Below, piece by piece: positions 1 to 64,000 of a stretch of DNA of 64,000 nt. The position numbers and the translations under genes were made by a program. The first letter of the stretch is position 1; each line of letters starts with the position of its first letter. This DNA is from Methyloversatilis discipulorum (GTDB taxonomy: Bacteria > Pseudomonadota > Gammaproteobacteria > Burkholderiales > Rhodocyclaceae), in the NCBI RefSeq assembly GCF_000385375.1, contig NZ_ARVV01000001.1, forward strand, positions 2,666,001-2,730,000. The letters are read 5' to 3'. A model generated the notes under the pieces. It saw only the letters and a program-made list of their open reading frames with translations, had not been told where the DNA came from and searched no databases.

Positions 1-1
1 G

Positions 2-67
2 GGGCGCATCGCCATTACGACACGCCGGCGCACGATCGCCGCGATCGACGGACAGGATGGGGATTGA
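2..67 (+). CDS. possible 3' end of a gene entering from the left
   Basis: An open frame from base 2 reaches a TGA at 65-67, giving about 21 residues with an Arg/Ala/Thr-rich tail ending DGQDGD. A perfect 14-bp hairpin follows 14 bases later. No family is recognisable and the fragment is too short to prove coding; it is listed only because nothing else explains the first 67 bases. Confidence 0.2.
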   Translation, partial: GRIAITTRRRTIAAIDGQDGD

Positions 68-80
68 GGGCGCAGAAAGC

Positions 81-114
81 AGAACGGGGACGCCTCGAAA
101 GGCGTCCCCGTTCT
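81..114 (-). terminator. hairpin downstream of the tRNA cluster
   Basis: Perfect inverted repeat: 14-bp arms at 81-94 and 101-114 around a 6-base loop. On the minus strand it sits just after the last tRNA and is followed by a weak T-rich stretch (GCTTTCTG). It could also end the plus-strand gene coming from the left. The lack of a strong U tract makes factor-independent termination only probable. Confidence 0.5.
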
Positions 115-120
115 GGGTGT

Positions 121-196
121 TGGAGCGGGAAACGAGGCTCGAACTCGCGACCTCAACCTTGGCAAGGTTGCGCTCTACCAACTGAGCTATTCCCGC
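121..196 (-). tRNA. tRNA-Gly (anticodon GCC)
   Basis: A 76-nt cloverleaf reads on the minus strand from GCGGGAATAGCTCAG to an encoded CCA end. The 7-bp acceptor stem, D arm, anticodon loop TTGCCAA and T arm GTTCGAGCC are all present. The sequence is identical to the tRNA at 369-444, so this is a duplicated gene within one pgsA-linked tRNA cluster. Confidence 0.97.
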
Positions 197-228
197 GTAT
201 CGGCACTTGCGCGCCGACCGAATTGTCC

Positions 229-302
229 TGGAGGCGAGGGTCGGAATCGAACCGGCGTCCACGGCTTTGCAGGCCGCTGCATGACCACTCTGCCACCTCG
301 CC
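229..302 (-). tRNA. tRNA-Cys (anticodon GCA)
   Basis: A 74-nt cloverleaf reads on the minus strand from GGCGAGGTGGCAGAG to an encoded CCA. The anticodon loop is CTGCAAA, giving GCA (Cys). It lies between the two tRNA-Gly copies. A uvrC-pgsA-tRNA-Gly-tRNA-Cys linkage is common in proteobacteria. Confidence 0.97.
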
Positions 303-332
303 GGTGGTGCAGCCCGGTCAGGGGCTGCAAAT

Positions 333-361
333 AAAAAGGGGAAGAAGAACTTCCCCTTTTT
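333..361 (-). terminator. intrinsic terminator between tRNA-Gly and tRNA-Cys
   Basis: Arms at 333-344 (AAAAAGGGGAAG) and 350-361 form a 12-bp hairpin with a 5-base loop. On the minus strand it ends in TTTTTATTTG, a usable U tract. It lies between tRNA-Gly (369-444) and tRNA-Cys, so the downstream pair may depend on readthrough or on a separate promoter. Confidence 0.55.
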
Positions 362-368
362 CAAATCT

Positions 369-444
369 TGGAGCGGGAAACGAGGCTCGAACTCGCGACC
401 TCAACCTTGGCAAGGTTGCGCTCTACCAACTGAGCTATTCCCGC
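369..444 (-). tRNA. tRNA-Gly (anticodon GCC), second copy
   Basis: This is base-for-base identical to the tRNA-Gly at 121-196, including the encoded CCA. It is the promoter-proximal tRNA after pgsA, whose stop codon is 72 bases upstream on the same strand. Confidence 0.97.
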
Positions 445-515
445 AAGACAGGCGCGCATTATAGGCCTGCCGAAAAAGCTGTCAACACTTCGCGCCGAAG
501 ATTTTTGTGGCGCGC

Positions 516-1088
516 TCAGATCGCCTTGCGCGCACGCAGCTCGGGCCATGCCTTTCGCATGTAGTACACCATGGACCACACGGTCAGCACCGCGGCGATC
601 CAGATCAACTTGCTGCCGATGAAGCCCACGTCGATGCCGAACAGCGGTTCATAGTACAAAAGCATGGGGATCGCAATCATCTGCGCCGTCGTCTTCACCT
701 TGCCTATCATCGACACGGCAACGCTGCGCGATGCACCCACCTTGGCCATCCACTCGCGCAGCGCCGAAATCGTGATTTCGCGACCGATGATGATGAGCGC
801 GATGACCGTACTGGTCCGCGACAGCTCGACCAGCATGATCAGCGCAGCCGCCACCATGAGCTTGTCGGCCACCGGGTCGAGGAAAGCGCCGAAGGCGGAG
901 GTCTGGTTCAGCGTGCGCGCGAGGTAGCCGTCCAGCCAGTCGGTAATGGCGGCGACGACGAACACGACGGTGGCGATCAGGTTCTTGTCCGGCATGATCA
1001 GCGTCTGGTCAGGCAGGAAGAACACACCGACGAAAAGCGGGATGAGCAGGATGCGCGCCCAGGTGAGCGCGGTTGGCAGCGTAAACAT
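516..1088 (-). CDS. pgsA: CDP-diacylglycerol--glycerol-3-phosphate 3-phosphatidyltransferase
   Basis: This inner-membrane enzyme makes phosphatidylglycerophosphate, the committed step to phosphatidylglycerol and cardiolipin. The 190-residue protein has several hydrophobic helices and the CDP-alcohol phosphotransferase signature D-G-x2-A-R-x8-G-x3-D-x3-D at about residues 53-75 (Asp53, Gly54, Arg58, Asp71, Asp75). I chose the ATG giving MFTLPTALTWARI, because family members start there; an upstream in-frame extension would run back into uvrC. It follows uvrC by five bases and is followed by the tRNA cluster, the usual proteobacterial arrangement. Function is assigned from family motif and context. 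Confidence 0.95.
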   Translation of the reverse strand: MFTLPTALTWARILLIPLFVGVFFLPDQTLIMPDKNLIATVVFVVAAITDWLDGYLARTLNQTSAFGAFLDPVADKLMVAAALIMLVELSRTSTVIALIIIGREITISALREWMAKVGASRSVAVSMIGKVKTTAQMIAIPMLLYYEPLFGIDVGFIGSKLIWIAAVLTVWSMVYYMRKAWPELRARKAI

Positions 1089-1093
1089 GAGCC

Positions 1094-2872
1094 CTAGTTT
1101 AACTGCCGCTGTATCTGTTCGGCGAGCTTGCGGCTGATGCCTTCGACTCGGCACAGATCTTCGACCGTGGCATTGCGCACGCCGGCCAGCCCGCCGAAGG
1201 TCGTAAGCAGGCGCTTGCGGCGCGCCGGTCCGATGCCCGGAATGTCTTCCAGCGTCGATGTCAGCCGCTTCTTCGCGCGTTTGGCGCGGTGACCGGCAAT
1301 GGCGAAGCGGTGAGCCTCGTCACGGATTTCGGCGATCAGGTGCAGCGCCGGATGATCGGGGCCGAGTACAAGACCTGCGGCGACACCCGGGCGTATCAGC
1401 TCCTCGGCGCCCATCTTGCGCTCTTCGCCCTTGGCCACACCGACCAGCGGCAGATCGAGCCCGAGTTCGGCCATCACTTCGACAGCGATGCCGAGCTGGC
1501 CCTTGCCACCGTCTATCAGCACCAGATCGGGCCGCGCCCCCTCGCCGCTCGCCACCTTCTCGTAGCGCCGAGTCAGCACCTGGCGCATTGCCGCGTAGTC
1601 GTCACCCGGTGTGATGCCGTCGATGTTGTAGCGCCGGTACTCGCCGTTGCGCATCGCGCCGTTGGCCCACACGACGCAGGACGCGACCGTCGCCTCACCC
1701 ATCGTGTGACTGATGTCGAAGCATTCGATACGCTCGGGTGCGATATCGAGTTCGAGCGCCTCGACCAGCGCTGCGACACGATGCGAGGCGCGCGCGCCAG
1801 CGTCGATCTTCGCGCGCAGCGCGATCTCGGCGTTCTTCAGCGCCATGTCGGCCCACGCGCGTTCGCGCTCGTTGCGCGCGAGCGCCAGCGTCGAGCCCGG
1901 CAGCGGTGCTTCGACCTCGTCTTCCGGCAGCACATTGACGACGATGCGCCTGGGCGCGTTACCGCTCGCGTAGTGCTGGCTCAGGAAGGCCACCAGCATG
2001 TCGGCCGCACTGCCCTGCCCGGCCGCCGGGAAGTGGGCGTGATCGCCGAGGTGGCGCCCGCCGCGCACCATCGCGTGATTGACGCAGGCGGCCCCATCGC
2101 GCTCGATGGCGACGACGATGTCGAGGTCCTCGTCGCGCGCACTGTCGGCGAACTGCTTGTGCAGCACCTTGGACAGCGCGCGGATCTGGTCACGTATCTG
2201 CGCCGCCTTCTCGAAGGCGAGCGCTTCGGCAGCGGCATTCATCTGCGCCGACAGCTTGTCGATCACCTCGGAGTGACGGCCGTTCAGGAAGAGCGCGGTC
2301 AGCCGCACGTCCTCGTCGTAGTCCTCCTTCGACACGAGATCGACGCAGGGCGCGGAACAGCGGTGGATCTGATGCAGCAGACAGGGCCGCGAACGGTTGG
2401 CGAACACGCTGTTCTCGCAGGTGCGCAGCAGGAAGGCGCGCTGCACCAGCTGTATCGTGTCGCGCACCGCCCACACATTGGGCAGCGGCCCGAAATAGCG
2501 CGCGTCGCGCCCGACCGTGCCACGGAAGAAACCGATGCGTGGAAAGCGGTCGTTGCTGATCCGGATGTAGGGGTAGGACTTGTCGTCCCGGAACAGGATG
2601 TTGTACTTCGGCCGCAGGCTCTTGATCAGGTTGTTTTCGAGGATGAGGGCCTCGGCTTCCGACCTGACGACGGTGATGTCCACCCGCGCGACCTGCGCCA
2701 CCATGAGGCCGATGCGCGGACTCGACGGCGTGCGCTGGAAGTAGGACGACACGCGCCGGCGCAGATTCTTCGCCTTGCCGACGTAGAGCACGTCCTCGTC
2801 GGCGCCTATCATGCGATAGACACCGGGGTCTTCCGGCACCGTCGGCAGCCAGGCCTTCGCGTCGAAACCCAT
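1094..2872 (-). CDS. uvrC: excinuclease ABC subunit C
   Basis: This is the dual-incision nuclease of nucleotide excision repair, acting with UvrA and UvrB on damaged DNA. The 592-residue protein has an N-terminal GIY-YIG nuclease (PGVYRM...LYVGKAKNL, residues about 15-40), a central UVR/UvrB-binding segment near residue 205, an RNase H-like C-terminal nuclease with the conserved ECFDISH and DGGKGQL segments, and a terminal helix-hairpin-helix pair (IPGIGPARRK). The open frame continues upstream into nagZ, but the conserved start is MGFDAKAWLPTVPEDPG, so the ATG at 2872 is used. It lies 17 bases after nagZ in the same transcriptional run. Confidence 0.96.
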   Translation of the reverse strand: MGFDAKAWLPTVPEDPGVYRMIGADEDVLYVGKAKNLRRRVSSYFQRTPSSPRIGLMVAQVARVDITVVRSEAEALILENNLIKSLRPKYNILFRDDKSYPYIRISNDRFPRIGFFRGTVGRDARYFGPLPNVWAVRDTIQLVQRAFLLRTCENSVFANRSRPCLLHQIHRCSAPCVDLVSKEDYDEDVRLTALFLNGRHSEVIDKLSAQMNAAAEALAFEKAAQIRDQIRALSKVLHKQFADSARDEDLDIVVAIERDGAACVNHAMVRGGRHLGDHAHFPAAGQGSAADMLVAFLSQHYASGNAPRRIVVNVLPEDEVEAPLPGSTLALARNERERAWADMALKNAEIALRAKIDAGARASHRVAALVEALELDIAPERIECFDISHTMGEATVASCVVWANGAMRNGEYRRYNIDGITPGDDYAAMRQVLTRRYEKVASGEGARPDLVLIDGGKGQLGIAVEVMAELGLDLPLVGVAKGEERKMGAEELIRPGVAAGLVLGPDHPALHLIAEIRDEAHRFAIAGHRAKRAKKRLTSTLEDIPGIGPARRKRLLTTFGGLAGVRNATVEDLCRVEGISRKLAEQIQRQLN

Positions 2873-2889
2873 GTCTCGCAGCGTCCCCT

Positions 2890-3924
2890 TCAGGCGATCA
2901 GGCGCTGCACCGTGCCGAGTGCATCGCGGTAGCGCGCGTCCTGCGCCAGCACCGTGCGGTCGCCGTAGGGCTGCTTCGGCATCAGCGATTCGATGCGTGC
3001 GCTGCGCACGCTGTCGAATGCCGGCCGCCAGCCGTCGATCAGCTTCACGGCCTGGTCGCGCGCATTGCATACCAGCACCATGTCGCAACCGGCGTCCCAC
3101 GCGGCCTCGGCGCGCGCGACCACGTCGCCGGCCACCGACGCCCCCTCCATCGACAGGTCGTCGCTGAACACGACGCCATCGAAGGCGAGCTTATCGCGCA
3201 GGATGCCCTGCACCCAGGCACGCGAAAAACCGGCCGGCATGCGGTCGACCGCCGGATAGATCACGTGCGCCGGCATCACTGCGTCGATCTGCTTGCCGAG
3301 GTCGATGTAGGGGCGGATATCGTCGGCCCAGATGGTGTCGAAATCGCGCTCGTCCACCGGAATCGCGACGTGCGAATCCGCCTCGACGAAACCGTGGCCA
3401 GGAAAGTGCTTGCCAACCGACTTCATCCCGGCCGCGCGCAGGCCTTCGGCCAGCGCACCGGCCAGCGGCGCGACGATGGCCGGGTCACGATGGAAGGCGC
3501 GATCGCCGATCACGCCGCTGCGTCCGAAGTCGAGATCGAGCACCGGCGTGAAGGACAGATCGACGCCCAGCGCGCGCAATTCGGCCGCCAGCACGTAACC
3601 GGCGGCGCGCGCGTCGGCCAGCGCGCCCTGCGCATCCGCCTCGTAGCGCGCGCCGAGCGAACGCATTGTCGGCAGATGGGTGAAGCCATCGGACTTGAAG
3701 CGCTGCACCCGGCCGCCTTCGTGGTCGACCGCGATCAGCAGCGGCGGTCTGCGCACCGCGTGGATGGCTTCGGTCAGCGCGGCCAGCTGTTGCGCATCAT
3801 GGAAGTTGCGGGCAAACAGGATAAGCCCGCCGACCGACGGGTGAGCCAGCAGTTCGCGGTCTTCGGCATCCAGTTCGAAGCCGGCCACGTCCATCATGAC
3901 CGGTCCGGGTGGGGTCGTTCTCAT
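2890..3924 (-). CDS. nagZ: beta-N-acetylhexosaminidase (peptidoglycan recycling)
   Basis: This cytoplasmic glycoside hydrolase of family 3 removes GlcNAc from anhydromuropeptides during cell-wall recycling. The 344-residue protein has the N-terminal GPVMMDVAG and GGLILFARN blocks and the family signature KHFPGHGFVEADSH, in which the catalytic His and the HG pair are seen. The chosen ATG at 3924 overlaps the acpS stop by four bases and has GGAG eight bases upstream; a shorter start at 3897 would remove the GPVM block. Coupling to acpS and uvrC is positional, with no functional link implied. Confidence 0.94.
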   Translation of the reverse strand: MRTTPPGPVMMDVAGFELDAEDRELLAHPSVGGLILFARNFHDAQQLAALTEAIHAVRRPPLLIAVDHEGGRVQRFKSDGFTHLPTMRSLGARYEADAQGALADARAAGYVLAAELRALGVDLSFTPVLDLDFGRSGVIGDRAFHRDPAIVAPLAGALAEGLRAAGMKSVGKHFPGHGFVEADSHVAIPVDERDFDTIWADDIRPYIDLGKQIDAVMPAHVIYPAVDRMPAGFSRAWVQGILRDKLAFDGVVFSDDLSMEGASVAGDVVARAEAAWDAGCDMVLVCNARDQAVKLIDGWRPAFDSVRSARIESLMPKQPYGDRTVLAQDARYRDALGTVQRLIA

Positions 3925-4310
3925 GCGATGTTCTCCGTGCGCTCGACCACCACGAAGGCGAGCGCGTGTTCGGTTTCGTCGGACAGCGAAAGATGGGCAT
4001 GCAGTCCGCGTGCGCTCATCCACGCCGTCAGCGTGTCGTCGTAGGCGAAAGCCGGTTTGCCCAGATCGTCGTGCGTCACGGCGATCGAGCGCAGCAGCAC
4101 CGGCGTGCGGATGCCGGTGCCCAGCGCCTTGCCCAGCGCCTCCTTGGCGGCAAAGCGCTTGGCCAGGAAATGCGCCGGCTGCTTCGCTGATTCGTAGTCG
4201 GACACTTCGGCGGCGGCTAGGATGCGCCGCGCAATGGCGTCACCATCCTCGGCCAGCATGCGCTCGAAACGCGCGATGCCGCAGAGGTCGGTGCCGATGC
4301 CGAAGATCAC
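3921..4310 (-). CDS. acpS: holo-[acyl-carrier-protein] synthase
   Basis: It transfers phosphopantetheine from CoA to the serine of acyl carrier protein (the acpP product encoded at 18311). The 129-residue protein has the two Mg-binding motifs of the AcpS family: [13 protein letters not shown] with Asp8, and [14 protein letters not shown] with Glu57. It starts with GTG, which overlaps the pdxJ stop (GTGA), and its own stop overlaps nagZ (ATGA), so translation is probably coupled. The pdxJ-acpS pair is conserved in proteobacteria. Confidence 0.95.
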
Positions 4311-5062
4311 GCAGCCCTCCCGGCCGCCTCGCGCATCAGCGCCTTCATTTCGCGCACCGCCTCACGCAGGCCGACGAACACCGAGCGGCTGACGATGGCG
4401 TGGCCGATGTGCAGCTCGCGCACGCCCGGCAGTTCGGCCACCGGCTGAACGTTGGCGTAGTTCAGCGCGTGGCCCGCGTTGAAGCGCATGCCGAGGTCGC
4501 GGATCATCTTGCCGCCGGCACGCACCTTGTCCAGCTCGACCACCACCGCCTGCGATTCGCGGTCGCGGCCCAGCCCGTGGAAGGCGTGCGCGTAAGGACC
4601 GGTGTGCACCTCGCATACCTGGGCGCCGATGCGGGCCGCCGCCTCGATCTGCGCCGGCTCGGCGTCGATGAACACGCTGGTGACGATGCCGGCGTCGCGC
4701 AGGCGGCCGATCACGCCCTTCAGTCGCTCTTCCTGCGACACGATGTCCAGCCCGCCCTCGGTCGTCACCTCGTGCCGGCCTTCCGGCACCAGCATGGCCA
4801 TTTCCGGCTTCAGCGCGCAGGCGATGCCGACCATCTCCTCGGTGGCCGCCATTTCCAGATTGAGCTTGATGTGCACCAGATCGCGCAGCCGGCGCACGTC
4901 GTCGTCCTGGATGTGACGACGGTCCTCGCGCAGATGCACGGTGATGCCGTCGGCACCGCCCAGGTGCGCCTCGACCGCCGCCCACACCGGATCCGGTTCG
5001 TAGGTACGGCGCGCCTGCCGTATCGTGGCCACGTGGTCGATATTGACGCCCAGTTCGATCAT
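4307..5062 (-). CDS. pdxJ: pyridoxine 5'-phosphate synthase
   Basis: It condenses 1-deoxyxylulose 5-phosphate with aminoacetone phosphate in the last ring-closing step of the DXP-dependent vitamin B6 pathway. The 251-residue TIM barrel begins [19 protein letters not shown], which contains the family's conserved catalytic His, and continues with [12 protein letters not shown] and a C-terminal NAGHALNY segment that binds phosphate. The start is the ATG of that motif; the longer open frame upstream overlaps recO and is not conserved. The stop of recO lies two bases upstream of the start. Confidence 0.95.
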
Positions 5063-5064
5063 GT

Positions 5065-5796
5065 TCAGAGATCCTGTAGTTCGATGAAAACGCGCCGCGT
5101 GCGCAGCTCCTGTCCCTGCAGATAATGCGCGATCAGCACGCGCATCAGTGTCTTTGCCAGCCGCGCGACCTGCGCGTCGGCGTAATCGTCGGCGTGGATG
5201 GCCAGCGCCTGAGCGCCGCTCAGGCTGACGTCGTCCGCACCGCCCTCGCCTTCGAGCAGCCCGAGTTCGGGCTTGTACATGTAGTGCGCCGCCGGATCGA
5301 TCGCGTCGCCGTTGGCGTCGTGGTCCAGAGTCAGCCCGTAGCCCAGTTCGCGCAGCAGTGCCTTTTCGAATCCGCGCAGCAAGGCTTCGTGGCGCACCGT
5401 TTCGGCCGGCGCCAGCGCGAGCTTCTGCACGGCTTCGGCGTACAGGTCGAACAGCGCCGGATGTGCATCGTCGCGCGCCAGCAGGCGCTGCAGCAATTCG
5501 TTCAGATAGTAGCCCAGCAGAAGACGTGGGCCGGACAGCATGGGCCAGGCACGCTGCCATTCGGCACGCGCCAGCGTGCGCAGTTCGCCGGCACCGAACC
5601 AGCCCAGATCCAGCGGCTGGAATTCGACCAGCACGCCACGCAGCTGCGAACGCGGCCGCTTGGCGCCGCGCGCGACCAGACCGATGCGGCCGAAGTCGCG
5701 GCTGAACACGTCAACCACCAGGCTCGTTTCGCGATAGGGATGCGACTGCAGCAGGAAGGCCGGCTGGCCGTCCACCCGCTGCTTGCCGGAAGTCAC
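5065..5796 (-). CDS. recO: DNA repair protein RecO
   Basis: RecO loads RecA on SSB-coated gaps together with RecR in the RecFOR recombination route. The 243-residue protein has the N-terminal OB fold ([20 protein letters not shown] and [14 protein letters not shown]) and a helical C-terminal domain. The four-Cys zinc site found in some RecO proteins is not visible, as is usual in beta- and gammaproteobacteria. The start is GTG with GGGAAGG about seven bases upstream. It sits in the conserved rnc-era-recO-pdxJ-acpS order. Confidence 0.92.
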
Positions 5797-5854
5797 GGCA
5801 CGGCCTTCCCGACGCCGGGCGCGTCAGCACGGATGGCGTGCATCGCCAACGATG

Positions 5855-6745
5855 TCATGGCTCGAAGCCCAGGCTCTTCAGCGCGCGCTCGTCGTCGGCC
5901 CAGCCGCTGCGCACCTTCACGTGCAGTTCGAGGAAAACCTTGGAACCGAACACCTTTTCCATATCGCTGCGCGCGGCCGAGCCCACCGATTTCAGCACCT
6001 CGCCGCCCTGGCCGATCACGATGCCCTTGTGTGCCTCGCGGCTGACGATGACGCAGGCGGCGATGCGGCGCAGATTGCCTTCCGCCTCGAAGCGCTCGAT
6101 CTCGACCGCCAGGCCGTAAGGCAGTTCGTCACCCAGTTGCCGGAACAGCTTTTCGCGGATGTACTCGGCGGCAAGGAAGCGCTCGCTGCGGTCGGTAAAG
6201 TCGTCGGCGTCGAACATCGCCTGACCTTCCGGCAGCAGTTCGCCGGCGACCTTCAGCAGTGCGTCCAGCCCGTCGCCGCGCTGCGCGCTGACCGGCATGA
6301 TGGCGTGGAAGTCGTGCAGCTTCGCGATGCGCTCGACGAAGGGCAGCAGCTTGGCGCGGTCACCGGTCTTGTCGGTCTTGTTCAGCAGCAGCAGCACCGG
6401 GCGGTCCTTCGGCAGCAACGCGATCACTTCTTCGTCCGCCTCGGTCAGCCGACCTGCCTCGATCACGAACAGGATCACGTCCACGTCGGCCAGCGCCTGC
6501 GTGACTGCGCGATTCATCACGCGGTTGAGCGCGTTGCGGTGCTTGGTCTGGAAACCGGGCGTGTCGACGAACACGAACTGGTGCGCGTCACGCGTCAGCA
6601 CGCCATGTATGCGGTGACGCGTGGTCTGCGCCTTGGCCGAGGTAATGCTCACCTTCTGGCCGATCAGCCGGTTCATCAGCGTCGACTTGCCGACGTTGGG
6701 TCGACCGACGATGGCGATGAAGCCGCAATGAGTGATGTCGGTCAT
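5855..6745 (-). CDS. era: GTPase Era
   Basis: This essential GTPase binds the 3' end of 16S rRNA and helps 30S maturation. The 296-residue protein has G1 GRPNVGKST (about residues 14-22), G3 DTPGF, G4 NKTDK, and a C-terminal KH domain with the GQGGEVLKSVG-type GxxG loop. The ATG at 6745 overlaps the rnc stop by four bases. The upstream open frame belongs to rnc in another phase, so a longer start is not credible. Confidence 0.96.
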   Translation of the reverse strand: MTDITHCGFIAIVGRPNVGKSTLMNRLIGQKVSITSAKAQTTRHRIHGVLTRDAHQFVFVDTPGFQTKHRNALNRVMNRAVTQALADVDVILFVIEAGRLTEADEEVIALLPKDRPVLLLLNKTDKTGDRAKLLPFVERIAKLHDFHAIMPVSAQRGDGLDALLKVAGELLPEGQAMFDADDFTDRSERFLAAEYIREKLFRQLGDELPYGLAVEIERFEAEGNLRRIAACVIVSREAHKGIVIGQGGEVLKSVGSAARSDMEKVFGSKVFLELHVKVRSGWADDERALKSLGFEP

Positions 6746-7419
6746 GACTGCCCCTGAAGTTGTTCGAGTGCGCGCGTGGCGGCGGCCTGCTCGGCGTGGC
6801 GGCGGCTGCGTCCTTCGCCTTCGGTACGCAGACCGTAGGCTTCGACGATGCAGGCGGCGCAGAAGACCGGCGCGTGCGCCGGCCCGGAGGTGGAGGCGAT
6901 TTCGTAGCGCGGCGGCTTCTTCGCGCGGGCGTGCAGCCACTCCTGCAGCGCCGTCTTCGGGTCGCGGGCGTCGCGCTCGGGATTCAGTGCGTTCAGGCGG
7001 GCATCAAGCAGGCGCGCGACCACCTTGCGCGCCGCCTCGTAGCCACCTTCGAGGAAGACCGCGCCGATCAGCGCCTCAAGCGCATTGGCCAGCAGCGCCG
7101 GACGGCTGCGACCGCCGGTCTTCAACTCACCGGCACTGAGCCGCAGCGCGTCGCCGACAGCGATGGCGGCAGCGACTTCGGCGAGCGTGTCTTCCTTCAC
7201 CAGCGACGCGCGCAGCCGCGACAGCAGACCTTCGGGCACATCCGGAAAGCGGCGGAACAGCAGATCGGTGGCGACGCAGTCGAGCACCGCATCGCCCAGC
7301 AGTTCGAGCCGCTCGTTGTGAGTAGAAGAGAAGCTGCTGTGCGTCAGCGCCTGAGCGAGCAGTGCGCGCGACGCGAAAACGTGGCCGAGCGCCTGCTCGA
7401 TCTGGGCATCCGGGTTCAA
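6742..7419 (-). CDS. rnc: ribonuclease III
   Basis: This double-stranded RNA endonuclease processes the rRNA precursor. The 225-residue protein carries the catalytic signature ERLELLGDAVLD (Glu36 to Asp43), the second acidic site EALIGAVFLEGG, and a C-terminal dsRNA-binding domain ending near HAEQAAATRALEQL. No ATG fits the conserved N-terminus; TTG at 7419, just after the upstream stop codon, gives MNPDAQIEQALGHVF and the usual length. Gene order lepB-DUF4845-rnc-era is typical of betaproteobacteria. Confidence 0.95.
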   Translation of the reverse strand: MNPDAQIEQALGHVFASRALLAQALTHSSFSSTHNERLELLGDAVLDCVATDLLFRRFPDVPEGLLSRLRASLVKEDTLAEVAAAIAVGDALRLSAGELKTGGRSRPALLANALEALIGAVFLEGGYEAARKVVARLLDARLNALNPERDARDPKTALQEWLHARAKKPPRYEIASTSGPAHAPVFCAACIVEAYGLRTEGEGRSRRHAEQAAATRALEQLQGQS

Positions 7420-7423
7420 CGCG

Positions 7424-7789
7424 TCAGTTCGACCCCGAGGCCGACCCTTCGAAGTCGAACAGCAGGCTCACCGGCCCGAACAGCGGCACCTTGCGCTGGT
7501 AGGCAAACGAAATCTCGACGCCCTGAGTGTCCTTGACGATGTCGAGATCGGCCGGCGTGACGCTGGACATCTCGTCCATGATGGCGCGCTTGGCGTAGGC
7601 ATTGCGGTAGTCGGCGACGGTACCGCCCTTGACCTCGCCGCTCTTCACGATGGCTTTCACGTTCTTCAGGATGGTGTAGTACTCGATCACCGCCGGCACC
7701 GACTTCATGCCGAGGATGACGACGATGGCGACCAGACCCGCCACCAGAATGAATCCCACCATGCTCAGACCGGACTGCTTGCGCTGCAT
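7424..7789 (-). CDS. DUF4845 single-pass membrane protein
   Basis: A small conserved betaproteobacterial/gammaproteobacterial protein, recurrently found between lepB and rnc; molecular function unknown. The 121-residue product begins MQRKQSGLSMVGFI, has one hydrophobic segment (about residues 9-30) reminiscent of a type IV pilin-like N-terminus, and a soluble C-terminal domain. The start at 7789 has GGGAGA eight bases upstream and removes 16 non-conserved upstream residues. The family name is recognised from sequence and context, not from a search. Confidence 0.8.
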   Translation of the reverse strand: MQRKQSGLSMVGFILVAGLVAIVVILGMKSVPAVIEYYTILKNVKAIVKSGEVKGGTVADYRNAYAKRAIMDEMSSVTPADLDIVKDTQGVEISFAYQRKVPLFGPVSLLFDFEGSASGSN

Positions 7790-7833
7790 CGCTGTCTCCC
7801 TGTTGCCTGTTCTGATTGTCTGACGCTGCCGGA

Positions 7834-8646
7834 TCAACGGAAGCTGCCGATGCGGCCGAAATCAATGCCCTTCGGCGGCACGATGGCATCCGCGTGGAAC
7901 CAGACGAAGAAGGCCTTGCCGACGATGTTGGCGTCGGGGACGAAGCCCCACACACGGCTGTCCGCACTCTGGTCGCGGTTGTCGCCGAGCACGAAATAGT
8001 GGCCGGCCGGCACCTCGCAGCGCACCCCTTCATGATTGTAGACACAGTTCTCGCGCCCCGGAAAATCGAGCGGCATCGGTACGTCGGCGCGTGCGTCGCG
8101 GTCGTTCAGGATGGAATGTTCGACCTCGCCCAGCGTTTCCGAGTAACGGTTGGAATAGTAGGCACGTTCCTTGTGGAAGTAGTCCTCCTGCGCCTTCACC
8201 GGCACCTCGACGCCGTTGATGGTGAGTCGCTTGTTCTGGTAGGCGATCTTGTCGCCCGGCAGGCCGACCACGCGCTTGATGTAGTCGACCGACGGATCGG
8301 CCGGGTAGCGGAACACCATTACATCGCCGCGCTGCGGGTCATTCATGTCGACGATCTTGGTGTTGAGCACCGGCAGCCGCACGCCGTAGGTGTACTTGTT
8401 CACCAGGATGAAGTCGCCCACCAGCAGGGTCGGAATCATCGAACCGGACGGAATGCGGAAGGGCTCGACGACGAAACTGCGCAGCGTGAATACGACGATG
8501 ATGACGGGGAAGAAGCTGGCACCGTATTCGACCCACCACGGGTCGGGGGTGCCGGCCGGGCGCTGCTTGGCAAACACTGCCTTGTCCATCACCCACAGAA
8601 TGCCCGTGAGCACACACAGCACAAAAAGAATCAGTGCGAAATTCAA
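7834..8646 (-). CDS. lepB: signal peptidase I
   Basis: This inner-membrane protease removes signal peptides from exported proteins. The 270-residue protein has two N-terminal transmembrane segments (about residues 2-21 and 46-58), the catalytic serine block IPSGSM with Ser69, and the lysine block YIKRVVGLPGDK with Lys124; the C-terminal GDNRDQSADSRVWGFV box E is intact. It follows lepA, as in E. coli, with a gap of about 70 bases. Confidence 0.96.
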   Translation of the reverse strand: MNFALILFVLCVLTGILWVMDKAVFAKQRPAGTPDPWWVEYGASFFPVIIVVFTLRSFVVEPFRIPSGSMIPTLLVGDFILVNKYTYGVRLPVLNTKIVDMNDPQRGDVMVFRYPADPSVDYIKRVVGLPGDKIAYQNKRLTINGVEVPVKAQEDYFHKERAYYSNRYSETLGEVEHSILNDRDARADVPMPLDFPGRENCVYNHEGVRCEVPAGHYFVLGDNRDQSADSRVWGFVPDANIVGKAFFVWFHADAIVPPKGIDFGRIGSFR

Positions 8647-8715
8647 GATGGAAATCCAGTCGTATTGTCGGGCATCCGGGCGGATGCCTCGTTTGTCGTC
8701 CGAGCCTGTTGGTCC

Positions 8716-10509
8716 TTACTTGTCGTCAACGCGCAGCACGGCGAGGAAGGCTTCCTGCGGAATTTCCACATTGCCCACCTGTTTCATGCGCTTCTTGCCG
8801 GCCTTCTGCTTTTCAAGCAGCTTCTTCTTCCGCGTGATGTCGCCGCCGTAGCACTTGGCCAGCACGTTCTTGCGCAGCGCCTTGATCGTTTCGCGCGCGA
8901 TGATGTGGGCGCCGATCGCCGCCTGCACCGGCACGTCGAACATCTGGCGCGGAATCAGTTCGCGCATCTTGGCCGCCACCTCGCGGCCACGGAACTGCGC
9001 GTTGGCGCGGTGCACGATGACCGACAGCGCATCGACCTTCTCGCCGGCCACCATCAGATCGAGCTTCACCACGTCGGCGGCGCGGTATTCCTTGAACTCG
9101 TAGTCGAGCGAGGCGTAGCCGCGTGACACCGACTTCAGCTTGTCGAAGAAGTCGAACACCACTTCGGCCATCGGCAGGTCATAGGTCAGCTGCACCTGGC
9201 GACCGTGGTAGAGCATGTTCACCTGCTGGCCACGCTTCTGCTCGCACAGCGTGATCACCGCACCCAGGTAATCCTGCGGCATGAAGATGACCGCCTTGAT
9301 GATGGGTTCGCGGATTTCGGCGACCTTGGACGTTTCCGGCAGCTTGGACGGGTTCTCGACCATGACGACGCTGCCGTCGTTCATCAGCACCTCGTACACC
9401 ACGGTCGGCGCCGTCGTGATCAGGTCCATGTCGAATTCACGCTCCAGCCGCTCCTGCACGATTTCCATGTGCAGCATGCCGAGGAAGCCGCAGCGGAAAC
9501 CGAAGCCCAGCGCCTGCGACACCTCCGGCTCGTACTGCAGCGAGGCGTCGTTCAGCTTGAGCTTTTCCAGCGACTCGCGCAACTGGTCGTACTCGCTGGC
9601 CTCGACCGGGTACAGACCGGCGAACACCTGCGGCTTGATTTCCTTGAAGCCGGGCAGCGGCGCGTCGGCGCGGCGGTCAGCCAGCGTGATGGTGTCGCCG
9701 ACCTTGGCGGCCTGCAGTTCCTTGATGCCGGAAATGATGAAGCCCACCTCGCCCGCCGACAGACTGGTCTTCTGCACCGATTTCGGCGTGAACACGCCGA
9801 CCTGGTCGCACTGGTACTGGGCACCGGTCGACATCAGCAGCATCCTGTCCTTGGGCTTCAGCGCGCCATCGACCACGCGCACGAGCATGACCACGCCGAC
9901 ATAATTGTCGAACCAGGAATCGATGATGAGCGCCTTCAGCGGCGCGTCCGGGTCGCCCTTGGGCGCCGGAATGCGCGCGATCACCGCTTCGAGGATGTCG
10001 TCGATGCCCATGCCGGTCTTGGCCGAACACGGAATGGCGTCGGTCGCGTCGATGCCGATCACGTCCTCGACTTCCTGTTTCGCGTTGTCCGGATCTGCCT
10101 GCGGCAGGTCCATCTTGTTCAGCACCGGCACCACCTCGACGCCGAGGTCGAGCGCGGTGTAGCAGTTGGCGACCGTCTGCGCCTCGACCCCCTGAGAGGC
10201 GTCGACCACCAGCAGCGCGCCTTCGCAGGCGGACAGCGAGCGGCTGACCTCGTAGGAAAAGTCGACGTGCCCCGGGGTATCGATCAGGTTCAGGTTGTAG
10301 ACCTGACCGTTCTTGGCCTTGTACGACAGCGCAGCAGTCTGCGCCTTGATGGTGATGCCGCGCTCGCGCTCCAGATCCATCGAGTCAAGCACCTGCGCCT
10401 CCATCTCGCGGTCGGACAGGCCGCCGCAGCGCTGGATCAGCCGGTCCGCCAGCGTGGACTTGCCGTGATCGATGTGGGCGATGATGGAAAAATTTCGGAT
10501 GTGCTGCAT
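8716..10509 (-). CDS. lepA: elongation factor 4 (back-translocating GTPase)
   Basis: This ribosome-associated GTPase is related to EF-G. The 597-residue protein starts [24 protein letters not shown] with the G1 loop at about residues 12-19. It has G2 RERGITI, G3 DTPGHVDF, G4 NKMD, and the LepA-specific C-terminal domain ending near [15 protein letters not shown]. Length and domains are those of the family. An intrinsic terminator lies between it and the upstream glutaredoxin-like gene, so it may have its own promoter within 10510-10556 or rely on readthrough. Confidence 0.97.
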
Positions 10510-10556
10510 CAGTCGAATGGAATCGGGAACGGAATCAAAAAAGGGCGGCGGAAAAC

Positions 10557-10582
10557 AAAAAAGGGCGCCGTGGCGGGCACCC
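10557..10582 (-). terminator. intrinsic terminator after the glutaredoxin-like gene
   Basis: Minus-strand reading gives GGGTGCC, a 6-base loop, GGCGCCC (one G-U pair) and then TTTTTT. It lies about 30 bases past the stop of the gene at 10612 and would end the rpoE-rse-degQ transcript before lepA. Confidence 0.65.
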
Positions 10583-10611
10583 CTGTGCGGTCAGCCGGAC
10601 CGGGCCTGCAG

Positions 10612-10869
10612 TCAAGCGCGCGATTCTAGCAGATAGGCCCGTACAGCCCCCTCGTCCAGCCGGTGCCGGCACAGTTCGCGATCGCCCGCACAGAGCACTG
10701 GAATGTGCTCGCCGTAGGCGTCCTCGAATTCCTCGTGCTCGTCGATATCGATTTCGCGCACGATTACGCCCTGACCGGCGATCAGCGGCTCAAGCGCCTC
10801 GATCAGTTCGTCGCAGAGGTGACACCAGCGCCGCAGGTACAGCGTCAGCTCGCGCTGCGTCCCGCTCAC
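10612..10869 (-). CDS. glutaredoxin-like (DUF836) thiol protein
   Basis: An 85-residue thioredoxin-fold protein of the DUF836/glutaredoxin-like type. The N-terminal beta strand LTLYLRRWCHLCDELIEAL carries a CxxC pair (Cys16, Cys19), and the HIPVLCAGD segment supplies the cis-Pro expected after the second helix. The start is a GTG that overlaps the degQ stop (GTGA), so translation is likely coupled; the longer open frame upstream is the degQ gene in another phase. The redox partner is not evident. A small thiol protein directly after a periplasmic protease gene is a conserved betaproteobacterial neighbourhood, but no specific substrate can be inferred. Confidence 0.8.
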   Translation of the reverse strand: MSGTQRELTLYLRRWCHLCDELIEALEPLIAGQGVIVREIDIDEHEEFEDAYGEHIPVLCAGDRELCRHRLDEGAVRAYLLESRA

Positions 10870-12308
10870 TTGCCGTCGCCCTGCCCGTTCGGCGCGCGCA
10901 GCGTCAGGAAGGTCTGGCTGTCGCCGCGGCGCACCAGCACCGTCAGCCCGACCTTGGGTTCGATGCTGGAGAGGATCTTGTTGAACTGCTCCAGCGTGCC
11001 GACCGGCGTCTGCTTGCCGCGCGCGATCACCGCCAGGATGATGTCGCCGGCGCGCAGGTCGGAACGCTGGTTGCCAGCGACCTCCTCGACCTTCAGCCCG
11101 CCCTCGACCTTCAGTTCCCGCTTCTGCTGCGGCGTCAGCTCGGACAGCACCAGGCCGAGCCGATTGGGAGCAGGCGCTGCCTCGGGTGCTGCGCCCCGGC
11201 GTGCCTTGCGCGGGTCGATACGTTCGTCGCTCAGTTCGGCCACGGTGACGCGGATGTCGCGCGTCGCACCATTGCGCCAGATCTGCGCCACCGACGCCGT
11301 ACCCGGCTTCGTCCCGCCCACCAGCCGCGGCAGATCGCCCGACTTCTCGACCTGCTTGCCGTCGAAACGCAGGATCACGTCGCCCGGTTCGATACCCGCC
11401 TTCTCTGCCGGGCCGCGCGGCTCGACCGAACTGACCAGCGCACCTTCGGCGTTCGGCAGGCCGAAGGAGTCGGCCAGTTCCTTCGTCACCTCCTGGATGA
11501 CCACGCCGATGCGCCCGCGCTGTACCCGGCCGGTGGCGCGCAGTTGCGACTGCACATCCATCGCGACATCGATAGGGATGGCGAAGGACAGGCCCATGAA
11601 ACCGCCGTTGCGGCTGTAGATCTGCGAATTGATGCCCACCACCTCGCCGCGCAGATTGAACAGCGGCCCACCCGAATTCCCGGGGTTGATGGCGACGTCG
11701 GTCTGGATGAACGGAACGAAGTTCTCCTGCGGCAGCGAGCGGCCCTTGGCGGACACGATGCCGGCCGTGACCGAACTTTCGAAACCGAAGGGCGAACCGA
11801 TGGCAACGACCCACTCGCCCACCTTGAGCTTGCTGGCGTCACCGAAACGGACGACCGGCAGGCCGGAGGCGTCGATCTTGAGCACGGCGACGTCGGTGCG
11901 CTTGTCGGCACCGATCACGCGGGCCCTGAACTCGCGCTTGTCCGACAGGCGTACGGTGATCTCGTCGGCTTCATCGACCACGTGAGCATTGGTCATCAGG
12001 TAGCCGTCGGCCGAAATGATGAAACCGGAACCGAGCGATCGGGCATCCTGCGCGCCCGGTACGCCCGGCTGCTGCGGAATGAAGCGGCGAAAGAAATCGA
12101 ACATCGGGTCGTCTTCGTCCAGACCCGGCGGAAGCTGCGACATCGCCCGCGTACTGACCTTCTGCGTCGTGCTGATGTTGACCACCGCCCGCCCCTGCTG
12201 CTCGACCAGCTGAGAAAAATCGGGCAGTTCGCGCTGCGCGCTGGCCGGGGGAACGAGGGCAAACAGGCAACTCAGGCTGAACACCGCAGCCGCAAACAGG
12301 GATTTCAT
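10866..12308 (-). CDS. periplasmic serine endoprotease, DegP/DegQ/MucD type
   Basis: A periplasmic quality-control protease of the HtrA family. The 480-residue protein has a signal peptide (cleavage near Ala24), a trypsin-like domain with His109 (TNAH), Asp139 (KRTDVAVLK) and Ser212 (NPGNSGGP), followed by two PDZ domains (from about residue 270 and 385). It is the last stress gene of the rpoE-rseA-rseB-rseC-degQ operon, the layout of algU-mucABCD in Pseudomonas. I therefore expect sigma-E control. Whether it is best called degP, degQ or mucD cannot be settled from sequence alone. Confidence 0.93.
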   Translation of the reverse strand: MKSLFAAAVFSLSCLFALVPPASAQRELPDFSQLVEQQGRAVVNISTTQKVSTRAMSQLPPGLDEDDPMFDFFRRFIPQQPGVPGAQDARSLGSGFIISADGYLMTNAHVVDEADEITVRLSDKREFRARVIGADKRTDVAVLKIDASGLPVVRFGDASKLKVGEWVVAIGSPFGFESSVTAGIVSAKGRSLPQENFVPFIQTDVAINPGNSGGPLFNLRGEVVGINSQIYSRNGGFMGLSFAIPIDVAMDVQSQLRATGRVQRGRIGVVIQEVTKELADSFGLPNAEGALVSSVEPRGPAEKAGIEPGDVILRFDGKQVEKSGDLPRLVGGTKPGTASVAQIWRNGATRDIRVTVAELSDERIDPRKARRGAAPEAAPAPNRLGLVLSELTPQQKRELKVEGGLKVEEVAGNQRSDLRAGDIILAVIARGKQTPVGTLEQFNKILSSIEPKVGLTVLVRRGDSQTFLTLRAPNGQGDGK

Positions 12309-12733
12309 GATCTGGGCGAAAGGTCGCGACCGGAAAGGATGCGTACGGAAGGAATGAGCGTGCTGCGCGAGCGACTGCCGCGCAGCCAGAGCGCTGCCGC
12401 GATCAGACCGACTAGGGCCCCTGCGGCCACGGAGAGGTCAGAATCGCCGGCGAGCAGCATGGCCAGTGCAACGCCCACGAACAGCGCGAGCAGCGCCACG
12501 CCGTAGGTCAGCAGCGCGGCGATCAGCGGCGCCCGCTGCGATACGACGACATCGACACGTTCGCCGGGCAACACGGCAACGTCGACGGGTATGACGTAGG
12601 TCGCCGCCGCTGATTCACAGGCCCGACCGCAGCCACCGCTTTCGGCACATCGACCACAACCGCTCTGGCGCTCGACATCGACCCAGGCGAAACCATCGGC
12701 GACGCGGCGGACCTGGCCCGAACGGACGTTCAT
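12305..12733 (-). CDS. rseC: RseC/MucC-type sigma-E modulator
   Basis: A small inner-membrane protein of the SoxR-reducing/RseC family. The 142-residue sequence has a Cys-rich N-terminal cluster (SGCGRCAESGGCGRAC, about residues 24-39) that could bind a metal or Fe-S cluster, and two hydrophobic helices (about 70-92 and 99-117). The ATG shares one base with the rseB stop (TGATG), and its own stop overlaps degQ by four bases. Position between rseB and the protease gene supports the name; the biochemical role in this organism is not shown. Confidence 0.85.
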   Translation of the reverse strand: MNVRSGQVRRVADGFAWVDVERQSGCGRCAESGGCGRACESAAATYVIPVDVAVLPGERVDVVVSQRAPLIAALLTYGVALLALFVGVALAMLLAGDSDLSVAAGALVGLIAAALWLRGSRSRSTLIPSVRILSGRDLSPRS

Positions 12734-13701
12734 CAACGCTTCTGTCCCACCGCGTCCGCCATGCGCTGCAGACTGTGCGGCGGCACTTCGCCGAGCGCGG
12801 TGATGACGTAGCCCGCCAGCCGTCGCTTGTAGACGTTCACCGCGCCATGTTTCATCGGCCCGACGACGTTTCCGTCCTCCTTGCGGTAGGGCTCGATGAA
12901 TACCGAAATTGCGGCGAGGCCGTCGGAAAACACCATATGGACCATGTCGGGGCGGTCCGGACCGAGCGACCGCTTCATGCCGGCGATCTGACGGAAGCCC
13001 GGCACGTCGCCGTTCAACGTCCAGCCGAGATCGGCATTCTGGGCCTGGGTCGAATTCGCCGTATGTACCTTCCAGCCGGACGACGAGGCGGCCAACCTGG
13101 ACTGCACGTCCTCACGCGTCAGCGCCGGACCGAGCTGCAGCTGGGCGAAGGCGAACTGTTCTATCGGCTCGCTGCGCTCATTCACCATGCGTGCCTTCAG
13201 CAGCAGACCGGTCTGTGCCTCGATCCAGAACATGTGACCGTAACGGTAACCGTCCTTCGGTTCGAGCAGCACGGACTGAGTATCGAAACCCGCGACGCGG
13301 CCGGGCGGGCCTTTGCGAACCGTGTAGTAATCGCTGAGCGCACCGACCGATTCCGGCAACAGCGACGGGAAGGTCTTCCGCGCCCCACGCCGGTCTTCGA
13401 TGATGATCTTTTCCTTCGGCAGGTAGCAACGCACCTCGTCATTGACGCGGATGACCTCGCGCGGGCTGCCGTCGAGCACTTCCAGCCGTTCGACCGAATT
13501 GCCGTCGGTGTCGACGTAGTGCGCGACACGCGAGGTTTCGACGTTCGAACCGCTCTGATAGACGAAGGTACCGATGTAGGAAGTGCGCTGCGAGGCGCTC
13601 ACCGCTCGCCCGAGGAGGGACAGCGCTTCAGGCTGCCCCTGGGCCAGCGCGCCCTGCGCAAACAGCAGGGACGCAAACAGCCAGACTGCCCGCACGATCA
13701 T
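12733..13701 (-). CDS. rseB: periplasmic sigma-E regulator RseB/MucB
   Basis: RseB binds the periplasmic domain of the anti-sigma factor RseA and shields it from DegS cleavage until envelope stress signals arrive. The 322-residue protein has a signal peptide (LFASLLFAQGALAQ), the large MucB/RseB N-terminal domain with YIGTFVYQSG and a HMFWIEAQTGLLLK strand, and the smaller C-terminal domain. The start overlaps the rseA stop by four bases. Length matches the family. Confidence 0.93.
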   Translation of the reverse strand: MIVRAVWLFASLLFAQGALAQGQPEALSLLGRAVSASQRTSYIGTFVYQSGSNVETSRVAHYVDTDGNSVERLEVLDGSPREVIRVNDEVRCYLPKEKIIIEDRRGARKTFPSLLPESVGALSDYYTVRKGPPGRVAGFDTQSVLLEPKDGYRYGHMFWIEAQTGLLLKARMVNERSEPIEQFAFAQLQLGPALTREDVQSRLAASSSGWKVHTANSTQAQNADLGWTLNGDVPGFRQIAGMKRSLGPDRPDMVHMVFSDGLAAISVFIEPYRKEDGNVVGPMKHGAVNVYKRRLAGYVITALGEVPPHSLQRMADAVGQKR

Positions 13702-14204
13702 CGACGGTCGTCGGTCTGCGGATCCGAAACGCCGCGCGCGTAGAGCGCGACGCCCTGCATGCTGCCGGTCGGCGAGTAACCCTGATGCGCGACCAGATAG
13801 GCGCGAAGGGGGGATTCGGTCTGTGCAAGCTGCACCGGCACGACCACCGGAGCAACCGCCAGTTGCGGCTGCACGTCAGGAGCGGACATGAAGTCGAGGC
13901 CCAGCCAAGACACCAGCGCGACACCGGCAACGGCCGCCGCCGCGGGCATCCACAGCCGCTTCGCTTCGGGCTGCACGCGGAAGGCAACCGGCGCGAGCAC
14001 CGTAGGCTCGTCATCGAGCCTGCTCATGACCGAAGCCGTGAAGCGCGCATCGAAACCAGTGTCGCCGCGCAGCACATCACCGATCATCACCTGTAATGCA
14101 AACTCATCGCGCAGATCGCCGTCCGCGTGCAGGCGATCCAGCACCTGCTGCGACGTGCGCTCATCGAGCTCGTCATCGATGAATGCGCTCAGATTCTCTT
14201 TCAT
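13698..14204 (-). CDS. rseA: anti-sigma-E factor RseA
   Basis: A membrane-spanning inhibitor of sigma-E. The 168-residue protein begins MKENLSAFIDDELDE, the typical cytoplasmic sigma-binding domain. It has one transmembrane helix (about residues 91-108) and a periplasmic tail that would be bound by RseB. The ATG at 14204 is the conserved start; the open frame extends upstream into rpoE in another phase. It lies five bases after the rpoE stop. Confidence 0.92.
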   Translation of the reverse strand: MKENLSAFIDDELDERTSQQVLDRLHADGDLRDEFALQVMIGDVLRGDTGFDARFTASVMSRLDDEPTVLAPVAFRVQPEAKRLWMPAAAAVAGVALVSWLGLDFMSAPDVQPQLAVAPVVVPVQLAQTESPLRAYLVAHQGYSPTGSMQGVALYARGVSDPQTDDRR

Positions 14205-14209
14205 GCCTG

Positions 14210-14809
14210 TTACCACCTCTTGTCGGGAGCCGTGTCGAGCAGCGGCCGCAGCTTCTCGGCGATCGCCTCCCGGGCACGGAAAATGCGCGAACGCACCGTC
14301 CCGATCGGACAATCCATCACTGTCGCAATCTCCTCGTAGGCCATGCCTTCGAGTTCGCGCAACATGATGGCTGTGCGCAGTTCTTCGGGCAGTGCTTCCA
14401 TTGCGGAGGTCACCGTCTGTCCGATCTGCTTGGTCAGCAGCAGCCGCTCGGGGGTGTTGATGTCCCGGAGGTTGTCGCTGTCGTCAAAGTTTTCCGCCTC
14501 TTCGGAATCGAACTCCGTGCTGGTCGGAGCTCTGCGCCCCTGCGACACAAGGTAGTTCTTCGCCGTATTGACGCCTATCCTGTACAGCCACGTGTAAAAC
14601 GCGCTTTCACCGCGGAACGAGGGCAGCGCACGGTAAGCCTTGATGAAGGCCTCCTGTGCGACGTCCTCTACCTCGGCCGGGTCGCGTATCAGGCGCGACA
14701 GCAGCCGTCCGAGCTTGCGCTGATACTTGCTGACCAACAGACCGAAGGCCTGCTTGTCGCCGCGCTGCGCACGCTCGACAAGCAGCTGATCAACCTCTCG
14801 CTCGCTCAT
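14210..14809 (-). CDS. rpoE: RNA polymerase sigma-E factor (RpoE/AlgU)
   Basis: An extracytoplasmic-function sigma factor for envelope stress. The 199-residue protein has region 2 (AFGLLVSKYQRKLGRLLSRL through EAFIKAYRALPSFRGES) and region 4 with the helix-turn-helix YEEIATVMDCPIGTVRSRIFRAR. The true start is MSEREVDQLLVER; the open frame continues upstream for over 170 codons into non-conserved sequence that includes the promoter region. A sigma-E-type promoter about 125 bases upstream indicates autoregulation. It is followed by rseA, rseB, rseC and a degQ-type gene. Confidence 0.96.
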   Translation of the reverse strand: MSEREVDQLLVERAQRGDKQAFGLLVSKYQRKLGRLLSRLIRDPAEVEDVAQEAFIKAYRALPSFRGESAFYTWLYRIGVNTAKNYLVSQGRRAPTSTEFDSEEAENFDDSDNLRDINTPERLLLTKQIGQTVTSAMEALPEELRTAIMLRELEGMAYEEIATVMDCPIGTVRSRIFRAREAIAEKLRPLLDTAPDKRW

Positions 14810-14932
14810 CTGGGCCGATGTTGTGCCACCCGGGTCTTTCACCGGCGCGGGTTTTGAACTGGCGCGCAGTATATCCGAGCGCGCAGGCCTGGGTACCACT
14901 TGGAGGGGGTGTAGTGTCGCGTCCATGCCTGC

Positions 14933-14959
14933 ACAGACCGGGGGCTTCCGACAAAGTTC
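14933..14959 (-). promoter_or_regulatory. sigma-E-type promoter upstream of rpoE
   Basis: The minus strand reads GAACTT (14959-14954), a 16-base spacer, then TCTGT (14937-14933). This matches the classical sigma-E pattern GAACTT-N16-TCTGA except for the last base. The predicted start is about 115 bases upstream of the rpoE ATG, in the rpoE-nadB divergent region. It was found by eye and not by a matrix scan. Confidence 0.65.
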
Positions 14960-15041
14960 ATTGCGACCAACGCGCCCGCGGCCGGCATCCTCTCGCTGCG
15001 CTGCGATATAGTGCAGCCCTCCCATTGAACTGCTGATCGCC

Positions 15042-16658
15042 GTGCAGACATTCGACGTGCTGGTACTCGGAAGCGGCCTGGCCGGACAGGCGCTCGCTTT
15101 GCGACTGGCGGAAGCCGGTCGCCAGGTCGCGCTGGTCACCAAGCAGAAGCTGGAGGATTCGGCGTCCAGCTGGGCCCAGGGTGGCGTCGCTGCCGTGCTC
15201 GACAGCGAGGATTCGGTCGAGGCGCATCTGCGCGACACGCTGGTCGCCGGTGCAGGACTGTGCGACCCGGAGGCCAGCCGCTTTGTGGTCGAGAACGGCC
15301 GTCGGGCGATCGAGTGGCTGATCGGCCGCGGCGTCCCCTTCACGCGCGACGACCAGACCTCGCTCGGTTACCACCTGACTCGCGAGGGCGGCCACAGCCA
15401 CCGCCGCATCGTGCATGTGGCCGACGCGACCGGCTCGGCCATCCAGATGACGCTGACCGGTCAGGTCAAGGCACACCCGAACATCCATATCTTCGAACGC
15501 CATCTGGCGGTCGATCTGATCGTCGGCTGGAAGATCGGTCGCCCCGAACTGGGCTGCGCCGGCGCCTACGTCCTCGATATCGAGAACGACCGCGTCGACA
15601 CCTTTGCGGCGCCCGTGGTCGTGCTGGCAACCGGCGGTGCCGGCAAGGTCTATCTGTACACGACCAATCCGGATACCGCGACCGGCGACGGCATCGCGAT
15701 GGCCTGGCGTGCCGGTTGCCGGGTCGGAAACATGGAGTTCATCCAGTTTCATCCGACCTGCCTCTACCATCCGCACGCCAAGTCCTTCCTGATCACCGAG
15801 GCGATGCGTGGCGAGGGCGGCCTGCTGCGGCTGCCCGACGGCGAACGCTTCATGCCGGCGCACGACGAGCGCGCCGAACTGGCGCCGCGCGACGTCGTGG
15901 CACGGGCGATCGACTACGAAATGAAGAAGCGCGGTCTCGACTGCGTCTATCTCGACGTGTCGCACAAGCCGGCCGACTTCCTGATCAGCCATTTCCCGAA
16001 CATCCACGCCCGCTGCCTCGAACTCGGCATAGACATCACGCGGCAGCCGATTCCGGTGGTGCCGGCGGCGCATTACACCTGCGGCGGCGTCAAGGTAGAC
16101 CAGCGTGCGCACACCGATGTCGACGGCCTGTACGCGATCGGCGAGACCAGCTATACCGGCCTGCACGGCGCCAACCGGCTGGCCAGCAACTCACTGCTGG
16201 AATGCCTTGTCTATGCGGAGTCTGCGGCACAGGACATTCTCGCCCGCCCCGGCTCTTCCCTGCCCGACCTGCCGGCCTGGGACGAAAGCCGCGTGACCGA
16301 CGCCGACGAAGAGGTGGTGATCGCGCACAACTGGGACGAGCTGCGCCGCTTCATGTGGGACTACGTGGGCATCGTGCGCACCAACAAGCGCCTCGAACGC
16401 GCACTGCACCGCATCCGCCTGCTGGAACGCGAGATCGACGAGTACTACGCGCACTTCCGCATCAGCAATGACCTGATCGAATTGCGCAATCTGGTCATGA
16501 CCGCCCACCTCATCGTGCGCAGCGCGATGCAGCGGCACGAGAGCCGCGGCCTGCATTTCAGTCGTGACTACCCCGATACCAGCGACGCAGCCAGCCCGAC
16601 CATCCTGCGTCCGCGTCGCTCGCGTCAGCCTGAAGAACAGCACGCAACCACAGTCTGA
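15042..16658 (+). CDS. nadB: L-aspartate oxidase
   Basis: This flavoenzyme converts aspartate to iminoaspartate, the first step of de novo NAD synthesis. The 538-residue protein has the N-terminal FAD dinucleotide fold ([19 protein letters not shown]), the [11 protein letters not shown] motif, the substrate-binding [13 protein letters not shown] segment, and the C-terminal helical domain. The start is GTG, the only start close to the conserved N-terminus, with a weak ribosome-binding site. It is divergent from rpoE, an arrangement also seen in enterobacteria. Its last 100 bases overlap the convergent YgfX-like gene. Confidence 0.95.
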
Positions 16659-17004
16659 AACGTCGGTAGTCGTCGACGCTGTCGAACTGGTCCGCAAACA
16701 GCAGCAGGTGCTGTCGACCGCCCTCGCCGTCCAGCGTGACCGAAGTCCATGCACGCCCCATTCTCGCGGCGCAGGGGCGGCCGCTCAGCGCCTCGCCGAC
16801 GGACTGCACGCAAGCGAGGGATACGCCATCCTCGCTCGCCAGCCCGCACAGGCGCCCCGCTCGCACGCGCGCCGCTACGGTCAGCAGCAGCGAGAGCGCA
16901 CAGAGCGCGATGGCGAGAGGGCCCAGCAATACCGACGCGACCACAGCGGCAAGCGAGGCGAAAAAAAGGGCCACGTCGCGAAGACGTGACCCTTTCAGAT
17001 GCAT
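16558..17004 (-). CDS. YgfX-like small membrane protein
   Basis: A 148-residue protein with two adjacent hydrophobic helices near the N-terminus (about residues 9-42) and a soluble C-terminal part containing [23 protein letters not shown]. This resembles the terminal segment of YgfX/CptA-type proteins, which in gammaproteobacteria are proposed inner-membrane toxins or division inhibitors. I used the ATG at 17004; a TTG at 17037 is also possible. The gene overlaps the 3' end of nadB by about 100 bases. Its first codons contain a strong transcription terminator, so expression from the fabF transcript would be limited. The family call is tentative; no antitoxin partner is visible. Confidence 0.55.
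16961..16995 (-). terminator. intrinsic terminator after fabF, inside the YgfX-like reading frame
   Basis: On the minus strand a 13-bp stem (AAAGGGUCACGUC paired with GACGUGGCCCUUU, one U-G pair) with a 5-base loop is followed by an unbroken U7 tract. It begins 53 bases past the fabF stop and overlaps codons about 4-15 of the downstream small gene. Confidence 0.75.
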
Positions 17005-17047
17005 CTGCCGGAAGCCCTGAAGCCGCTCGCGGTTCAAGGCCGGTCGC

Positions 17048-18286
17048 TCACATGCGACGGAAGACCAGCGTCGCGTTCGTGCCGCCGAAACCGAAGGAAT
17101 TCGACAGCGCGGAACGGATGTTGATCTCGCGCGGCACCAGCGGCACGTAATCGAGATCGCAGGCCGGATCCTGGTCGCGCAGATTGGCGGTCGGCGGCGC
17201 GATCTGCTTGTGGATCGCCATCACCGTCACCACCGCCTCGATACCCGCGGCCGCGCCCAGTGCGTGGCCAGTCATGGACTTGGTCGAGCTGACGCACAGC
17301 GTTTTCGCGTGCTCACCGAAACAGCGCTTGATCGCCACCGTCTCGGCGATGTCGCCCAGCGGCGTGGAGGTGCCGTGAGCGTTGATGTAATCGACCTCAT
17401 CCAGCGCCACACCGCCGTTGCGCAGCGCATTCGCCATGCTGCGCGATGCGCCTTCACCGTCCTCGCAGGGCGCAGTGATGTGATGCGCGTCGGCACTCAT
17501 GCCGTAGCCCGCGAGTTCGCAGTAGATGCGGGCGCCGCGTGCCTTCGCATGCTCGTACTCTTCCAGCACCAGCACGCCGGCACCTTCGCCCAGCACGAAG
17601 CCGTCACGACCGCTGTCCCACGGACGGCTGGCGGTCTCCGGATCATCGTTACGACCCGACAGCGCCTTGGCAGCCGCGAAGCCGGCCACGCCCAGCGGGC
17701 ACATCGTCGATTCGGCACCACCGGCAATCATCACGTCGGCGTCGCCGTACTCGATCAGGCGCATCGCTTCGCCAATCGAGTGGTTGGCCGTAGCGCAGGC
17801 ACTGACGGTCGCAAAGTTCGGGCCTTTGAAACCGTAGTTGATCGCCACGATGCCGGAGATCATGTTGATGATCGAGCCCGGCACGAAGAACGGCGACACC
17901 TTGCGCACGCCGCCTGCCAGCATGGCGTTGTGCGTTTCCTCGATCATTGGCAGACCGCCGATGCCCGAGCCGACGCAGACGCCGATGCGTTCGGCGTTGG
18001 CCGGATTCGCCTCGAGTCCGGCGTCGCGGATGGCATCCATCGAGGCAGCGATGCCGAAATGGATGAAGGTGTCGAAACGCCGTGCCTCTTTCGGAGACAG
18101 GTAGTTGGCGACGTCGAAATCGCGCACTTCGCCCGCGATCTGGACAGGCAGGTCGGACGGATCGAAACGCGTGATGCGACGGATCCCCGACTTCGCCGCC
18201 AGGATATTCTCCCAGGCTTGTCCGACCGTGTTCCCGACCGGGGAAATGATGCCCAGGCCGGTGACAACTATTCTTTTACGTGCCAA
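17048..18286 (-). CDS. fabF: beta-ketoacyl-ACP synthase II
   Basis: The elongating condensing enzyme of type II fatty-acid synthesis, adding two-carbon units from malonyl-ACP. The 412-residue thiolase-fold protein has the Cys-His-His triad: Cys164 in VSACATANHS, and the His residues in NAHGTSTPLGD and KSMTGHALGAAAG. The start is TTG with GGAG seven bases upstream, giving MARKRIVVTGLG, the expected N-terminus. It lies 24 bases after acpP. The operon probably ends at the terminator at 16961-16995. Confidence 0.96.
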   Translation of the reverse strand: MARKRIVVTGLGIISPVGNTVGQAWENILAAKSGIRRITRFDPSDLPVQIAGEVRDFDVANYLSPKEARRFDTFIHFGIAASMDAIRDAGLEANPANAERIGVCVGSGIGGLPMIEETHNAMLAGGVRKVSPFFVPGSIINMISGIVAINYGFKGPNFATVSACATANHSIGEAMRLIEYGDADVMIAGGAESTMCPLGVAGFAAAKALSGRNDDPETASRPWDSGRDGFVLGEGAGVLVLEEYEHAKARGARIYCELAGYGMSADAHHITAPCEDGEGASRSMANALRNGGVALDEVDYINAHGTSTPLGDIAETVAIKRCFGEHAKTLCVSSTKSMTGHALGAAAGIEAVVTVMAIHKQIAPPTANLRDQDPACDLDYVPLVPREINIRSALSNSFGFGGTNATLVFRRM

Positions 18287-18310
18287 AACGTACTCCGCTC
18301 GATGAAACGA

Positions 18311-18556
18311 TCAGGCCTTGCTGGCCAGATGACGGTTCACGTAATCGATGGCCTGCTGCACCGAGGTGATCTTCTCGGCTTCTTCGTCGGGGATTTCGCA
18401 TTCGAACTCTTCTTCGAGCGCCATGACCAGTTCAACCGTATCGAGCGAGTCAGCGCCCAGATCGTCCACGAAGGACGATTCGTTCTTGATCTCGGCTTCG
18501 TTGACGCCCAGTTGTTCGGCAACGATCTTCTTGACGCGTTGTTCGATGTTTTCCAT
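18311..18556 (-). CDS. acpP: acyl carrier protein
   Basis: Carrier of the growing acyl chain. The 81-residue acidic protein has the phosphopantetheine attachment motif [10 protein letters not shown] with Ser37. The ribosome-binding site GGGAAGGAG is strong, as expected for a very abundant protein. It is modified by the acpS product encoded at 3921-4310. A 136-base gap to fabG and an extended -10 box suggest an additional promoter of its own. Confidence 0.98.
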
Positions 18557-18620
18557 TGCGGTACTCCTTCCCTGTGTATGCCCTGACTAGAGCGTGAGAG
18601 CGCGAAAAAAAAGTGGCGCG

Positions 18621-18629
18621 AGTGTAACA
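18621..18629 (-). promoter_or_regulatory. candidate extended -10 promoter of acpP
   Basis: The minus strand has TGTTACACT, an extended -10 element (TG-N-TACACT), about 65 bases before the acpP ATG. No good -35 box is present at the usual distance. It fits an internal promoter that raises acpP-fabF expression above the rest of the fab operon. Confidence 0.4.
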
Positions 18630-18692
18630 GAAAGCCTGGTCCACTTCGCCTTTGGAGGTGTATGGCGCTCGCGCGCCGCACACCGCCGAATA

Positions 18693-19439
18693 TCAGTGCA
18701 TGAACATCCCGCCGTTCACGTGCAGCGTACTGCCGGTCACGTAGGCGGCCAGCGGCGACGCGAGGAACACGACGGCAGCGGCCACTTCATCGGCCGAGCC
18801 AAGGCGGCCCAGCGGAATCTGGCCAAGCAGCGCGTCACGTGCGGCATCGCCCAGCGCCTCGGTCATGTCGGTGGCGATGAAGCCCGGCGCCACGCAATTG
18901 ACGGTGATGTTGCGCGAACCCAGTTCGCGCGCCAGCGCCATGCTCATGCCGGCGACACCAGCCTTGGCGGCGGCGTAGTTGGCCTGCCCGGGATTGCCGG
19001 TTTCGCCGACCACCGAAGTGATGTTGATGATGCGGCCACTGCGCGCCTTCATCATGCCCTTCATCACCGCGCGCGACATTGTGAACACCGCCTTCAGGTT
19101 GGTGTCGATGACCGCCTGCCACTCGTCGTCCTTCATCCGCATCGCGAGGTTGTCGCGCGTGATGCCGGCGTTGTTCACCAGCACCGAAACGGTGCCGAAG
19201 TCCTTCTCGATCGCGCTGATCGCGGCGGGAATCGCCGCGGCGTCGGTCACGTCGAGCACGATGCCCCGCCCCCGGACGCCGGCAGTCTCGAAAGACTGCT
19301 GTATGCCTGCAGCGCCGGCTTCACTGGTCGCGGTGCCGATCACCGTGGCCCCGGCCTGGCCGAGCGCCAGCGCAATGGCGCGGCCGATGCCTCGGCTGGC
19401 ACCGGTCACCAGTGCGATCTGTCCGTCGAGAACACCCAT
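18693..19439 (-). CDS. fabG: 3-oxoacyl-ACP reductase
   Basis: NADPH-dependent ketoreductase of fatty-acid synthesis. The 248-residue short-chain dehydrogenase has the cofactor loop GASRGIGRA (residues about 14-22), the NNAG motif, and the Ser-Tyr-Lys triad in ITSVVGETGNPGQANYAAAK. The ATG shares one base with the fabD stop (TGATG). Upstream in-frame codons lie inside fabD and are not conserved. Confidence 0.96.
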   Translation of the reverse strand: MGVLDGQIALVTGASRGIGRAIALALGQAGATVIGTATSEAGAAGIQQSFETAGVRGRGIVLDVTDAAAIPAAISAIEKDFGTVSVLVNNAGITRDNLAMRMKDDEWQAVIDTNLKAVFTMSRAVMKGMMKARSGRIINITSVVGETGNPGQANYAAAKAGVAGMSMALARELGSRNITVNCVAPGFIATDMTEALGDAARDALLGQIPLGRLGSADEVAAAVVFLASPLAAYVTGSTLHVNGGMFMH

Positions 19440-20377
19440 CAATTCACTCCGATCTGTTGAGCAAGCTGTTCCAGCGCGGCACCGTCGGACAGCGCCACGC
19501 CGTTGAGGTTGCGGTCGATGCGCTTGGTCAGGCCGGCCAGCACCTTGCCGGGGCCGCACTCGGCGACCGTGACGACGCCCAGCTCAGCCATACGCTGGAT
19601 CACCTCGACCCAGCGCACCGGTGCCGCCGCCTGACGGACGAGGGCATCGCGGATCGCGTCCGGCTCGTCCGGCGACGCCACATCGACGTTATTCACCAGC
19701 GTAATCTGCGGCCGGCGGAACTCGACGTCGGGCAGCGCCTGGGCCAGCTTCTCGGCCGCCGGCTGCATCAGGCTGCAGTGAAAGGGCGCACTGACCGGCA
19801 GCGCGACCGTGCGCTTGGCACCGCGCTCCGACAGCAACGCCATCGCACGCTGGACGGCAGCGGCGTGGCCAGCGATCACCGTCTGCTCCGGCGAGTTGAA
19901 ATTCACAGCAGCGACCACTTCACCTTGCGCGGCTTCGTCGCAGCAGGCCTGCACTGCGGCTGCGTCCAGGCCCAGCACGGCGGCCATCGCGCCGGTACCG
20001 GCGGGCACCGCGTCCTGCATTGCCTGCGCGCGCAGACGAACCAGCGGTACGGCGTCCTTCAGTCGGAGCACGCCGGCAGCAACCAGCGCTGCGAACTCGC
20101 CAAGGCTGTGCCCGGCGACGACATCAGGAGTGCGGCCGGTACGTTTGACCCAGCTGCGGAACACTGCGACGCCAGCAGTCAGCATCAAGGGCTGCGTGTT
20201 GGTGGTCAGCGACAGGCGCTCGGCAGGGCCGTCGGCTGCCATCGCCCACAGATCTTCGCCTAGTGCGAGCGAAGCCTCGTCAAAAGCCGCGCGGATTTCG
20301 GCATCGTCGCCATAGGCGGCCATCATGCCGACCGATTGCGAACCCTGGCCCGGAAAAACGAATGCGAGTTTCTGCAT
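19439..20377 (-). CDS. fabD: malonyl-CoA:ACP transacylase
   Basis: It loads malonyl groups onto ACP. The 312-residue alpha/beta hydrolase-like protein starts MQKLAFVFPGQGSQSVGM and carries the nucleophile elbow GHSLGEF and the catalytic His in SAPFHCSLM. An in-frame ATG three codons upstream (20386) is an alternative; the chosen start is closer to known family N-termini, and neither has a strong ribosome-binding site. Confidence 0.95.
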   Translation of the reverse strand: MQKLAFVFPGQGSQSVGMMAAYGDDAEIRAAFDEASLALGEDLWAMAADGPAERLSLTTNTQPLMLTAGVAVFRSWVKRTGRTPDVVAGHSLGEFAALVAAGVLRLKDAVPLVRLRAQAMQDAVPAGTGAMAAVLGLDAAAVQACCDEAAQGEVVAAVNFNSPEQTVIAGHAAAVQRAMALLSERGAKRTVALPVSAPFHCSLMQPAAEKLAQALPDVEFRRPQITLVNNVDVASPDEPDAIRDALVRQAAAPVRWVEVIQRMAELGVVTVAECGPGKVLAGLTKRIDRNLNGVALSDGAALEQLAQQIGVN

Positions 20378-20416
20378 GGAAGACATCGGAAAATCGGTGG
20401 ATCGGAAGCGAATGGA

Positions 20417-21379
20417 TCAGAAGCGCAGCAACACGCCGCCCCAGGTGAAACCGCCGCCCACACCCTCGAGCATCACGTTCTGGCCCCGCTTGATGCGACC
20501 ATCACGGACGGCGATGTCGAGCGCCAGCGGCACCGACGCAGCCGACGTATTGCCATGCTCGGCCACCGTGGTAATGACCTTGTCCATCGACATATCGAGT
20601 CGCTTGGCAGTCGACTGAAGGATGCGGATATTGGCCTGGTGAGGCACCAGCCAATCGAGCGCCGTCATCGGCAGTTCCGCCGCCTGCATCAGTTCGACCG
20701 CGGTATCGCCAAGCACGCGCACGGCGAACTTGAAAACCGCCTGGCCGTCCATCTGCAGCAAGGGCTTGCCGGCAACGGAGCCATTGCAGACCTGGCCCGG
20801 CACCGACAGGATGTCGTGGTAGTGGCCATCGGCATGCAGCGCCGACGACAGGATGCCCGGCTCGCTCGACGCCTCGAGCACCACCGCGCCGGCACCGTCA
20901 CCGAACAGCACGCAGGTGCCGCGGTCGTTCCAGTCGAGGATGCGCGAGAACACCTCGGCACCGACCACCAGCGCGCACTTGTGCGAACCGGAACGGATGA
21001 ACTTCTCGGCGATGGTCAGCGCATAGACGAAACCCGAGCACACCGCCTGTACGTCGAACGCGGTCGCCGCGCGATTGCCCAGCTTGTGCTGCAGCAGGCA
21101 GGCGGTGCTCGGGAAAACCTGATCGGGCGTCGACGTGGCGACGATGATCAGATCGACCTCGCTCGCCTCGCGACCCGCCATTTCGAGCGCCTTGCGGCTC
21201 GCATTCAGCGCGAGGTCGCTGGAATGCTCATGCTCGGCGGCAAAGTGACGGAAGCGGATGCCAGTGCGATCGGCAATCCACTCGTCCGACGTTTCGATGC
21301 CCCGTGCGACCAGATCATGGTTCGACACCGGCGCGCCGGGCAGATAGCCGCCCGTGCCGGTGATGCGGCAAAAACTCAT
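20417..21379 (-). CDS. fabH: beta-ketoacyl-ACP synthase III
   Basis: It starts fatty-acid synthesis by condensing acetyl-CoA with malonyl-ACP. The 320-residue protein has the Cys in [12 protein letters not shown], the His in PHQANIRI and the Asn in [11 protein letters not shown], the classical KASIII triad. The ATG at 21379 overlaps the plsX stop by four bases; the nine-codon longer frame is inside plsX. Confidence 0.96.
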
Positions 21380-22389
21380 GCAGCTACCTCGGTACGTGTC
21401 ATGCATTCGGTGATGCGGGCGATCAGATCATTGCGCACTGCGTCTGCCGCGCGGGCGATGGCCTGCTCGAATCCGTAGGCATCGCTGGAGCCGTGGCTCT
21501 TCACGACGACACCGCGCAGCCCGAGCAGGCTGGCGCCATTGTAACGACGATGATCGACGCGGCGGCGGAAGGCGGCAATGACCGGTCGGGCAACCAGGTA
21601 CATCAGCTTGCGCAGCGGTCCGCGGCTGAATTCCTCGCGCAGGAAGGTGCCTATCATCTGCGCCAGGCCTTCCGAGGTCTTCAGCGCGACGTTACCGACG
21701 AATCCATCGCAGACCACGACGTCGGTCGTGCCCTTGTAGATGTCGTTACCCTCGACATTGCCGTAGAAGTTGAGATCGCTGGCGCGCAGCAGATCGGCCG
21801 CGCCCTTGACCGCCTCGTTACCCTTGATCGCTTCCTCGCCGATGTTGAGCAGCCCGACGCTCGGGCGCTCGCGCGACTCGAGCGCCGACACCAGCATCGC
21901 GCCCATCAGGCCGAACTGGAACAGGTGCTCGGAGGTGCAATCGACGTTGGCGCCAAGGTCCAGCACGTAAGTGTGGCCCTTTACAGTCGGCAGGATGGAG
22001 GCAATCGCCGGCCGGTCGATGCCGGGCAGCGTCTTCAGGACGAACTTGGAGATCGCCATCAGTGCGCCGGTGTTGCCGGCGGACACTGCGGCCTGCGCGC
22101 GACCTTCCTTCACCAGGTCGATCGCCACACGCATCGATGAATCCTTCTTGCCGCGCATGGCTTGCGCGGGCGGCTCGTCCATGCCGACCACTTCGGACGC
22201 ATGGACGACAGAAATCCGCGGCTCGTTGTTCGCACCGAGACGCTTCAGTTCAGCGTCGAGCACATCCTTGAGCCCGACGAGCAGCAGACTGCAGGCCGGA
22301 TCCCTGCGCAGATAGGCAAGGGCGGCAGGCAGGGTGACAGACGGACCATGATCCCCGCCCATGCAATCGATGGCCAGGGTATAGCTCAT
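21376..22389 (-). CDS. plsX: phosphate acyltransferase PlsX
   Basis: It makes acyl-phosphate from acyl-ACP for the PlsY route of phosphatidic acid synthesis. The 337-residue protein begins [20 protein letters not shown], the conserved PlsX N-terminus, and has the [13 protein letters not shown] and [12 protein letters not shown] blocks. An in-frame ATG three codons upstream is possible. It lies between rpmF and fabH, the standard proteobacterial order. Confidence 0.95.
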
Positions 22390-22468
22390 GCCGCGCATCC
22401 GATCAATTCAAAGTCGCCCGGGGAGGCCGCACAGGTGCGGCGTGCCGGAAAAAACGACAAAGCGATGA

Positions 22469-22648
22469 TCACTCGCCCTTGGTCTTGAGCACCTTCTTGC
22501 CGCGGTAGAAACCGCTCGGCGAGATGTGATGACGCAGGTGGACCTCGCCCGTGGTCGACTCGACGGCGGTGGCCGGCGCGGTCAGAAAATCATGCGCACG
22601 GTGCATGCCGCGCTTCGACGGCGACTTCTTGTTTTGCTGGACAGCCAT
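22469..22648 (-). CDS. rpmF: 50S ribosomal protein L32
   Basis: A 59-residue basic ribosomal protein starting [20 protein letters not shown], the diagnostic L32 N-terminus, and ending KKVLKTKGE. The longer open frame upstream is not conserved. It lies between yceD and plsX, as in E. coli, and is probably cotranscribed with the fatty-acid genes. Confidence 0.96.
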
Positions 22649-22724
22649 GAACAACTCCCCCGGATAACCGGATAAAAAACCACACAACCGCGCCCGCCGG
22701 ATCGGATGATCCAGCCAGCCTCAT

Positions 22725-23294
22725 TCAATTCCGTTTCAGCTGCCCGAGCACCGCAAACGGTGACGGCTTCGCCGAAGTCGTTTCCTGCTCACTCACACCT
22801 GCTATCGCCGGCGCATCGCACTGCTGATGCAGCGGTACCGCGGGCAACGCAAGCAGCACCTCGTCTTCGACCAGTGCTGCCAGATCGAGCGGCCCGTCGA
22901 GTTCCAGCGCCTCGAAGCTGTCGTCGTCGAGATCTTCGTCGCCCCAGGCTTCGCCAGCAAATACCAGGCGGAAGCGGGACTCGCTATGCACATCGATCTG
23001 CACGTCGCCGAGACAGCGCTGGCATTGCATCATCACATCTGCCGACACGGCGAGAGTCAGCCAGCATGCGCCCTCGGCGTCTACGGAGCCCGCCAGCGAC
23101 CACTCGATTCCGTCGGCACTGCGGCACTCCGCCGCCAGACGCCCGAACGACGCCAGCGCGACGCGACCGGTCAGGCGCTGCTGCGCACGCGCTAGCTGCT
23201 GCGCGTCGAGCCGGACACGTACGTCATCGCCGCTCGATTCATTGCCGGCCGACAACTTACCCGTCGACTTTCCGGCTCCGGCTGCTTCGGTCAT
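22725..23294 (-). CDS. yceD: YceD family (DUF177) protein, putative 23S rRNA accumulation factor
   Basis: A conserved protein encoded just upstream of rpmF; in E. coli and plants the family is linked to 23S rRNA accumulation. The 189-residue sequence has the family's CxxC (MMQCQRCLGDV), an acidic central segment, and the typical C-terminus NPFAVL-like SPFAVLGQLKRN. It is the first gene of the rpmF-plsX-fab run and is divergent from maf. Confidence 0.9.
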   Translation of the reverse strand: MTEAAGAGKSTGKLSAGNESSGDDVRVRLDAQQLARAQQRLTGRVALASFGRLAAECRSADGIEWSLAGSVDAEGACWLTLAVSADVMMQCQRCLGDVQIDVHSESRFRLVFAGEAWGDEDLDDDSFEALELDGPLDLAALVEDEVLLALPAVPLHQQCDAPAIAGVSEQETTSAKPSPFAVLGQLKRN

Positions 23295-23434
23295 GAACGT
23301 CTGCTTGCCCGATGATGCAATGGGCGGAGAAACAAACCCGAAATGATACTATCCCCTTGAAGCAGCTGTCAAAGCGCGCTCAGAATTTCGGCCTGCGAAG
23401 AAGCAGACCGGCACTCCGTTTCCCTCGTCCGCAC

Positions 23435-24025
23435 ATGTCCCCAGATCTTCCTCCGCTGGTCCTCGGCTCGTCCTCACGCTATCGCCAGGAGCTGCTGTCC
23501 CGGCTGCGCGTTCCCTTCACCACGGCGTCACCGGACATCGACGAATCGATGCTGGGCCACGAAACGCCGCGCGAACAGGCCATACGCCTCGCGCGCAGCA
23601 AGGCCGAGGCGATCGCGGCGCGCTTTCCCGGCGCCTGTGTCATCGGCTCCGACCAGGTCGCCTCCTGCGGCGGACGTCGCTACGGCAAGCCGGGCAGCCG
23701 CGATGCCGCGATTGCCCAGCTGGCGGAACTGAGCGGCCGGACCGTCGTGTTCGACACTGCGCTGTGCGTGATCGATGGCCGCAGGGGCACACGGCATGAA
23801 GCCCTGGTGCCGACCGAAGTCGTATTCCGCGCGCTGTCTCGACCGGAAATCGAGCGCTACGTCGATCTCGACGACCCGCTGGACTGCGCTGGCGCCGCGA
23901 AATCCGAATCGCTGGGCATTGCATTGCTGGAAAGACTGAGCGGCGACGACCCGACGGCGCTGGTCGGCCTGCCACTGATCCGTCTCAGCGCGCTGCTGCG
24001 CGGCATCGGCTACCCGCTGCCATGA
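23435..24025 (+). CDS. Maf family nucleoside triphosphate pyrophosphatase (YceF type)
   Basis: House-cleaning pyrophosphatase acting on modified nucleotides; the YceF subgroup prefers 7-methyl-GTP. The 196-residue protein starts MSPDLPPLVLGSSSRYRQELL, with the conserved SSS-R loop, and has CVIGSDQVA with the catalytic Asp and the AGAAKSESLG segment. The upstream in-frame extension is not conserved. It is divergent from yceD, with which YceF genes are often linked, and overlaps the next gene by four bases. Confidence 0.9.
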   Translation: MSPDLPPLVLGSSSRYRQELLSRLRVPFTTASPDIDESMLGHETPREQAIRLARSKAEAIAARFPGACVIGSDQVASCGGRRYGKPGSRDAAIAQLAELSGRTVVFDTALCVIDGRRGTRHEALVPTEVVFRALSRPEIERYVDLDDPLDCAGAAKSESLGIALLERLSGDDPTALVGLPLIRLSALLRGIGYPLP

Positions 24026-24750
24026 GCGCGACGACCTCGTCGGGCACGCTCTACATGCTGCCCAGCCCGCTCGACGTCGGCGCCGCATGCGCGCTCGACA
24101 CGCCGGCGGCGGTACGCGACTGCGCACACCGCCTCGATTACTTCCTGGTGGAAAGCGCAAAGTCGGCCCGCGCCACGCTGAAGCGTCTGGAGCACCCGAC
24201 GCCGCTGCGCGAACTCGAAATCGTCGAGTTGCCACCGGAAAAGGACGGCCGACTGCTGCGCGACCTGCTGGCGCCCATGCTCGCCGGCCGCAGCGCCGGC
24301 GTGATTTCCGACGCCGGCTGCCCCGGCGTTGCCGACCCGGGTGCGCTGGCAGCACGCACCGCGCACACGATGGGAATTCCGGTCATGCCACTGGTCGGCC
24401 CGTCCTCCATCCTGCTCGGTCTGATGGCGTCCGGCCTGAACGGGCAATCATTCGCCTTCCACGGCTACCTGCCGGTGGAGGACGCCGCACGCGCAAAGAC
24501 ACTGGCAGAGCTGGAAAAGCAGTCGGCGCGACTGAGACAGACCCAACTGTTCATCGAGACGCCCTACCGCAACCTGAAAATGTTCGACGCGATCCGCGCT
24601 CACTGCCGCGGCAGCACCTTGCTGTGCGTGGCGGCGGCGCTGACGGCGCCCGATCAATTCGTGCGGACGAAGCCGGTGTCGAAGTGGACAGCGGAAGAAA
24701 TCGGACGCATCGACCGCCGCCCGACACTTTTCCTCCTGCTGGCCGACTGA
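24022..24750 (+). CDS. SAM-dependent methyltransferase, tetrapyrrole methylase/RsmI-like family
   Basis: A 242-residue protein with the tetrapyrrole-methylase fold. It has GTLYMLPSPLDV at the N-terminus, the VISDAGCPGVADPG loop characteristic of RsmI-type 16S rRNA 2'-O-methyltransferases, and the VGPSSILLGLMASGL segment. It is shorter than RsmI and divergent, so it is probably a paralogue whose substrate is unknown. The ATG overlaps the maf stop (ATGA), indicating coupling. Confidence 0.85.
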   Translation: MSATTSSGTLYMLPSPLDVGAACALDTPAAVRDCAHRLDYFLVESAKSARATLKRLEHPTPLRELEIVELPPEKDGRLLRDLLAPMLAGRSAGVISDAGCPGVADPGALAARTAHTMGIPVMPLVGPSSILLGLMASGLNGQSFAFHGYLPVEDAARAKTLAELEKQSARLRQTQLFIETPYRNLKMFDAIRAHCRGSTLLCVAAALTAPDQFVRTKPVSKWTAEEIGRIDRRPTLFLLLAD

Positions 24751-24766
24751 GGCGTAGCCAGACGCC

Positions 24767-25732
24767 TCAGCGCATTCCGACGCGATTCAGCGCGCCGGTC
24801 ACGCTCTCACCCAGATCGGCGCCCAATTGCTTGGCAAAACGCTCGGCAATGTTCTGACGCTGCGTGAAATCGACGATGTCGGCAGCCTTGACAACGTCGC
24901 GCGCAACATACTCGACGCTGCCGAGGTCGTCGGCCAAGCCAAGTTCGATGCTGCGCGAGCCGCTCCACATCAGGCCGGAGAACATGTCCGGCGATTCCTT
25001 CAGCCGCTCGCCGCGACCCTTGCGCACCACTTCGATGAACTGCTGGTGCACGTCGCCGAGAAGCTGACGCGCATGATCCTTGTGCCGTTCATCCTGCGGC
25101 GAAAACGGATCGAGAAAACCCTTGTTCTCGCCTGCGGTCAGCAGCCGGCGCTCGACCCCCACCTTGTCCATCAGCCCGGTGAAGCCGAAACCGTCCATCA
25201 GCACACCGATCGAACCGACGATGCTCGCCTTGTCCACATAGATGCGGTCAGCGGCCACGGCAACGTAATAGCCGCCCGACGCACAGATGTCCTCGACCAC
25301 GGCATACAGCGGCGTATCCGGATAGAGCGCGCGAAGCCGCCCGATCTCGTCGTTGATGATGCCGCTCTGCACCGGACTGCCGCCCGGGCTGTTGATCTTC
25401 AGGATGACGCCCTGGGTGTTCTTGTCGTCGAATGCCGACTGCAGCGAGGACACGATGCGCTCGGCGCTCGCTTCGCCATTCGGCGCGATGACGCCACTGA
25501 GCTCGACCAGCGCCGTGTGCTTGCGGTGTTCCGCCTGGCTGAACAGGGAACTCCAGTCGATCAGCGCAAAGGTGAGCACGCCAAGGTAGGCGAAGCCGAT
25601 CATCCGGAAGAAGATGCTCCAGCGCCGACGACGGCGCTGCTCGGTGACCGATTCGAGCGCGAGACGCTCGATCAGCTTGCGCTCCCACGTTGATTCAGGA
25701 CGTTTGTCGGACGGCGTATCAGGTTCTGACAT
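24767..25732 (-). CDS. signal peptide peptidase SppA-type membrane protease
   Basis: An inner-membrane Ser/Lys protease that degrades cleaved signal peptides. The 321-residue protein has one transmembrane helix (about residues 46-64) and a single S49 domain with LKINSPGGSP, the probable nucleophile in ICASGGYYVAVAAD and the probable general base Lys in VDKASIVGSIG. The length fits the short SppA36K-like forms rather than the double-domain E. coli SppA. The ATG at 25732 is used; it lies 10 bases after the Rieske gene and is convergent with the methylase gene. Confidence 0.9.
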   Translation of the reverse strand: MSEPDTPSDKRPESTWERKLIERLALESVTEQRRRRRWSIFFRMIGFAYLGVLTFALIDWSSLFSQAEHRKHTALVELSGVIAPNGEASAERIVSSLQSAFDDKNTQGVILKINSPGGSPVQSGIINDEIGRLRALYPDTPLYAVVEDICASGGYYVAVAADRIYVDKASIVGSIGVLMDGFGFTGLMDKVGVERRLLTAGENKGFLDPFSPQDERHKDHARQLLGDVHQQFIEVVRKGRGERLKESPDMFSGLMWSGSRSIELGLADDLGSVEYVARDVVKAADIVDFTQRQNIAERFAKQLGADLGESVTGALNRVGMR

Positions 25733-25742
25733 GATGTTTTGC

Positions 25743-26096
25743 TTACTCGCTGCGTGCTTCGGACAGCCACACCTGTCCATCGGATTCTTCGAGCTTCACC
25801 GGTTCCAGTCGTGCGCCGCGGCATGGGCCACCGACACACAGCCCGGTGTCCGGTGCATAAAGGGCGCCGTGAGTGGAGCAGATCAAGTATAACTTTGAAG
25901 TATCGAAGAACTCGCCGTGATTCCAGTCGAGTTCTATCGGCACATGGCGGCAGCTGTTTACATATCCGTGCACCCGCCCGCGGAAACGTACCGCAAAGGC
26001 CTGCCGCGACTTGTCGCCAGCACTCGCGATCTCGAACCGCACCCCTGCTCCGCCTTCCTCCAGCGCGTCCGACGCGCAGACGTTCACGCGTGACAT
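25743..26096 (-). CDS. Rieske [2Fe-2S] ferredoxin-like protein
   Basis: A 117-residue soluble Rieske protein. The cluster ligands are the C-x-H pair Cys49/His51 (SCRHVP) and the C-x2-H pair Cys73/His76 (ICSTHGALY), followed by TGLCVGGPC. It has no export signal. It overlaps the 3' end of the HAD phosphatase gene and precedes the SppA gene, a conserved betaproteobacterial grouping with no known joint function. The electron-transfer partner cannot be inferred. Confidence 0.88.
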   Translation of the reverse strand: MSRVNVCASDALEEGGAGVRFEIASAGDKSRQAFAVRFRGRVHGYVNSCRHVPIELDWNHGEFFDTSKLYLICSTHGALYAPDTGLCVGGPCRGARLEPVKLEESDGQVWLSEARSE

Positions 26097-26740
26097 CGCA
26101 GCCATTCCGTCAGTTCGGCCACGCTGGCGGCGTGCGCACGCGGCGCCGCGTCGAGCAGTTCATGCAGAGGGTGGGCCCCATAACTCACCGCCACCGCCTC
26201 GCAACCCGCGTGACGCGCCATCAGCAGGTCGTGCGTCGTATCGCCGATGACCAGCGTGCGCTCGGGCGCGTGCGACAGTTCGTCCATCAGTTCCAACACC
26301 ATATCGGGCGCCGGTTTCGACACCGATTCGTCGGCACAGCGGGTGGACGCGAACATCGGCCCGAGGCCGGTGTGGCCGAGCGCGCGATTCAAGCCGACGC
26401 GGCTCTTGCCGGTGGCCACCGCAAGCGTGTGTCCGCGCCCGCGCAATTCGTCGAGCAGTTCGGGCACGCCGTCGAACAGCGTCAATTCATGGTCGCGCGC
26501 CAGATAGTGATAGCGGTAACGGCCGGCCAACTCCTGGTGGCGCGAAGCCGGTAGCTCGGGCACGGCGCGCGCCAGCGCGTCGATCAGCCCGAGGCCGATC
26601 ACCGAGCGCGCGGTCGCGTCGTCCGGCGGCACGACGCCCAGGTCGTCGCAGGCGTGCTGGATGGCATGGACGATGGCCGCCGCCGAATCGAGCAGCGTGC
26701 CGTCCCAGTCGAAAACGATGAGGTCAAACTGTGCGGGCAT
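26084..26740 (-). CDS. HAD-superfamily hydrolase, phosphoglycolate phosphatase-like
   Basis: A 218-residue HAD subfamily IA phosphatase. Motif I DWDGTLLDS carries the nucleophile Asp, motif II is VATGKS, motif III is the Lys in SKPAPDM and motif IV is VIGDTTHDLLMA. The cap insertion is of the phosphoglycolate phosphatase (Gph) kind, but the substrate is not certain. It overlaps rluC by 17 bases; the rluC-HAD-Rieske-sppA order recurs in betaproteobacteria. Confidence 0.88.
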   Translation of the reverse strand: MPAQFDLIVFDWDGTLLDSAAAIVHAIQHACDDLGVVPPDDATARSVIGLGLIDALARAVPELPASRHQELAGRYRYHYLARDHELTLFDGVPELLDELRGRGHTLAVATGKSRVGLNRALGHTGLGPMFASTRCADESVSKPAPDMVLELMDELSHAPERTLVIGDTTHDLLMARHAGCEAVAVSYGAHPLHELLDAAPRAHAASVAELTEWLRCHA

Positions 26741-27722
26741 GGTCTTGGTCGGTATTGCGGGCTGCGCGGTCGAAGTCGCGCGGGTGCTGTGCGTCGAGCC
26801 GGCGCACGAAACCCGCCAGGTCCTCGGGCAGCGGCGCCTCGATCTGCAGGCGCTCGCCGGTCAGCGGATGGTTCAGCGTCAGGCTGTGGGCGTGCAGGAA
26901 CATGCGCGGCAGCCCCTCCTTGCGCAGCGCTTTGTTCAACGGGAAATCGCCGTACTTCTCGTCGCCGGCGATAGGGAAGCCGCTGGACGCCAGGTGCACG
27001 CGGATCTGGTGCGTGCGGCCAGTCTTGATGCGCACACCGAGCAGGCTGTAGCCGGGCCAGCGCGCCTCAAGTTCGACAATAGAGTGGGCCGCCTTGCCGT
27101 CGGGATCGACCGATACGCGGCGCTCGCCCGACTCCGTCAGATACTTGGTCAGCGCCAGCTTGATGTGCTGCAGCGGATTGAGCCAGCGGCCCTTCACCAG
27201 CGCGAAGTATCGCTTGTCCATGCCGCCATCGCGGAAGGCATCGTGCAGCGCGGTCAGCGCCGATCGCTTCTTCGCCACCAGCAGAATGCCCGAGGTTTCA
27301 CGGTCCAGCCGGTGCGCCAGTTCGAGCAGTTTCGCCTGCGGACGCGCCCGGCGCAGGCTTTCGATGACGCCAAAGCTCACGCCGGAGCCGCCATGAACGG
27401 CAATACCGGCCGGCTTGTTGATGGCGAGAAAGGCGTCGTCCTCGTACAGGATGTCGAATTCCATTGCCGGAATGGCTGCCGGCGTACCCGGATCCGCCAT
27501 GCGGATCGGCGGAATGCGCACCTCGTCGCGCTCGGCAAGCCGGTAGGTCTGATCGACCCGCTTGCTGTTAACACGCACTTCGCCGGAGCGCAGGATGCGA
27601 TAGACGTGACTCTTCGGCACGCCCTTGCACACCCGCAGCAGGAAGTTGTCGATGCGCTGCCCGGCCTCTTCGACATCCACGACATGCCGCACAACTTTCG
27701 GAGCTTTACCCAACTCCTTCAT
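26724..27722 (-). CDS. rluC: 23S rRNA pseudouridine(955/2504/2580) synthase
   Basis: It isomerises uridines in 23S rRNA. The 332-residue protein has an N-terminal S4 RNA-binding domain (about residues 20-75) and a catalytic domain with the RluA-family motif HRLDRETSGILLVAKK containing the catalytic Asp, plus RTHQIRVHLA. The gene is divergent from rne, as rluC and rne are in E. coli. Confidence 0.94.
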   Translation of the reverse strand: MKELGKAPKVVRHVVDVEEAGQRIDNFLLRVCKGVPKSHVYRILRSGEVRVNSKRVDQTYRLAERDEVRIPPIRMADPGTPAAIPAMEFDILYEDDAFLAINKPAGIAVHGGSGVSFGVIESLRRARPQAKLLELAHRLDRETSGILLVAKKRSALTALHDAFRDGGMDKRYFALVKGRWLNPLQHIKLALTKYLTESGERRVSVDPDGKAAHSIVELEARWPGYSLLGVRIKTGRTHQIRVHLASSGFPIAGDEKYGDFPLNKALRKEGLPRMFLHAHSLTLNHPLTGERLQIEAPLPEDLAGFVRRLDAQHPRDFDRAARNTDQDHARTV

Positions 27723-28100
27723 TTCAAATATACTGCGACGGGTTTTCGGTCTGATTTCGAAGCAGACGCAGTGCGGAGCACATCCAGCTCGAAGTGGCGG
27801 ACGCCGGGTGACAGATTGACGGTGAAGTGCTTCCTCATGCAGTCCTTCTTGGCAGACGAAAACCGGATCACGGGTTAATCCCGCTCACCCAAAGTAGCGA
27901 GTGTACTGAGTAGCGCGAGTACCGTACAGGCAGAATCCCCCAGGCAGTCGCGAAAGCGCGGCTGCATTGAGAGTTGGCAGACCCCTCCACGTCCCCCAGT
28001 CCGTTCCCATCGAAAAAACCCGATTGCAGCCGACACGATAGACGTTATTTACTGACGAGCGGTTTGTCCTGCCCGTGTGCGGTGCGCGCGGGAGAAGTTG
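27723..28100 (+). promoter_or_regulatory. rluC-rne divergent region and rne leader
   Basis: A 378-base stretch with no supported gene. It should hold the promoters for rluC and rne. One candidate for rne is TTGCAG (28024-28029), a 16-base spacer and TATTTA (28046-28051), about 45 bases before the RNase E start. The copy GGGAGAAGTTG just before 28101 is the ribosome-binding site. RNase E is autoregulated through its leader in E. coli; no equivalent hairpin was confidently identified here. Confidence 0.4.
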
Positions 28101-31022
28101 ATGAAACGAATGCTCTTCAACGCGACGCAGGCCGAAGAGCTGCGCGTCGCGATTGTCGATGGTCAGAAGCTTGTTGACCTCGACATTGAGTCATCCAGCA
28201 AGGAACAGCGCAAAAGCAACATCTACAAGGCAGTCATCACCCGCATCGAGCCCAGCCTCGAAGCATGCTTTGTCGATTACGGCGCAGATCGCCACGGCTT
28301 CCTGCCGTTCAAGGAAGTTTCCAAGTCCTATTTCAAGCCCGATCTCGAACCCGGCCGCGCCCGCATCCAGGATGCGCTGTCGGTGGGTCAGGAACTGATC
28401 GTCCAGATCGACAAGGACGAACGCGGCAACAAGGGCGCCGCACTCACCACCTTCATTTCGCTGGCCGGCCGCTACCTGGTGCTGATGCCGAACAACCCGC
28501 GCGGCGGCGGTGTTTCGCGCCGCGTCGAAGGTGACGACCGCGCCGAACTGCGCGAAACCATGGATCAGCTCGAAGTGCCGTCCGGCATGAGCCTGATCGC
28601 CCGCACTGCCGGCATCGGCCGCAACGCCGAAGAACTGCAGTGGGACCTGAACTACCTGCTGCAGCTGTGGACCGCCATCGAAGGCGCCGCCCAGTCGCAG
28701 TCCGGCGCCTTCCTGATCTACCAGGAAGGCAGTCTGGTGATCCGCGCGATCCGCGACTACTTCCAGCCCGACATCGGCGAAATCCTGATCGACACCGACG
28801 AGGTGTACGACCAGGCCTACACCTTCATGGAACACGTGATGCCCGGTAACGTGGCGCGCGTGAAGCGCTACCGCGACGACGTGCCGCTGTTCTCGCGCTT
28901 CCAGATCGAACACCAGATCGAGTCCGCCTACTCCCGTCAGGTGAACCTGCCCTCGGGCGGCGCCATCGTGATCGACCACACCGAAGCACTGGTAGCGGTG
29001 GACGTGAACTCCGGCCGCTCGACCAAGGGCAGCGACATCGAGGAAACCGCGCTGCGCACCAACTGCGAAGCGGCCGACGAAATTGCCCGCCAGTTGCGTC
29101 TGCGCGACCTCGGCGGCCTCATCGTCATCGACTTCATCGACATGGAAAACCCGCGCGCCCAGCGCGAGGTGGAAACCCGCCTGCGCGATGCGCTGCATCA
29201 CGACCGCGCGCGCGTGCAGATGGGCAAGATCAGCCGCTTCGGCCTGCTCGAACTGTCGCGCCAGCGCCTGCGCCCGGCGCTGGCCGAAACCAGCTACATC
29301 CCCTGCCCGCGCTGCAGCGGCACCGGCCACATCCGCTCGACCGAATCGGCCGCGCTGCACATCCTGCGCATCCTCGAAGAGGAAGCGATGAAGGAAAACA
29401 CGGGTGCCGTGCACACCCAGGTGCCGGTCGACGTCGCCACCTTCCTGCTGAACGAGAAGCGGGCCGACATCAACGCGATCGAACTGCGTCACAAGGTCAA
29501 CATCGTCCTGATCCCGAACAAGTATCTGGAAACGCCGGCGCACGAAATCACCCGTCTGCGCCACGACCAGCTGAACCTCGAAGGCGTGGCCCAGCCGTCC
29601 TACCAGATGGCAGTGAATCCGTCGGCCGAGAGCTATCAGCCGCCGTCCGCCATTCCGGCCGACGAGCGTCCGAAGCGTCAGGAAGCGGCGATCAAGCACA
29701 TCACGCCGGACCAGCCGGCACCGGTCGTGGCCGAGACCGCACCGGCCGCGCCGGTCGCTGCAGCGCCGGCGGCTGCACCCGCGGCCAAGGGTGGCTTCTT
29801 CGGCTGGATCGCCGGGCTGTTCGGCGGCGGCGCAGCCGCGCCAGCCCCGGCGCCCGCTCCGGCCCCGGAAGCGAAGCCCGCACAGACGCGCGAACGCGGT
29901 CCGCGTGGCGAGGGCGAACGCGGTCGCAACCGCAACCGTCGCGACAACCGCGAAGGTCGCGAGGGCCGCGAAGGTCGTGAACAACGCGAGCCGCGTGAAC
30001 CGCGCGAAGCGCAGAACAAGAGCGAAGGCCGCGACGGTCAGCGCAAGCAGCGCGAACCCCGTGAGCCGCGCGAGCCGCGCGAGCCGCGCAACGAGCAGGA
30101 AGCCGCCGCGCCGCGCGAACCGCGTCCGCCGCGCGAGCCGCGCCCGCCGCGTGAGCCGCGCGAGCGTGCCGCCAATGACGCACGCGAACAGCAGCAGGCA
30201 CAGACCGATCTGCCGCTGGCCGCCGCCACCGGCACTCAGCCGGAGAATGTCGCGCCGGCGGAGGGTGGCGAAGGTGCTGCACCGCGCAGCCGTCGCCGCC
30301 GTGGTGGCCGCCGCGAACGTGGCGAGCGCCGTCCGGACGGCGTGGAAGGCGCAGTTGCCGATGTCGCCGCAGTCGAGGGCGATCTGACGGTGACCGATTC
30401 CGCCGCCAATGAAGTGCCCGCTGCCGCCGTGGAAGCCCAGGCCGCGCTGCCGCTGGACGTCCCCGTCGCAGCACCGATCGCCGCCGAGCCGGCCCCGTTG
30501 GCCGACGCTGCACCGGTGACCGAAGTCGCCGCGGTGGTCGAAGCACCGGTGGCGCCTGTCGTGTCGGCACCGATGGTGTCTGCACCTGCTGCCCCGGAGC
30601 CGGCAGTGGTCGAACCTGTCGCGGTCGACGCACCGGTGACCGAGCCCGTCGTGGCTGAAGTGGCTGCACTGCCGGTGGTCGAAGTGGCTACCGAACCGGT
30701 GGCCGCGCCGGCACCCGTCGTCGATCAACCGGCACAGATCGCAGCCTCGTTGAACGATGCTGGCGAATCGACGCTGGTGCGCGCGATGGAAAGCTTCGGC
30801 TCGGCGGCGCAGCCGTCCGCGCCGGCGCCGACAGTCGCACCGGCAGCCGATCTGCAGAGCACGCTGGCCGAGAGCGGCCTGGTCATGGTGGAAACCTCGG
30901 CCGAGCGCGCTGCCGGCATCGAACCCGTCATCGTCGAGCAGCCGCAACTGGGCCGTCGCCGTCGTGCGGCACCGGTGATCGCCAACGAACCGATGCAGCA
31001 GGTGGAAACACGCAACGAGTGA
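28101..31022 (+). CDS. rne: ribonuclease E
   Basis: The main mRNA-decay and RNA-processing endonuclease and scaffold of the degradosome. The 973-residue protein has the S1 domain near residues 35-120, the 5' sensor/RNase H and DNase I-like catalytic core ([20 protein letters not shown] and LIVIDFIDM supply the acidic metal ligands), and the zinc-link [10 protein letters not shown]. After about residue 510 the sequence becomes disordered: Pro/Ala-rich, then a long Arg/Glu/Pro repeat tract, then Ala/Val/Pro/Glu-rich. This tail would carry RNA-binding and partner-binding segments. The start [10 protein letters not shown] is conserved. Confidence 0.97.
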
Positions 31023-31041
31023 GGCGCTGACACCGCCAGAG

Positions 31042-31068
31042 GGGCCCGGCATTGTCCGGGCCCTTTTT
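31042..31068 (+). terminator. intrinsic terminator of rne
   Basis: Stem GGGCCCGG (31042-31049), 6-base loop, CCGGGCCC (31056-31063) and TTTTT, beginning 20 bases after the rne stop. Confidence 0.85.
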
Positions 31069-31183
31069 GCATGTCCGTCAGCAAGCCCGCCCGGCACCGG
31101 GTGATTTTCCCGTGCTGGCACCGCCCGTTTTCACCGACACTGCGCACGCTTTTTTCAATCACAACAAACGAGGAGAACACCCC

Positions 31184-31699
31184 ATGCGTCTTTTTGCAGC
31201 CCTGCTCGCCATCGTCGCCAGCACCACGGTTTTTGCGCACGGCCCGTCGCGCCTGAAGGCGAACGAAACGATCACGCTGAAAGCCAGCCCGGACGCCGTG
31301 TGGGCCAAGGTGAAGGACTTCACGCAGCTGCAGTCCTGGCACCCGGCGGTCGAGAGCAGCACCGCCACCGCCGGCAGCGATGTCGGCTCGGTACGTACGC
31401 TGAAGATCAAGGGTGGCGGCGAAGTGGTCGAGAAGCTGGAAGCAATCTCGGACGCTGATCGCAGCTTGACCTACACCGCCCAGGACGGCGGCGCGCTGCC
31501 GGTCAGCAAGTACAAGTCGACGATTACCGTGAAGCCGGCCGACGGTGGCGGTTCGACGGTTGAGTGGAAAGGCGTGTTCTTCCGCGCCGACGCCAGCGAG
31601 CACCCGGCCGCGGGCAAGGATGACGAGGCGGCCACCGGCACCATCAAGGCGGTCTATACCGACGGCCTGAACAACCTGAAAGCGCTGCTGGACAAGTAA
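31184..31699 (+). CDS. MxaD-like exported SRPBCC protein
   Basis: A 171-residue protein with a clear signal peptide (cleavage after VFA, about residue 19) and a START/SRPBCC (polyketide cyclase-like) domain: ETITLKASPDAVWAKVKDF, LQSWHPAVESS and a C-terminal long helix. It resembles MxaD, a periplasmic protein that in methylotrophs promotes electron transfer from methanol dehydrogenase to cytochrome cL. No mxa or xox gene is next to it, so a role in methanol oxidation is inference from family resemblance. AGGAG lies nine bases before the ATG. It has its own terminators on both sides. Confidence 0.75.
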   Translation: MRLFAALLAIVASTTVFAHGPSRLKANETITLKASPDAVWAKVKDFTQLQSWHPAVESSTATAGSDVGSVRTLKIKGGGEVVEKLEAISDADRSLTYTAQDGGALPVSKYKSTITVKPADGGGSTVEWKGVFFRADASEHPAAGKDDEAATGTIKAVYTDGLNNLKALLDK

Positions 31700-31718
31700 T
31701 CGTCACAGCAACGACAAG

Positions 31719-31743
31719 ACGGGCGGCCTTGGCCGCCCGTTTT
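31719..31743. terminator. bidirectional terminator between mxaD-like gene and phosphatase gene
   Basis: A 10-bp stem (ACGGGCGGCC, 2-base loop, GGCCGCCCGT) followed by TTTT on the plus strand. It lies 20 bases after the MxaD-like stop and abuts the stop codon of the convergent phosphatase gene, so it probably serves the plus strand best. Confidence 0.7.
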
Positions 31744-32213
31744 CATTTGAGTCGTTGCTGCAGCTCGCGGACCAGACCGTCGGCTGCGTCCTCGATCAGG
31801 TCGAGCACCCGTTCGAAGCCAGCCGGGCCACCGTAGTAGGGATCCGGCACCTCGTCCTCGTCGAAGCGTTCGGCGTGCTGGAGGAAGAGCGCCAGCTTGT
31901 GGCGCAGCGGCTCCGGGCAGTTGCGTTCGAGATTGCGCAGGTTGTCGCGGTCCATCGCGTAGATCAGGTCGAACTGCGCGAAATCGGCGCCATCGACGCG
32001 ACGCGCCCGGATGCGCGTCAGATCGACCCCACGCGACGCAGCCGCCGCAGCCGCACGCGGGTCAGGTTTGCTGCCGACGTGATGGGCGTGCGTGCCGGCC
32101 GATGCGACCTCGACGCGTTCGTGCAGCCCCGCGGCCTCCAGCCGCGCGCGCACCACGCCCTCGGCAGTCGGCGAACGACAGATGTTGCCCATGCAGCAGA
32201 ACAGTATCTTCAT
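31743..32213 (-). CDS. low-molecular-weight protein-tyrosine phosphatase
   Basis: A 156-residue phosphatase with the P-loop CMGNICRSP near the N-terminus (Cys7-x5-Arg13-Ser14) and the general-acid Asp in VPDPYYGG. Family members act on protein tyrosine phosphate, sometimes with a polysaccharide tyrosine kinase, but no kinase is nearby. The start is the ATG immediately before KILFCCMGN; the open frame extends upstream without conservation. Confidence 0.92.
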   Translation of the reverse strand: MKILFCCMGNICRSPTAEGVVRARLEAAGLHERVEVASAGTHAHHVGSKPDPRAAAAAASRGVDLTRIRARRVDGADFAQFDLIYAMDRDNLRNLERNCPEPLRHKLALFLQHAERFDEDEVPDPYYGGPAGFERVLDLIEDAADGLVRELQQRLK

Positions 32214-32256
32214 GTCGGGATCCCGTGCAGCGCGCAGCGGCCGGCGCATCCAGCGC

Positions 32257-33198
32257 TCAAGCACAGCCACCGCCCGCAGCGACATCCAGGCGGACCGGGA
32301 TGCCACCCATTGCGTCCTCGTCGCCCCATGAACGGACAGGCAGCTCGGGCGGATCGAAGGCGGTATCGCCCTCCTCCACTACGCTGCCCGGCTTCAGACC
32401 GGCGAAATCGAACAGCTTCTGATCGGCCAGGTGCGACGGCACGACATTGCGCATCGCCGTAGCCATCGATTCGATCCGCCCCGGATACAGCCGCGCCCAC
32501 TCCTGCAGCATGGCCTTCACCTGCTTGCGCTGCGCGTTCTCCTGCGAGCCGCACAGATTGCACGGAATGATGGGGTAGTCCATTACCCGGGCGAAGCGCT
32601 CGATGTCGCGCTCGGTGCAGTAGGCCAGCGGCCGGATCACGATGTGGCGGCCGTCGTCGCTGACCAGCTTGGGCGGCATGGACTTGATCTTGCCGCCGAA
32701 GAACATGTTCAGGAACAGCGTTTCCAGCAGGTCGTCGCGGTGGTGGCCCAGCGCGATCTTGGTCGCACCCAGTTCGGACGCCACGCGGTAGATGATGCCG
32801 CGCCGCAGCCTTGAGCAAAGGCCACAGGTGGTCTTGCCCTCGGGAATCTTGTCCTTGACGATGGAGTAGGTGTCTTCGGTCTCGATCCGGTACTCGACGC
32901 CGATGCGCTTGAAGTAGTCCGGCAGGATGTGGTCGGGGAAACCGGGCTGCTTCTGGTCGAGGTTGAAAGCGATCAGCCGGAAGCGCACCGGTGCCCGCTC
33001 CTGCAGGCCGCGCAGCAGTTCCAGCATCGTGTACGAATCCTTGCCGCCGGACATGCACACCATGATCACATCGCCGTCCTCGATCATCGAGTAGTCGCCG
33101 ATGGCCTGCCCGACCGCACGTTCGAGGCGCTTGCGGAACTTGAGGAAGGTGTTGGACAGCGTCACCGATTCCGGTGACACCGATGAAAGGTCGGACAT
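32257..33198 (-). CDS. ttcA: tRNA 2-thiocytidine(32) synthetase TtcA
   Basis: It thiolates cytidine 32 in tRNA, using ATP and an Fe-S cluster. The 313-residue protein has the PP-loop [10 protein letters not shown] (about residues 51-60) and the two CxxC pairs of the TtcA family, [10 protein letters not shown] and CNLCGSQ. The ATG at 33198 has GGAG seven bases upstream; a start seven codons earlier lacks support. It precedes the phosphatase gene by 43 bases. Confidence 0.94.
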
Positions 33199-33357
33199 GA
33201 ACACTCCACGCGTCCGCACTGAAGTTTCGGACTTAAACGCCGATTATATCCACGAGCGTCACGGCCGGCGGGCATGCCACCCGGCGGCACACGGCCTCTC
33301 CTGCGCACCGTCTCACAGATGCCTACAATCGAATTGCCACATTCATGACGCCGCGTG

Positions 33358-34038
33358 ATGAACCCGTTGTTCCGCATCGCCTGCACCGGCCTGTTTCTGA
33401 TATCGCCCGCACTGGCTGCGCCCGTCAGCGCGCCCGCGTTCAGCGGGTTGCCGCAGGATGCCCGCGTTGCATTGATGCCGCTCAACGTCGAACTGTTCAT
33501 GATCAGCGCGGGCGGTCTGCCTGAACCTGTGGCCGAGTGGAGTGCGCAGGCACGCGAGAACATGTCTGTCTCCATTCGCAACCGCGAGGCGGCGGTCGGT
33601 CGCACGCTCGTTACCGACATCGATGCCGACGATCCGCAGGTGGTCGACCTGATCCGCCTTCATGGCACCGTCGCCAGCGCAATTGCGCTGCATCACTACA
33701 TGGACCGGTATGAGTTGCCGACCAAGGGCAAACAACTGGACTGGCGTCTGACCGGAGACACCGCCCGTCTGGCTGAGCGGACCGGCGCCGATTACGGTCT
33801 GTTCATCTTCCTGCGCGACAGCTATGCAACGATGGAGCGCAAGGCAACGATGGTCGTCGCGGCGCTGTTCAAGGTGAATCTCGGTGGCGGCGCCCAGGTC
33901 GGCTATGCCTCGCTGGTCGACCTGCGCAGCGGCCGTGTTGTGTGGTTCAACCGCCTGTCGCGGCAATGGGGCGACCTGCGAGACCGCGCGTCCGCTGAAG
34001 GGACGATGGACGTACTGCTGGAGGATTTCCCGCAATGA
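33358..34038 (+). CDS. exported protein of unknown function (first of three-gene envelope unit)
   Basis: A 226-residue protein with a signal peptide (cleavage near ALA-AP, about residue 21). The mature part has no motif I recognise; it includes an ADYGLFIFLRDSYATMERK strand pair and VGYASLVDLRSGRVVWFNRL, which has the look of a beta-rich domain seen in outer-membrane-associated proteins that compute or bind a small ligand. It overlaps the M48 protease gene by four bases, which in turn overlaps a lipoprotein gene, so the three are almost certainly one operon. Confidence 0.8.
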   Translation: MNPLFRIACTGLFLISPALAAPVSAPAFSGLPQDARVALMPLNVELFMISAGGLPEPVAEWSAQARENMSVSIRNREAAVGRTLVTDIDADDPQVVDLIRLHGTVASAIALHHYMDRYELPTKGKQLDWRLTGDTARLAERTGADYGLFIFLRDSYATMERKATMVVAALFKVNLGGGAQVGYASLVDLRSGRVVWFNRLSRQWGDLRDRASAEGTMDVLLEDFPQ

Positions 34039-35201
34039 AAGCGGTGCGAAACGTATGGCGTAGCGCACTCTGTGCGCTGGCTCTGGGCGCCATCAGCAGC
34101 TGCGTCCGCGCCGACTTTGCCGTGCCTGCCCCGTTTGAACGTCCAGACGCCATCGCCGATGAGGGTAGTCTCTGGGCACTTATGGACAGGGAAGAAAGCC
34201 GCCTGCGCCACTCCCCGTTCGTACTGCAGGACCCTGCGCTCAATGAGTACCTGCGCGGCATCGTGTGCCGGCTGGCCGGCGACCGGTGCGGCGAAATCCG
34301 CGTCTATCTGGTCCGCACCCCATATTTCAATGCGAGCATGGCGCCCAACGGCACGCTGCAGATCTGGACCGGCCTGCTGCTGCGCGCGGCCAACGAGGCT
34401 CAGCTCGCGGCGGTGATCGGCCACGAGATCGGTCACTACATGCGGCATCACACGGTCGAACGTCTGGCCGATGCGCGCTCGAAATCGGCCATGGCGCAGT
34501 TCGTCGACATTGCGCTCGGTGCCATCGGCGTCGGCAAGCTCGGCCACATCACGCAGCTCGGCGTACTGGCCAGTCAGTTCGCCTTTTCCCGCGACAATGA
34601 GTCGGAAGCGGACGCCATCGGCCTGGAGTTGATGCATGCGGCCGGCTATGACCCCATGGAAGCGTCAAAAGTGTGGGAACAGCTGATCGAGGAAGGCGAG
34701 GACGACTATGGCGGCGGTCTCGCGCTGTTCGCTACCCATCCCACGCCGCGCACTCGCCATGACCGTCTCGCCGCCCAGGCACAGAAGCTGGGCGCCGGCG
34801 CGCAGGGCGGAGATGTCGATGCACAACGCTACCATGCAGCCATCGCCTCGATCCGGCCGCAGATAGTGCAGGATGAACTGCGCCGCCGCGTACCTGACAG
34901 CTCGTTGCGCCTGTTCGATCGCCTCATCCGCTACCAGGGCGAAGACGGCCTGCTGCTCTATGCGCGAGCCGCAGCGCTGTCGGCCCGCGACCGCGACGGC
35001 GATGCAGACCGTGCCCTGACCAACCTCGAAGCGTCGGCCGGCCGCGCCGACCAGCCCGCTGAAGCAGAACGTCTGCGGGCACATCTGCTGCGGCGCAAGG
35101 GCGACAACGCTCAGGCACGCGAAGCCTTCACCCGCTATCTCGAGCGTGCGCCGGACGCGCCGGAAGCTCCGATGATCAGGCACTACGTCGATACGCTGTG
35201 A
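34035..35201 (+). CDS. M48-family zinc metalloprotease, probable lipoprotein
   Basis: A 388-residue envelope protease. It has an N-terminal signal with a lipobox ISS-C (Cys23), the zinc motif HEIGHY (His130, Glu131, His134), the downstream ligand block NESEAD (Glu191), and a C-terminal helical part with tetratricopeptide-like repeats (about residues 285-385). The overall plan, M48 catalytic domain plus TPR, is that of BepA-type quality-control proteases and LoiP-like lipoproteins of the outer membrane. Its partners are probably the exported protein before it and the lipoprotein after it. Confidence 0.88.
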   Translation: MKAVRNVWRSALCALALGAISSCVRADFAVPAPFERPDAIADEGSLWALMDREESRLRHSPFVLQDPALNEYLRGIVCRLAGDRCGEIRVYLVRTPYFNASMAPNGTLQIWTGLLLRAANEAQLAAVIGHEIGHYMRHHTVERLADARSKSAMAQFVDIALGAIGVGKLGHITQLGVLASQFAFSRDNESEADAIGLELMHAAGYDPMEASKVWEQLIEEGEDDYGGGLALFATHPTPRTRHDRLAAQAQKLGAGAQGGDVDAQRYHAAIASIRPQIVQDELRRRVPDSSLRLFDRLIRYQGEDGLLLYARAAALSARDRDGDADRALTNLEASAGRADQPAEAERLRAHLLRRKGDNAQAREAFTRYLERAPDAPEAPMIRHYVDTL

Positions 35202-35785
35202 TCCGGCTGCTCGCCGTCCTTTTCCTGTCCGCACAGCTTGCCGCCTGCGGCACGGTATTCAAACGCACATCGGACACGGTCACTGTCGGTAACGTGCTGC
35301 AGGTAAACACGGCCGGCAGCGAGCCGTGGAACCGGTTCACCCCTGATGGCAGCAAGCACCGCGAAATCTGGACTCGACACGGCCTGCCGCTGGACACGCT
35401 TACCTTCTTCTACGCGGTGAAGGACGGCGAACCGCTCGACGATCTGGGCGAAGCCGGTCGCAAACCGCCGCGGTTCCGCGCACACATGGCTGCGGAGGAT
35501 GTGGTGGCGCTGACCGAAACAATGTTGGTCGGACACGGCGGTCACTTTGAACTGGGCAGCCTCGAACCCGCGCGCTTCGCCGGGCACACCGGCTTCCGCT
35601 TTACCTTCGACTACGTCACGCGCGCGGAAGAGGTACCGCGTCGCGGTCTGGGCAGTGGCGCAGTCATTAACCGCAAGCTCTATCTCATCCTGTTTCTGGC
35701 GCCGTCCGGTTTCTTCTTCGACGAAGGGGTGCGCAACGCGCGCACGCTGATCGACGGTGTGCAGCTCGTCGCAATACAACGCTAG
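35198..35785 (+). CDS. lipoprotein of unknown function
   Basis: A 195-residue protein with lipobox LAAC (Cys17). It starts with GTG overlapping the protease stop (GTGA). The mature part shows WNRFTPDGSKHREIWTRHGLPLDTLTFFYAVKDGE and a C-terminal LYLILFLAPSGFFFDEG strand. I do not recognise the family. Tight coupling suggests it works with the M48 protease in the envelope. Confidence 0.78.
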   Translation: MIRLLAVLFLSAQLAACGTVFKRTSDTVTVGNVLQVNTAGSEPWNRFTPDGSKHREIWTRHGLPLDTLTFFYAVKDGEPLDDLGEAGRKPPRFRAHMAAEDVVALTETMLVGHGGHFELGSLEPARFAGHTGFRFTFDYVTRAEEVPRRGLGSGAVINRKLYLILFLAPSGFFFDEGVRNARTLIDGVQLVAIQR

Positions 35786-35874
35786 CAGTTGGTCAGAAAA
35801 CGCTCCCTGCCCGGTGTTCGAGAACCGAGACGGGTTCCGGGCTCGGATCGTCTTTAAGCACTTTCGGATTTCCC

Positions 35875-36278
35875 ATGCCCGGCCATGAGAAACCCCAAGC
35901 CGCGAAGTTCAGCGACATGAGCCCGGAACATCGATTGCCTTAAGGCCACCTGCGCACACCGCTCGTACCGCTCCAGTAACCATTCGCAGCGAGCGTCCGC
36001 TAGTCGATCAGCTCGACTAAAACCTGCTCTTCGCCAGCTCGTCGCCCGAGGCATGGCTGGCTCGGCAGGGGCTCGGATCGCGCTCAGCGCCAACAGCCGC
36101 CCGCTAGGTACGAATACTGCGTGCGGATACTCCAGCAGCGCACTGCCATGTGGCCAAACGGCTGAGCTTCGTGGCAAACGACCACTTCAGCATGGATGGC
36201 GTGATGATCAAAGCGTGGGCCAGTCGCGAGAGCCTTGCGCCAGGGACGGAGGCCGACCAGAGGAGCCTGCTGGCGTAA
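35875..36278 (+). pseudogene. decayed IS5-family transposase remnant
   Basis: Conceptual translation with two frame changes gives transposase pieces in the right order. The N-terminus MPGHEKPQAAKFSDMSPEHR runs into a stop. Next comes TIRSERPLVDQLD, a stop where the family has Tyr, then NLLF. After an internal gap come NDHFSMDGVMIKAWASRESL and a terminal stop at 36276. These match the IRSER-x-L-x-EQLDYNLLFRWF and EHF-x-VDGT-x-IEAWAS blocks of IS5-type DDE transposases. The second block carries the first catalytic Asp. No terminal repeats were recognised. The remnant is non-functional and marks past insertion beside the RCC1 gene. Confidence 0.75.
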
Positions 36279-36649
36279 TCCGGAAGGATTCATGGTTTCT
36301 CACCAGCGTGTTGACGCCCTCTTGAGGAAAGAACGCGCATTTCCGGATGACACGCTGATGACTCGCCAATTGAGGCAGTACATATCATTCATGCCTCTTG
36401 AATTATCTGCACAGCCGGGCTGTAAGGACTTCGTCGAGCGCCGACAACATTCAATCCAGTTAGCGCAGAGCACGAGTCGGACTGAAATTCTCCATATCGC
36501 TTTGCACCGATCTGTGTCGGGTACCACAGAACGCTCATTCGATGGGTGGTCTGCGTATCCAGAATCGTCACTGTCAAAAAATGACAAATGATCAATTTAG
36601 ACGAGGATGAGCGTCGCCCAAGGCGTGTACATTACGCCGGACTGAATGA
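36279..36649. other. non-coding spacer before the RCC1-repeat gene
   Basis: A stretch of 371 bases between the transposase remnant and the RCC1 gene. Short open frames exist on both strands but show no ribosome-binding site, conserved motif or plausible composition. Base composition is visibly lower in GC than the surrounding chromosome. It presumably contains the promoter of the RCC1 gene. Confidence 0.4.
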
Positions 36650-39600
36650 ATGACCGTGCTTCGTAAAACCATGAAAATTCGACGAACCACCCTCCGATTG
36701 TTCACTTTCGCCTGCCTCTCTGTCGCAACAGCATTTGCTCACGCAGAGGACAGCATCGAAATAACCGCTCCGCTCCTGCTGACCGTCGGCCAGCCCCCGG
36801 TAACCATCGCCGCGCAATCAGCGTCCGGCCGCCCGGTTTCGCTCCGGACGCTCGATCCGGAAGTGTGTTTCATTGATGCCGATGGATTCCTGCACGCGCT
36901 TGTCAGCGCAGCGTGCCGGATCGAGGGCACCACAATCGACGATGAAGGCATACCCGCAGCGACGGCGGTTCGGCACGTCAGAGTTTCAGAGCGCATGGAG
37001 CTGGCACCTGTTTCGTACGGTCTGCCGCGCGGCTACGGTTTGCTTCCCGATGGATCACCCTATGTGCTGGTCCCGCGTAATTCAAGCAGCCAGCGTGAGC
37101 GCATGGAAGGCGATATCGCCTTCGTTCAGTTCTCTGCGTCCGGAGTCCATCAGCTCGCAATCGACAATGAAGGGCGTGTCCATGCATGGGGCAAGAATGT
37201 CTATGGCGCGGTAGGGGATGGCACAACGACTCTGAGAACAGAGCCAGTTCTGGTCACGCTACCCGATGACGAGCTGGCAATCCGGGTCGTTGCCGGTGCG
37301 ATCAACGTCTCGCCGCAATACGAATTCAGCTTCGCGATCGGGCAAAGCGGGCAGCTTTATACATGGGGCTTGAGTTCAGCCACGCGAGAGGGTTCGGGCT
37401 GGACTGCGGTCACTCGTCCCCGGGCTTTCCCTCTTCCAGGCAATCCACGCGTGGTCGACCTCGTCGCAAATCAGGCATATGCGCTCGCTCTCGACACGAA
37501 CGGGACCATCTACTGGTGGGCAACATCGTTGAGATATGCAGGCCCGGGAAGTACGCCCGCAGCGGTCACGGCGCCCGGCGGCGTACGGTTCAAACAGATG
37601 GCAGTGAGCGCCCAGTACCAATATGCGCTCAGCACCGATGGCTCAGTCTATCTGATCAATGGTTCTGGCTTTCAGGCCAAACACCAACCATTACCCGCGG
37701 TGGTTCAAGGTCGGGTGATTTCCATACACGCAGGCAAGGGCAGCGAAGTCTGCCTGATCGATGAAACCTACACGCTCCATTGCTTCGCATCGTTCTGGGA
37801 CGGCGCACTTTCGACGCCCCTATCCCTGCCCGGGGTCAGCGGTGTGGATATGGACACCAACGACGTTGTTGTTGCCATGATGCTCGATGGCGGTTTAAGC
37901 ACGCCGAGCGGGAGTAGCCCGCCCATAGCGCCTCTGAACGATCAGTTCGTATTCCGGGCACCGCTTGTCGGCCCGAATGGAACAACCGGCGGCGATAACG
38001 CGTATGCAAGCTACGAAGAAGCCGAGGACATTCAGGTTCGTTCCAATCTGGGGCGTACCGTTTGGTGGAGCTGGGTTGCCCCGGCCGACGGCCTGCTCGA
38101 TCTGAATCTGGACGGCAGCGATTTCGACACCCTGCTGACCGTATTCCAGGGCACGGATCTGGCCACATTGCGACCTGTCGCCGCCAACGGCGACGCAGGA
38201 GCCCGGAAAACAAGTCAGGTCACTTTTCCGGTGAGCGCCGGGATCGAGTATCAGATCCGCGTTGACGGGCAATCGCCTCAGCCGGCAAGCCGATACTTTC
38301 CTGATCCGCCGAACACCAGGGGTCGGATCCGTCTCGCATGGTCCCTGGATACGCGCTATCTGCAAAGGCTGATCGACGATCCGCCACCGCGGGTGATCGC
38401 TTCATTCTCACCGGGCGCCAGCATACCTCTGACCCTCAATCTGGATTCCGGCCTCATTCCGGTCGTCGTGAATGAATCACCCACCTTCTGCAACTGGTCA
38501 GCCGGCAGACTGTACTTCCTTCATGCCGGACGCTGCCGGCTATCGATTTCGCACCCTGGGGACACACACCACGCTCCACTTGTTCAGCAGATTGACGTCA
38601 CCACTGGTGTGCCTTTCGGAGGAGGCTGGCTACACAGCATAAAGGCATCGCTCGACAGACGATTGATGAGCTGGGGATTCGGTGAGACGGGCTCACTGGC
38701 TGACGGAACGCTGGCAAACCGGCGGCGCCCTGGTCCGGCGCGATCATTCAAAGGCGAGGCCGTACAGCTTTCAATCGGCATGCAACACACTCTCGTAGTG
38801 GACAGCGATGGAAAAGTTCATGCGTATGGCGTGAATTTTTCCAACGAATTAGGCGCGCCGCCAGACCCCGACCATGAAGTGATTGCCGGAGAACCAGCCT
38901 TCCCTGAGGGAGTCCGCATCCTTCAGACCGCCGCGGCGGGCGCCGTCAGCGCAGCACTTGGCGATGACGGAAACGTGTACGCATGGGGCCGACCGTGGGG
39001 ACAATCGCTGGGTACCGCGAGTACGCAAGGTTCGTGGATTCCCTCCCGGGTACTCCTTCCACCCGACGCGAACCCGGTTGCAGTGGCAGTGAGCGAGTCC
39101 TACACGCTTCTTCTCACTGCTGACGGCCGGGTCTTCGGCGTTGGCAATCTGGCCGGCAGGTATCCGACCATGGAAGAGACGCGGCCGCGGCAACTGTCCT
39201 TCCCTGAGGAAGTGCTCATTGAATCCATATCGGTCAGCGCGACTCACGCTTTGGCCGTAACGCGCACTGGCGAGCTGTTTGGCTGGGGAGCCACACGCTA
39301 TGGTGCCCTGGGGATCGCGGATGATGCTTTTCAGGAGACTCCAGTCAGAATCTCTCTGGCAGGAACCCCTCGGGTGGTCGCCGCCAGCGCCCACGGTGGA
39401 TTTTCGGCGATCTTGACCGCCGACGACAGACTTCTGGTTTCGGGCCCGGTCGGGCAGGTCGGTCGCACTATTGCATCATTCACTCCAGATGTGGGCTTTC
39501 GCGAGATTGCGCTGCCCTCAGGCGTCCAACCCGTTCAGTTGCCCCTGCACGGTTATAGCCATCTGCTCGTGATGGCCTCTGATGGGCAGTTGTATGGCTG

Positions 39601-41470
39601 GGGCGACAACGACTACGGTCAGTTGGGCCTTGGGGATCTGTCGAGGCGAGCAACGCCGGTACGTATTCCGGTCCCCCCGCATAACGACAAGCTGGTCGAC
39701 GCCATCAGCATTGCCGGTCCCGTCGGAATGGTGCCCAGTTCAAGTATGGATTCAAGCCGGGAAGAGGGAGAAAGTGACCACAATGTTCCGCTGCAGCGTG
39801 GCAGCAACTGGTGGTCCTACCGAACGAATGTTTCCAGAGACATGCTGTTCCAGGTTCTCGGCAGCAAAGGCACCCATGCGCTCGCCTTGTATGAGAAGGG
39901 AGCCTCCGGTCGCTTGACCCGGCGTGCGGTCAGTCAGATCGTCGACGGCGCTCTTCAACTCCATTGGTCGATGAGCGCCGATACGACCTACTTCATCGCA
40001 CTCACCGGCGAGGTCGCCGACAAGACTCAGGTCTGGTTGCAATGGCGTCCTTCCACGGCGGCATCGATGGTTGTCGGTGAAAGCGCCTCCCTCCTGCTTT
40101 CGCGCCCCAACCTGCCCCTCGGAACTGCCCTTGAACTCAATGTGCTGGCAGTGAACAGTCCGGCCATTGAAGCGGTAACGCTCTCTCCTGACATCTGCGC
40201 GGTCAGCAGCAGTCAGGTCATCGCCATACGCTCGGGTTTGTGCTCCATCGAAATCCTTGTGCAGGGTGATGCAAACGGGCCCCTGACCCTGCACCTGCCT
40301 GTCAGACCCATGCTGGCCCAGGGCCGTACTCATCAGATGCAAAGCGGGCAGGATGGATCCTTGCTGGGCTGGGGTTCGAACAACTTCGGTCAGATTGGCA
40401 CCGGCACAGTCGACGAGATCGTTTCGCCGGCGCAAGAGATTCGGTTCCCAGGAAATGCGCAGATCGTAGCGATTGCCGCATTTGGTGAACGCAGCGCAGC
40501 GATCGGTAACGACGGTCGGCTGTACACGTGGGGAGTCGCCTGGCCCATGACGCCTCTCCGCAGCATACGACCACCCACGCCCTCGCCGGAGTATTCCAGC
40601 CGCGTTGCAAGGTTCACTCAAGCGTTCGTAAGCGCTTTCAGCGCTGCGCGGCCGATTTCCATACGAAGCAGAGCAACTTTGCTGAACACGCCTTCCGGTA
40701 TGGCGCTGTCCGACGTAAAACTGGGTGGAAGTTTTGGTCTGGTCATGTCGTCTGACGGCGCGGTGCTGGTGTGGGGCGACAACAATCTGGGGCAGTTGGG
40801 AAATGGCTCGTTCGGCGGCGTGGCAGTAACCCCCCGAGCGCTTGAGCTTCCCCTCGATGATCGCGCCATCATGATCGCGCCAGGCCTAGATCATGGTCTG
40901 GCTGTCATGGCGTCGGGCAACGTTTACGCTTGGGGAGACAACCGCAACGGCCAGAGCGGAGGTTCCCCGACGTACGTAACAACGCCGTCCGCTATCTCCC
41001 TGCCCGGAGAAAAATCGGCAGTTCTCGCTGCGGCGGGCGATCAGCACAGTCTCGCCTTGCTCACCGACGGCCAGGTCCTTGCGTGGGGAAGCAACCGTCA
41101 CCAGCAACTGGGATACACGGACATCGAAAAGAGCAGCGAACCCCTGACCGTCTCATTCCCTGACGCCGCTCGGATCATCGACCTCGTCGCGGCAGCCAAT
41201 TACTCAGCGGCCTTGGATGCCGATGGCAAGGTGTACGTATGGGGCCAGCTTGCACTCGCCGACCGCCGCACAATCTTTGCTGATCATCGTCCGCGGCAGC
41301 TCGTGCTGCCAGCGGGAGCACGAGCGCTTGGAATGGTCGCAGGGCCGTATCGGCTCAACGTACTTGCGGATGACGGAAATCACTACGTGCTGGGTGGAGA
41401 TTCCGAATCCGACCCGCTCGTTCAGGCCATCAAGCTTCTGTCCGAGCAGGACCTGGCCGAGATTCACTGA
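36650..41470 (+). CDS. giant exported RCC1-repeat protein
   Basis: A 1606-residue protein with a signal peptide (cleavage after AHA, about residue 32). Three RCC1-type beta-propeller blocks are visible at about residues 155-420, 655-1010 and 1221-1600, each built of repeats like HAWGKNVYGAVGDGTT or YAWGDNRNGQSGG. Between the first two lies a domain (about 425-565) with NDQF, TVWWSWVAPADG and SDFDTLLTVFQG, typical of a calx-beta/PPC-like adhesive domain in bacterial surface proteins. A degenerate copy lies at about 1030-1135. There is no transmembrane anchor, and substrate or partner is unknown. Codon use is less GC-rich than neighbours and a transposase remnant is just upstream, so horizontal origin is plausible. 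An ATG seven codons later is an alternative start. Confidence 0.85.
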   Translation: MTVLRKTMKIRRTTLRLFTFACLSVATAFAHAEDSIEITAPLLLTVGQPPVTIAAQSASGRPVSLRTLDPEVCFIDADGFLHALVSAACRIEGTTIDDEGIPAATAVRHVRVSERMELAPVSYGLPRGYGLLPDGSPYVLVPRNSSSQRERMEGDIAFVQFSASGVHQLAIDNEGRVHAWGKNVYGAVGDGTTTLRTEPVLVTLPDDELAIRVVAGAINVSPQYEFSFAIGQSGQLYTWGLSSATREGSGWTAVTRPRAFPLPGNPRVVDLVANQAYALALDTNGTIYWWATSLRYAGPGSTPAAVTAPGGVRFKQMAVSAQYQYALSTDGSVYLINGSGFQAKHQPLPAVVQGRVISIHAGKGSEVCLIDETYTLHCFASFWDGALSTPLSLPGVSGVDMDTNDVVVAMMLDGGLSTPSGSSPPIAPLNDQFVFRAPLVGPNGTTGGDNAYASYEEAEDIQVRSNLGRTVWWSWVAPADGLLDLNLDGSDFDTLLTVFQGTDLATLRPVAANGDAGARKTSQVTFPVSAGIEYQIRVDGQSPQPASRYFPDPPNTRGRIRLAWSLDTRYLQRLIDDPPPRVIASFSPGASIPLTLNLDSGLIPVVVNESPTFCNWSAGRLYFLHAGRCRLSISHPGDTHHAPLVQQIDVTTGVPFGGGWLHSIKASLDRRLMSWGFGETGSLADGTLANRRRPGPARSFKGEAVQLSIGMQHTLVVDSDGKVHAYGVNFSNELGAPPDPDHEVIAGEPAFPEGVRILQTAAAGAVSAALGDDGNVYAWGRPWGQSLGTASTQGSWIPSRVLLPPDANPVAVAVSESYTLLLTADGRVFGVGNLAGRYPTMEETRPRQLSFPEEVLIESISVSATHALAVTRTGELFGWGATRYGALGIADDAFQETPVRISLAGTPRVVAASAHGGFSAILTADDRLLVSGPVGQVGRTIASFTPDVGFREIALPSGVQPVQLPLHGYSHLLVMASDGQLYGWGDNDYGQLGLGDLSRRATPVRIPVPPHNDKLVDAISIAGPVGMVPSSSMDSSREEGESDHNVPLQRGSNWWSYRTNVSRDMLFQVLGSKGTHALALYEKGASGRLTRRAVSQIVDGALQLHWSMSADTTYFIALTGEVADKTQVWLQWRPSTAASMVVGESASLLLSRPNLPLGTALELNVLAVNSPAIEAVTLSPDICAVSSSQVIAIRSGLCSIEILVQGDANGPLTLHLPVRPMLAQGRTHQMQSGQDGSLLGWGSNNFGQIGTGTVDEIVSPAQEIRFPGNAQIVAIAAFGERSAAIGNDGRLYTWGVAWPMTPLRSIRPPTPSPEYSSRVARFTQAFVSAFSAARPISIRSRATLLNTPSGMALSDVKLGGSFGLVMSSDGAVLVWGDNNLGQLGNGSFGGVAVTPRALELPLDDRAIMIAPGLDHGLAVMASGNVYAWGDNRNGQSGGSPTYVTTPSAISLPGEKSAVLAAAGDQHSLALLTDGQVLAWGSNRHQQLGYTDIEKSSEPLTVSFPDAARIIDLVAAANYSAALDADGKVYVWGQLALADRRTIFADHRPRQLVLPAGARALGMVAGPYRLNVLADDGNHYVLGGDSESDPLVQAIKLLSEQDLAEIH

Positions 41471-41654
41471 CAAGGCCATTTTGTCTGACGGACGGGAAAC
41501 CGTCCGAACGGAAACCGACTTCATCACCAAAATGAGAAGCCCGTTCAGAACCATCCGCGAGCCCTGAAACCCGGGTCCCGACGACGAGACGCGGCGGCTT
41601 GCCCCTTCCGCCATCCGCCGCGTCCCGCCATCGGGATCGGTGTGCCGCGACGCG

Positions 41655-42539
41655 CTAGCGTCGTCGCAGCGCCGGCGCTGAGCCGGTGTGATGCGAGCGC
41701 GCCGCAGCCCAAGCGGCGTGCATGATTCTTTCAAGCCGGACGGCGTCGACCGCCAGTGCGCGGAACACGATGCCGGCGGCGTTCGGCAGATGACTGGCGC
41801 CGGCCAGCGCTCCATCCACCTCGGGCAACGCCCGCAGCACCTCCAGCAATTCGGCATCGGCTGACCCACCCAGCAGCCACAGCGACCCGTGCATGCGCAG
41901 CCCGGCATTCGCGCCAGCGTTGCCGGACAGCCAGTTCTCGCCGTCTATGCACATGCGTTCCCGCGCCAGCAGCTGTCCGTTTCCGTCGCGCACCGTCACC
42001 GCCGCTTCGATACGCGCGAACGATCGTTGCCCGCCGTCGGGGTCGTGCGGCAGGAAGCTGTCGGCGACCACGACCACTGCGCCGTCCGCCAGTGTCACCT
42101 CGACGTCGCTCACCATGTGACTGCCCGGAAACAGGATGAGCGGCGCCGGCATGTATTCGAGCAATGCACCCGGCTGAGCGACCAGCTGCATGCGCTGCGT
42201 CGCCGATCCGCCCTGCATCGCATGCACGATGGTCGACGCCGGCGTCGCAACGTGAGCGCGTGCGCCCTGCCCCACCTCAATACGGCCGGCCAACCGCTCG
42301 TGCTCGAACAGGCCGCCGGACACCGACTGCAGATACACCACGCACAGATCCGGCGCCGAGCCGTCGACATGCAGCGCGCGGCCGACGTGCACCGGGTAGC
42401 CGACGTACTGGCGTCCGAGATAGCTGCGTCCGGTCGCGTCGCACGCAAAGGCGAGATCGACACAGGGCCGCACCTCGACCGGTGGCACGTGCTCTGCCAC
42501 TGGGCTCAGCGCATCGACAAGTGCCGGCTCAGCGATCAA
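41655..42539 (-). CDS. ureD: urease accessory protein UreD
   Basis: A chaperone that with UreF and UreG delivers nickel to apo-urease. The 294-residue protein has the UreD pattern [20 protein letters not shown] and the [18 protein letters not shown] segment. No ATG fits; the TTG at 42539, overlapping the ureG stop by 11 bases, gives the expected length. UreD is last in this operon, unlike the common ureD-first order. Confidence 0.9.
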
Positions 42540-43170
42540 ACAACACCTCCTGCGCGATGCGTTCGACCACTGCGTCGACGCCGTCGCCGCGCGCGCAGTT
42601 GGTCAGCAGCGTCGCCCGGCCGGCGCGCACCTCTTCTGCCTCGCCCACCATGCGCGGCAGATTCACATTCACGTGCGGTGCGAGGTCGACCTTGTTGATC
42701 ACCAGCAGGTCGCACTGCAGGACGCCCAGTCCGCGCTTGCGCGGAATGTCGTCGCCGCCGGCCACGTCGATCACGAACAGCCAGTAGTCGACCAGATCGA
42801 GCGAGAAGGACGATGCGAGGTTGTCACCGCCACTCTCGATCAGGATCAGTTCCAGGCCGGGGTAGGCGCGGTCCAGCTCGTCGGCCGCGGCGAGATTCAG
42901 CGTCGGGTCTTCGCGAATGGCGGTGTGCGGGCAGGCGCCGGTTTCCACCGCCAGCACGCGCTCGGGCGCGATCAGGCCGCTGCGGCGCACGCGCTCGGCG
43001 TCCTCGGCGGTGACCAGATCGTTGGTGATGACCGCGATGTCGGTGCCGCGCGCGATGAAGCGTGGAATGAGCTGTTCCAGCAGCGCGGTCTTGCCGGAGC
43101 CGACCGGGCCGCCGATGCCGACGCGGGCGGCGCCGCGCGGTCGTGCGTGGGAATTCAGTTGTGCGGACAT
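42529..43170 (-). CDS. ureG: urease accessory GTPase UreG
   Basis: A nickel-binding GTPase that powers metallocentre assembly. The 213-residue protein has P-loop [11 protein letters not shown] (about residues 20-30), the metal-binding Cys-Pro-His motif in [13 protein letters not shown], the ESGGDNLA switch and NKVD base-recognition motif. It lies four bases after ureC. Confidence 0.96.
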
Positions 43171-43174
43171 GGCA

Positions 43175-44887
43175 TCACCTCAGCATGTAAAGACGGTTCA
43201 ATGGCACGCGGTCGACCGGCGGGCAGCTGATGACGCGGCCGTCGACACTCACTTCGAAGGTCTGCGGATTGACCGTGATGTTCGGGCAGGCGGCATTGCG
43301 CACCATGTCGGACTTCTGCAGCGTGCGCGTGCCCTTGCAGGGCAGCAGCGCCTTGCGTATGTCGAGCCGGCCGTTGAGGTCGCTGTCGAGCGAGGCGGCG
43401 CAGACGAAGTTGGCCGACAGGCCCTGCGGTGCGCGACCGAAGGCGCCCCATTGCGGGCGCATGATGAGCGGCTCGCAGGTCATCAGCGACGCCGCCGAAT
43501 CGCCCATCGCGCCGTAGGCGATGAAGCCGCCCTTGACCACGATTTCCGGCTTGATGCCGAAGAAGGCGGGCCGCCACAGCACGATGTCGGCGAGCTTGCC
43601 CGGCTCCAGCGAACCGACGTGGTGATCGACGCCAAACGATCGCGCGGCATTGATCGTGTACTTGGCGATGTAGCGCAGGATGCGTTCGTTGTCGGCGCTG
43701 CGCGTGGTTTCTTCGGGCAGGCGGCCGAACTGGTCCTTCATCTTGCTGGCCAGTTGCCAGGTGCGGCAGATCACTTCGTTGATGCGCCCCATGCCCTGGC
43801 TGTCCGAGCCCAGCATCGAGATCGCGCCCATGTCATGCAGCACGTCCTCGGCGGCGATGGTCTGCGCGCGGATGCGGCTTTCGGCGAAGGCCACGTCCTC
43901 CGGCACCGCCGGATTCAGGTGGTGGCACACCATGATCATGTCCAGGTGCTCGTCGAAGGTGTTCACCGTGTAGGGGTTGGTCGGATTGGTCGACGACGGC
44001 AGGCAGTGCTGCAGCCCGGCCACGCAGATCACGTCCGGCGCGTGTCCACCGCCCGCACCTTCGGTGTGATACATGTGGATGGTGCGGCCCTTGGTCGCCG
44101 CCAGCGTGTCTTCGAGGAAGCCGGATTCGTTCAGCGTGTCGGTGTGCAGCTGCACCTGGAAATCCAGGTCGTCGGCCACCGACAGGCAGGTGTCTATGGT
44201 TGCCGGCGTGGCGCCCCAGTCCTCGTGGATCTTCAGTCCGATGCAGCCGGCCTTCATCTGTTCGACCAGCGATTCAGGGCGCGACGAGTTGCCGCGACCG
44301 AGGAAGCCGAAGTTCATCGGCCACTGTTCGGACGCCTGCAGCATGCGACCGACATTCCAGGCGCCGCCGCAGTCGATGCCCACGGTGATCGGGCCGAGCG
44401 AGCCGCCGAACATCGTCGTGATGCCCGAGGCCAGCGCGTGCTCGACCAGTTGCGCCGAATCGAAATGCACATGCACGTCGAGGCCGCCGGCGGTGGCGAT
44501 CAGGCCCTCGCCGTCGCGCACCGTGGTTGCGTTGCCGACCAGAAGTTTCGGATGCACGCCATCCATCACGTGCGGATTGCCGGCCTTGCCGATGGCGACG
44601 ATGCGGCCGTCCTTGATGCCGATGTCGCCCTTGACGATGCCGGCCACCGCGTCGATGACGACGACGTTGCTGATCAGCATGTCGAGCGCGCCCCGGTCGG
44701 ACGTGAGTCCGCCCATCATGCCGAGACCGTCGCGCAGCGTCTTGCCGCCGCCGTGCAGGCACTCGTCACCGGGCGTCGAGAAGTCGTGCTCGATCTCGGC
44801 CAGCAGCGAGGTGTCGCCCAGGCGCACCATGTCGCCTTTGGTCGGTCCGTACATCGCCGCGTAGTCGCGGCGGGTGAGCCATGTCAT
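43175..44887 (-). CDS. ureC: urease alpha (catalytic) subunit
   Basis: It hydrolyses urea to ammonia and carbamate. The 570-residue protein has the nickel ligands HVHFD (His139, His141), the carbamylated Lys219 in [12 protein letters not shown], the catalytic His in VCHHLNP and the Asp ligand region later in the chain. The start [19 protein letters not shown] is conserved. It is preceded by the fused gamma-beta gene and followed by ureG. Confidence 0.97.
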
Positions 44888-44918
44888 GTCATGTTCTCCC
44901 TGTTGTCGATGACAGCGC

Positions 44919-45623
44919 TCAGGCGCCGCGGAAGCCGGCCTGACGCGCCCGCACCAGCGCGTCCGGCAGGCCGGCGGCATCACCGGTCGGGCCTTCGGCC
45001 AGGCGGTTCAGGCCGAACACCTCGCCGCTGCCGCCGAAAGCCACCAGCGTCACTTCCTTGTCCTCGCCCGGCTCGAAGCGCACTGCGGTGCCGGCAGCGA
45101 TGTCCAGGTGCATGCCCCAGGCCTGGGCGCGATCGAATTCGAGCGCGCGGTTCACCTCGAAGAAGTGGAAATGGCTGCCCACCTGTATCGGCCGGTCGCC
45201 GGTGTTCAGCGCGCGCAGCGTGGCGCGGCGACGACCGGCGTTCAATTCCATCTTCCCGTCGGCCGGGATGATTTCGCCCGGCGTGCGCGCCGGCGGTGAT
45301 TCGGCCGGCGCGTTCGCGCCCGGACGTATCGGGTCATGCACGGTTACCAGCTTGGTGCCGTCGGGAAAGCTGGCTTCGACCTGGATCATCGGCATCAGCG
45401 CCGCGACGCCGGGCAGCACGTCGTCGCTGGTGAGGATCTGCGAGCCAAAGCCGATCAGTTCCGCCACCGTGCGACCGTCGCGCGCGCCTTCGAGAATGTC
45501 GTCGACGATGATCGCGATCGCCTCCGGGCAGTTCAGTTTCAGGCCGCGCGCGCGGCGCCGGCGCGCCAGTTCGGCGGCGTTGAATAGGGTCAGTCTTTCA
45601 AGTTCGGTCGGTGTCAGCAGCAT
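44919..45623 (-). CDS. ureAB: urease gamma-beta fusion subunit
   Basis: A single 234-residue chain carries urease gamma (residues 1 to about 100, [21 protein letters not shown] through [21 protein letters not shown]) joined to urease beta (about 110-234, [18 protein letters not shown]...[10 protein letters not shown]). In most bacteria these are separate ureA and ureB genes; fused forms are known, e.g. Helicobacter UreA. The linker is Pro/Ala-rich. No internal stop or ribosome-binding site splits it. Symbol ureAB is descriptive. Confidence 0.93.
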
Positions 45624-45658
45624 GGGGTGCCTCCTCTGTTCTGCATGTCAGTCAGCAC

Positions 45659-46402
45659 TCAGTTCGCGAACAGCCGGGCATTGCGCGGCTCGTGGCGCAT
45701 GGCGGCGATGTCGAGCGCCGGTGCGCCGTTCCACAGTTCGTCGGTCGAGGGCGGCGTCGTGTCGATGACGCGCGCGATCAGCGGCCGCGTGCGCGCCAAC
45801 AGGCGCTGACCTTCGGTGTGACCGATCAGACCCATGCGCAGCGCGGCGCCGACCACCGTGGTGCACAGGCCGCTGGCCGCCATCGCGTCGCAGCCGGAGG
45901 CCGACAGCCCGTAGGCGCCCCACACCAGGCCCTGCACCACCGGCAGATGCCCGGGCAGACCTGCGGCGCGCACCTGGTCGAGATAGACCTGGGCGATGCC
46001 GAGACCGAGATCGGCGTGCACGCGAAGCTGCGTGAAGCCGAGCCGACGGCTCGCGTCGCGCCAGCCGCGCACAAGGTTCATCGCCTCGCACAGGCGGTCC
46101 AGTTCGGTCGCCTCGGCCAGTGCGGCCGCGCCACGCTGCGACCAGGCGGAGCGCGCCGCCTGCATCAGCGGCCGGTCGAATCCGGCCCAGCGCTGTTCGA
46201 TGTGGCTGCACAGCAGCTCGAACACCTGTTCGGCGCCGCCAACCTTGCCGTCGAGCTTCAGCGACTCCAGGCCCCACGAGAACGAGGTGGCGCCGCTGGG
46301 AAAGAAGCTGTCGGCGAACTGCAGCATGCCGAGCATGCCGATCGCGTCGCCGCCGCCATCGTCGGGCGACGGAATGTGAAAAGGCGCGTGCGGTGCGTTC
46401 AT
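45659..46402 (-). CDS. ureF: urease accessory protein UreF
   Basis: A UreG-activating chaperone in nickel insertion. The 247-residue all-helical protein has the family's GMLQFADSFFPSGATSFSWGLE start of the core and the C-terminal LFAN. An alternative ATG lies four codons upstream at 46414 and would overlap ureE. It sits two bases after ureE. Confidence 0.9.
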   Translation of the reverse strand: MNAPHAPFHIPSPDDGGGDAIGMLGMLQFADSFFPSGATSFSWGLESLKLDGKVGGAEQVFELLCSHIEQRWAGFDRPLMQAARSAWSQRGAAALAEATELDRLCEAMNLVRGWRDASRRLGFTQLRVHADLGLGIAQVYLDQVRAAGLPGHLPVVQGLVWGAYGLSASGCDAMAASGLCTTVVGAALRMGLIGHTEGQRLLARTRPLIARVIDTTPPSTDELWNGAPALDIAAMRHEPRNARLFAN

Positions 46403-46403
46403 G

Positions 46404-46895
46404 TCAGTGCGCATGGGGAACGGCGAGATAGCGTGTTCCGCCCTGCGCCGGCGCATCGAGCACGATCGCGTCGCCGCGCGTCAGCAGATGCGTCATGCGC
46501 TTCAGATAGCCCTCGCGCGGGCCTTCGAGCGCGATCCACAGGCAGTCTGCTTCGAAGCGCACCTTCCAGTGCATATTGCCGGCGAAGTAGCCGATCTCCA
46601 GCGCGCCGGCCGTGTGGGCGGCGCGCAGCACCAGCCACTGCGGCTCGTCGAGCATCACCAGCACGGCGCGCCCCGGTTCGAGCAGCAGCACGGAGCCGTT
46701 CTCGAGCTGTGCGCCGCGGTCCAGCATCAGCGCCAGTTCGGTGCCACGGTCGGTCACCAGGCGCTGACGGCGGCGGGCCAGGTCGTTGCGCGACAGGCGC
46801 ACGCGCTCGACGCCGCCGTCGTGTTCGATGTGATGCAGCCGGTCGGCAATGTCCGGGTCGGACGCATTGCCGACGATGTCTGTCAGTCTGAGCAT
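46404..46895 (-). CDS. ureE: urease nickel-donor metallochaperone UreE
   Basis: It carries nickel to the UreDFG complex. The 163-residue protein has the N-terminal peptide-binding domain with LSRNDLARRRQRLVTDRGTE and the metal-binding domain with the conserved His in GNMHWKVRF. The C-terminus is short and only weakly His-rich (VPHAH). It follows urtA by 94 bases and begins the ureE-F-AB-C-G-D run. Confidence 0.92.
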   Translation of the reverse strand: MLRLTDIVGNASDPDIADRLHHIEHDGGVERVRLSRNDLARRRQRLVTDRGTELALMLDRGAQLENGSVLLLEPGRAVLVMLDEPQWLVLRAAHTAGALEIGYFAGNMHWKVRFEADCLWIALEGPREGYLKRMTHLLTRGDAIVLDAPAQGGTRYLAVPHAH

Positions 46896-46989
46896 TGTTC
46901 GGTCTCTTCCTTGCGGTCGGGTCCGGGCTGTCCCGCAGATGTCACGGGACAGCCACCAGCAGCGCAGCCGCCCGCGGGCGGCATGCGGC

Positions 46990-48165
46990 TTACAGCGTCG
47001 GGTAGGGATTGGGTTCGATCAGCGGCGATTCGTAGATCAGCTTGACCTGACCGTCGGCGGTGAAGGAACCGATGCGCGCCTGTTTCCACAGGTGGTGGTT
47101 GGTCGCGTGGAACTTCACCTTGCCTTCCGGTCCTTCGAACTCGAGGTTGGCCGAGGCGGCGACCACCTTGTCGACGTCGAAGCTCTTGGCCTTCTCGACG
47201 GCCATCTTCCACAGGTAGACCGCCGTGTAGGCGCTGGCCAGCGTGTCGCCGGTGACGCGCTTGTCGCCGTACTTGGCCTTGAAGGCTGCGACGAATTTCT
47301 TGTTGGCCGGGTTGTCCAGGCTCTGCAGATAACTCATGCAAGTCAGCACGTCCTGCACGTTCTCCTTGCCGATGCCCGACACTTCCTCTTCCGACACGGC
47401 CAACGCCATCACCGTGGTCTTGTTGAAGTTCACGCCGGCCGCCTTGAGCTGCTTGTAGAAGGCGACGTTGGAGCCCCCGACGACGGTGCTCAGAATGATG
47501 TCGGGCTTGGTAGCCTTGATCTTGTTGATGGTCGAACCGAAGTTGGTGCTGCCCAGCGGCAGGTATTCCTCGCCCAGCACCTTGCCGCCGCCCTTGACGA
47601 TGGTCGGGCGCGCGATCTTGTTGGTGACGCGCGGCCAGATGTAGTCGGAACCGATCAGATAGACCGTTTTGCCGCGATTGGCCAGCAGCCAGTTGCAGGC
47701 CTGGATGCACTGCTGGGTCGCTTCGTGTGCGGTGTAGAGGATGTTCGGCGACTGTTCCTGGCCTTCGTAGTAGGTCGGGTAGTACAGCAGGCCCTTCATC
47801 TGTTCAAACACCGGCAGCACGGCCTTGCGCGACGCCGAGGTGTAGCAGCCGAACACCGCCGCGACCTTGTCGCGATCGAGCAGCTTGCGCGCCTTCTCGG
47901 CGAAGGTGGGCCAGTCGCTGGCGCCGTCCTCGACCACAGGTACGATCTTCTTGCCCAGTACGCCGCCGGCGGCGTTGATCTCGTCGATGGCCAGCTTCTC
48001 GGCGTCAACCACCGACGCTTCGGCCAGCGCGATGGTGCCGGTCAGCGAGTGCAGGATGCCGACCTTGACCGTATCGTCGGCCATGGCGTTGCGCACCATC
48101 CACGGACCGGCGACGGATGCGAGCGCAAGGCCTTTGATGATGTCGCGCCTGATTTGATTCTTCAT
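46990..48165 (-). CDS. urtA: urea/short-chain amide ABC transporter substrate-binding protein
   Basis: A 391-residue periplasmic binding protein of the UrtA/FmdD kind. It has a Tat-like signal (RRDIIKGLALASVAG), VKVGILHSLTGTIALAE and AAVFGCYTSASRKAVLPVFE, all UrtA-like. In related bacteria it serves urea or formamide/acetamide uptake. No permease or ATPase (urtBCDE) is encoded in this window, so the transporter partners must lie elsewhere. The gene has its own promoter and a terminator-type attenuator in its leader, both of which are duplicated ahead of dmfA1. Confidence 0.88.
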   Translation of the reverse strand: MKNQIRRDIIKGLALASVAGPWMVRNAMADDTVKVGILHSLTGTIALAEASVVDAEKLAIDEINAAGGVLGKKIVPVVEDGASDWPTFAEKARKLLDRDKVAAVFGCYTSASRKAVLPVFEQMKGLLYYPTYYEGQEQSPNILYTAHEATQQCIQACNWLLANRGKTVYLIGSDYIWPRVTNKIARPTIVKGGGKVLGEEYLPLGSTNFGSTINKIKATKPDIILSTVVGGSNVAFYKQLKAAGVNFNKTTVMALAVSEEEVSGIGKENVQDVLTCMSYLQSLDNPANKKFVAAFKAKYGDKRVTGDTLASAYTAVYLWKMAVEKAKSFDVDKVVAASANLEFEGPEGKVKFHATNHHLWKQARIGSFTADGQVKLIYESPLIEPNPYPTL

Positions 48166-48252
48166 GATGGACCTCGATGGAAGTGATGAAAGAAAGTGGC
48201 TTGCGATCGCACCGTCGTCGTTGCCGGTGCGGACTTACGTGTCGAGAAGGCG

Positions 48253-48295
48253 AAAAAAAAGGGCCTGCCCGGATCCGGAGATCCAGGGCAGGCCC
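48253..48295 (-). terminator. leader terminator (attenuator) upstream of urtA
   Basis: On the minus strand a long hairpin (10-bp stem GGGCCTGCCC with GGGCAGGCCC, then 5-bp GGATC with GATCC and a 4-base loop) is followed by U8. It lies between the predicted urtA start of transcription (about 48339) and the urtA ATG at 48165, so it would stop transcription before the gene unless it is antiterminated. An overlapping small stem AGGC-AAAAGG-GCCT, using the 5' arm of the terminator, could form the alternative structure. Confidence 0.75.
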
Positions 48296-48351
48296 TTTTG
48301 CCTTGTTCCGCGCCGGCAATGCTGGCGGAGCGGAAAGTTGAATCGATGATA
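48253..48351 (-). repeat. leader module copy 1 (urtA), repeated at 53858-53957
   Basis: The -10 box, a P1 hairpin (outer stem at 48306-48311 and 48330-48335, loop CCAGCATTGC), a short linker and the attenuator are all repeated 5.6 kb away ahead of dmfA1. The P1 outer stem is TTCCGC/GCGGAA here and CTTCGC/GCGAAG there, so the pairing is kept while bases differ. Confidence 0.7.
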
Positions 48352-48374
48352 GGAAGGCTGTTGCGGTGCGTCAA
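48346..48374 (-). promoter_or_regulatory. sigma-70 promoter of urtA
   Basis: Minus-strand TTGACG (48374-48369), exactly 17 bases, then TATCAT (48351-48346). Both boxes are close to consensus. The predicted start is about 48339, roughly 174 bases before the urtA ATG. Confidence 0.75.
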
Positions 48375-48503
48375 GCGTCGGCAACGGCTTTTTTTCAAAT
48401 TCTTTTCGATGGTCCGAGAGCGTGGATGCACACGCTTTCAGATCACAAATACATTGGCATTCTCGTACGCGCACCGACGTTTCGCATGAGCGCGCGCTTC
48501 CCT

Positions 48504-48708
48504 TTGGGAGCTGCCTTCGCAGCGACGCAGCTTCGACGGGCCGCAAGCTCCGATCAAGGCTGCAATCGCGAGCAAGCTCGCTCCCACAAGAGCTCGGCTC
48601 CCGCTACGGGTCACGCGCCCTATGGGAGCGGCCTTGGCCGCGACGCGGGGGCTTCGTGCCGCGGCCTTCGATGCGGGCTGCCGTCGCGGTCAGAAGACCG
48701 CGCCTACA
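48504..48708. repeat. REP/BIME-like palindrome cluster
   Basis: Four related short palindromes alternate in orientation: 48504-48526 (+, GGGAGCTGCCTTCGCAGCGA), 48566-48588 (-, TCGCGAGCAAGCTCGCTCCC), 48622-48644 (+, GGGAGCGGCCTTGGCCGCGA) and 48684-48708 (-, TCGCGGTCAGAAGACCGCGC). This is the layout of bacterial interspersed mosaic elements, as known in pseudomonads. It lies between the urtA promoter region and the last gene of the dmf operon, where it may protect or end that transcript. Confidence 0.7.
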
Positions 48709-49024
48709 AGATCGTGTCGTCTTCATCCGCAGTCGTCGATCTTCGGTACATGAACACACAACGGCCTGCGCCCGGTGCGCTCGACGCACGCGCCGGATGC
48801 AGCCGGTAGCGGCCTGTCATGAAGTCGACCACGGTGCGCGCGGCGTTCACCGACAACGCCGGCTTCCACAGCCAGATGTCGCGCTCGGGATCGACGCCGC
48901 ACAGGCCGAACAGCGCGTGTTCCGGGTCGTCGGCCATGCCTATGGACCACTCGTCCATGCGCGCGCCGAACTCCTTGATGTAGGTGAGGCACTCGAACTT
49001 GATCTGCTGCACGCTATAGCTCAT
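48704..49024 (-). CDS. small protein of unknown function, dmf operon
   Basis: A 106-residue protein (MSYSVQQIKFECLTYIKEFG...) with a conserved-looking N-terminal part and DIWLWKPALSVNAARTVVDFMTGRYRLH in the middle. I do not recognise the family. It follows the Sel1 gene by four bases in the dmf operon. Its last codons and stop (TTG TAG) fall within the fourth REP palindrome, so the C-terminus was partly set by that insertion. No signal peptide or membrane segment is seen. Confidence 0.65.
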   Translation of the reverse strand: MSYSVQQIKFECLTYIKEFGARMDEWSIGMADDPEHALFGLCGVDPERDIWLWKPALSVNAARTVVDFMTGRYRLHPARASSAPGAGRCVFMYRRSTTADEDDTIL

Positions 49025-49028
49025 CGCA

Positions 49029-49718
49029 TCACCCCGGAACCGGAATCAGCCGTGCCGGCGACGACACCGCTGCGGTGCGGCTGCGCCACTGATCGAACAG
49101 CGCGGCCCCCTTCTGTTTCTCTTCGGCCGACATCTGGCCGATCATGCCTTCGAGCGCGTTGAGCGCGCTGCCCACGCCGTGCTGTGCAGCCAGCGACAGC
49201 CAGGCGAAGGCCTGCGCCCTGTCCTTGTCCACGCCCAGGCCGTTGGCGTACATGAAGCCCAGCCGCGCCTGCGAGGGAAAGTGCCCCTGCCCGGCCGCCT
49301 GCCGGTACCAGTGCGCCGCCTGCGCCTCGTCCTGCGCGGTGCCCTGCCCCTTGAAGTAAAGCGTCGCCAGATTGCTCTGCGCCATCGCGTCCCCGGCTTC
49401 GGCCGCCGTGCGCAACCAGCGCAACCCGCGTTCCGGATCGGCCGGCGTGCCGTTGCCCATCATCAGCATGGCGCCGACATTGGTCTGCGCCGGCACATGG
49501 CCACCTTCCGCGGCGCGCAGATACCAGCGGAAAGCCGCCGCCAGATCGGCCGGCACGCCTTCGCCATTCGCGTGCAGCGCACCGATCCAGGCCTGCGCCT
49601 CGACACAGCCCGCTTCCGCCAGCGCCTCGAACAGCCGCGCCGCAGTCACCAGATCGCCGTCGTGGTAAGCGGCCACCGCATCGTCGAGCTGCAGCGTTGT
49701 TTCCATCAGTGCATGCAT
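49029..49718 (-). CDS. Sel1-repeat protein
   Basis: A 229-residue protein made of Sel1-like TPR repeats (about residues 40-190, e.g. AAAFRWYLRAAEGGHVPAQTNVGAML and AAHWYRQAAGQGHFPSQARLGFMY). These form a helical protein-binding scaffold. No signal peptide is present. The ATG at 49718 has GGGAG eight bases upstream. It lies 31 bases after the ring-hydroxylase-like gene in the dmf operon; a role as an assembly or accessory protein for dimethylformamidase is possible but unproven. Confidence 0.82.
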   Translation of the reverse strand: MHALMETTLQLDDAVAAYHDGDLVTAARLFEALAEAGCVEAQAWIGALHANGEGVPADLAAAFRWYLRAAEGGHVPAQTNVGAMLMMGNGTPADPERGLRWLRTAAEAGDAMAQSNLATLYFKGQGTAQDEAQAAHWYRQAAGQGHFPSQARLGFMYANGLGVDKDRAQAFAWLSLAAQHGVGSALNALEGMIGQMSAEEKQKGAALFDQWRSRTAAVSSPARLIPVPG

Positions 49719-49749
49719 ATGGATATCTCCCGGTGTGCGTGATCTGCTT

Positions 49750-50730
49750 TCAGCGCGCAGCGATGCACGCCATCACTTGTGTCTCGATCCATCGTCCGCC
49801 GGCATCCAGCCGGGTGGCGGGGTCGCAGCCGCGCCCGCCGATGCCGCCGCCTTCGATCGCCGACTGCGCCTCCGCGGCGGCGGCGAGACGGGCGTTCAGC
49901 AGCGTCTCCCACGAAAGCGTCGCGTCGTCGCCCCCGAAGATGGCGACGCGGCACAGCGTGCGGGTCAGCGATACCGGCTGCAACACGACGGCACAGCAGC
50001 CTGCAGCGGATGACAGCAGCACCAGATTCGGAAACAGCAGTGCCGCCCGACCTTCGGCGTCGGCACGGCACAGCGCGACGTCGCCCGACACAAGCGTGGC
50101 GGAGGCCGCCAGCAGATGCTGGGCGACCAGCTTCCAGTTGGCGTCGCAGGCGATCCAGCGGCTGCGATGGCTGTCCGCCTGCACATCGGACCAGGCCGGC
50201 AGCACCGCAGTCAGCGCGCGAGCGGTCCGCTGAAAGGACGACCCGTGCGGATCGAGGCTGACGAACAGCAACGGCCCCCAGCTCGCGGTGCGCACCGGCA
50301 GCAGACGCTCAGGCCGCAGGCCCAGATACTGGTACATCTCGGGCGTGCCCTCGCCCAGTTCGCCGGCGGCAATCGCCGGACGATCGAGACTGTGGCCGCA
50401 GGACGTGAACGAGCACGGCGTCTTCGCGCCCTGCTGGCACTGCAGCGGCACCACGCGACAGCCACCGTGCTGCGCCTTGTTGAAGCGGCCGGCCAGGCCG
50501 CCGTCCGGCAGGCGCTGAACATGGATGGCATGGTCGCCGACGGTGAAGGGCAGCAGGTCGCCGGCGGCCGGAATATCGAGCGCGCTGCCCACGCATACCC
50601 ACTCGCGCGTCCAGATCGCATCGTCCTCGGCGCGGGAAAAATCCAGCCCGCGGAAGGCGGCGACGTCGAATGCGCCGCTCCCCAATGGCCGGCGGTGCAG
50701 ATGCACCGGATGTTCGGTCATGCATTCCAT
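49750..50730 (-). CDS. ring-hydroxylating oxygenase alpha-subunit-like protein lacking Rieske cysteines
   Basis: A 326-residue protein with the fold signature of Rieske oxygenase alpha subunits (AIWTREWVCVGSALDIPAAGD, VGDHAIHVQRL). Where the family has C-x-H and C-x2-H, this one reads NKAQHGGCR and FTSCGHSLD: His88 and His113 are kept but the cysteine positions are Ala86 and Ser110. Other cysteines (91, 98, 106, 111) lie nearby and might bind a different metal. The catalytic-domain block is recognisable only as ANWKLVAQHLL, and the usual mononuclear-iron ligands are not evident. GAGGA precedes the ATG. Likely an accessory or regulatory protein in the dmf operon. Confidence 0.7.
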   Translation of the reverse strand: MECMTEHPVHLHRRPLGSGAFDVAAFRGLDFSRAEDDAIWTREWVCVGSALDIPAAGDLLPFTVGDHAIHVQRLPDGGLAGRFNKAQHGGCRVVPLQCQQGAKTPCSFTSCGHSLDRPAIAAGELGEGTPEMYQYLGLRPERLLPVRTASWGPLLFVSLDPHGSSFQRTARALTAVLPAWSDVQADSHRSRWIACDANWKLVAQHLLAASATLVSGDVALCRADAEGRAALLFPNLVLLSSAAGCCAVVLQPVSLTRTLCRVAIFGGDDATLSWETLLNARLAAAAEAQSAIEGGGIGGRGCDPATRLDAGGRWIETQVMACIAAR

Positions 50731-50805
50731 CTGACGAATCCTCGATGTGATGCCTTCTGCGTAGGGTTCGCCCGCAGTGCGGGTGAACCCTGCCCGTGCG
50801 TCAGA

Positions 50806-53202
50806 TCAGCTCTTCGACGCCAGCGCCGGCGACTCGTAATCCGCGCGACCGCGGTGCTTGATCGCTTCCTTCGGAGCGGCCGGCAGTGGGCCATCCTGCA
50901 TGAAGCGGTCGAGAACATTCTTGGTCAGACGCGAAATGTTGTTGTCGCAGTTGTTCCACGGCAGCGAACCGCAGTAGGCGATGGAGCTGAAGGCAAAGCA
51001 GCCGCCGCCATTGGGTGTTTCGTGGAAGGTGATGTCCGCGCGCACGCGCGGGTGCACGGTGCCGTCCAGACCTTGCTGGTTGAAGCCGAAATCCTCCATC
51101 ACCAGCAGGTAGGCCTCGGTGTGACGGCCGGCCGAGGTGGCGACGGTGAGGATGTGCGGCGGCGACCCCAGCATGGTGTCGACGATGTCCAGCTCCAGAC
51201 CGGCCGCGCCGCCGCCGACCAGACCGAAGTTGCCCAGATTCTCCTCGTAGCTGATGCCGTCGAAGGCCCAGCTGACGCGCGGGTCCAGACTTTCCGGCGT
51301 ACGCGAGAAGTAGGACGAGATGTCGAAGCCCTCGGACGACATGCCGGTACCGGCCACCGAGTGCAGGTAGCGGCCGCGGTAGCGCCACATGCCGCCCAGT
51401 TCACCGGTGCCCTGGTGGTAGTACTCGCCCGGATCGGCGCGCCAGGTGCGGATGCCGGATTCGCAGCGGCGCATTTCGGTGACGATGCCGCGGCCCAGTC
51501 CGTCGTAGGCCGGATGGAAGGAATGCACCCAGTACCAGGCATCGGCACCCATATACATCAGGCGGCCGCCGCGCTGCGTGTAGTTGTGCAGCGCGTCGAG
51601 CTGGGTACCGGAGTTGTGCTCGGGGTGCGAGCCGGTGATGATGACGTTGTAGTTCTCCAGCCGGGCCAGACCGTCGTAGGTCACGTCCTCGTCGGTGAAC
51701 ACGTCGTACTCGTAGCCCATCTGTTCCAGCCAGCAGATCAGGTGCAGGTCGGCCGGGTACTGCCAGGGCGCCTGGGCCAGGAAGTGGTCGTACTTCGGGC
51801 GGATGCTCAGGATGGGACGCAGCCGCGACGAAAGGCAGATGCCGCTGCCGTCGGTGTGGGTGTCGTAGATCGAGCCGCCGTACTCACGGTGCTCGGCGAG
51901 GAACATGTTCTGCTGCTGCATGATGGGCACGCGATAGACGAACAGTTCGGCGCCACCCGCGTTGCACGCGACGTGCTCGTTCGCGTAGGCCATGTAGCTG
52001 ATAGTGGGCACCATGACCGCGATCTTCGACTGTTCCTGGCCGATCTTGGGCACGATCCAGAACGGGATGTAGTCCTCGTCACCCTCCGGCGTCGTCAGCT
52101 TGGCCGCGTAGAAGCGGCTCTTGATGTCGGCGGGCACGGTCCACTCGAAGCTCACTTCCCAGCGCGCGTTGTCGAGGTCGTCGTCGTGGAAGTGAATGGC
52201 GCCATATTCCTTCGGTGCGACCTTCCAGTCGAAGGTCTGGCCGGCCCAGTTGTAGCCGGTCAGCGCGCGCGTCGGGCAGTTAACAAGCGTGGCGTCGAAG
52301 CGGTAGGGGCCGGCGTCCTTCGCCACCAGCGTGTCGATGCCGTCGGAAAAGTCCCAGGCGGCGACGATGGCTTCCGACAGCGCGCCGGTCGGGCCGGCGT
52401 TGCGGCGCTCGGTCAGCCCCGGCTGCGCCCCACCCTTCATCATTTCGATCTCGAAGCGCGACAGCGCACGGCTGCACAGGCGCGGGCTGTCGATCTTGCC
52501 GTTGTAGTGACCGCCGACGATGACGCCCTGCGGCAGCGAGGACAGACCCAGCGGCCCAGGCTCGACATGATCAACGTAAGCGGCGATCACCAGCGGCAGG
52601 TCGGTGTGCTCGACCTTGCCCTTGAACGTCGCCTTGACCGGCGGGATTTCGGGGTCGAGCGCATACACCACCTGCGGCTCGTGATACAGCACCACTTCGC
52701 CGGTCATCGCATCGAAGCTGGCGGCGATGAAGTGCCAGGCGTGGTCGCGCAGCGGCGCACCGGTCGTGTAGGTTTCACCGTTGATGCGCAGTTCGACACA
52801 GCCGTCTGTATTGATGAACAGGCCGTAACCCTTGCCGCCCGACCACTTGGTCACCAGGCCCTGGGCGCCGTGCTTCCAGTAGCGCTTGTCGGTCTTCGGC
52901 GTGGTCGGCCAGATCCAGCATTGCAGCGTGAAACTGTCCGGCTTGAGCTGCGGCGCGTCGGCCACGAAGCCGTAGGAGCCGCCGTAGACGACCTGCTTGA
53001 TACCGTCGTAGACGCCTTCACAGTCGGCCTTCACCGCCTTCTCGATGAAGCCGGGACCGCGCGGATTGGTGTCGCCGTTGATCATCTGGACGATGGACGC
53101 GCTGTACTTCTTCGGTCCGTCGCAATTGACGTAGAACTTGATCTTGTCGCCCGGATGGACACTGAACTTGTCGGCGTATCCGGTCAGTCGCATTGCACAC
53201 AT
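50806..53202 (-). CDS. dmfA2: N,N-dimethylformamidase large (beta) subunit
   Basis: It hydrolyses N,N-dimethylformamide to dimethylamine and formate. The 798-residue protein has the N-terminal MRLTGYADKFSVHPGDKIKFYV domain, a laminin-G-like lectin domain (about 85-250), and a glutamine-amidotransferase-like catalytic domain (about 395-790). The Paracoccus enzyme holds a mononuclear iron with two Tyr and one Glu; likely equivalents here are Tyr403 or Tyr406 (ISYMAYANEH), Tyr446 (GSIYDTHTDGSG) and Glu528 (GSHPEHNSG). The ribosome-binding site GGAG lies eight bases before the ATG. The gene follows dmfA1 by 107 bases. Function is by family; activity is not shown. Confidence 0.88.
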   Translation of the reverse strand: MCAMRLTGYADKFSVHPGDKIKFYVNCDGPKKYSASIVQMINGDTNPRGPGFIEKAVKADCEGVYDGIKQVVYGGSYGFVADAPQLKPDSFTLQCWIWPTTPKTDKRYWKHGAQGLVTKWSGGKGYGLFINTDGCVELRINGETYTTGAPLRDHAWHFIAASFDAMTGEVVLYHEPQVVYALDPEIPPVKATFKGKVEHTDLPLVIAAYVDHVEPGPLGLSSLPQGVIVGGHYNGKIDSPRLCSRALSRFEIEMMKGGAQPGLTERRNAGPTGALSEAIVAAWDFSDGIDTLVAKDAGPYRFDATLVNCPTRALTGYNWAGQTFDWKVAPKEYGAIHFHDDDLDNARWEVSFEWTVPADIKSRFYAAKLTTPEGDEDYIPFWIVPKIGQEQSKIAVMVPTISYMAYANEHVACNAGGAELFVYRVPIMQQQNMFLAEHREYGGSIYDTHTDGSGICLSSRLRPILSIRPKYDHFLAQAPWQYPADLHLICWLEQMGYEYDVFTDEDVTYDGLARLENYNVIITGSHPEHNSGTQLDALHNYTQRGGRLMYMGADAWYWVHSFHPAYDGLGRGIVTEMRRCESGIRTWRADPGEYYHQGTGELGGMWRYRGRYLHSVAGTGMSSEGFDISSYFSRTPESLDPRVSWAFDGISYEENLGNFGLVGGGAAGLELDIVDTMLGSPPHILTVATSAGRHTEAYLLVMEDFGFNQQGLDGTVHPRVRADITFHETPNGGGCFAFSSIAYCGSLPWNNCDNNISRLTKNVLDRFMQDGPLPAAPKEAIKHRGRADYESPALASKS

Positions 53203-53309
53203 GGTCGTTTCTCCAGGCCGAGCGCCGCCCTCCGGGGGCTCGGATGCTTTTGCAGTAGGTAGGGTGAAGACGGGTGCGGCCGCAGCCGCCCGTCAGCGCG
53301 AGGCGGTGA

Positions 53310-53750
53310 TCAGGTCACTGGCCAGTTATCGTCGCGCCGCTTGTAGCCTTCGTGGTAGTGCTCGGGCATGCCGTCGGTCTCTTCCATCTCGTCGAGACGC
53401 ATCAGGAAGATGGCGTGCTGGATGTCCTGCTCGCTGGTATAGACGGTGTCGTCGACGAATACTGGCGGCACGCCGCGTATGCCGGACAGACGCCCGATGC
53501 GCCATTCCGCGTCGATCTTGGTGCAGATGACGATGAGCTTGCCCTTAGGCGAAGCGCCGCGCATGCGCAGCAGCACGCGCTTGAGCAAGGGGTCTTCGTG
53601 CACGCCGCCGCTGATATGGGTGGTGTCACCGGGCGTCGCGCACTTGAGCACCGAGAAGCCGGCCACGCCGGCCATGGACTTCACGCACTCGAGGTGCTCC
53701 TGGATCAGCCGGTCGCGTTCCGGCGTGCCTTTCCTGGGTATCGGAATCAC
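53310..53750 (-). CDS. dmfA1: N,N-dimethylformamidase small (alpha) subunit
   Basis: A 146-residue partner of DmfA2. It has an RDRLIQEHLECVKSMAGVAGF helix, KGKLIVICTKIDAEWRIGRLSGIRG, and YTSEQDIQHAIFLMRL, fitting the small helical subunit of the alpha2beta2 enzyme (about 130 residues in Paracoccus). The start is GTG with AGGAGA seven bases upstream; the longer open frame includes the leader and is not conserved. It is the first gene of the operon and is preceded by a promoter and an attenuator. Confidence 0.82.
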   Translation of the reverse strand: MIPIPRKGTPERDRLIQEHLECVKSMAGVAGFSVLKCATPGDTTHISGGVHEDPLLKRVLLRMRGASPKGKLIVICTKIDAEWRIGRLSGIRGVPPVFVDDTVYTSEQDIQHAIFLMRLDEMEETDGMPEHYHEGYKRRDDNWPVT

Positions 53751-53857
53751 TGCACTCTCCTTCAAGGGTTGAACATCTGGAAGCTCCTGTCGCGACCGGC
53801 CGGCACTGGCCAATGCGAAAAATCGCGAAAAATTGCGAAAACACGAAAGCGAAAAAC

Positions 53858-53904
53858 CAAAACAAAAAGGCCTGCCGGATCCGGAGATCCGTGCAGGCCT
53901 TTTT
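53858..53904 (-). terminator. leader terminator (attenuator) upstream of dmfA1
   Basis: The minus strand carries AAAAAGGCCTGC paired with GCAGGCCTTTTT plus an inner CGGATC/GATCCG stem and a 4-base loop, ending in TTTTTGTTTTGG. It lies between the dmfA1 promoter (start near 53945) and the GTG at 53750. The core GGATCTCCGGATCC is identical to the urtA attenuator. Confidence 0.75.
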
Positions 53905-53957
53905 GCCCGTCTTCGCGCCCGGCAGTGTTGGCGGGGCGAAGCGTTGAGTGAATCTTA
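53858..53957 (-). repeat. leader module copy 2 (dmfA1), repeated at 48253-48351
   Basis: Same order as copy 1: -10 box, P1 hairpin (outer stem 53911-53916 with 53936-53941, loop CCAACACTGC), linker GGGC with A5, and attenuator. A small alternative stem GGGC-AAAAAG-GCCT overlaps the 5' arm of the terminator. Sequence between the copies differs mainly at paired positions, pointing to selection for RNA structure. Confidence 0.7.
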
Positions 53958-53980
53958 GTGAGCCTCTTTCGCGCGGTCAA
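53952..53980 (-). promoter_or_regulatory. sigma-70 promoter of the dmf operon
   Basis: Minus-strand TTGACC (53980-53975), a 17-base spacer and TAAGAT (53957-53952). Transcription would begin near 53945, about 195 bases before the dmfA1 GTG. The promoter overlaps that of the divergent amiC-like gene. Confidence 0.7.
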
Positions 53981-53984
53981 GCTC

Positions 53985-53993
53985 TGTTAGTAT
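53985..53993 (+). promoter_or_regulatory. candidate extended -10 promoter of the amiC-like gene
   Basis: Plus-strand TGTTAGTAT is an extended -10 element (TG-N-TAGTAT) with a poor -35 box (TCTTTC, 53965-53970). Transcription would begin near 54000, about 30 bases before the GTG chosen for the amiC-like gene. Confidence 0.4.
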
Positions 53994-54029
53994 CGATCAC
54001 GTTTTTTGTCACCCGGCCGCAAACCCGTG

Positions 54030-55196
54030 TCCACAAACGATCCCATCAAGGTCGGTGTTCTGTTCTCGCGTGAGGGCGTGACATCGCGCATCGAAAACAC
54101 GATGCTCGCCGGCACGCTTTTCGCAATCCGCGAGATCAACGATGCCGGCGGCATTCACGGCCGGGAGCTGGTTCCGGTCTACTACGATCCGCAGTCGAAC
54201 CCGCAGCAGTTCCGCTCGCTCGCGACCCGCCTGGTGCAGGACGACAAAGTCAATGTCATCTTCGGCTGCTACATGTCGAGCACGCGCAAGGCGGTGCTGC
54301 CGGTGGTCGAAAGGTGGAACCGCCTGCTGTTCTGCCCGACCATGTACGAGGGCTTCGAATTCTCGAACAACATCATCTACACCGGCGGTGCGCCGAACCA
54401 GAACAGCGCCCTGCTCGCCGACTACATGTCGACCCGCTTCGGCGCACGGGTGTACCTGATCGGCAGCGACTACATCTTCCCCTACGAGTCGAACCGCATC
54501 ATGAGCGACTTCGTGCACCACCGTCAGGGTGGCGCCAAGGTGGGCGAGCGCTATGTGCATCTCGACGCGAAGGAAAGCGCCTTCACGCCGATCATGAAGG
54601 ACATCAAGGCAAAGCAGCCTGACTTCATCTTCTCGACCATGGTCGGCAAGACCACCCGCATGCTCTACCAGGCCTACGCGGACGCCGGCTTCGATCCGAA
54701 GAAGATGCCCATAGCAAGCCTCTGCACCAGCGAGGAAGAGGTATCCGAAATGGGTATCCGGCTGGCCGAAGGTCACTACACGGCAGGCACCTATTTCCAG
54801 TCCATCGACACCCCGCGCAACCGCGACTGCGTGGCGCTGTTCCGCAAGCTGTTCGGCAACGAGGTGCAGCCCAACATGAGCTGGGAGTCGTCCTACTACC
54901 AGGTGCATGTGTTCGCCGACGCCTTCCGCGAAGCGGGCAGCGACGAACATGACATCCTGCTGCCGCACATCCTCGGGCGCGAGTTCGACGCGCCGCAGGG
55001 ACGCATCCGCATCCTGCCGCACAACCACCATGCCCGCCTCTATCCGCGCATCGGCCGGGTGAACAGGGAAGGCCAGTTCACGATACTGGCCGAGACGCCG
55101 GGCGGCGTCGATGCCGACCCCTATCTGGTCAGCCATTCCTTCGACGACTGGAGCACGCGGTTGCGCGTCAATGCGAGCGAAGAGGAATCGACGTGA
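54030..55196 (+). CDS. AmiC-like cytoplasmic amide-sensing regulator
   Basis: A 388-residue type I periplasmic-binding-protein fold without a signal peptide. It has IKVGVLFSREGVTSRIE at the N-terminus and NVIFGCYMSSTRKAVLPVVERW, close to UrtA but cytoplasmic. In Pseudomonas AmiC binds short amides and releases AmiR. Here it is the first gene of a pair with an AmiR-like protein (GTGA overlap). The start is set at GTG 54030, since family proteins begin at about this point; a TTG at 54006 is in frame. It is divergent from dmfA1, so DMF, formamide or another amide is the likely ligand (inference). Confidence 0.85.
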   Translation, partial: STNDPIKVGVLFSREGVTSRIENTMLAGTLFAIREINDAGGIHGRELVPVYYDPQSNPQQFRSLATRLVQDDKVNVIFGCYMSSTRKAVLPVVERWNRLLFCPTMYEGFEFSNNIIYTGGAPNQNSALLADYMSTRFGARVYLIGSDYIFPYESNRIMSDFVHHRQGGAKVGERYVHLDAKESAFTPIMKDIKAKQPDFIFSTMVGKTTRMLYQAYADAGFDPKKMPIASLCTSEEEVSEMGIRLAEGHYTAGTYFQSIDTPRNRDCVALFRKLFGNEVQPNMSWESSYYQVHVFADAFREAGSDEHDILLPHILGREFDAPQGRIRILPHNHHARLYPRIGRVNREGQFTILAETPGGVDADPYLVSHSFDDWSTRLRVNASEEEST

Positions 55197-55819
55197 GCAG
55201 TCCGCCGCGCACAGGCGTACGCAGCAAGCGGATCACGCCGGAGTTCCTGACCCAGCTGCGCAATCTGCGCATCGTCGTGCTGCATCCGCGCGACGCCGAC
55301 GGCGAGGTGCTGATCCAGCAACTGAAGCGCATAGGCTGCCAGGTGCAGACCTTCTGGCCGCCGGTGCAGGACATCCCGGACAACGTCGATGTCGTGTACT
55401 ACGCGATCCAGTCCAACGAGATGCACGCGCCGCTGAACTTCAGCAATTTCGAACAGCCGCCGGCGGTGATCGCCGTCGTCGGCTACGAGAACCCGACCAT
55501 CTTCGAGGTCATGCTGCGCCTCGGTGCGACCGGCGTGCTCAGCGCCCCGCTGCGCTCGACCGGCGTGCTCGCCTCACTGGTGCTGACAGTCGGCCTGACG
55601 CAGGAAATGCGCGGCTACCGGAAGCGGGTACAGCGGCTGGAGCAGAAGCTGCTCAGCGTGAACCAGATCAACGACGCCAAGGCCATCCTGATGCGCACCC
55701 GCGGCGTCAGCGACGCCGAGGCCTACAAGATCATCCGCGAACAGGCCATGAGCAAGCGGGTAGCGACCGAGGAGATCGCGCGGGCGATCATTCATGCGGA
55801 CGAGATACTTTCCGGATAG
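55193..55819 (+). CDS. AmiR-like ANTAR-domain transcription antiterminator
   Basis: A 208-residue protein with a pseudo-receiver domain (LRIVVLHPRDADGEVLIQQL, residues about 25-130), a coiled-coil (QEMRGYRKRVQRLEQKLL), and a C-terminal ANTAR RNA-binding domain (INDAKAILMRTRGVSDAEAYKIIREQAM, about 158-205). ANTAR proteins bind paired hairpins in leader RNA and prevent terminator formation. Two leader modules with terminators lie in this window ahead of urtA and dmfA1 and are the obvious targets. The GTG start overlaps the amiC-like stop. Confidence 0.9.
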   Translation: MSSPPRTGVRSKRITPEFLTQLRNLRIVVLHPRDADGEVLIQQLKRIGCQVQTFWPPVQDIPDNVDVVYYAIQSNEMHAPLNFSNFEQPPAVIAVVGYENPTIFEVMLRLGATGVLSAPLRSTGVLASLVLTVGLTQEMRGYRKRVQRLEQKLLSVNQINDAKAILMRTRGVSDAEAYKIIREQAMSKRVATEEIARAIIHADEILSG

Positions 55820-56048
55820 CCGCTTGGCGGGGGAGCCCTGCGCAGTCCTTTTCACCACATTGATGAGCGCCTCGATGACACGCGCGCCATCACGTCTGCT
55901 CCCTTAAGCCGCTGAGGTTATCGCGTCTGCAAATTTCACATTTTCTGACGTCATATTCCGGTCCATCTCCTGCTAATCTCGCGCGCTCGACTGCCGAATG
56001 ACTAAGCACGGCAGTTTGCCGATCGAATATGGAGATGAGGGAACTCTG

Positions 56049-56747
56049 ATGTCCGGATCACGAATCACATCGCTTCTCGCGGGCCTCGCATCAATTCTGT
56101 TGCTGGCCGGTTGCGCCGTCACCCGCCAGGAACCCCTGGCTTTCAAGACGACAGCACTTCAGTCGCCCGCCCGCATTGGCGTGGCGATGACCCCGTTGCC
56201 CGCGGTCGACACCTGGTTCCCGGGTGCGAGTTGCCTCCTCTGCCTCGCTGCCGCGTCAGCGAGCAACTCCAGTTTGACCGATCACGCGCGGACGCTGCCG
56301 CGCGACGACCTCAGCGGATTGAAAGTCGAACTGGCCCAACGGCTGGCCGCAAAGGGAATCAATGCGCAGGTCATCGAAACCGATCTCGACGTGAAGGCGC
56401 TGCCGGATGCCTCCACCAAGGGGCCGAATCTGGCGGACAAGGATTTCAAGGCCTTGCAGGACAAGTATGGGGTCGACAAGATCGTCGTGATCTCGCTCAG
56501 CAATATCGGCTTCGAGCGGACCTATTCAGCCTATTTCCCGACAGCTGAACCCAAGGGTGCAATACAGGGAGTGGCTTACATGGTTGACCTGGGCAGTAAT
56601 GCCTACGACTGGTATCAGCCGCTGAGTGTACGGAAGGCGGCCGAGGGTCAGTGGGATGAAGCGCCGAAGTTCCCGGGCCTGACCAATGCTTACTTCCAGG
56701 CGATTGAGCTCAGCAAGGACGAAGTACTGCGGCCGTTCTCGCAATGA
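56049..56747 (+). CDS. lipoprotein of unknown function
   Basis: A 232-residue lipoprotein with lipobox LAGC (Cys22). The mature part contains DLSGLKVELAQRLAAKGINAQVIE and KYGVDKIVVISLSNIGFERTYSAYFPTAEPKG, suggesting an alpha/beta domain like those of some outer-membrane-assembly or curli-type accessory proteins, but no family is recognised. The ATG is preceded by GATGAGGG. It overlaps the next gene by four bases. Confidence 0.75.
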   Translation: MSGSRITSLLAGLASILLLAGCAVTRQEPLAFKTTALQSPARIGVAMTPLPAVDTWFPGASCLLCLAAASASNSSLTDHARTLPRDDLSGLKVELAQRLAAKGINAQVIETDLDVKALPDASTKGPNLADKDFKALQDKYGVDKIVVISLSNIGFERTYSAYFPTAEPKGAIQGVAYMVDLGSNAYDWYQPLSVRKAAEGQWDEAPKFPGLTNAYFQAIELSKDEVLRPFSQ

Positions 56748-57697
56748 AGCCGTTCCTCCGTCCGGGACTGGCGACCTGCATCCTGTGCCTCGCCGCAGTC
56801 TGCGCACCGGCAGCGGCCGGTGACGACACAGCCGCGAAGATTCCGTCCTTCGGTAGCGATAACTGGGCGCTGCGTGTTCCCGAGGCGGATGGCGTCAGCT
56901 TCCAGGGGCAGCCCAATCGGGATGGCGCGGGCGGCGGCACCCCGCAGATCATGTATCCCGCGCCCAACATGGCTGGCTTCATCGCGGCCCTGGTCACGCA
57001 CGGACTGATCAATGAGAGCAGCAAGAACGCCGAGCGGCAGCGCATCCAGGAACAGGCCAACCGCGTTCTCGAGCCTTACGCGGACATTCTTTCTGCGCTG
57101 TCTTATCGAGCGCTGATCGAACATGCCTCCGGAAAGATCGATAAGGCTTCCGCGCCTGAGCTGATCGGTCCCGCTGACTCCTCGTCGCGAACGTGGGTCA
57201 TGGAAGTCACGCCGCTTTACGTGATGACGCCGGATCAGCGCGCCATCATTCTCGACAACACGGTGCGGGTCTTCGCCAATGGCGACAGCAACCCGAGCTA
57301 CGCGCGGGTCATTCGCGTCGTTTCTCCGCCACTCGTGGAAACGGATGGAGAGGCGATCCTCAAGGCTTGGAAGAACGATGACGGCGCCCTCATCCGAAGC
57401 ACCAGCAGCGATCTGCTTGCCGAGTCGTTGAAAGTCGCCCTGGAAGACGTGCGCGCGGTCCAGACCGCAGAAGAGCGACATCGCACCTTCCGTTACCGGG
57501 AGGGCGGGTTCGAGCGCATCGAACGCGCGCAACTGGTAAGCGAGGAATGTCATCGGCAAGTCCTTCGAACCTTGCGCGGATGGCTGCTGTCCATTCCTGC
57601 GTCGCGCTCGACGACGTGCAGCGCACCGGCCCCCAAGATCGAGGTCGCCGTCAGCGACGAAGCGGGAAGCACCTTGAATTCCGGCGGCAAGGAGTGA
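56744..57697 (+). CDS. exported protein of unknown function
   Basis: A 317-residue protein with a signal peptide (CLAAVCAPAAAG, cleavage near residue 25). The central part (IEHASGKIDKASAPELIG..., VMEVTPLYVMTPDQRAIILDNTVRVF) has no motif I know. Coupled translation with the preceding lipoprotein (ATGA) indicates a two-gene envelope unit, ended by the terminator at 57731-57761. Confidence 0.75.
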   Translation: MKPFLRPGLATCILCLAAVCAPAAAGDDTAAKIPSFGSDNWALRVPEADGVSFQGQPNRDGAGGGTPQIMYPAPNMAGFIAALVTHGLINESSKNAERQRIQEQANRVLEPYADILSALSYRALIEHASGKIDKASAPELIGPADSSSRTWVMEVTPLYVMTPDQRAIILDNTVRVFANGDSNPSYARVIRVVSPPLVETDGEAILKAWKNDDGALIRSTSSDLLAESLKVALEDVRAVQTAEERHRTFRYREGGFERIERAQLVSEECHRQVLRTLRGWLLSIPASRSTTCSAPAPKIEVAVSDEAGSTLNSGGKE

Positions 57698-57730
57698 GGC
57701 GCCGCTGACTGGGTCGGAGCACCCACTTAC

Positions 57731-57761
57731 AAAAAAAAGGCCGCCCGAAGGCGGCCTTTTT
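57731..57761. terminator. bidirectional terminator between envelope unit and ftfL
   Basis: A7-8, GGCCGCC (57739-57745), CGAA loop, GGCGGCC, T5. It suits both the plus-strand unit ending at 57697 and the minus-strand ftfL ending at 57781. Confidence 0.85.
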
Positions 57762-57780
57762 CATTGCTGCAAGACGACGC

Positions 57781-59454
57781 TCAGAACAGCCCCGACACCT
57801 TGCCGTGCTCGTCGATGTCGATCTTTTCCGACGCCGGCACCTTGGGCAGGCCCGGCATGGTCATCATGTCGCCGCAGATGGCAACGACGAAACCGGCGCC
57901 GTTGGCCAGGCGCACTTCGCGCACGTTAAGCGTGTGGCCGCTCGGTGCGCCCTTTGCGTTCGGGTCGGCGGAGAAGGACATCTGGGTCTTCGCCATGCAG
58001 ACCGGGAAACGGCCGTAGTCGGCGTTCCAGCTTTCGAGTTGCTTGCGGGCCGCGTCGGAGAAGGTGACCGCACCGGCGCCGTAGATCTTGGTGGCGATGG
58101 TGGTGATCTTGTCCTGCAGCGTGGCGTTCTCGTCGTAGACGAAGCTGTGCTTGCCCGGTGCGTTGTCGCAGATGTCGGCAACCATGCGCGCCAGTTCCTC
58201 GGCGCCGGCACCGCCGCTCGCCCAGTGGCGGGCGATGACGAACTTGCCGCCGAGCGCTTCGATGCGGCTTTTCAGCAGCGCGATTTCGGCGTCGGTGTCG
58301 AAGGTGAAGTGGTTCACCGACACGACGCACGGCAGGCCGTAGTGCTCGGTGATGTTCTTCAGGTGGCGCTCGATGTTGACGATGCCCTTTTCCAGCGCGG
58401 CCAGATTTTCCTGGTTCAGGTCTTCCTTCTTCACGCCGCCGTGGAATTTCAGCGCGCGGATGGTGGCGACCAGCACGACGGCCGACGGGTTGAGCCCGGC
58501 CATGCGGCACTTGATGTCGATGAACTTCTCGGCGCCGAGGTCGGCACCGAAGCCCGCTTCGGTCACGACGTAGTCAGCCATCTTCAGGCCGGCCTTGGTC
58601 GCGGTGACCGAGTTGCAGCCGTGCGCGATGTTGGCGAAGGGGCCGCCGTGAATGATGGCCGGGTTGTTCTCCAGCGTCTGCACGATGTTCGGCTTGATCG
58701 CGTCCTTCAGCAGCGTGGCCATGGCGCCCTGCGCCTTCAGGTCGCTCGCGTACACCGGCTTCTTGTCGCCCAGCGTGTAGCCGATGATGATGCGGCCGAG
58801 ACGTTCCTTCAGGTCCATCAGCGAATTGGCCAGGCACAGGATGGCCATGACTTCGGACGCGACCACGATGTCGTAGCCGTCCTCCCGCACGAAGCCGTTG
58901 GCGGTGCCGCCCAGGCCGATGGTGATCTTGCGCAGCGCGCGGTCGTTCATGTCGACCACCCGCTTCCACTGGATCAGGCGCGGGTCGATGCGCAGTTCGT
59001 TGCCGTGGTTGATGTGGTTGTCGATCAACGCCGACAGCAGGTTGTGCGCGGCACCGATCGCGTGGAAGTCACCGGTGAAGTGCAGGTTGATGTCTTCCAT
59101 CGGCACGATCTGCGCGTAGCCGCCACCTGCCGCACCGCCCTTGACGCCAAACACCGGCCCCAGCGACGGTTCGCGCAGGCAGATCATGGTCTTCTTGCCG
59201 ATACGGTTCAGCGCATCGCCCAGACCGACGGTGGTCGTGGTCTTGCCCTCGCCGGCCGGCGTCGGGCTGATCGCAGTGACCAGGATGAGCTTGCCGTCAG
59301 GACGGTCCTTCAGGCTGTTCAGGTAGTCGAGCGACACCTTGGCCTTGTAGTGGCCGTAGGGCTCGATCGCGTCTTCCGGGATGCCCAGCTTGGACACCAC
59401 CTGGCTGATGCGCTGCATTTTCGCCTGCTGGGCGATTTCGATATCGGATGCCAT
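57781..59454 (-). CDS. ftfL: formate--tetrahydrofolate ligase
   Basis: It makes 10-formyl-THF from formate and ATP, the entry of C1 units into the serine cycle. The 557-residue protein has the ATP-binding loop [16 protein letters not shown] (about residues 66-80) and the [21 protein letters not shown] segment conserved in Fhs/FtfL proteins. It is encoded with mcl, ppc and mtkB in one direction, which supports a methylotrophy role. The start [13 protein letters not shown] has a poor ribosome-binding site. Confidence 0.96.
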
Positions 59455-59554
59455 ATTGGTTTTTTCCGTGTAGTCGTCAATCGGATTGGAAAGCGGCGGG
59501 CCTCACTACCCGCCGTTACTGCGTCTGCTGTTCACTGCTTATATATATGGATCG

Positions 59555-59579
59555 TGCGGCCGGGCCCTCCCCGGCCGCA
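59555..59579. other. GC-rich hairpin in the mcl-ftfL gap
   Basis: Perfect 10-bp stem (59555-59564 with 59570-59579) and a 5-base loop; no U tract follows on either strand. It may stabilise the upstream mcl mRNA or slow polymerase. TATATATA lies just beyond it on the ftfL side and might be part of a weak promoter. Confidence 0.4.
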
Positions 59580-59590
59580 GCGCCGGACAC

Positions 59591-60568
59591 TCAGCGTGCC
59601 GCGGCAATCGTGTCGGCCTTGGCGATCAGCGCCTCGGCCATGCGGATGCTGGCGATGTCGATCAGGCGACCGTCGAGCGACACGGCACCGCGGCCTTCCT
59701 TCGCTGCCTGCGCCATCGCTTCGAGGATGCGGCGTGCCTTGGTCACTTCGGCCTCCGACGGCGTGTAGACCTTGTTCGCCAGTTCGATCTGCGACGGGTG
59801 AATCGCCCACTTGCCTTCGTAACCGAGCACGGCAGCGCGGTTCGCCGCGGAAATATAGCCGTCCGGATCGTTGAAGTCACCAAACGGGCCGTCGATCGGA
59901 CGCAGGCCGTAGGCGCGGCAGGCAACCATCATGCGGGTCTGCGCGGCGTGCCACGGATCGGTCCAGAAGGACTGGCGGTTGCCCTGCTCGTCCTTGTCCG
60001 TCAGCACCACGCTGTCCTTGTTCACACCACCGATCACGGTGGTGCGGGCGCGGGTCGAAGCGGCGTAGTCGGCGACGCCGAAGCTCATCGCTTCGAGGCG
60101 CTTCGACGACTGCGCGATCGCCTCGACGTTGGCCATGCCGAGCGCGGTCTCGATCAGCACTTCGAAGCCGATGCGCTTGGTGCGCTTCTTGGCCGCTTCG
60201 ATCTGCGTGACCATCATGTCGACCGCGTACACGTCGGCGGCGGTGCCGGCCTTCGGGATCAGGATCATGTCCAGGCGCGGGCAGGCTTCGACGATGTCCA
60301 CCACGTCGCGGTACATGTAGTGGGTGTCCAGACCATTGATGCGCACCATCATGGTCTTGTTGCCCCAGTCGACGTCGTTCAGGCCTTCGATGATGTTCTT
60401 GCGCGCCTGCTCCTTGTCGTCCGGCGCGACCGCGTCCTCGCAGTCGAGGAAGATGATGTCGGCGGCCGACTTGGCGGCCTTCTCGAACATGCCCGGGTTG
60501 GAACCCGGAACGGCCAGTTCGGAACGGTGCAGGCGGGGCGTCGCTTGTTCGATGATCGTGAAGCTCAT
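59591..60568 (-). CDS. mcl: L-malyl-CoA/beta-methylmalyl-CoA lyase
   Basis: It cleaves malyl-CoA to acetyl-CoA and glyoxylate, the cycle-splitting step of the serine cycle. The 325-residue HpcH/HpaI-family TIM barrel has LHRSELAVPGSNPGMFEKAA at the N-terminus, FLDCEDAVAP with metal-binding acids, and the GPFGDFNDPDGY and EGKWAIHPSQI segments typical of malyl-CoA lyases. GGAGGAGACATCC precedes the ATG. It lies between ppc and ftfL. Confidence 0.93.
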   Translation of the reverse strand: MSFTIIEQATPRLHRSELAVPGSNPGMFEKAAKSAADIIFLDCEDAVAPDDKEQARKNIIEGLNDVDWGNKTMMVRINGLDTHYMYRDVVDIVEACPRLDMILIPKAGTAADVYAVDMMVTQIEAAKKRTKRIGFEVLIETALGMANVEAIAQSSKRLEAMSFGVADYAASTRARTTVIGGVNKDSVVLTDKDEQGNRQSFWTDPWHAAQTRMMVACRAYGLRPIDGPFGDFNDPDGYISAANRAAVLGYEGKWAIHPSQIELANKVYTPSEAEVTKARRILEAMAQAAKEGRGAVSLDGRLIDIASIRMAEALIAKADTIAAAR

Positions 60569-60622
60569 GGATGTCTCCTCCGGTGGATGGTGCGAAGTCT
60601 GTTCAGAAGTCGGGGCGGACGA

Positions 60623-63367
60623 TCAGCCGGTGGCGCCGAAACCGGCGGACACGCAGTTGATCGACAGCAGCAGGGCCTTGCGGAATTCCTCTTTCCGCGC
60701 GGCGTCGTCGGTCATGCGGAAGGCGCGCAGCAGCGAAATCTGCTGGCGGCTCACCTGGTTGACCACCGGCAGCCGGTGGTCGAGTTTCTGGCGGTAGTCG
60801 GGGAAGCGCTCGGCCAGGCCACGGGTGCCCGACAGGCGCAGGATCTGCGTGCGCGTGATGTCGTACTCGCGGGCGATCATGCCGAACACCTCCTCGCGCA
60901 CACCGGCGTCGGCGACCAGCTGGCTGTATTCGCGGGCGATGTCGAGATCGACCACGGCCAGCGTTTTTTCCACTTCATCGACGATGAGGCGGAACAGCGG
61001 CGACTCGTTGAACATGCGCGCCAGCAGCGCTTCGCCGCTGGCACCGCGCACGCCGATGAAATTGGCGAGGCTGGAGCCGACGCCGTACCAGCCGGTGACG
61101 ATGTGGCGGTTCTGCGACCAGGCGAACACCCACGGAATCGCGCGCAGCTCGGCCAGCGACTTGGCACCGAAACGGCGCGCCGGGCGCGAGCCGATGTTGA
61201 GCAGCGAAATCTCTTCCAGCGGGCTGGCTTCCTGGAAGTAGCCAACCAGCGCCGGATTCGAGATCAGGTTCTGGTAGGCCGCGTGCGCCGCGCCCGACAG
61301 CGCTTCGAGCGCGTCGTCGAATTCGGGTACCGCGTGCGGACCGTCGGCGCGGCCGGACTTCAGCGCATGGTCGAACACGCTGGCGGCCAGCAGCTCGAGG
61401 TTGAAGGCGGCCGTACCCTTGTTGGCGTACTTGCTCGAAATCACCTCGCCCTGCTCGGTCAGCCGGAACAGGCCCTGGATGGAGCCGGCCGGCTGTGCGG
61501 CGATCGCGCGCCCGGCGGGCACGCCGCCGCGGCTGACCGAACCGCCGCGACCGTGGAAGAAGGCGATCTTGACGCCCGCTTCACCGCCGACCGCGGTCAG
61601 CTTCTGCTGCGCCTTGAACAGCTCCCAGTTCGACGACAGGAAGCCGCCGTCCTTGTTCGAGTCGGAGTAGCCGATCATCACTTCCTGCACGCCGCCCAGC
61701 GCGCGCACCGAGCGCTTGATCAGCGGCATCGCCAGCAGCTCGCGCATGATGGCCGGCGCGCGGCGCAGGTCGTCGATGGTTTCGAACAGCGGCATGATGG
61801 GCAGCGAACAGCGCTCGACTCCGGCCGGATCGGCGTACAGGCCGGCTTCCTTCGCCAGCAGATAGACGCCGAGCACGTCCGACACATTGCGCGTCATGCT
61901 GAGGATGAAGCTGCCGAAAGCTTCGCGGCCGACGCGCGGGCGCATTTCAGCGATCAGGCGGAACAGGCCCAGAGTCTCGGCGGCAACCGCCGGCAGACCG
62001 CTGGTGTCGCGCACACCGGCGCGCGGCGCGGCCAGTTCGGCCAGCAGCCAGTCGCGCCACTCGGCGCTGTCCTGCGCCGGTGCCGGCACGTCCTCCGGTT
62101 CGCCGCGGCTGGCGCGCCACAGCGCTTCCAGCGTCTGCGTGACGCGGGTCGAGTTCTCGCGCACGTCGAGACGCACCGTGCTGAAGCGGAACATTTCGAT
62201 CTGGCGGCGCAGCGGCACCACTTCGGTGTCGGCGATGCGGCTGAGCTTCGCGTCGCGCAGGCCGGCTTCGAGCGTGCGCAGGTCGGCGACCAGGCGGTCG
62301 GCCGATTCGTAGCCACGACGACAGGCCGCCCCCTCTTCCGCCTGGGTGCAGGTAATGGTGTCGTCCAGCTTGCCCAGCACGCACACCAGGAACTGGCGGA
62401 ACGGTTCCCCCGGATTGCGCGCGGCAATCGCGTTGCCCTCGCCGCTCTCCTCCAGCGCCAGCATCAGCGCGTCGCGGAAGTCACCGGACAGCGTGAGCGA
62501 CGCTTCGGTTACCGACAGGCCACGCAGCAGTTCGAGCACCGACTGGCGGTGGCGGCGCAGGCTGGCCAGCCGGCATTCGACCAGCGCACCGCGCGTGATT
62601 GCATTGGTGACGAAGGGATTGCCGTCCCGGTCGCCGCCTATCCAGGAACCGAATTCGAGGAAGCCCGGCAGATCCGCTTCGCCGAAATGCTGCGCCATCG
62701 CCTCGTCGGCGCGCGCCAGCACGTCGGGGCCGACCTCGAACAGCGTTTCGTTGAAGAAGTGCAGGCCCCAGGCGATTTCCTGCGACACGTTCGGCTTTTC
62801 CAGCCGCAGTTCGCCGGTCAGCCACAGCAGTTCGATCTCGTTGCGCAGCGCGTCTTCGAGATCGTGGCGTTCGCGCGGCGTCCAGCGCGGCGATTCGAGC
62901 TCGATCAGCATGCGGTAGATGCGGCGATGCCGTTCCAGCACGGTCACGCGCTTGGCTTCGGTCGGGTGCGCGGTCAGCACCGGGCGCACCTTGAGGCCGG
63001 CGAAGGCTTCGCGCACGCGCTCCGGCGACAGGCCGGCCTTCTTCGCCGACGCCAGCACGCTGGCAAAGGTGCCAGGCAGGCTTTCGCGGCCCTGGTGGCG
63101 CTCGACCTCGCGCCGCTTGCGCATGGCGCCGTTCTGTTCGGCGATCGACAGCAGCTGGAACAGGATGCCCTGGGCCTGGATGGCACGGCCCAGCATCTGC
63201 GGGGAAAGACTGTTGCCCGACTCGCCGGCAAGCACCGGCAGCAGTTCGGGATGGTGGCGTTCGACCACTTCGCGCAGCAGCGAAAACAGCAGGTCGATCG
63301 CCTTTTCCGAGAAAGCCGCCCCGGAGGCGTCGGCAGACGCGGGAACGGAAATGGGATCACTCACCAC
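60623..63367 (-). CDS. ppc: phosphoenolpyruvate carboxylase
   Basis: It carboxylates PEP to oxaloacetate, the CO2-fixing step of the serine cycle. The 914-residue protein has the catalytic His in VLTAHPTEAKR (about residue 140), GYSDSNKDGG, FFHGRGGSVSRGG and the C-terminal end CVSAGFGATG, which resembles the conserved NG-type C-terminus. The start is GTG, with a second GTG one codon later. It lies between the malate-CoA ligase gene and mcl. Confidence 0.95.
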   Translation of the reverse strand: MVSDPISVPASADASGAAFSEKAIDLLFSLLREVVERHHPELLPVLAGESGNSLSPQMLGRAIQAQGILFQLLSIAEQNGAMRKRREVERHQGRESLPGTFASVLASAKKAGLSPERVREAFAGLKVRPVLTAHPTEAKRVTVLERHRRIYRMLIELESPRWTPRERHDLEDALRNEIELLWLTGELRLEKPNVSQEIAWGLHFFNETLFEVGPDVLARADEAMAQHFGEADLPGFLEFGSWIGGDRDGNPFVTNAITRGALVECRLASLRRHRQSVLELLRGLSVTEASLTLSGDFRDALMLALEESGEGNAIAARNPGEPFRQFLVCVLGKLDDTITCTQAEEGAACRRGYESADRLVADLRTLEAGLRDAKLSRIADTEVVPLRRQIEMFRFSTVRLDVRENSTRVTQTLEALWRASRGEPEDVPAPAQDSAEWRDWLLAELAAPRAGVRDTSGLPAVAAETLGLFRLIAEMRPRVGREAFGSFILSMTRNVSDVLGVYLLAKEAGLYADPAGVERCSLPIMPLFETIDDLRRAPAIMRELLAMPLIKRSVRALGGVQEVMIGYSDSNKDGGFLSSNWELFKAQQKLTAVGGEAGVKIAFFHGRGGSVSRGGVPAGRAIAAQPAGSIQGLFRLTEQGEVISSKYANKGTAAFNLELLAASVFDHALKSGRADGPHAVPEFDDALEALSGAAHAAYQNLISNPALVGYFQEASPLEEISLLNIGSRPARRFGAKSLAELRAIPWVFAWSQNRHIVTGWYGVGSSLANFIGVRGASGEALLARMFNESPLFRLIVDEVEKTLAVVDLDIAREYSQLVADAGVREEVFGMIAREYDITRTQILRLSGTRGLAERFPDYRQKLDHRLPVVNQVSRQQISLLRAFRMTDDAARKEEFRKALLLSINCVSAGFGATG

Positions 63368-63396
63368 GGTGGGAGTCTCGCAGGCTGGTGGCGGGC

Positions 63397-63417
63397 GTCC
63401 GCCCCACCGGGGCGGAC
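63397..63417. other. 9-bp hairpin between mtkB and ppc
   Basis: A perfect 9-bp stem (GTCCGCCCC with GGGGCGGAC, 3-base loop) without a U tract. It lies about 40 bases past the mtkB stop and 30 bases before ppc; it could act as an mRNA-end stabiliser or weak attenuator. Confidence 0.45.
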
Positions 63418-63459
63418 GGAAAGCAGGGCGCGCTCCGCACGCCCCGTGCTGCTCTGCTC

Positions 63460-64000
63460 TTACAGCTTGGCCAGGACGGAGGCCACGGTGCTGCCCAGCT
63501 CGCCGGCGCTCGGCGCGACGGTCAGGCCGAAGGAACGCATGATTTCCGACTTCTCGGCAGCCGAATCGCCGGCGGCCGAGATGATGGCGCCCGCGTGGCC
63601 CATGCGGCGGCCCTTCGGTGCGGTCAGGCCGGCGACGTAGCCGACCACCGGCTTCTTCATGTTTTCCTTCACCCAGGCCGAGGCTTCGGCTTCCTGCGGG
63701 CCGCCGATCTCACCGATCATCACCACGGCGTGGGTGTCCGGGTCTTCCTGGAACTTCATCAGGTGGTCGAGGAAGGACGAGCCGTTGATCGGGTCGCCGC
63801 CGATGCCGACCGAGGTCGACACGCCGATGCCCAGCTGCTTCATCTGCGCGGCCGCTTCGTAGCCCAGCGTGCCCGAACGCGACACGATGCCGATGTTGCC
63901 CTGCTTGTAGATGTGGCCCGGCATGATGCCCAGCATGGCCTTGCCCGGGCTGATGATGCCGGCGCAGTTCGGGCCGACCATCAGCGTACGGCGCTCCTTC
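63460..64000 (-). CDS. mtkB: malate--CoA ligase alpha subunit (5' end outside window)
   Basis: The C-terminal 180 residues of an acyl-CoA synthetase alpha subunit: VGPNCAGIISPGKAMLGIMPGH, IVSRSGTLGYEA, GIGGDPINGSSFLD, and the phosphohistidine loop RMGHAGAIIS. The sequence is close to succinyl-CoA synthetase alpha (SucD), but the CAGIISPGKAM and KEN-type insertions and the position next to ppc-mcl-ftfL make malate thiokinase more likely. The reading frame is open to the window edge, so the start and the beta subunit (mtkA) lie beyond 64000. Confidence 0.88.
   Translation of the reverse strand, partial: KERRTLMVGPNCAGIISPGKAMLGIMPGHIYKQGNIGIVSRSGTLGYEAAAQMKQLGIGVSTSVGIGGDPINGSSFLDHLMKFQEDPDTHAVVMIGEIGGPQEAEASAWVKENMKKPVVGYVAGLTAPKGRRMGHAGAIISAAGDSAAEKSEIMRSFGLTVAPSAGELGSTVASVLAKL

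Follow-up and report, generated by a model that had tools for sequence, protein, structure and literature searches.

Are two neighbouring operons of Methyloversatilis discipulorum, one carrying urease genes behind an urtA-like gene and the other encoding dimethylformamidase, switched on by a single amiC/amiR-like gene pair acting on two related leader RNAs? The question is raised by a 64,000-nucleotide stretch of this genome (hereafter the window; the genome is 4.25 Mb, in a single contig), whose minus strand carries both operons behind leaders of the same kind: leader U heads urtA-ureEF-AB-C-G-D and leader D heads dmfA1-dmfA2. A sequence-only reading of the window had placed the pair at 54030-55819 and proposed that it controls both operons. 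The genes concerned are the following:

46990..48165, minus strand: urtA-like substrate-binding protein with an N-terminal leader, first gene of the U operon
46404..46895, minus strand: ureE
45659..46456, minus strand: ureF
44919..45623, minus strand: ureAB fusion (urease gamma/beta)
43175..44983, minus strand: ureC (open reading frame; the true start is probably inside)
42529..43170, minus strand: ureG
41655..42539, minus strand: ureD
53310..53750, minus strand: dmfA1, likely small subunit of N,N-dimethylformamidase, GTG start, in 11 AmiR-bearing Methyloversatilis genomes
50806..53202, minus strand: dmfA2, N,N-dimethylformamidase large subunit family (6lvb, E 1.4e-157; PF20254)
54027..55196, plus strand: amiC-like ligand sensor, mature-like N-terminal start (1pea, E 1.8e-84)
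55193..55819, plus strand: amiR-like antiterminator, AmiR_N and ANTAR domains (PF21332 and PF03861 over cut-off; 1qo0 chain D, E 4.8e-25)

The regulatory genes, which are divergent from leader D, encode an AmiC homologue alongside a protein with both the AmiR_N pseudo-receiver and the ANTAR domain. The identities first given to the pair stand (Pfam, 1pea, 1qo0), while for the start of amiC GTG 54027 is more likely than the one assigned; no signal peptide is visible in the sequence of the amiC-like protein. DmfA1 gives a weak match to the small subunit of known structure (6lvb chain B, E 0.18). The window urtA encodes a lone binding protein, without permease genes alongside, and a complete urtABCDE set lies elsewhere in the same genome (G000:C1, about 1520600-1525600, stretch L258). 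Neither scan nor covariance model found a dual-hairpin leader near that set, and no repeats were found upstream of urtA. According to the accessible text of PMC10392092, Trp120 and Gln144 are needed for urea binding by Prochlorococcus UrtA. The equivalents, in alignments read by eye, are Tyr/Tyr in window UrtA and Tyr/Met in AmiC, differences that say little about the ligand since a UrtA paralogue of the genus (G005) likewise has no Gln144 equivalent. Between dmfA2 and a Sel1-repeat gene, a 326-residue protein is encoded on the minus strand (49750-50730) that has no Pfam match at E 0.1, is 55-98% identical within the genus and looks vaguely Rieske-like by eye. Close to the dimethylformamidase operon lies a formate--tetrahydrofolate ligase gene (57784-59454, minus strand), whose product could use formate released through that operon.

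Both leaders follow the order sigma-70-type promoter, P1 hairpin, linker, P2 hairpin/intrinsic terminator:

48346..48374, minus strand: U promoter TTGACG-17-TATCAT, pattern kept in 11 genomes
48306..48335, minus strand: U leader P1 hairpin, hexaloop AGCAUU at 48318-48323 (folding, alignment, covariation)
48290..48303, minus strand: U leader P2 hairpin AGGC-AAAAGG-GCCU, overlapping the terminator 5' arm (sequence, alignment, covariation table)
48253..48299, minus strand: U intrinsic terminator, T8 at its end (sequence, folding)
53952..53980, minus strand: D promoter TTGACC-17-TAAGAT (promoter scan), pattern kept in 11 genomes
53911..53941, minus strand: D leader P1 hairpin, hexaloop AACACU at 53924-53929 (folding, alignment, covariation)
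53895..53908, minus strand: D leader P2 hairpin GGGC-AAAAAG-GCCU, overlapping the terminator 5' arm (sequence, alignment, covariation table)
53864..53904, minus strand: D intrinsic terminator (sequence, folding)

Inspection of sequence and folding found both modules again where they had been reported, on the minus strand, together with the small stem said to overlap the 5' arm of the terminator. P1 consists of a stem of about ten pairs, interrupted by a C.C mismatch and closed by C-G beneath a six-base loop, and P2 of a four-pair stem that likewise carries six loop bases; each leader thus holds two stem-loops of at least three pairs, and the C-G closing pair is present in both hairpins of U and D. 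The P1 mismatch, one pair below the loop (48316-48325 and 53922-53931, minus strand), is kept in 27 of 42 curated elements. Since the loop and 3' arm of P2 lie within the terminator 5' arm in both leaders, P2 and the terminator are mutually exclusive, and folding of the naked RNA prefers the terminator. Folding energies were -57.5 and -56.8 kcal/mol (z -7.6 and -9.0), equalled by none of 200 shuffles. A simple terminator scan listed no terminator in either leader region, which I attribute to the scan rule, unsuited to a bulged stem in which A-tract and T-tract pair with each other.

Such strong terminator folds might also be read as ordinary terminators beside an unrelated stem, without any regulation, the more so as most weak matches of the leader model elsewhere (see below) resemble plain terminators by eye. 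This reading is contradicted by a conserved same-strand promoter just upstream, which puts each terminator inside the leader of its own transcript, and by the gene upstream of D, the divergent amiC. The promoters had been described as near-consensus, and a promoter scan agreed, with one match per leader region against a shuffled mean of 0.0. The pattern TTGAC.-(16-18)-TA...T is matched by all 22 leaders of 11 genomes with a spacer of 17 or 18, and the distance from promoter to P1 is constant across them.

Pairing in homologous leaders bears on the same alternative. The claim that the P1 stems keep pairing through base changes was upheld by an alignment of 17 leaders, 13 of them distinct, in which 6 of 11 P1 pairs change on both sides: double-change cells numbered 22, against a shuffled mean of 6.5, and the score was reached by none of 500 shuffles. 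Because these shuffles keep kinship in the signal, slid registers, which preserve kinship, serve as control, and sliding the register lowered the paired cells from 96.4% to at most 49.2%. P1 pairing is conserved and covarying in the leaders of the genus. The outer stem shows the double substitutions TTCCGC/GCGGAA, CTTCGC/GCGAAG, TCACGC/GCGTGA and CTTCAC/GTGAGG, and the core CGCCARCAYUGCCGR is nearly invariant across the 17 aligned leaders. A varying stem around a near-constant core is what would be expected if a protein read the loop and the stem had only to be folded. P2 is paired in all 13 distinct rows, but three of its four pairs never vary, and the wider element set has G-C/A-U exchanges at two stem levels; support for P2 rests on conservation and these exchanges rather than on strong covariation.

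If the leaders serve AmiR, the two should be inherited together. AmiR, both leaders, dmfA2 and the leader-linked urtA occur jointly in 11 of 13 Methyloversatilis genomes and are absent from the other two, G005 and G007. Each of the 11 AmiR-bearing genomes has two strong leaders (at least 91 bits), and none as strong exists in the other two, where the weak matches amount to one site at E 0.02 in G005 and none at E 0.1 in G007. The window genome has no further leader sites beyond U and D at the thresholds used. The same presence pattern is shared by dmfA2 (94-100%), whose orthologue is missing in G005 and G007 (the latter has a 38% relative), and by the leader-linked urtA (89-100%), missing in both genomes, which retain a 60% paralogue. 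Given that P1 covaries and that leaders and AmiR are present or absent together across the 13 genomes, unregulated terminators are a highly improbable account of these hairpins.

Leaders of this kind were also sought in other lineages of the order. A covariance model, R1, built from Methyloversatilis leaders only and therefore giving rough E-values, matched 28 of 399 order genomes, the window genome included, at E <=0.1. Its strongest match outside the genus, in G090, lies on the contig of that genome's amiR (AmiR_N) gene, with a second leader alongside; the two dual-hairpin leaders (L124:16175-16255 and 16657-16737, minus strand), some 480 bases apart, precede a cytosine-permease-like gene, a MetX-like hydrolase gene and an urtA-like gene. 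A direct look at the AmiR_N loci gave a dual-hairpin leader with terminator in 23 of 28 (L112-L139; 29 were fetched, L140 being excluded for an AmiR_N score of 27.2 bits, right at the cut-off, and the leader of L126 was located in the adjoining stretch L208). Directly after the leader, 18 of these have an urtA-like gene, four (L112, L131, L135, L138) a gene for a carbon-nitrogen hydrolase of the aliphatic amidase family (PF00795) and one a cytosine-permease-like gene. No leader was detected in L127, L129, L133, L136 and L139, of which L127 and L136 are on short contigs. Among remoter AmiR_N loci (L189-L207) a leader was accepted in 2 of 19, before an urtA-like gene in L189 and a carbon-nitrogen hydrolase gene in L191, and seven remote AmiR loci, searched under relaxed settings, yielded no canonical A1/G4 leader. 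Achromobacter loci had a leader in two of eight (L013, L014); of the six leaderless stretches, five start at the urtA-like frame and the sixth, L020, shows no frame of that type. The 4 kb contig L008 had no leader. These yields come from a leader finder that overlooks any leader whose P1 has two mismatches, the window U leader being one of them. In G311 a leader (L138:6042-6133, plus strand) and an amidase-type gene accompany a partial AmiR_N frame with no ANTAR match, perhaps a decayed regulator. In G068, with no AmiR_N match, a P1-like hairpin and AGGC-AAAAA-GCCU stand before a terminator (L054:1501-1576, minus strand), either by chance or as another ANTAR target.

Leaders with competing hairpins are a common form of riboswitches and translation-coupled attenuators. 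The hairpins of U and D compete in this manner, so that direct sensing of an amide or amino acid by the RNA has to be considered, but I find it barely credible: both hairpins are small, inspection by eye revealed no start codon accompanied by a ribosome site ahead of the terminator, the leaders match no Rfam family at the gathering score, and the element adjoins genes for RNA-binding proteins in several families. The Rfam matches that did appear (Thr_leader and others) were weak, each scoring under half the gathering score, and were judged to be chance.

Co-occurrence, covariation, conserved order and leaders beside AmiR elsewhere support the original proposal that the amiC/amiR pair controls both the dimethylformamidase and the urtA-urease operon. 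The U and D leaders are thus very probably AmiR-responsive transcription attenuators, through which AmiC and AmiR would exert antitermination of both operons. Leader anatomy, covariation, conservation and co-occurrence are observed, and onto them ligand release, RNA binding and antitermination can be projected from the amidase system of P. aeruginosa and the eut system of E. faecalis. RNA polymerase would start at the constitutive-looking promoter and P1 would fold at the very 5' end of the transcript. Without inducer the terminator would form and transcription would stop ahead of urtA or dmfA1. Binding of a small amide (formamide, DMF, urea or a relative) by AmiC would release AmiR, whose ANTAR domains would then bind the P1 and P2 hexaloops; with P2 held, the terminator 5' arm would be tied up and transcription would run on. 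One sensor pair would in this way switch on dimethylformamidase and the urtA-urease operon together.

Can ANTAR domains be expected to read these loops? Published ANTAR targets have A1 and G4, according to the accessible text of PMC3369931, PMC8164766 and PMC7496416. The window loops (P1 AGCAUU and AACACU, P2 AAAAGG and AAAAAG) have A1 and A4 in all four, in keeping with the earlier remark that A1 is present without G4 and that the RNA may be a variant. A1 is likewise found in 22 of 22 leaders, and G4 is absent from both loops, A4 standing in both hairpins of the 22 leaders from 11 Methyloversatilis genomes, a count made with a pattern that fixed A1 and A4 beforehand and equal to the 22 strong model matches. 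A4 also occurs in other lineages. Among the 42 curated elements, of which 17 are Methyloversatilis near-copies, A stands at P1 position 4 in 23 and G in 19, while at P2 position 4 there are 30 with A, 11 with G and one with U; of the 25 elements from outside the genus, 6 carry A4 in P1 and 19 carry G4. Loop-to-loop start distance is 24-26 in 40 of the 42. A1 and the closing pairs are in this table partly by construction, as the P1 search strings held C-A...-G and the P2 search required C-G. When closing pair and first base were left free, 33 of 40 target-gene matches had P1 A1, with C-G closing in P1 of 32 and in P2 of 31 of the 33, which agrees with the closing C:G and A1 of NasR-selected RNA in the available text of PMC7496416; the seven matches without A1 were judged to be chance. 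Five of the 23 leader loci (L114, L116, L117, L118, L121) have U as the first base of the P2 loop. A second AmiR_N type (f23, f29; L118:9425, minus strand, and L114:4845, plus strand) has the P2 loops UACGAA/UAUGAA, combining U1 with G4.

P1 A4 was found in Methyloversatilis, G153, G090 (both leaders), G037 and G352 (one family) and G454, that is, in four AmiR lineages outside Methyloversatilis. On the AmiR tree, several rows of which are long branches, the A4/G4 distribution needs four changes (bootstrap range 3-4), one of them forced by well-supported branches. Some looseness at A1/G4 is already known in actinobacteria, where a survey found both letters conserved only somewhat above 50% (PMC8164766, accessible part). 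Without G4, the window RNA is filed as a variant rather than a plain member of the ANTAR-target motif: its hexaloops represent a naturally occurring A1/A4 form of the motif published as A1/G4.

The missing G4 matters because, in the available text of PMC8934654, G4 stacks on Tyr164 in the EutV-RNA structure, the sole base-specific contact there, and because the changes G32A and G56A in eut leaders reduce induction by EutV, in that of PMC3369931. By canonical recognition, AmiR would accordingly be predicted to bind the A4 loops weakly. Window AmiR keeps the equivalents of Tyr164 and Met172 and has Asn and Asp at EutV Lys143 and Lys147. The A4 loops, these two residues and the little covariation of P2 are counted against the mechanism, as are the 5 of 28 leaderless loci, the yield of 2 in 19 remoter loci, the partial AmiR_N frame of G311 and the 7 of 40 matches without A1. 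Of 34 rows, 30 show agreement between ANTAR residue 147 and the letter at P2 position 4, and 29 show it for P1 position 4. With just two (P2) and one (P1) independent pairs on supported branches, and with G611 (Gln147, G4/G4) and G325, G041 and G296 (Arg147, P2 AAAAGA) as counter-examples, no conclusion was drawn on residue 147 as determinant of loop type.

The window genome has three ANTAR genes, namely AmiR, a nitrate-linked gene and one for a receiver-ANTAR protein, so that the leaders might answer to one of the latter two instead of the neighbouring AmiR. The nitrate-linked ANTAR gene is followed by a leader of its own and then by genes for an NMT1-like binding protein and ntrB- and ntrCD-type transporters. 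This leader (L262:9200-9780, minus strand), which has an extra hairpin in its linker and had escaped an earlier, stricter scan of the region, carries hexaloops AACGUG and AAGGGU, both A1/G4, at a loop-to-loop distance of 43-44. Control of U and D by another ANTAR protein looks very unlikely, as the nitrate-linked ANTAR gene has an adjacent leader with canonical loops and the two AmiR-less genomes of the genus (surveyed for AmiR only) lack strong leaders. The search, which covered the best non-AmiR ANTAR gene of eight genomes and three receiver-ANTAR genes with A1 required and position 4 free, also found leaders at a like place in G001, G003 and G006, with A1/G4 in both loops; the nitrate link was checked in the window genome (G000) only. 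No leader of this second type was found in G011, G153, G037 or G352, nor beside the three receiver-ANTAR genes.

A4/A4 and G4/G4 leaders therefore coexist in four Methyloversatilis genomes (G000, G001, G003, G006). A tentative idea, which I hold to be somewhat doubtful, is that position 4 is a specificity letter, read as A4 by AmiR-type proteins of Methyloversatilis and certain other lineages, that keeps their leaders apart from the G4 leaders of another, nitrate-linked ANTAR protein in the same cell. An acidic or small residue replacing Lys/Arg at EutV position 147 is a candidate for the matching change in the partner, on the comparison of two independent pairs. Two or more ANTAR genes are present in 8 of 10 genomes with P1 A4 (five of the ten from one genus) and in 7 of 14 with P1 G4, counts that leave out G311 (no ANTAR match), retain kinship and are suggestive at most in favour of such insulation.

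AmiC-AmiR control, as proposed, would give the dimethylformamidase and urease operons a common regulator at the RNA level, and the natural A4/A4 leaders provide ready RNA-protein pairs for studying how ANTAR proteins choose their targets. The literature searched, in the portions accessible and exclusive of supplements and most subscription journals, mentioned no dimethylformamidase under ANTAR control and no class of ANTAR leaders with A4. The proposed system is closest to AmiC-AmiR of P. aeruginosa and its amiE leader, sharing the paired AmiC-like sensor and AmiR-type protein and the terminator in the leader of the controlled operon. It differs in having two operons, dimethylformamidase and urtA-urease, in place of amidase, and in its A4 loops, the amiE leader, known here by description, being stated in the accessible text of PMC3369931 to have A1 and G4. 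With the dual-hexaloop RNA of E. faecalis EutV the leaders share two hairpins, hexaloops, A1, close spacing and a P2 that overlaps the terminator; unlike that RNA they have A4 in each loop and, one pair down from the P1 loop, a C.C mismatch, and the window ANTAR domain has Asn/Asp where EutV has Lys143/Lys147. Nitrate systems of the NasS-NasT type likewise combine an ANTAR protein with a leader, and the one before the nitrate-type transporter operon of the same genome differs from U and D in its G4 loops and wider loop-to-loop distance. Finally, dmfA1A2 of Paracoccus aminophilus encodes an enzyme of the same family and is substrate-induced, but there the regulator, DmfR, is a LuxR-family transcription activator (PMC4543880, available text), whereas in Methyloversatilis the control proposed would act on the RNA.
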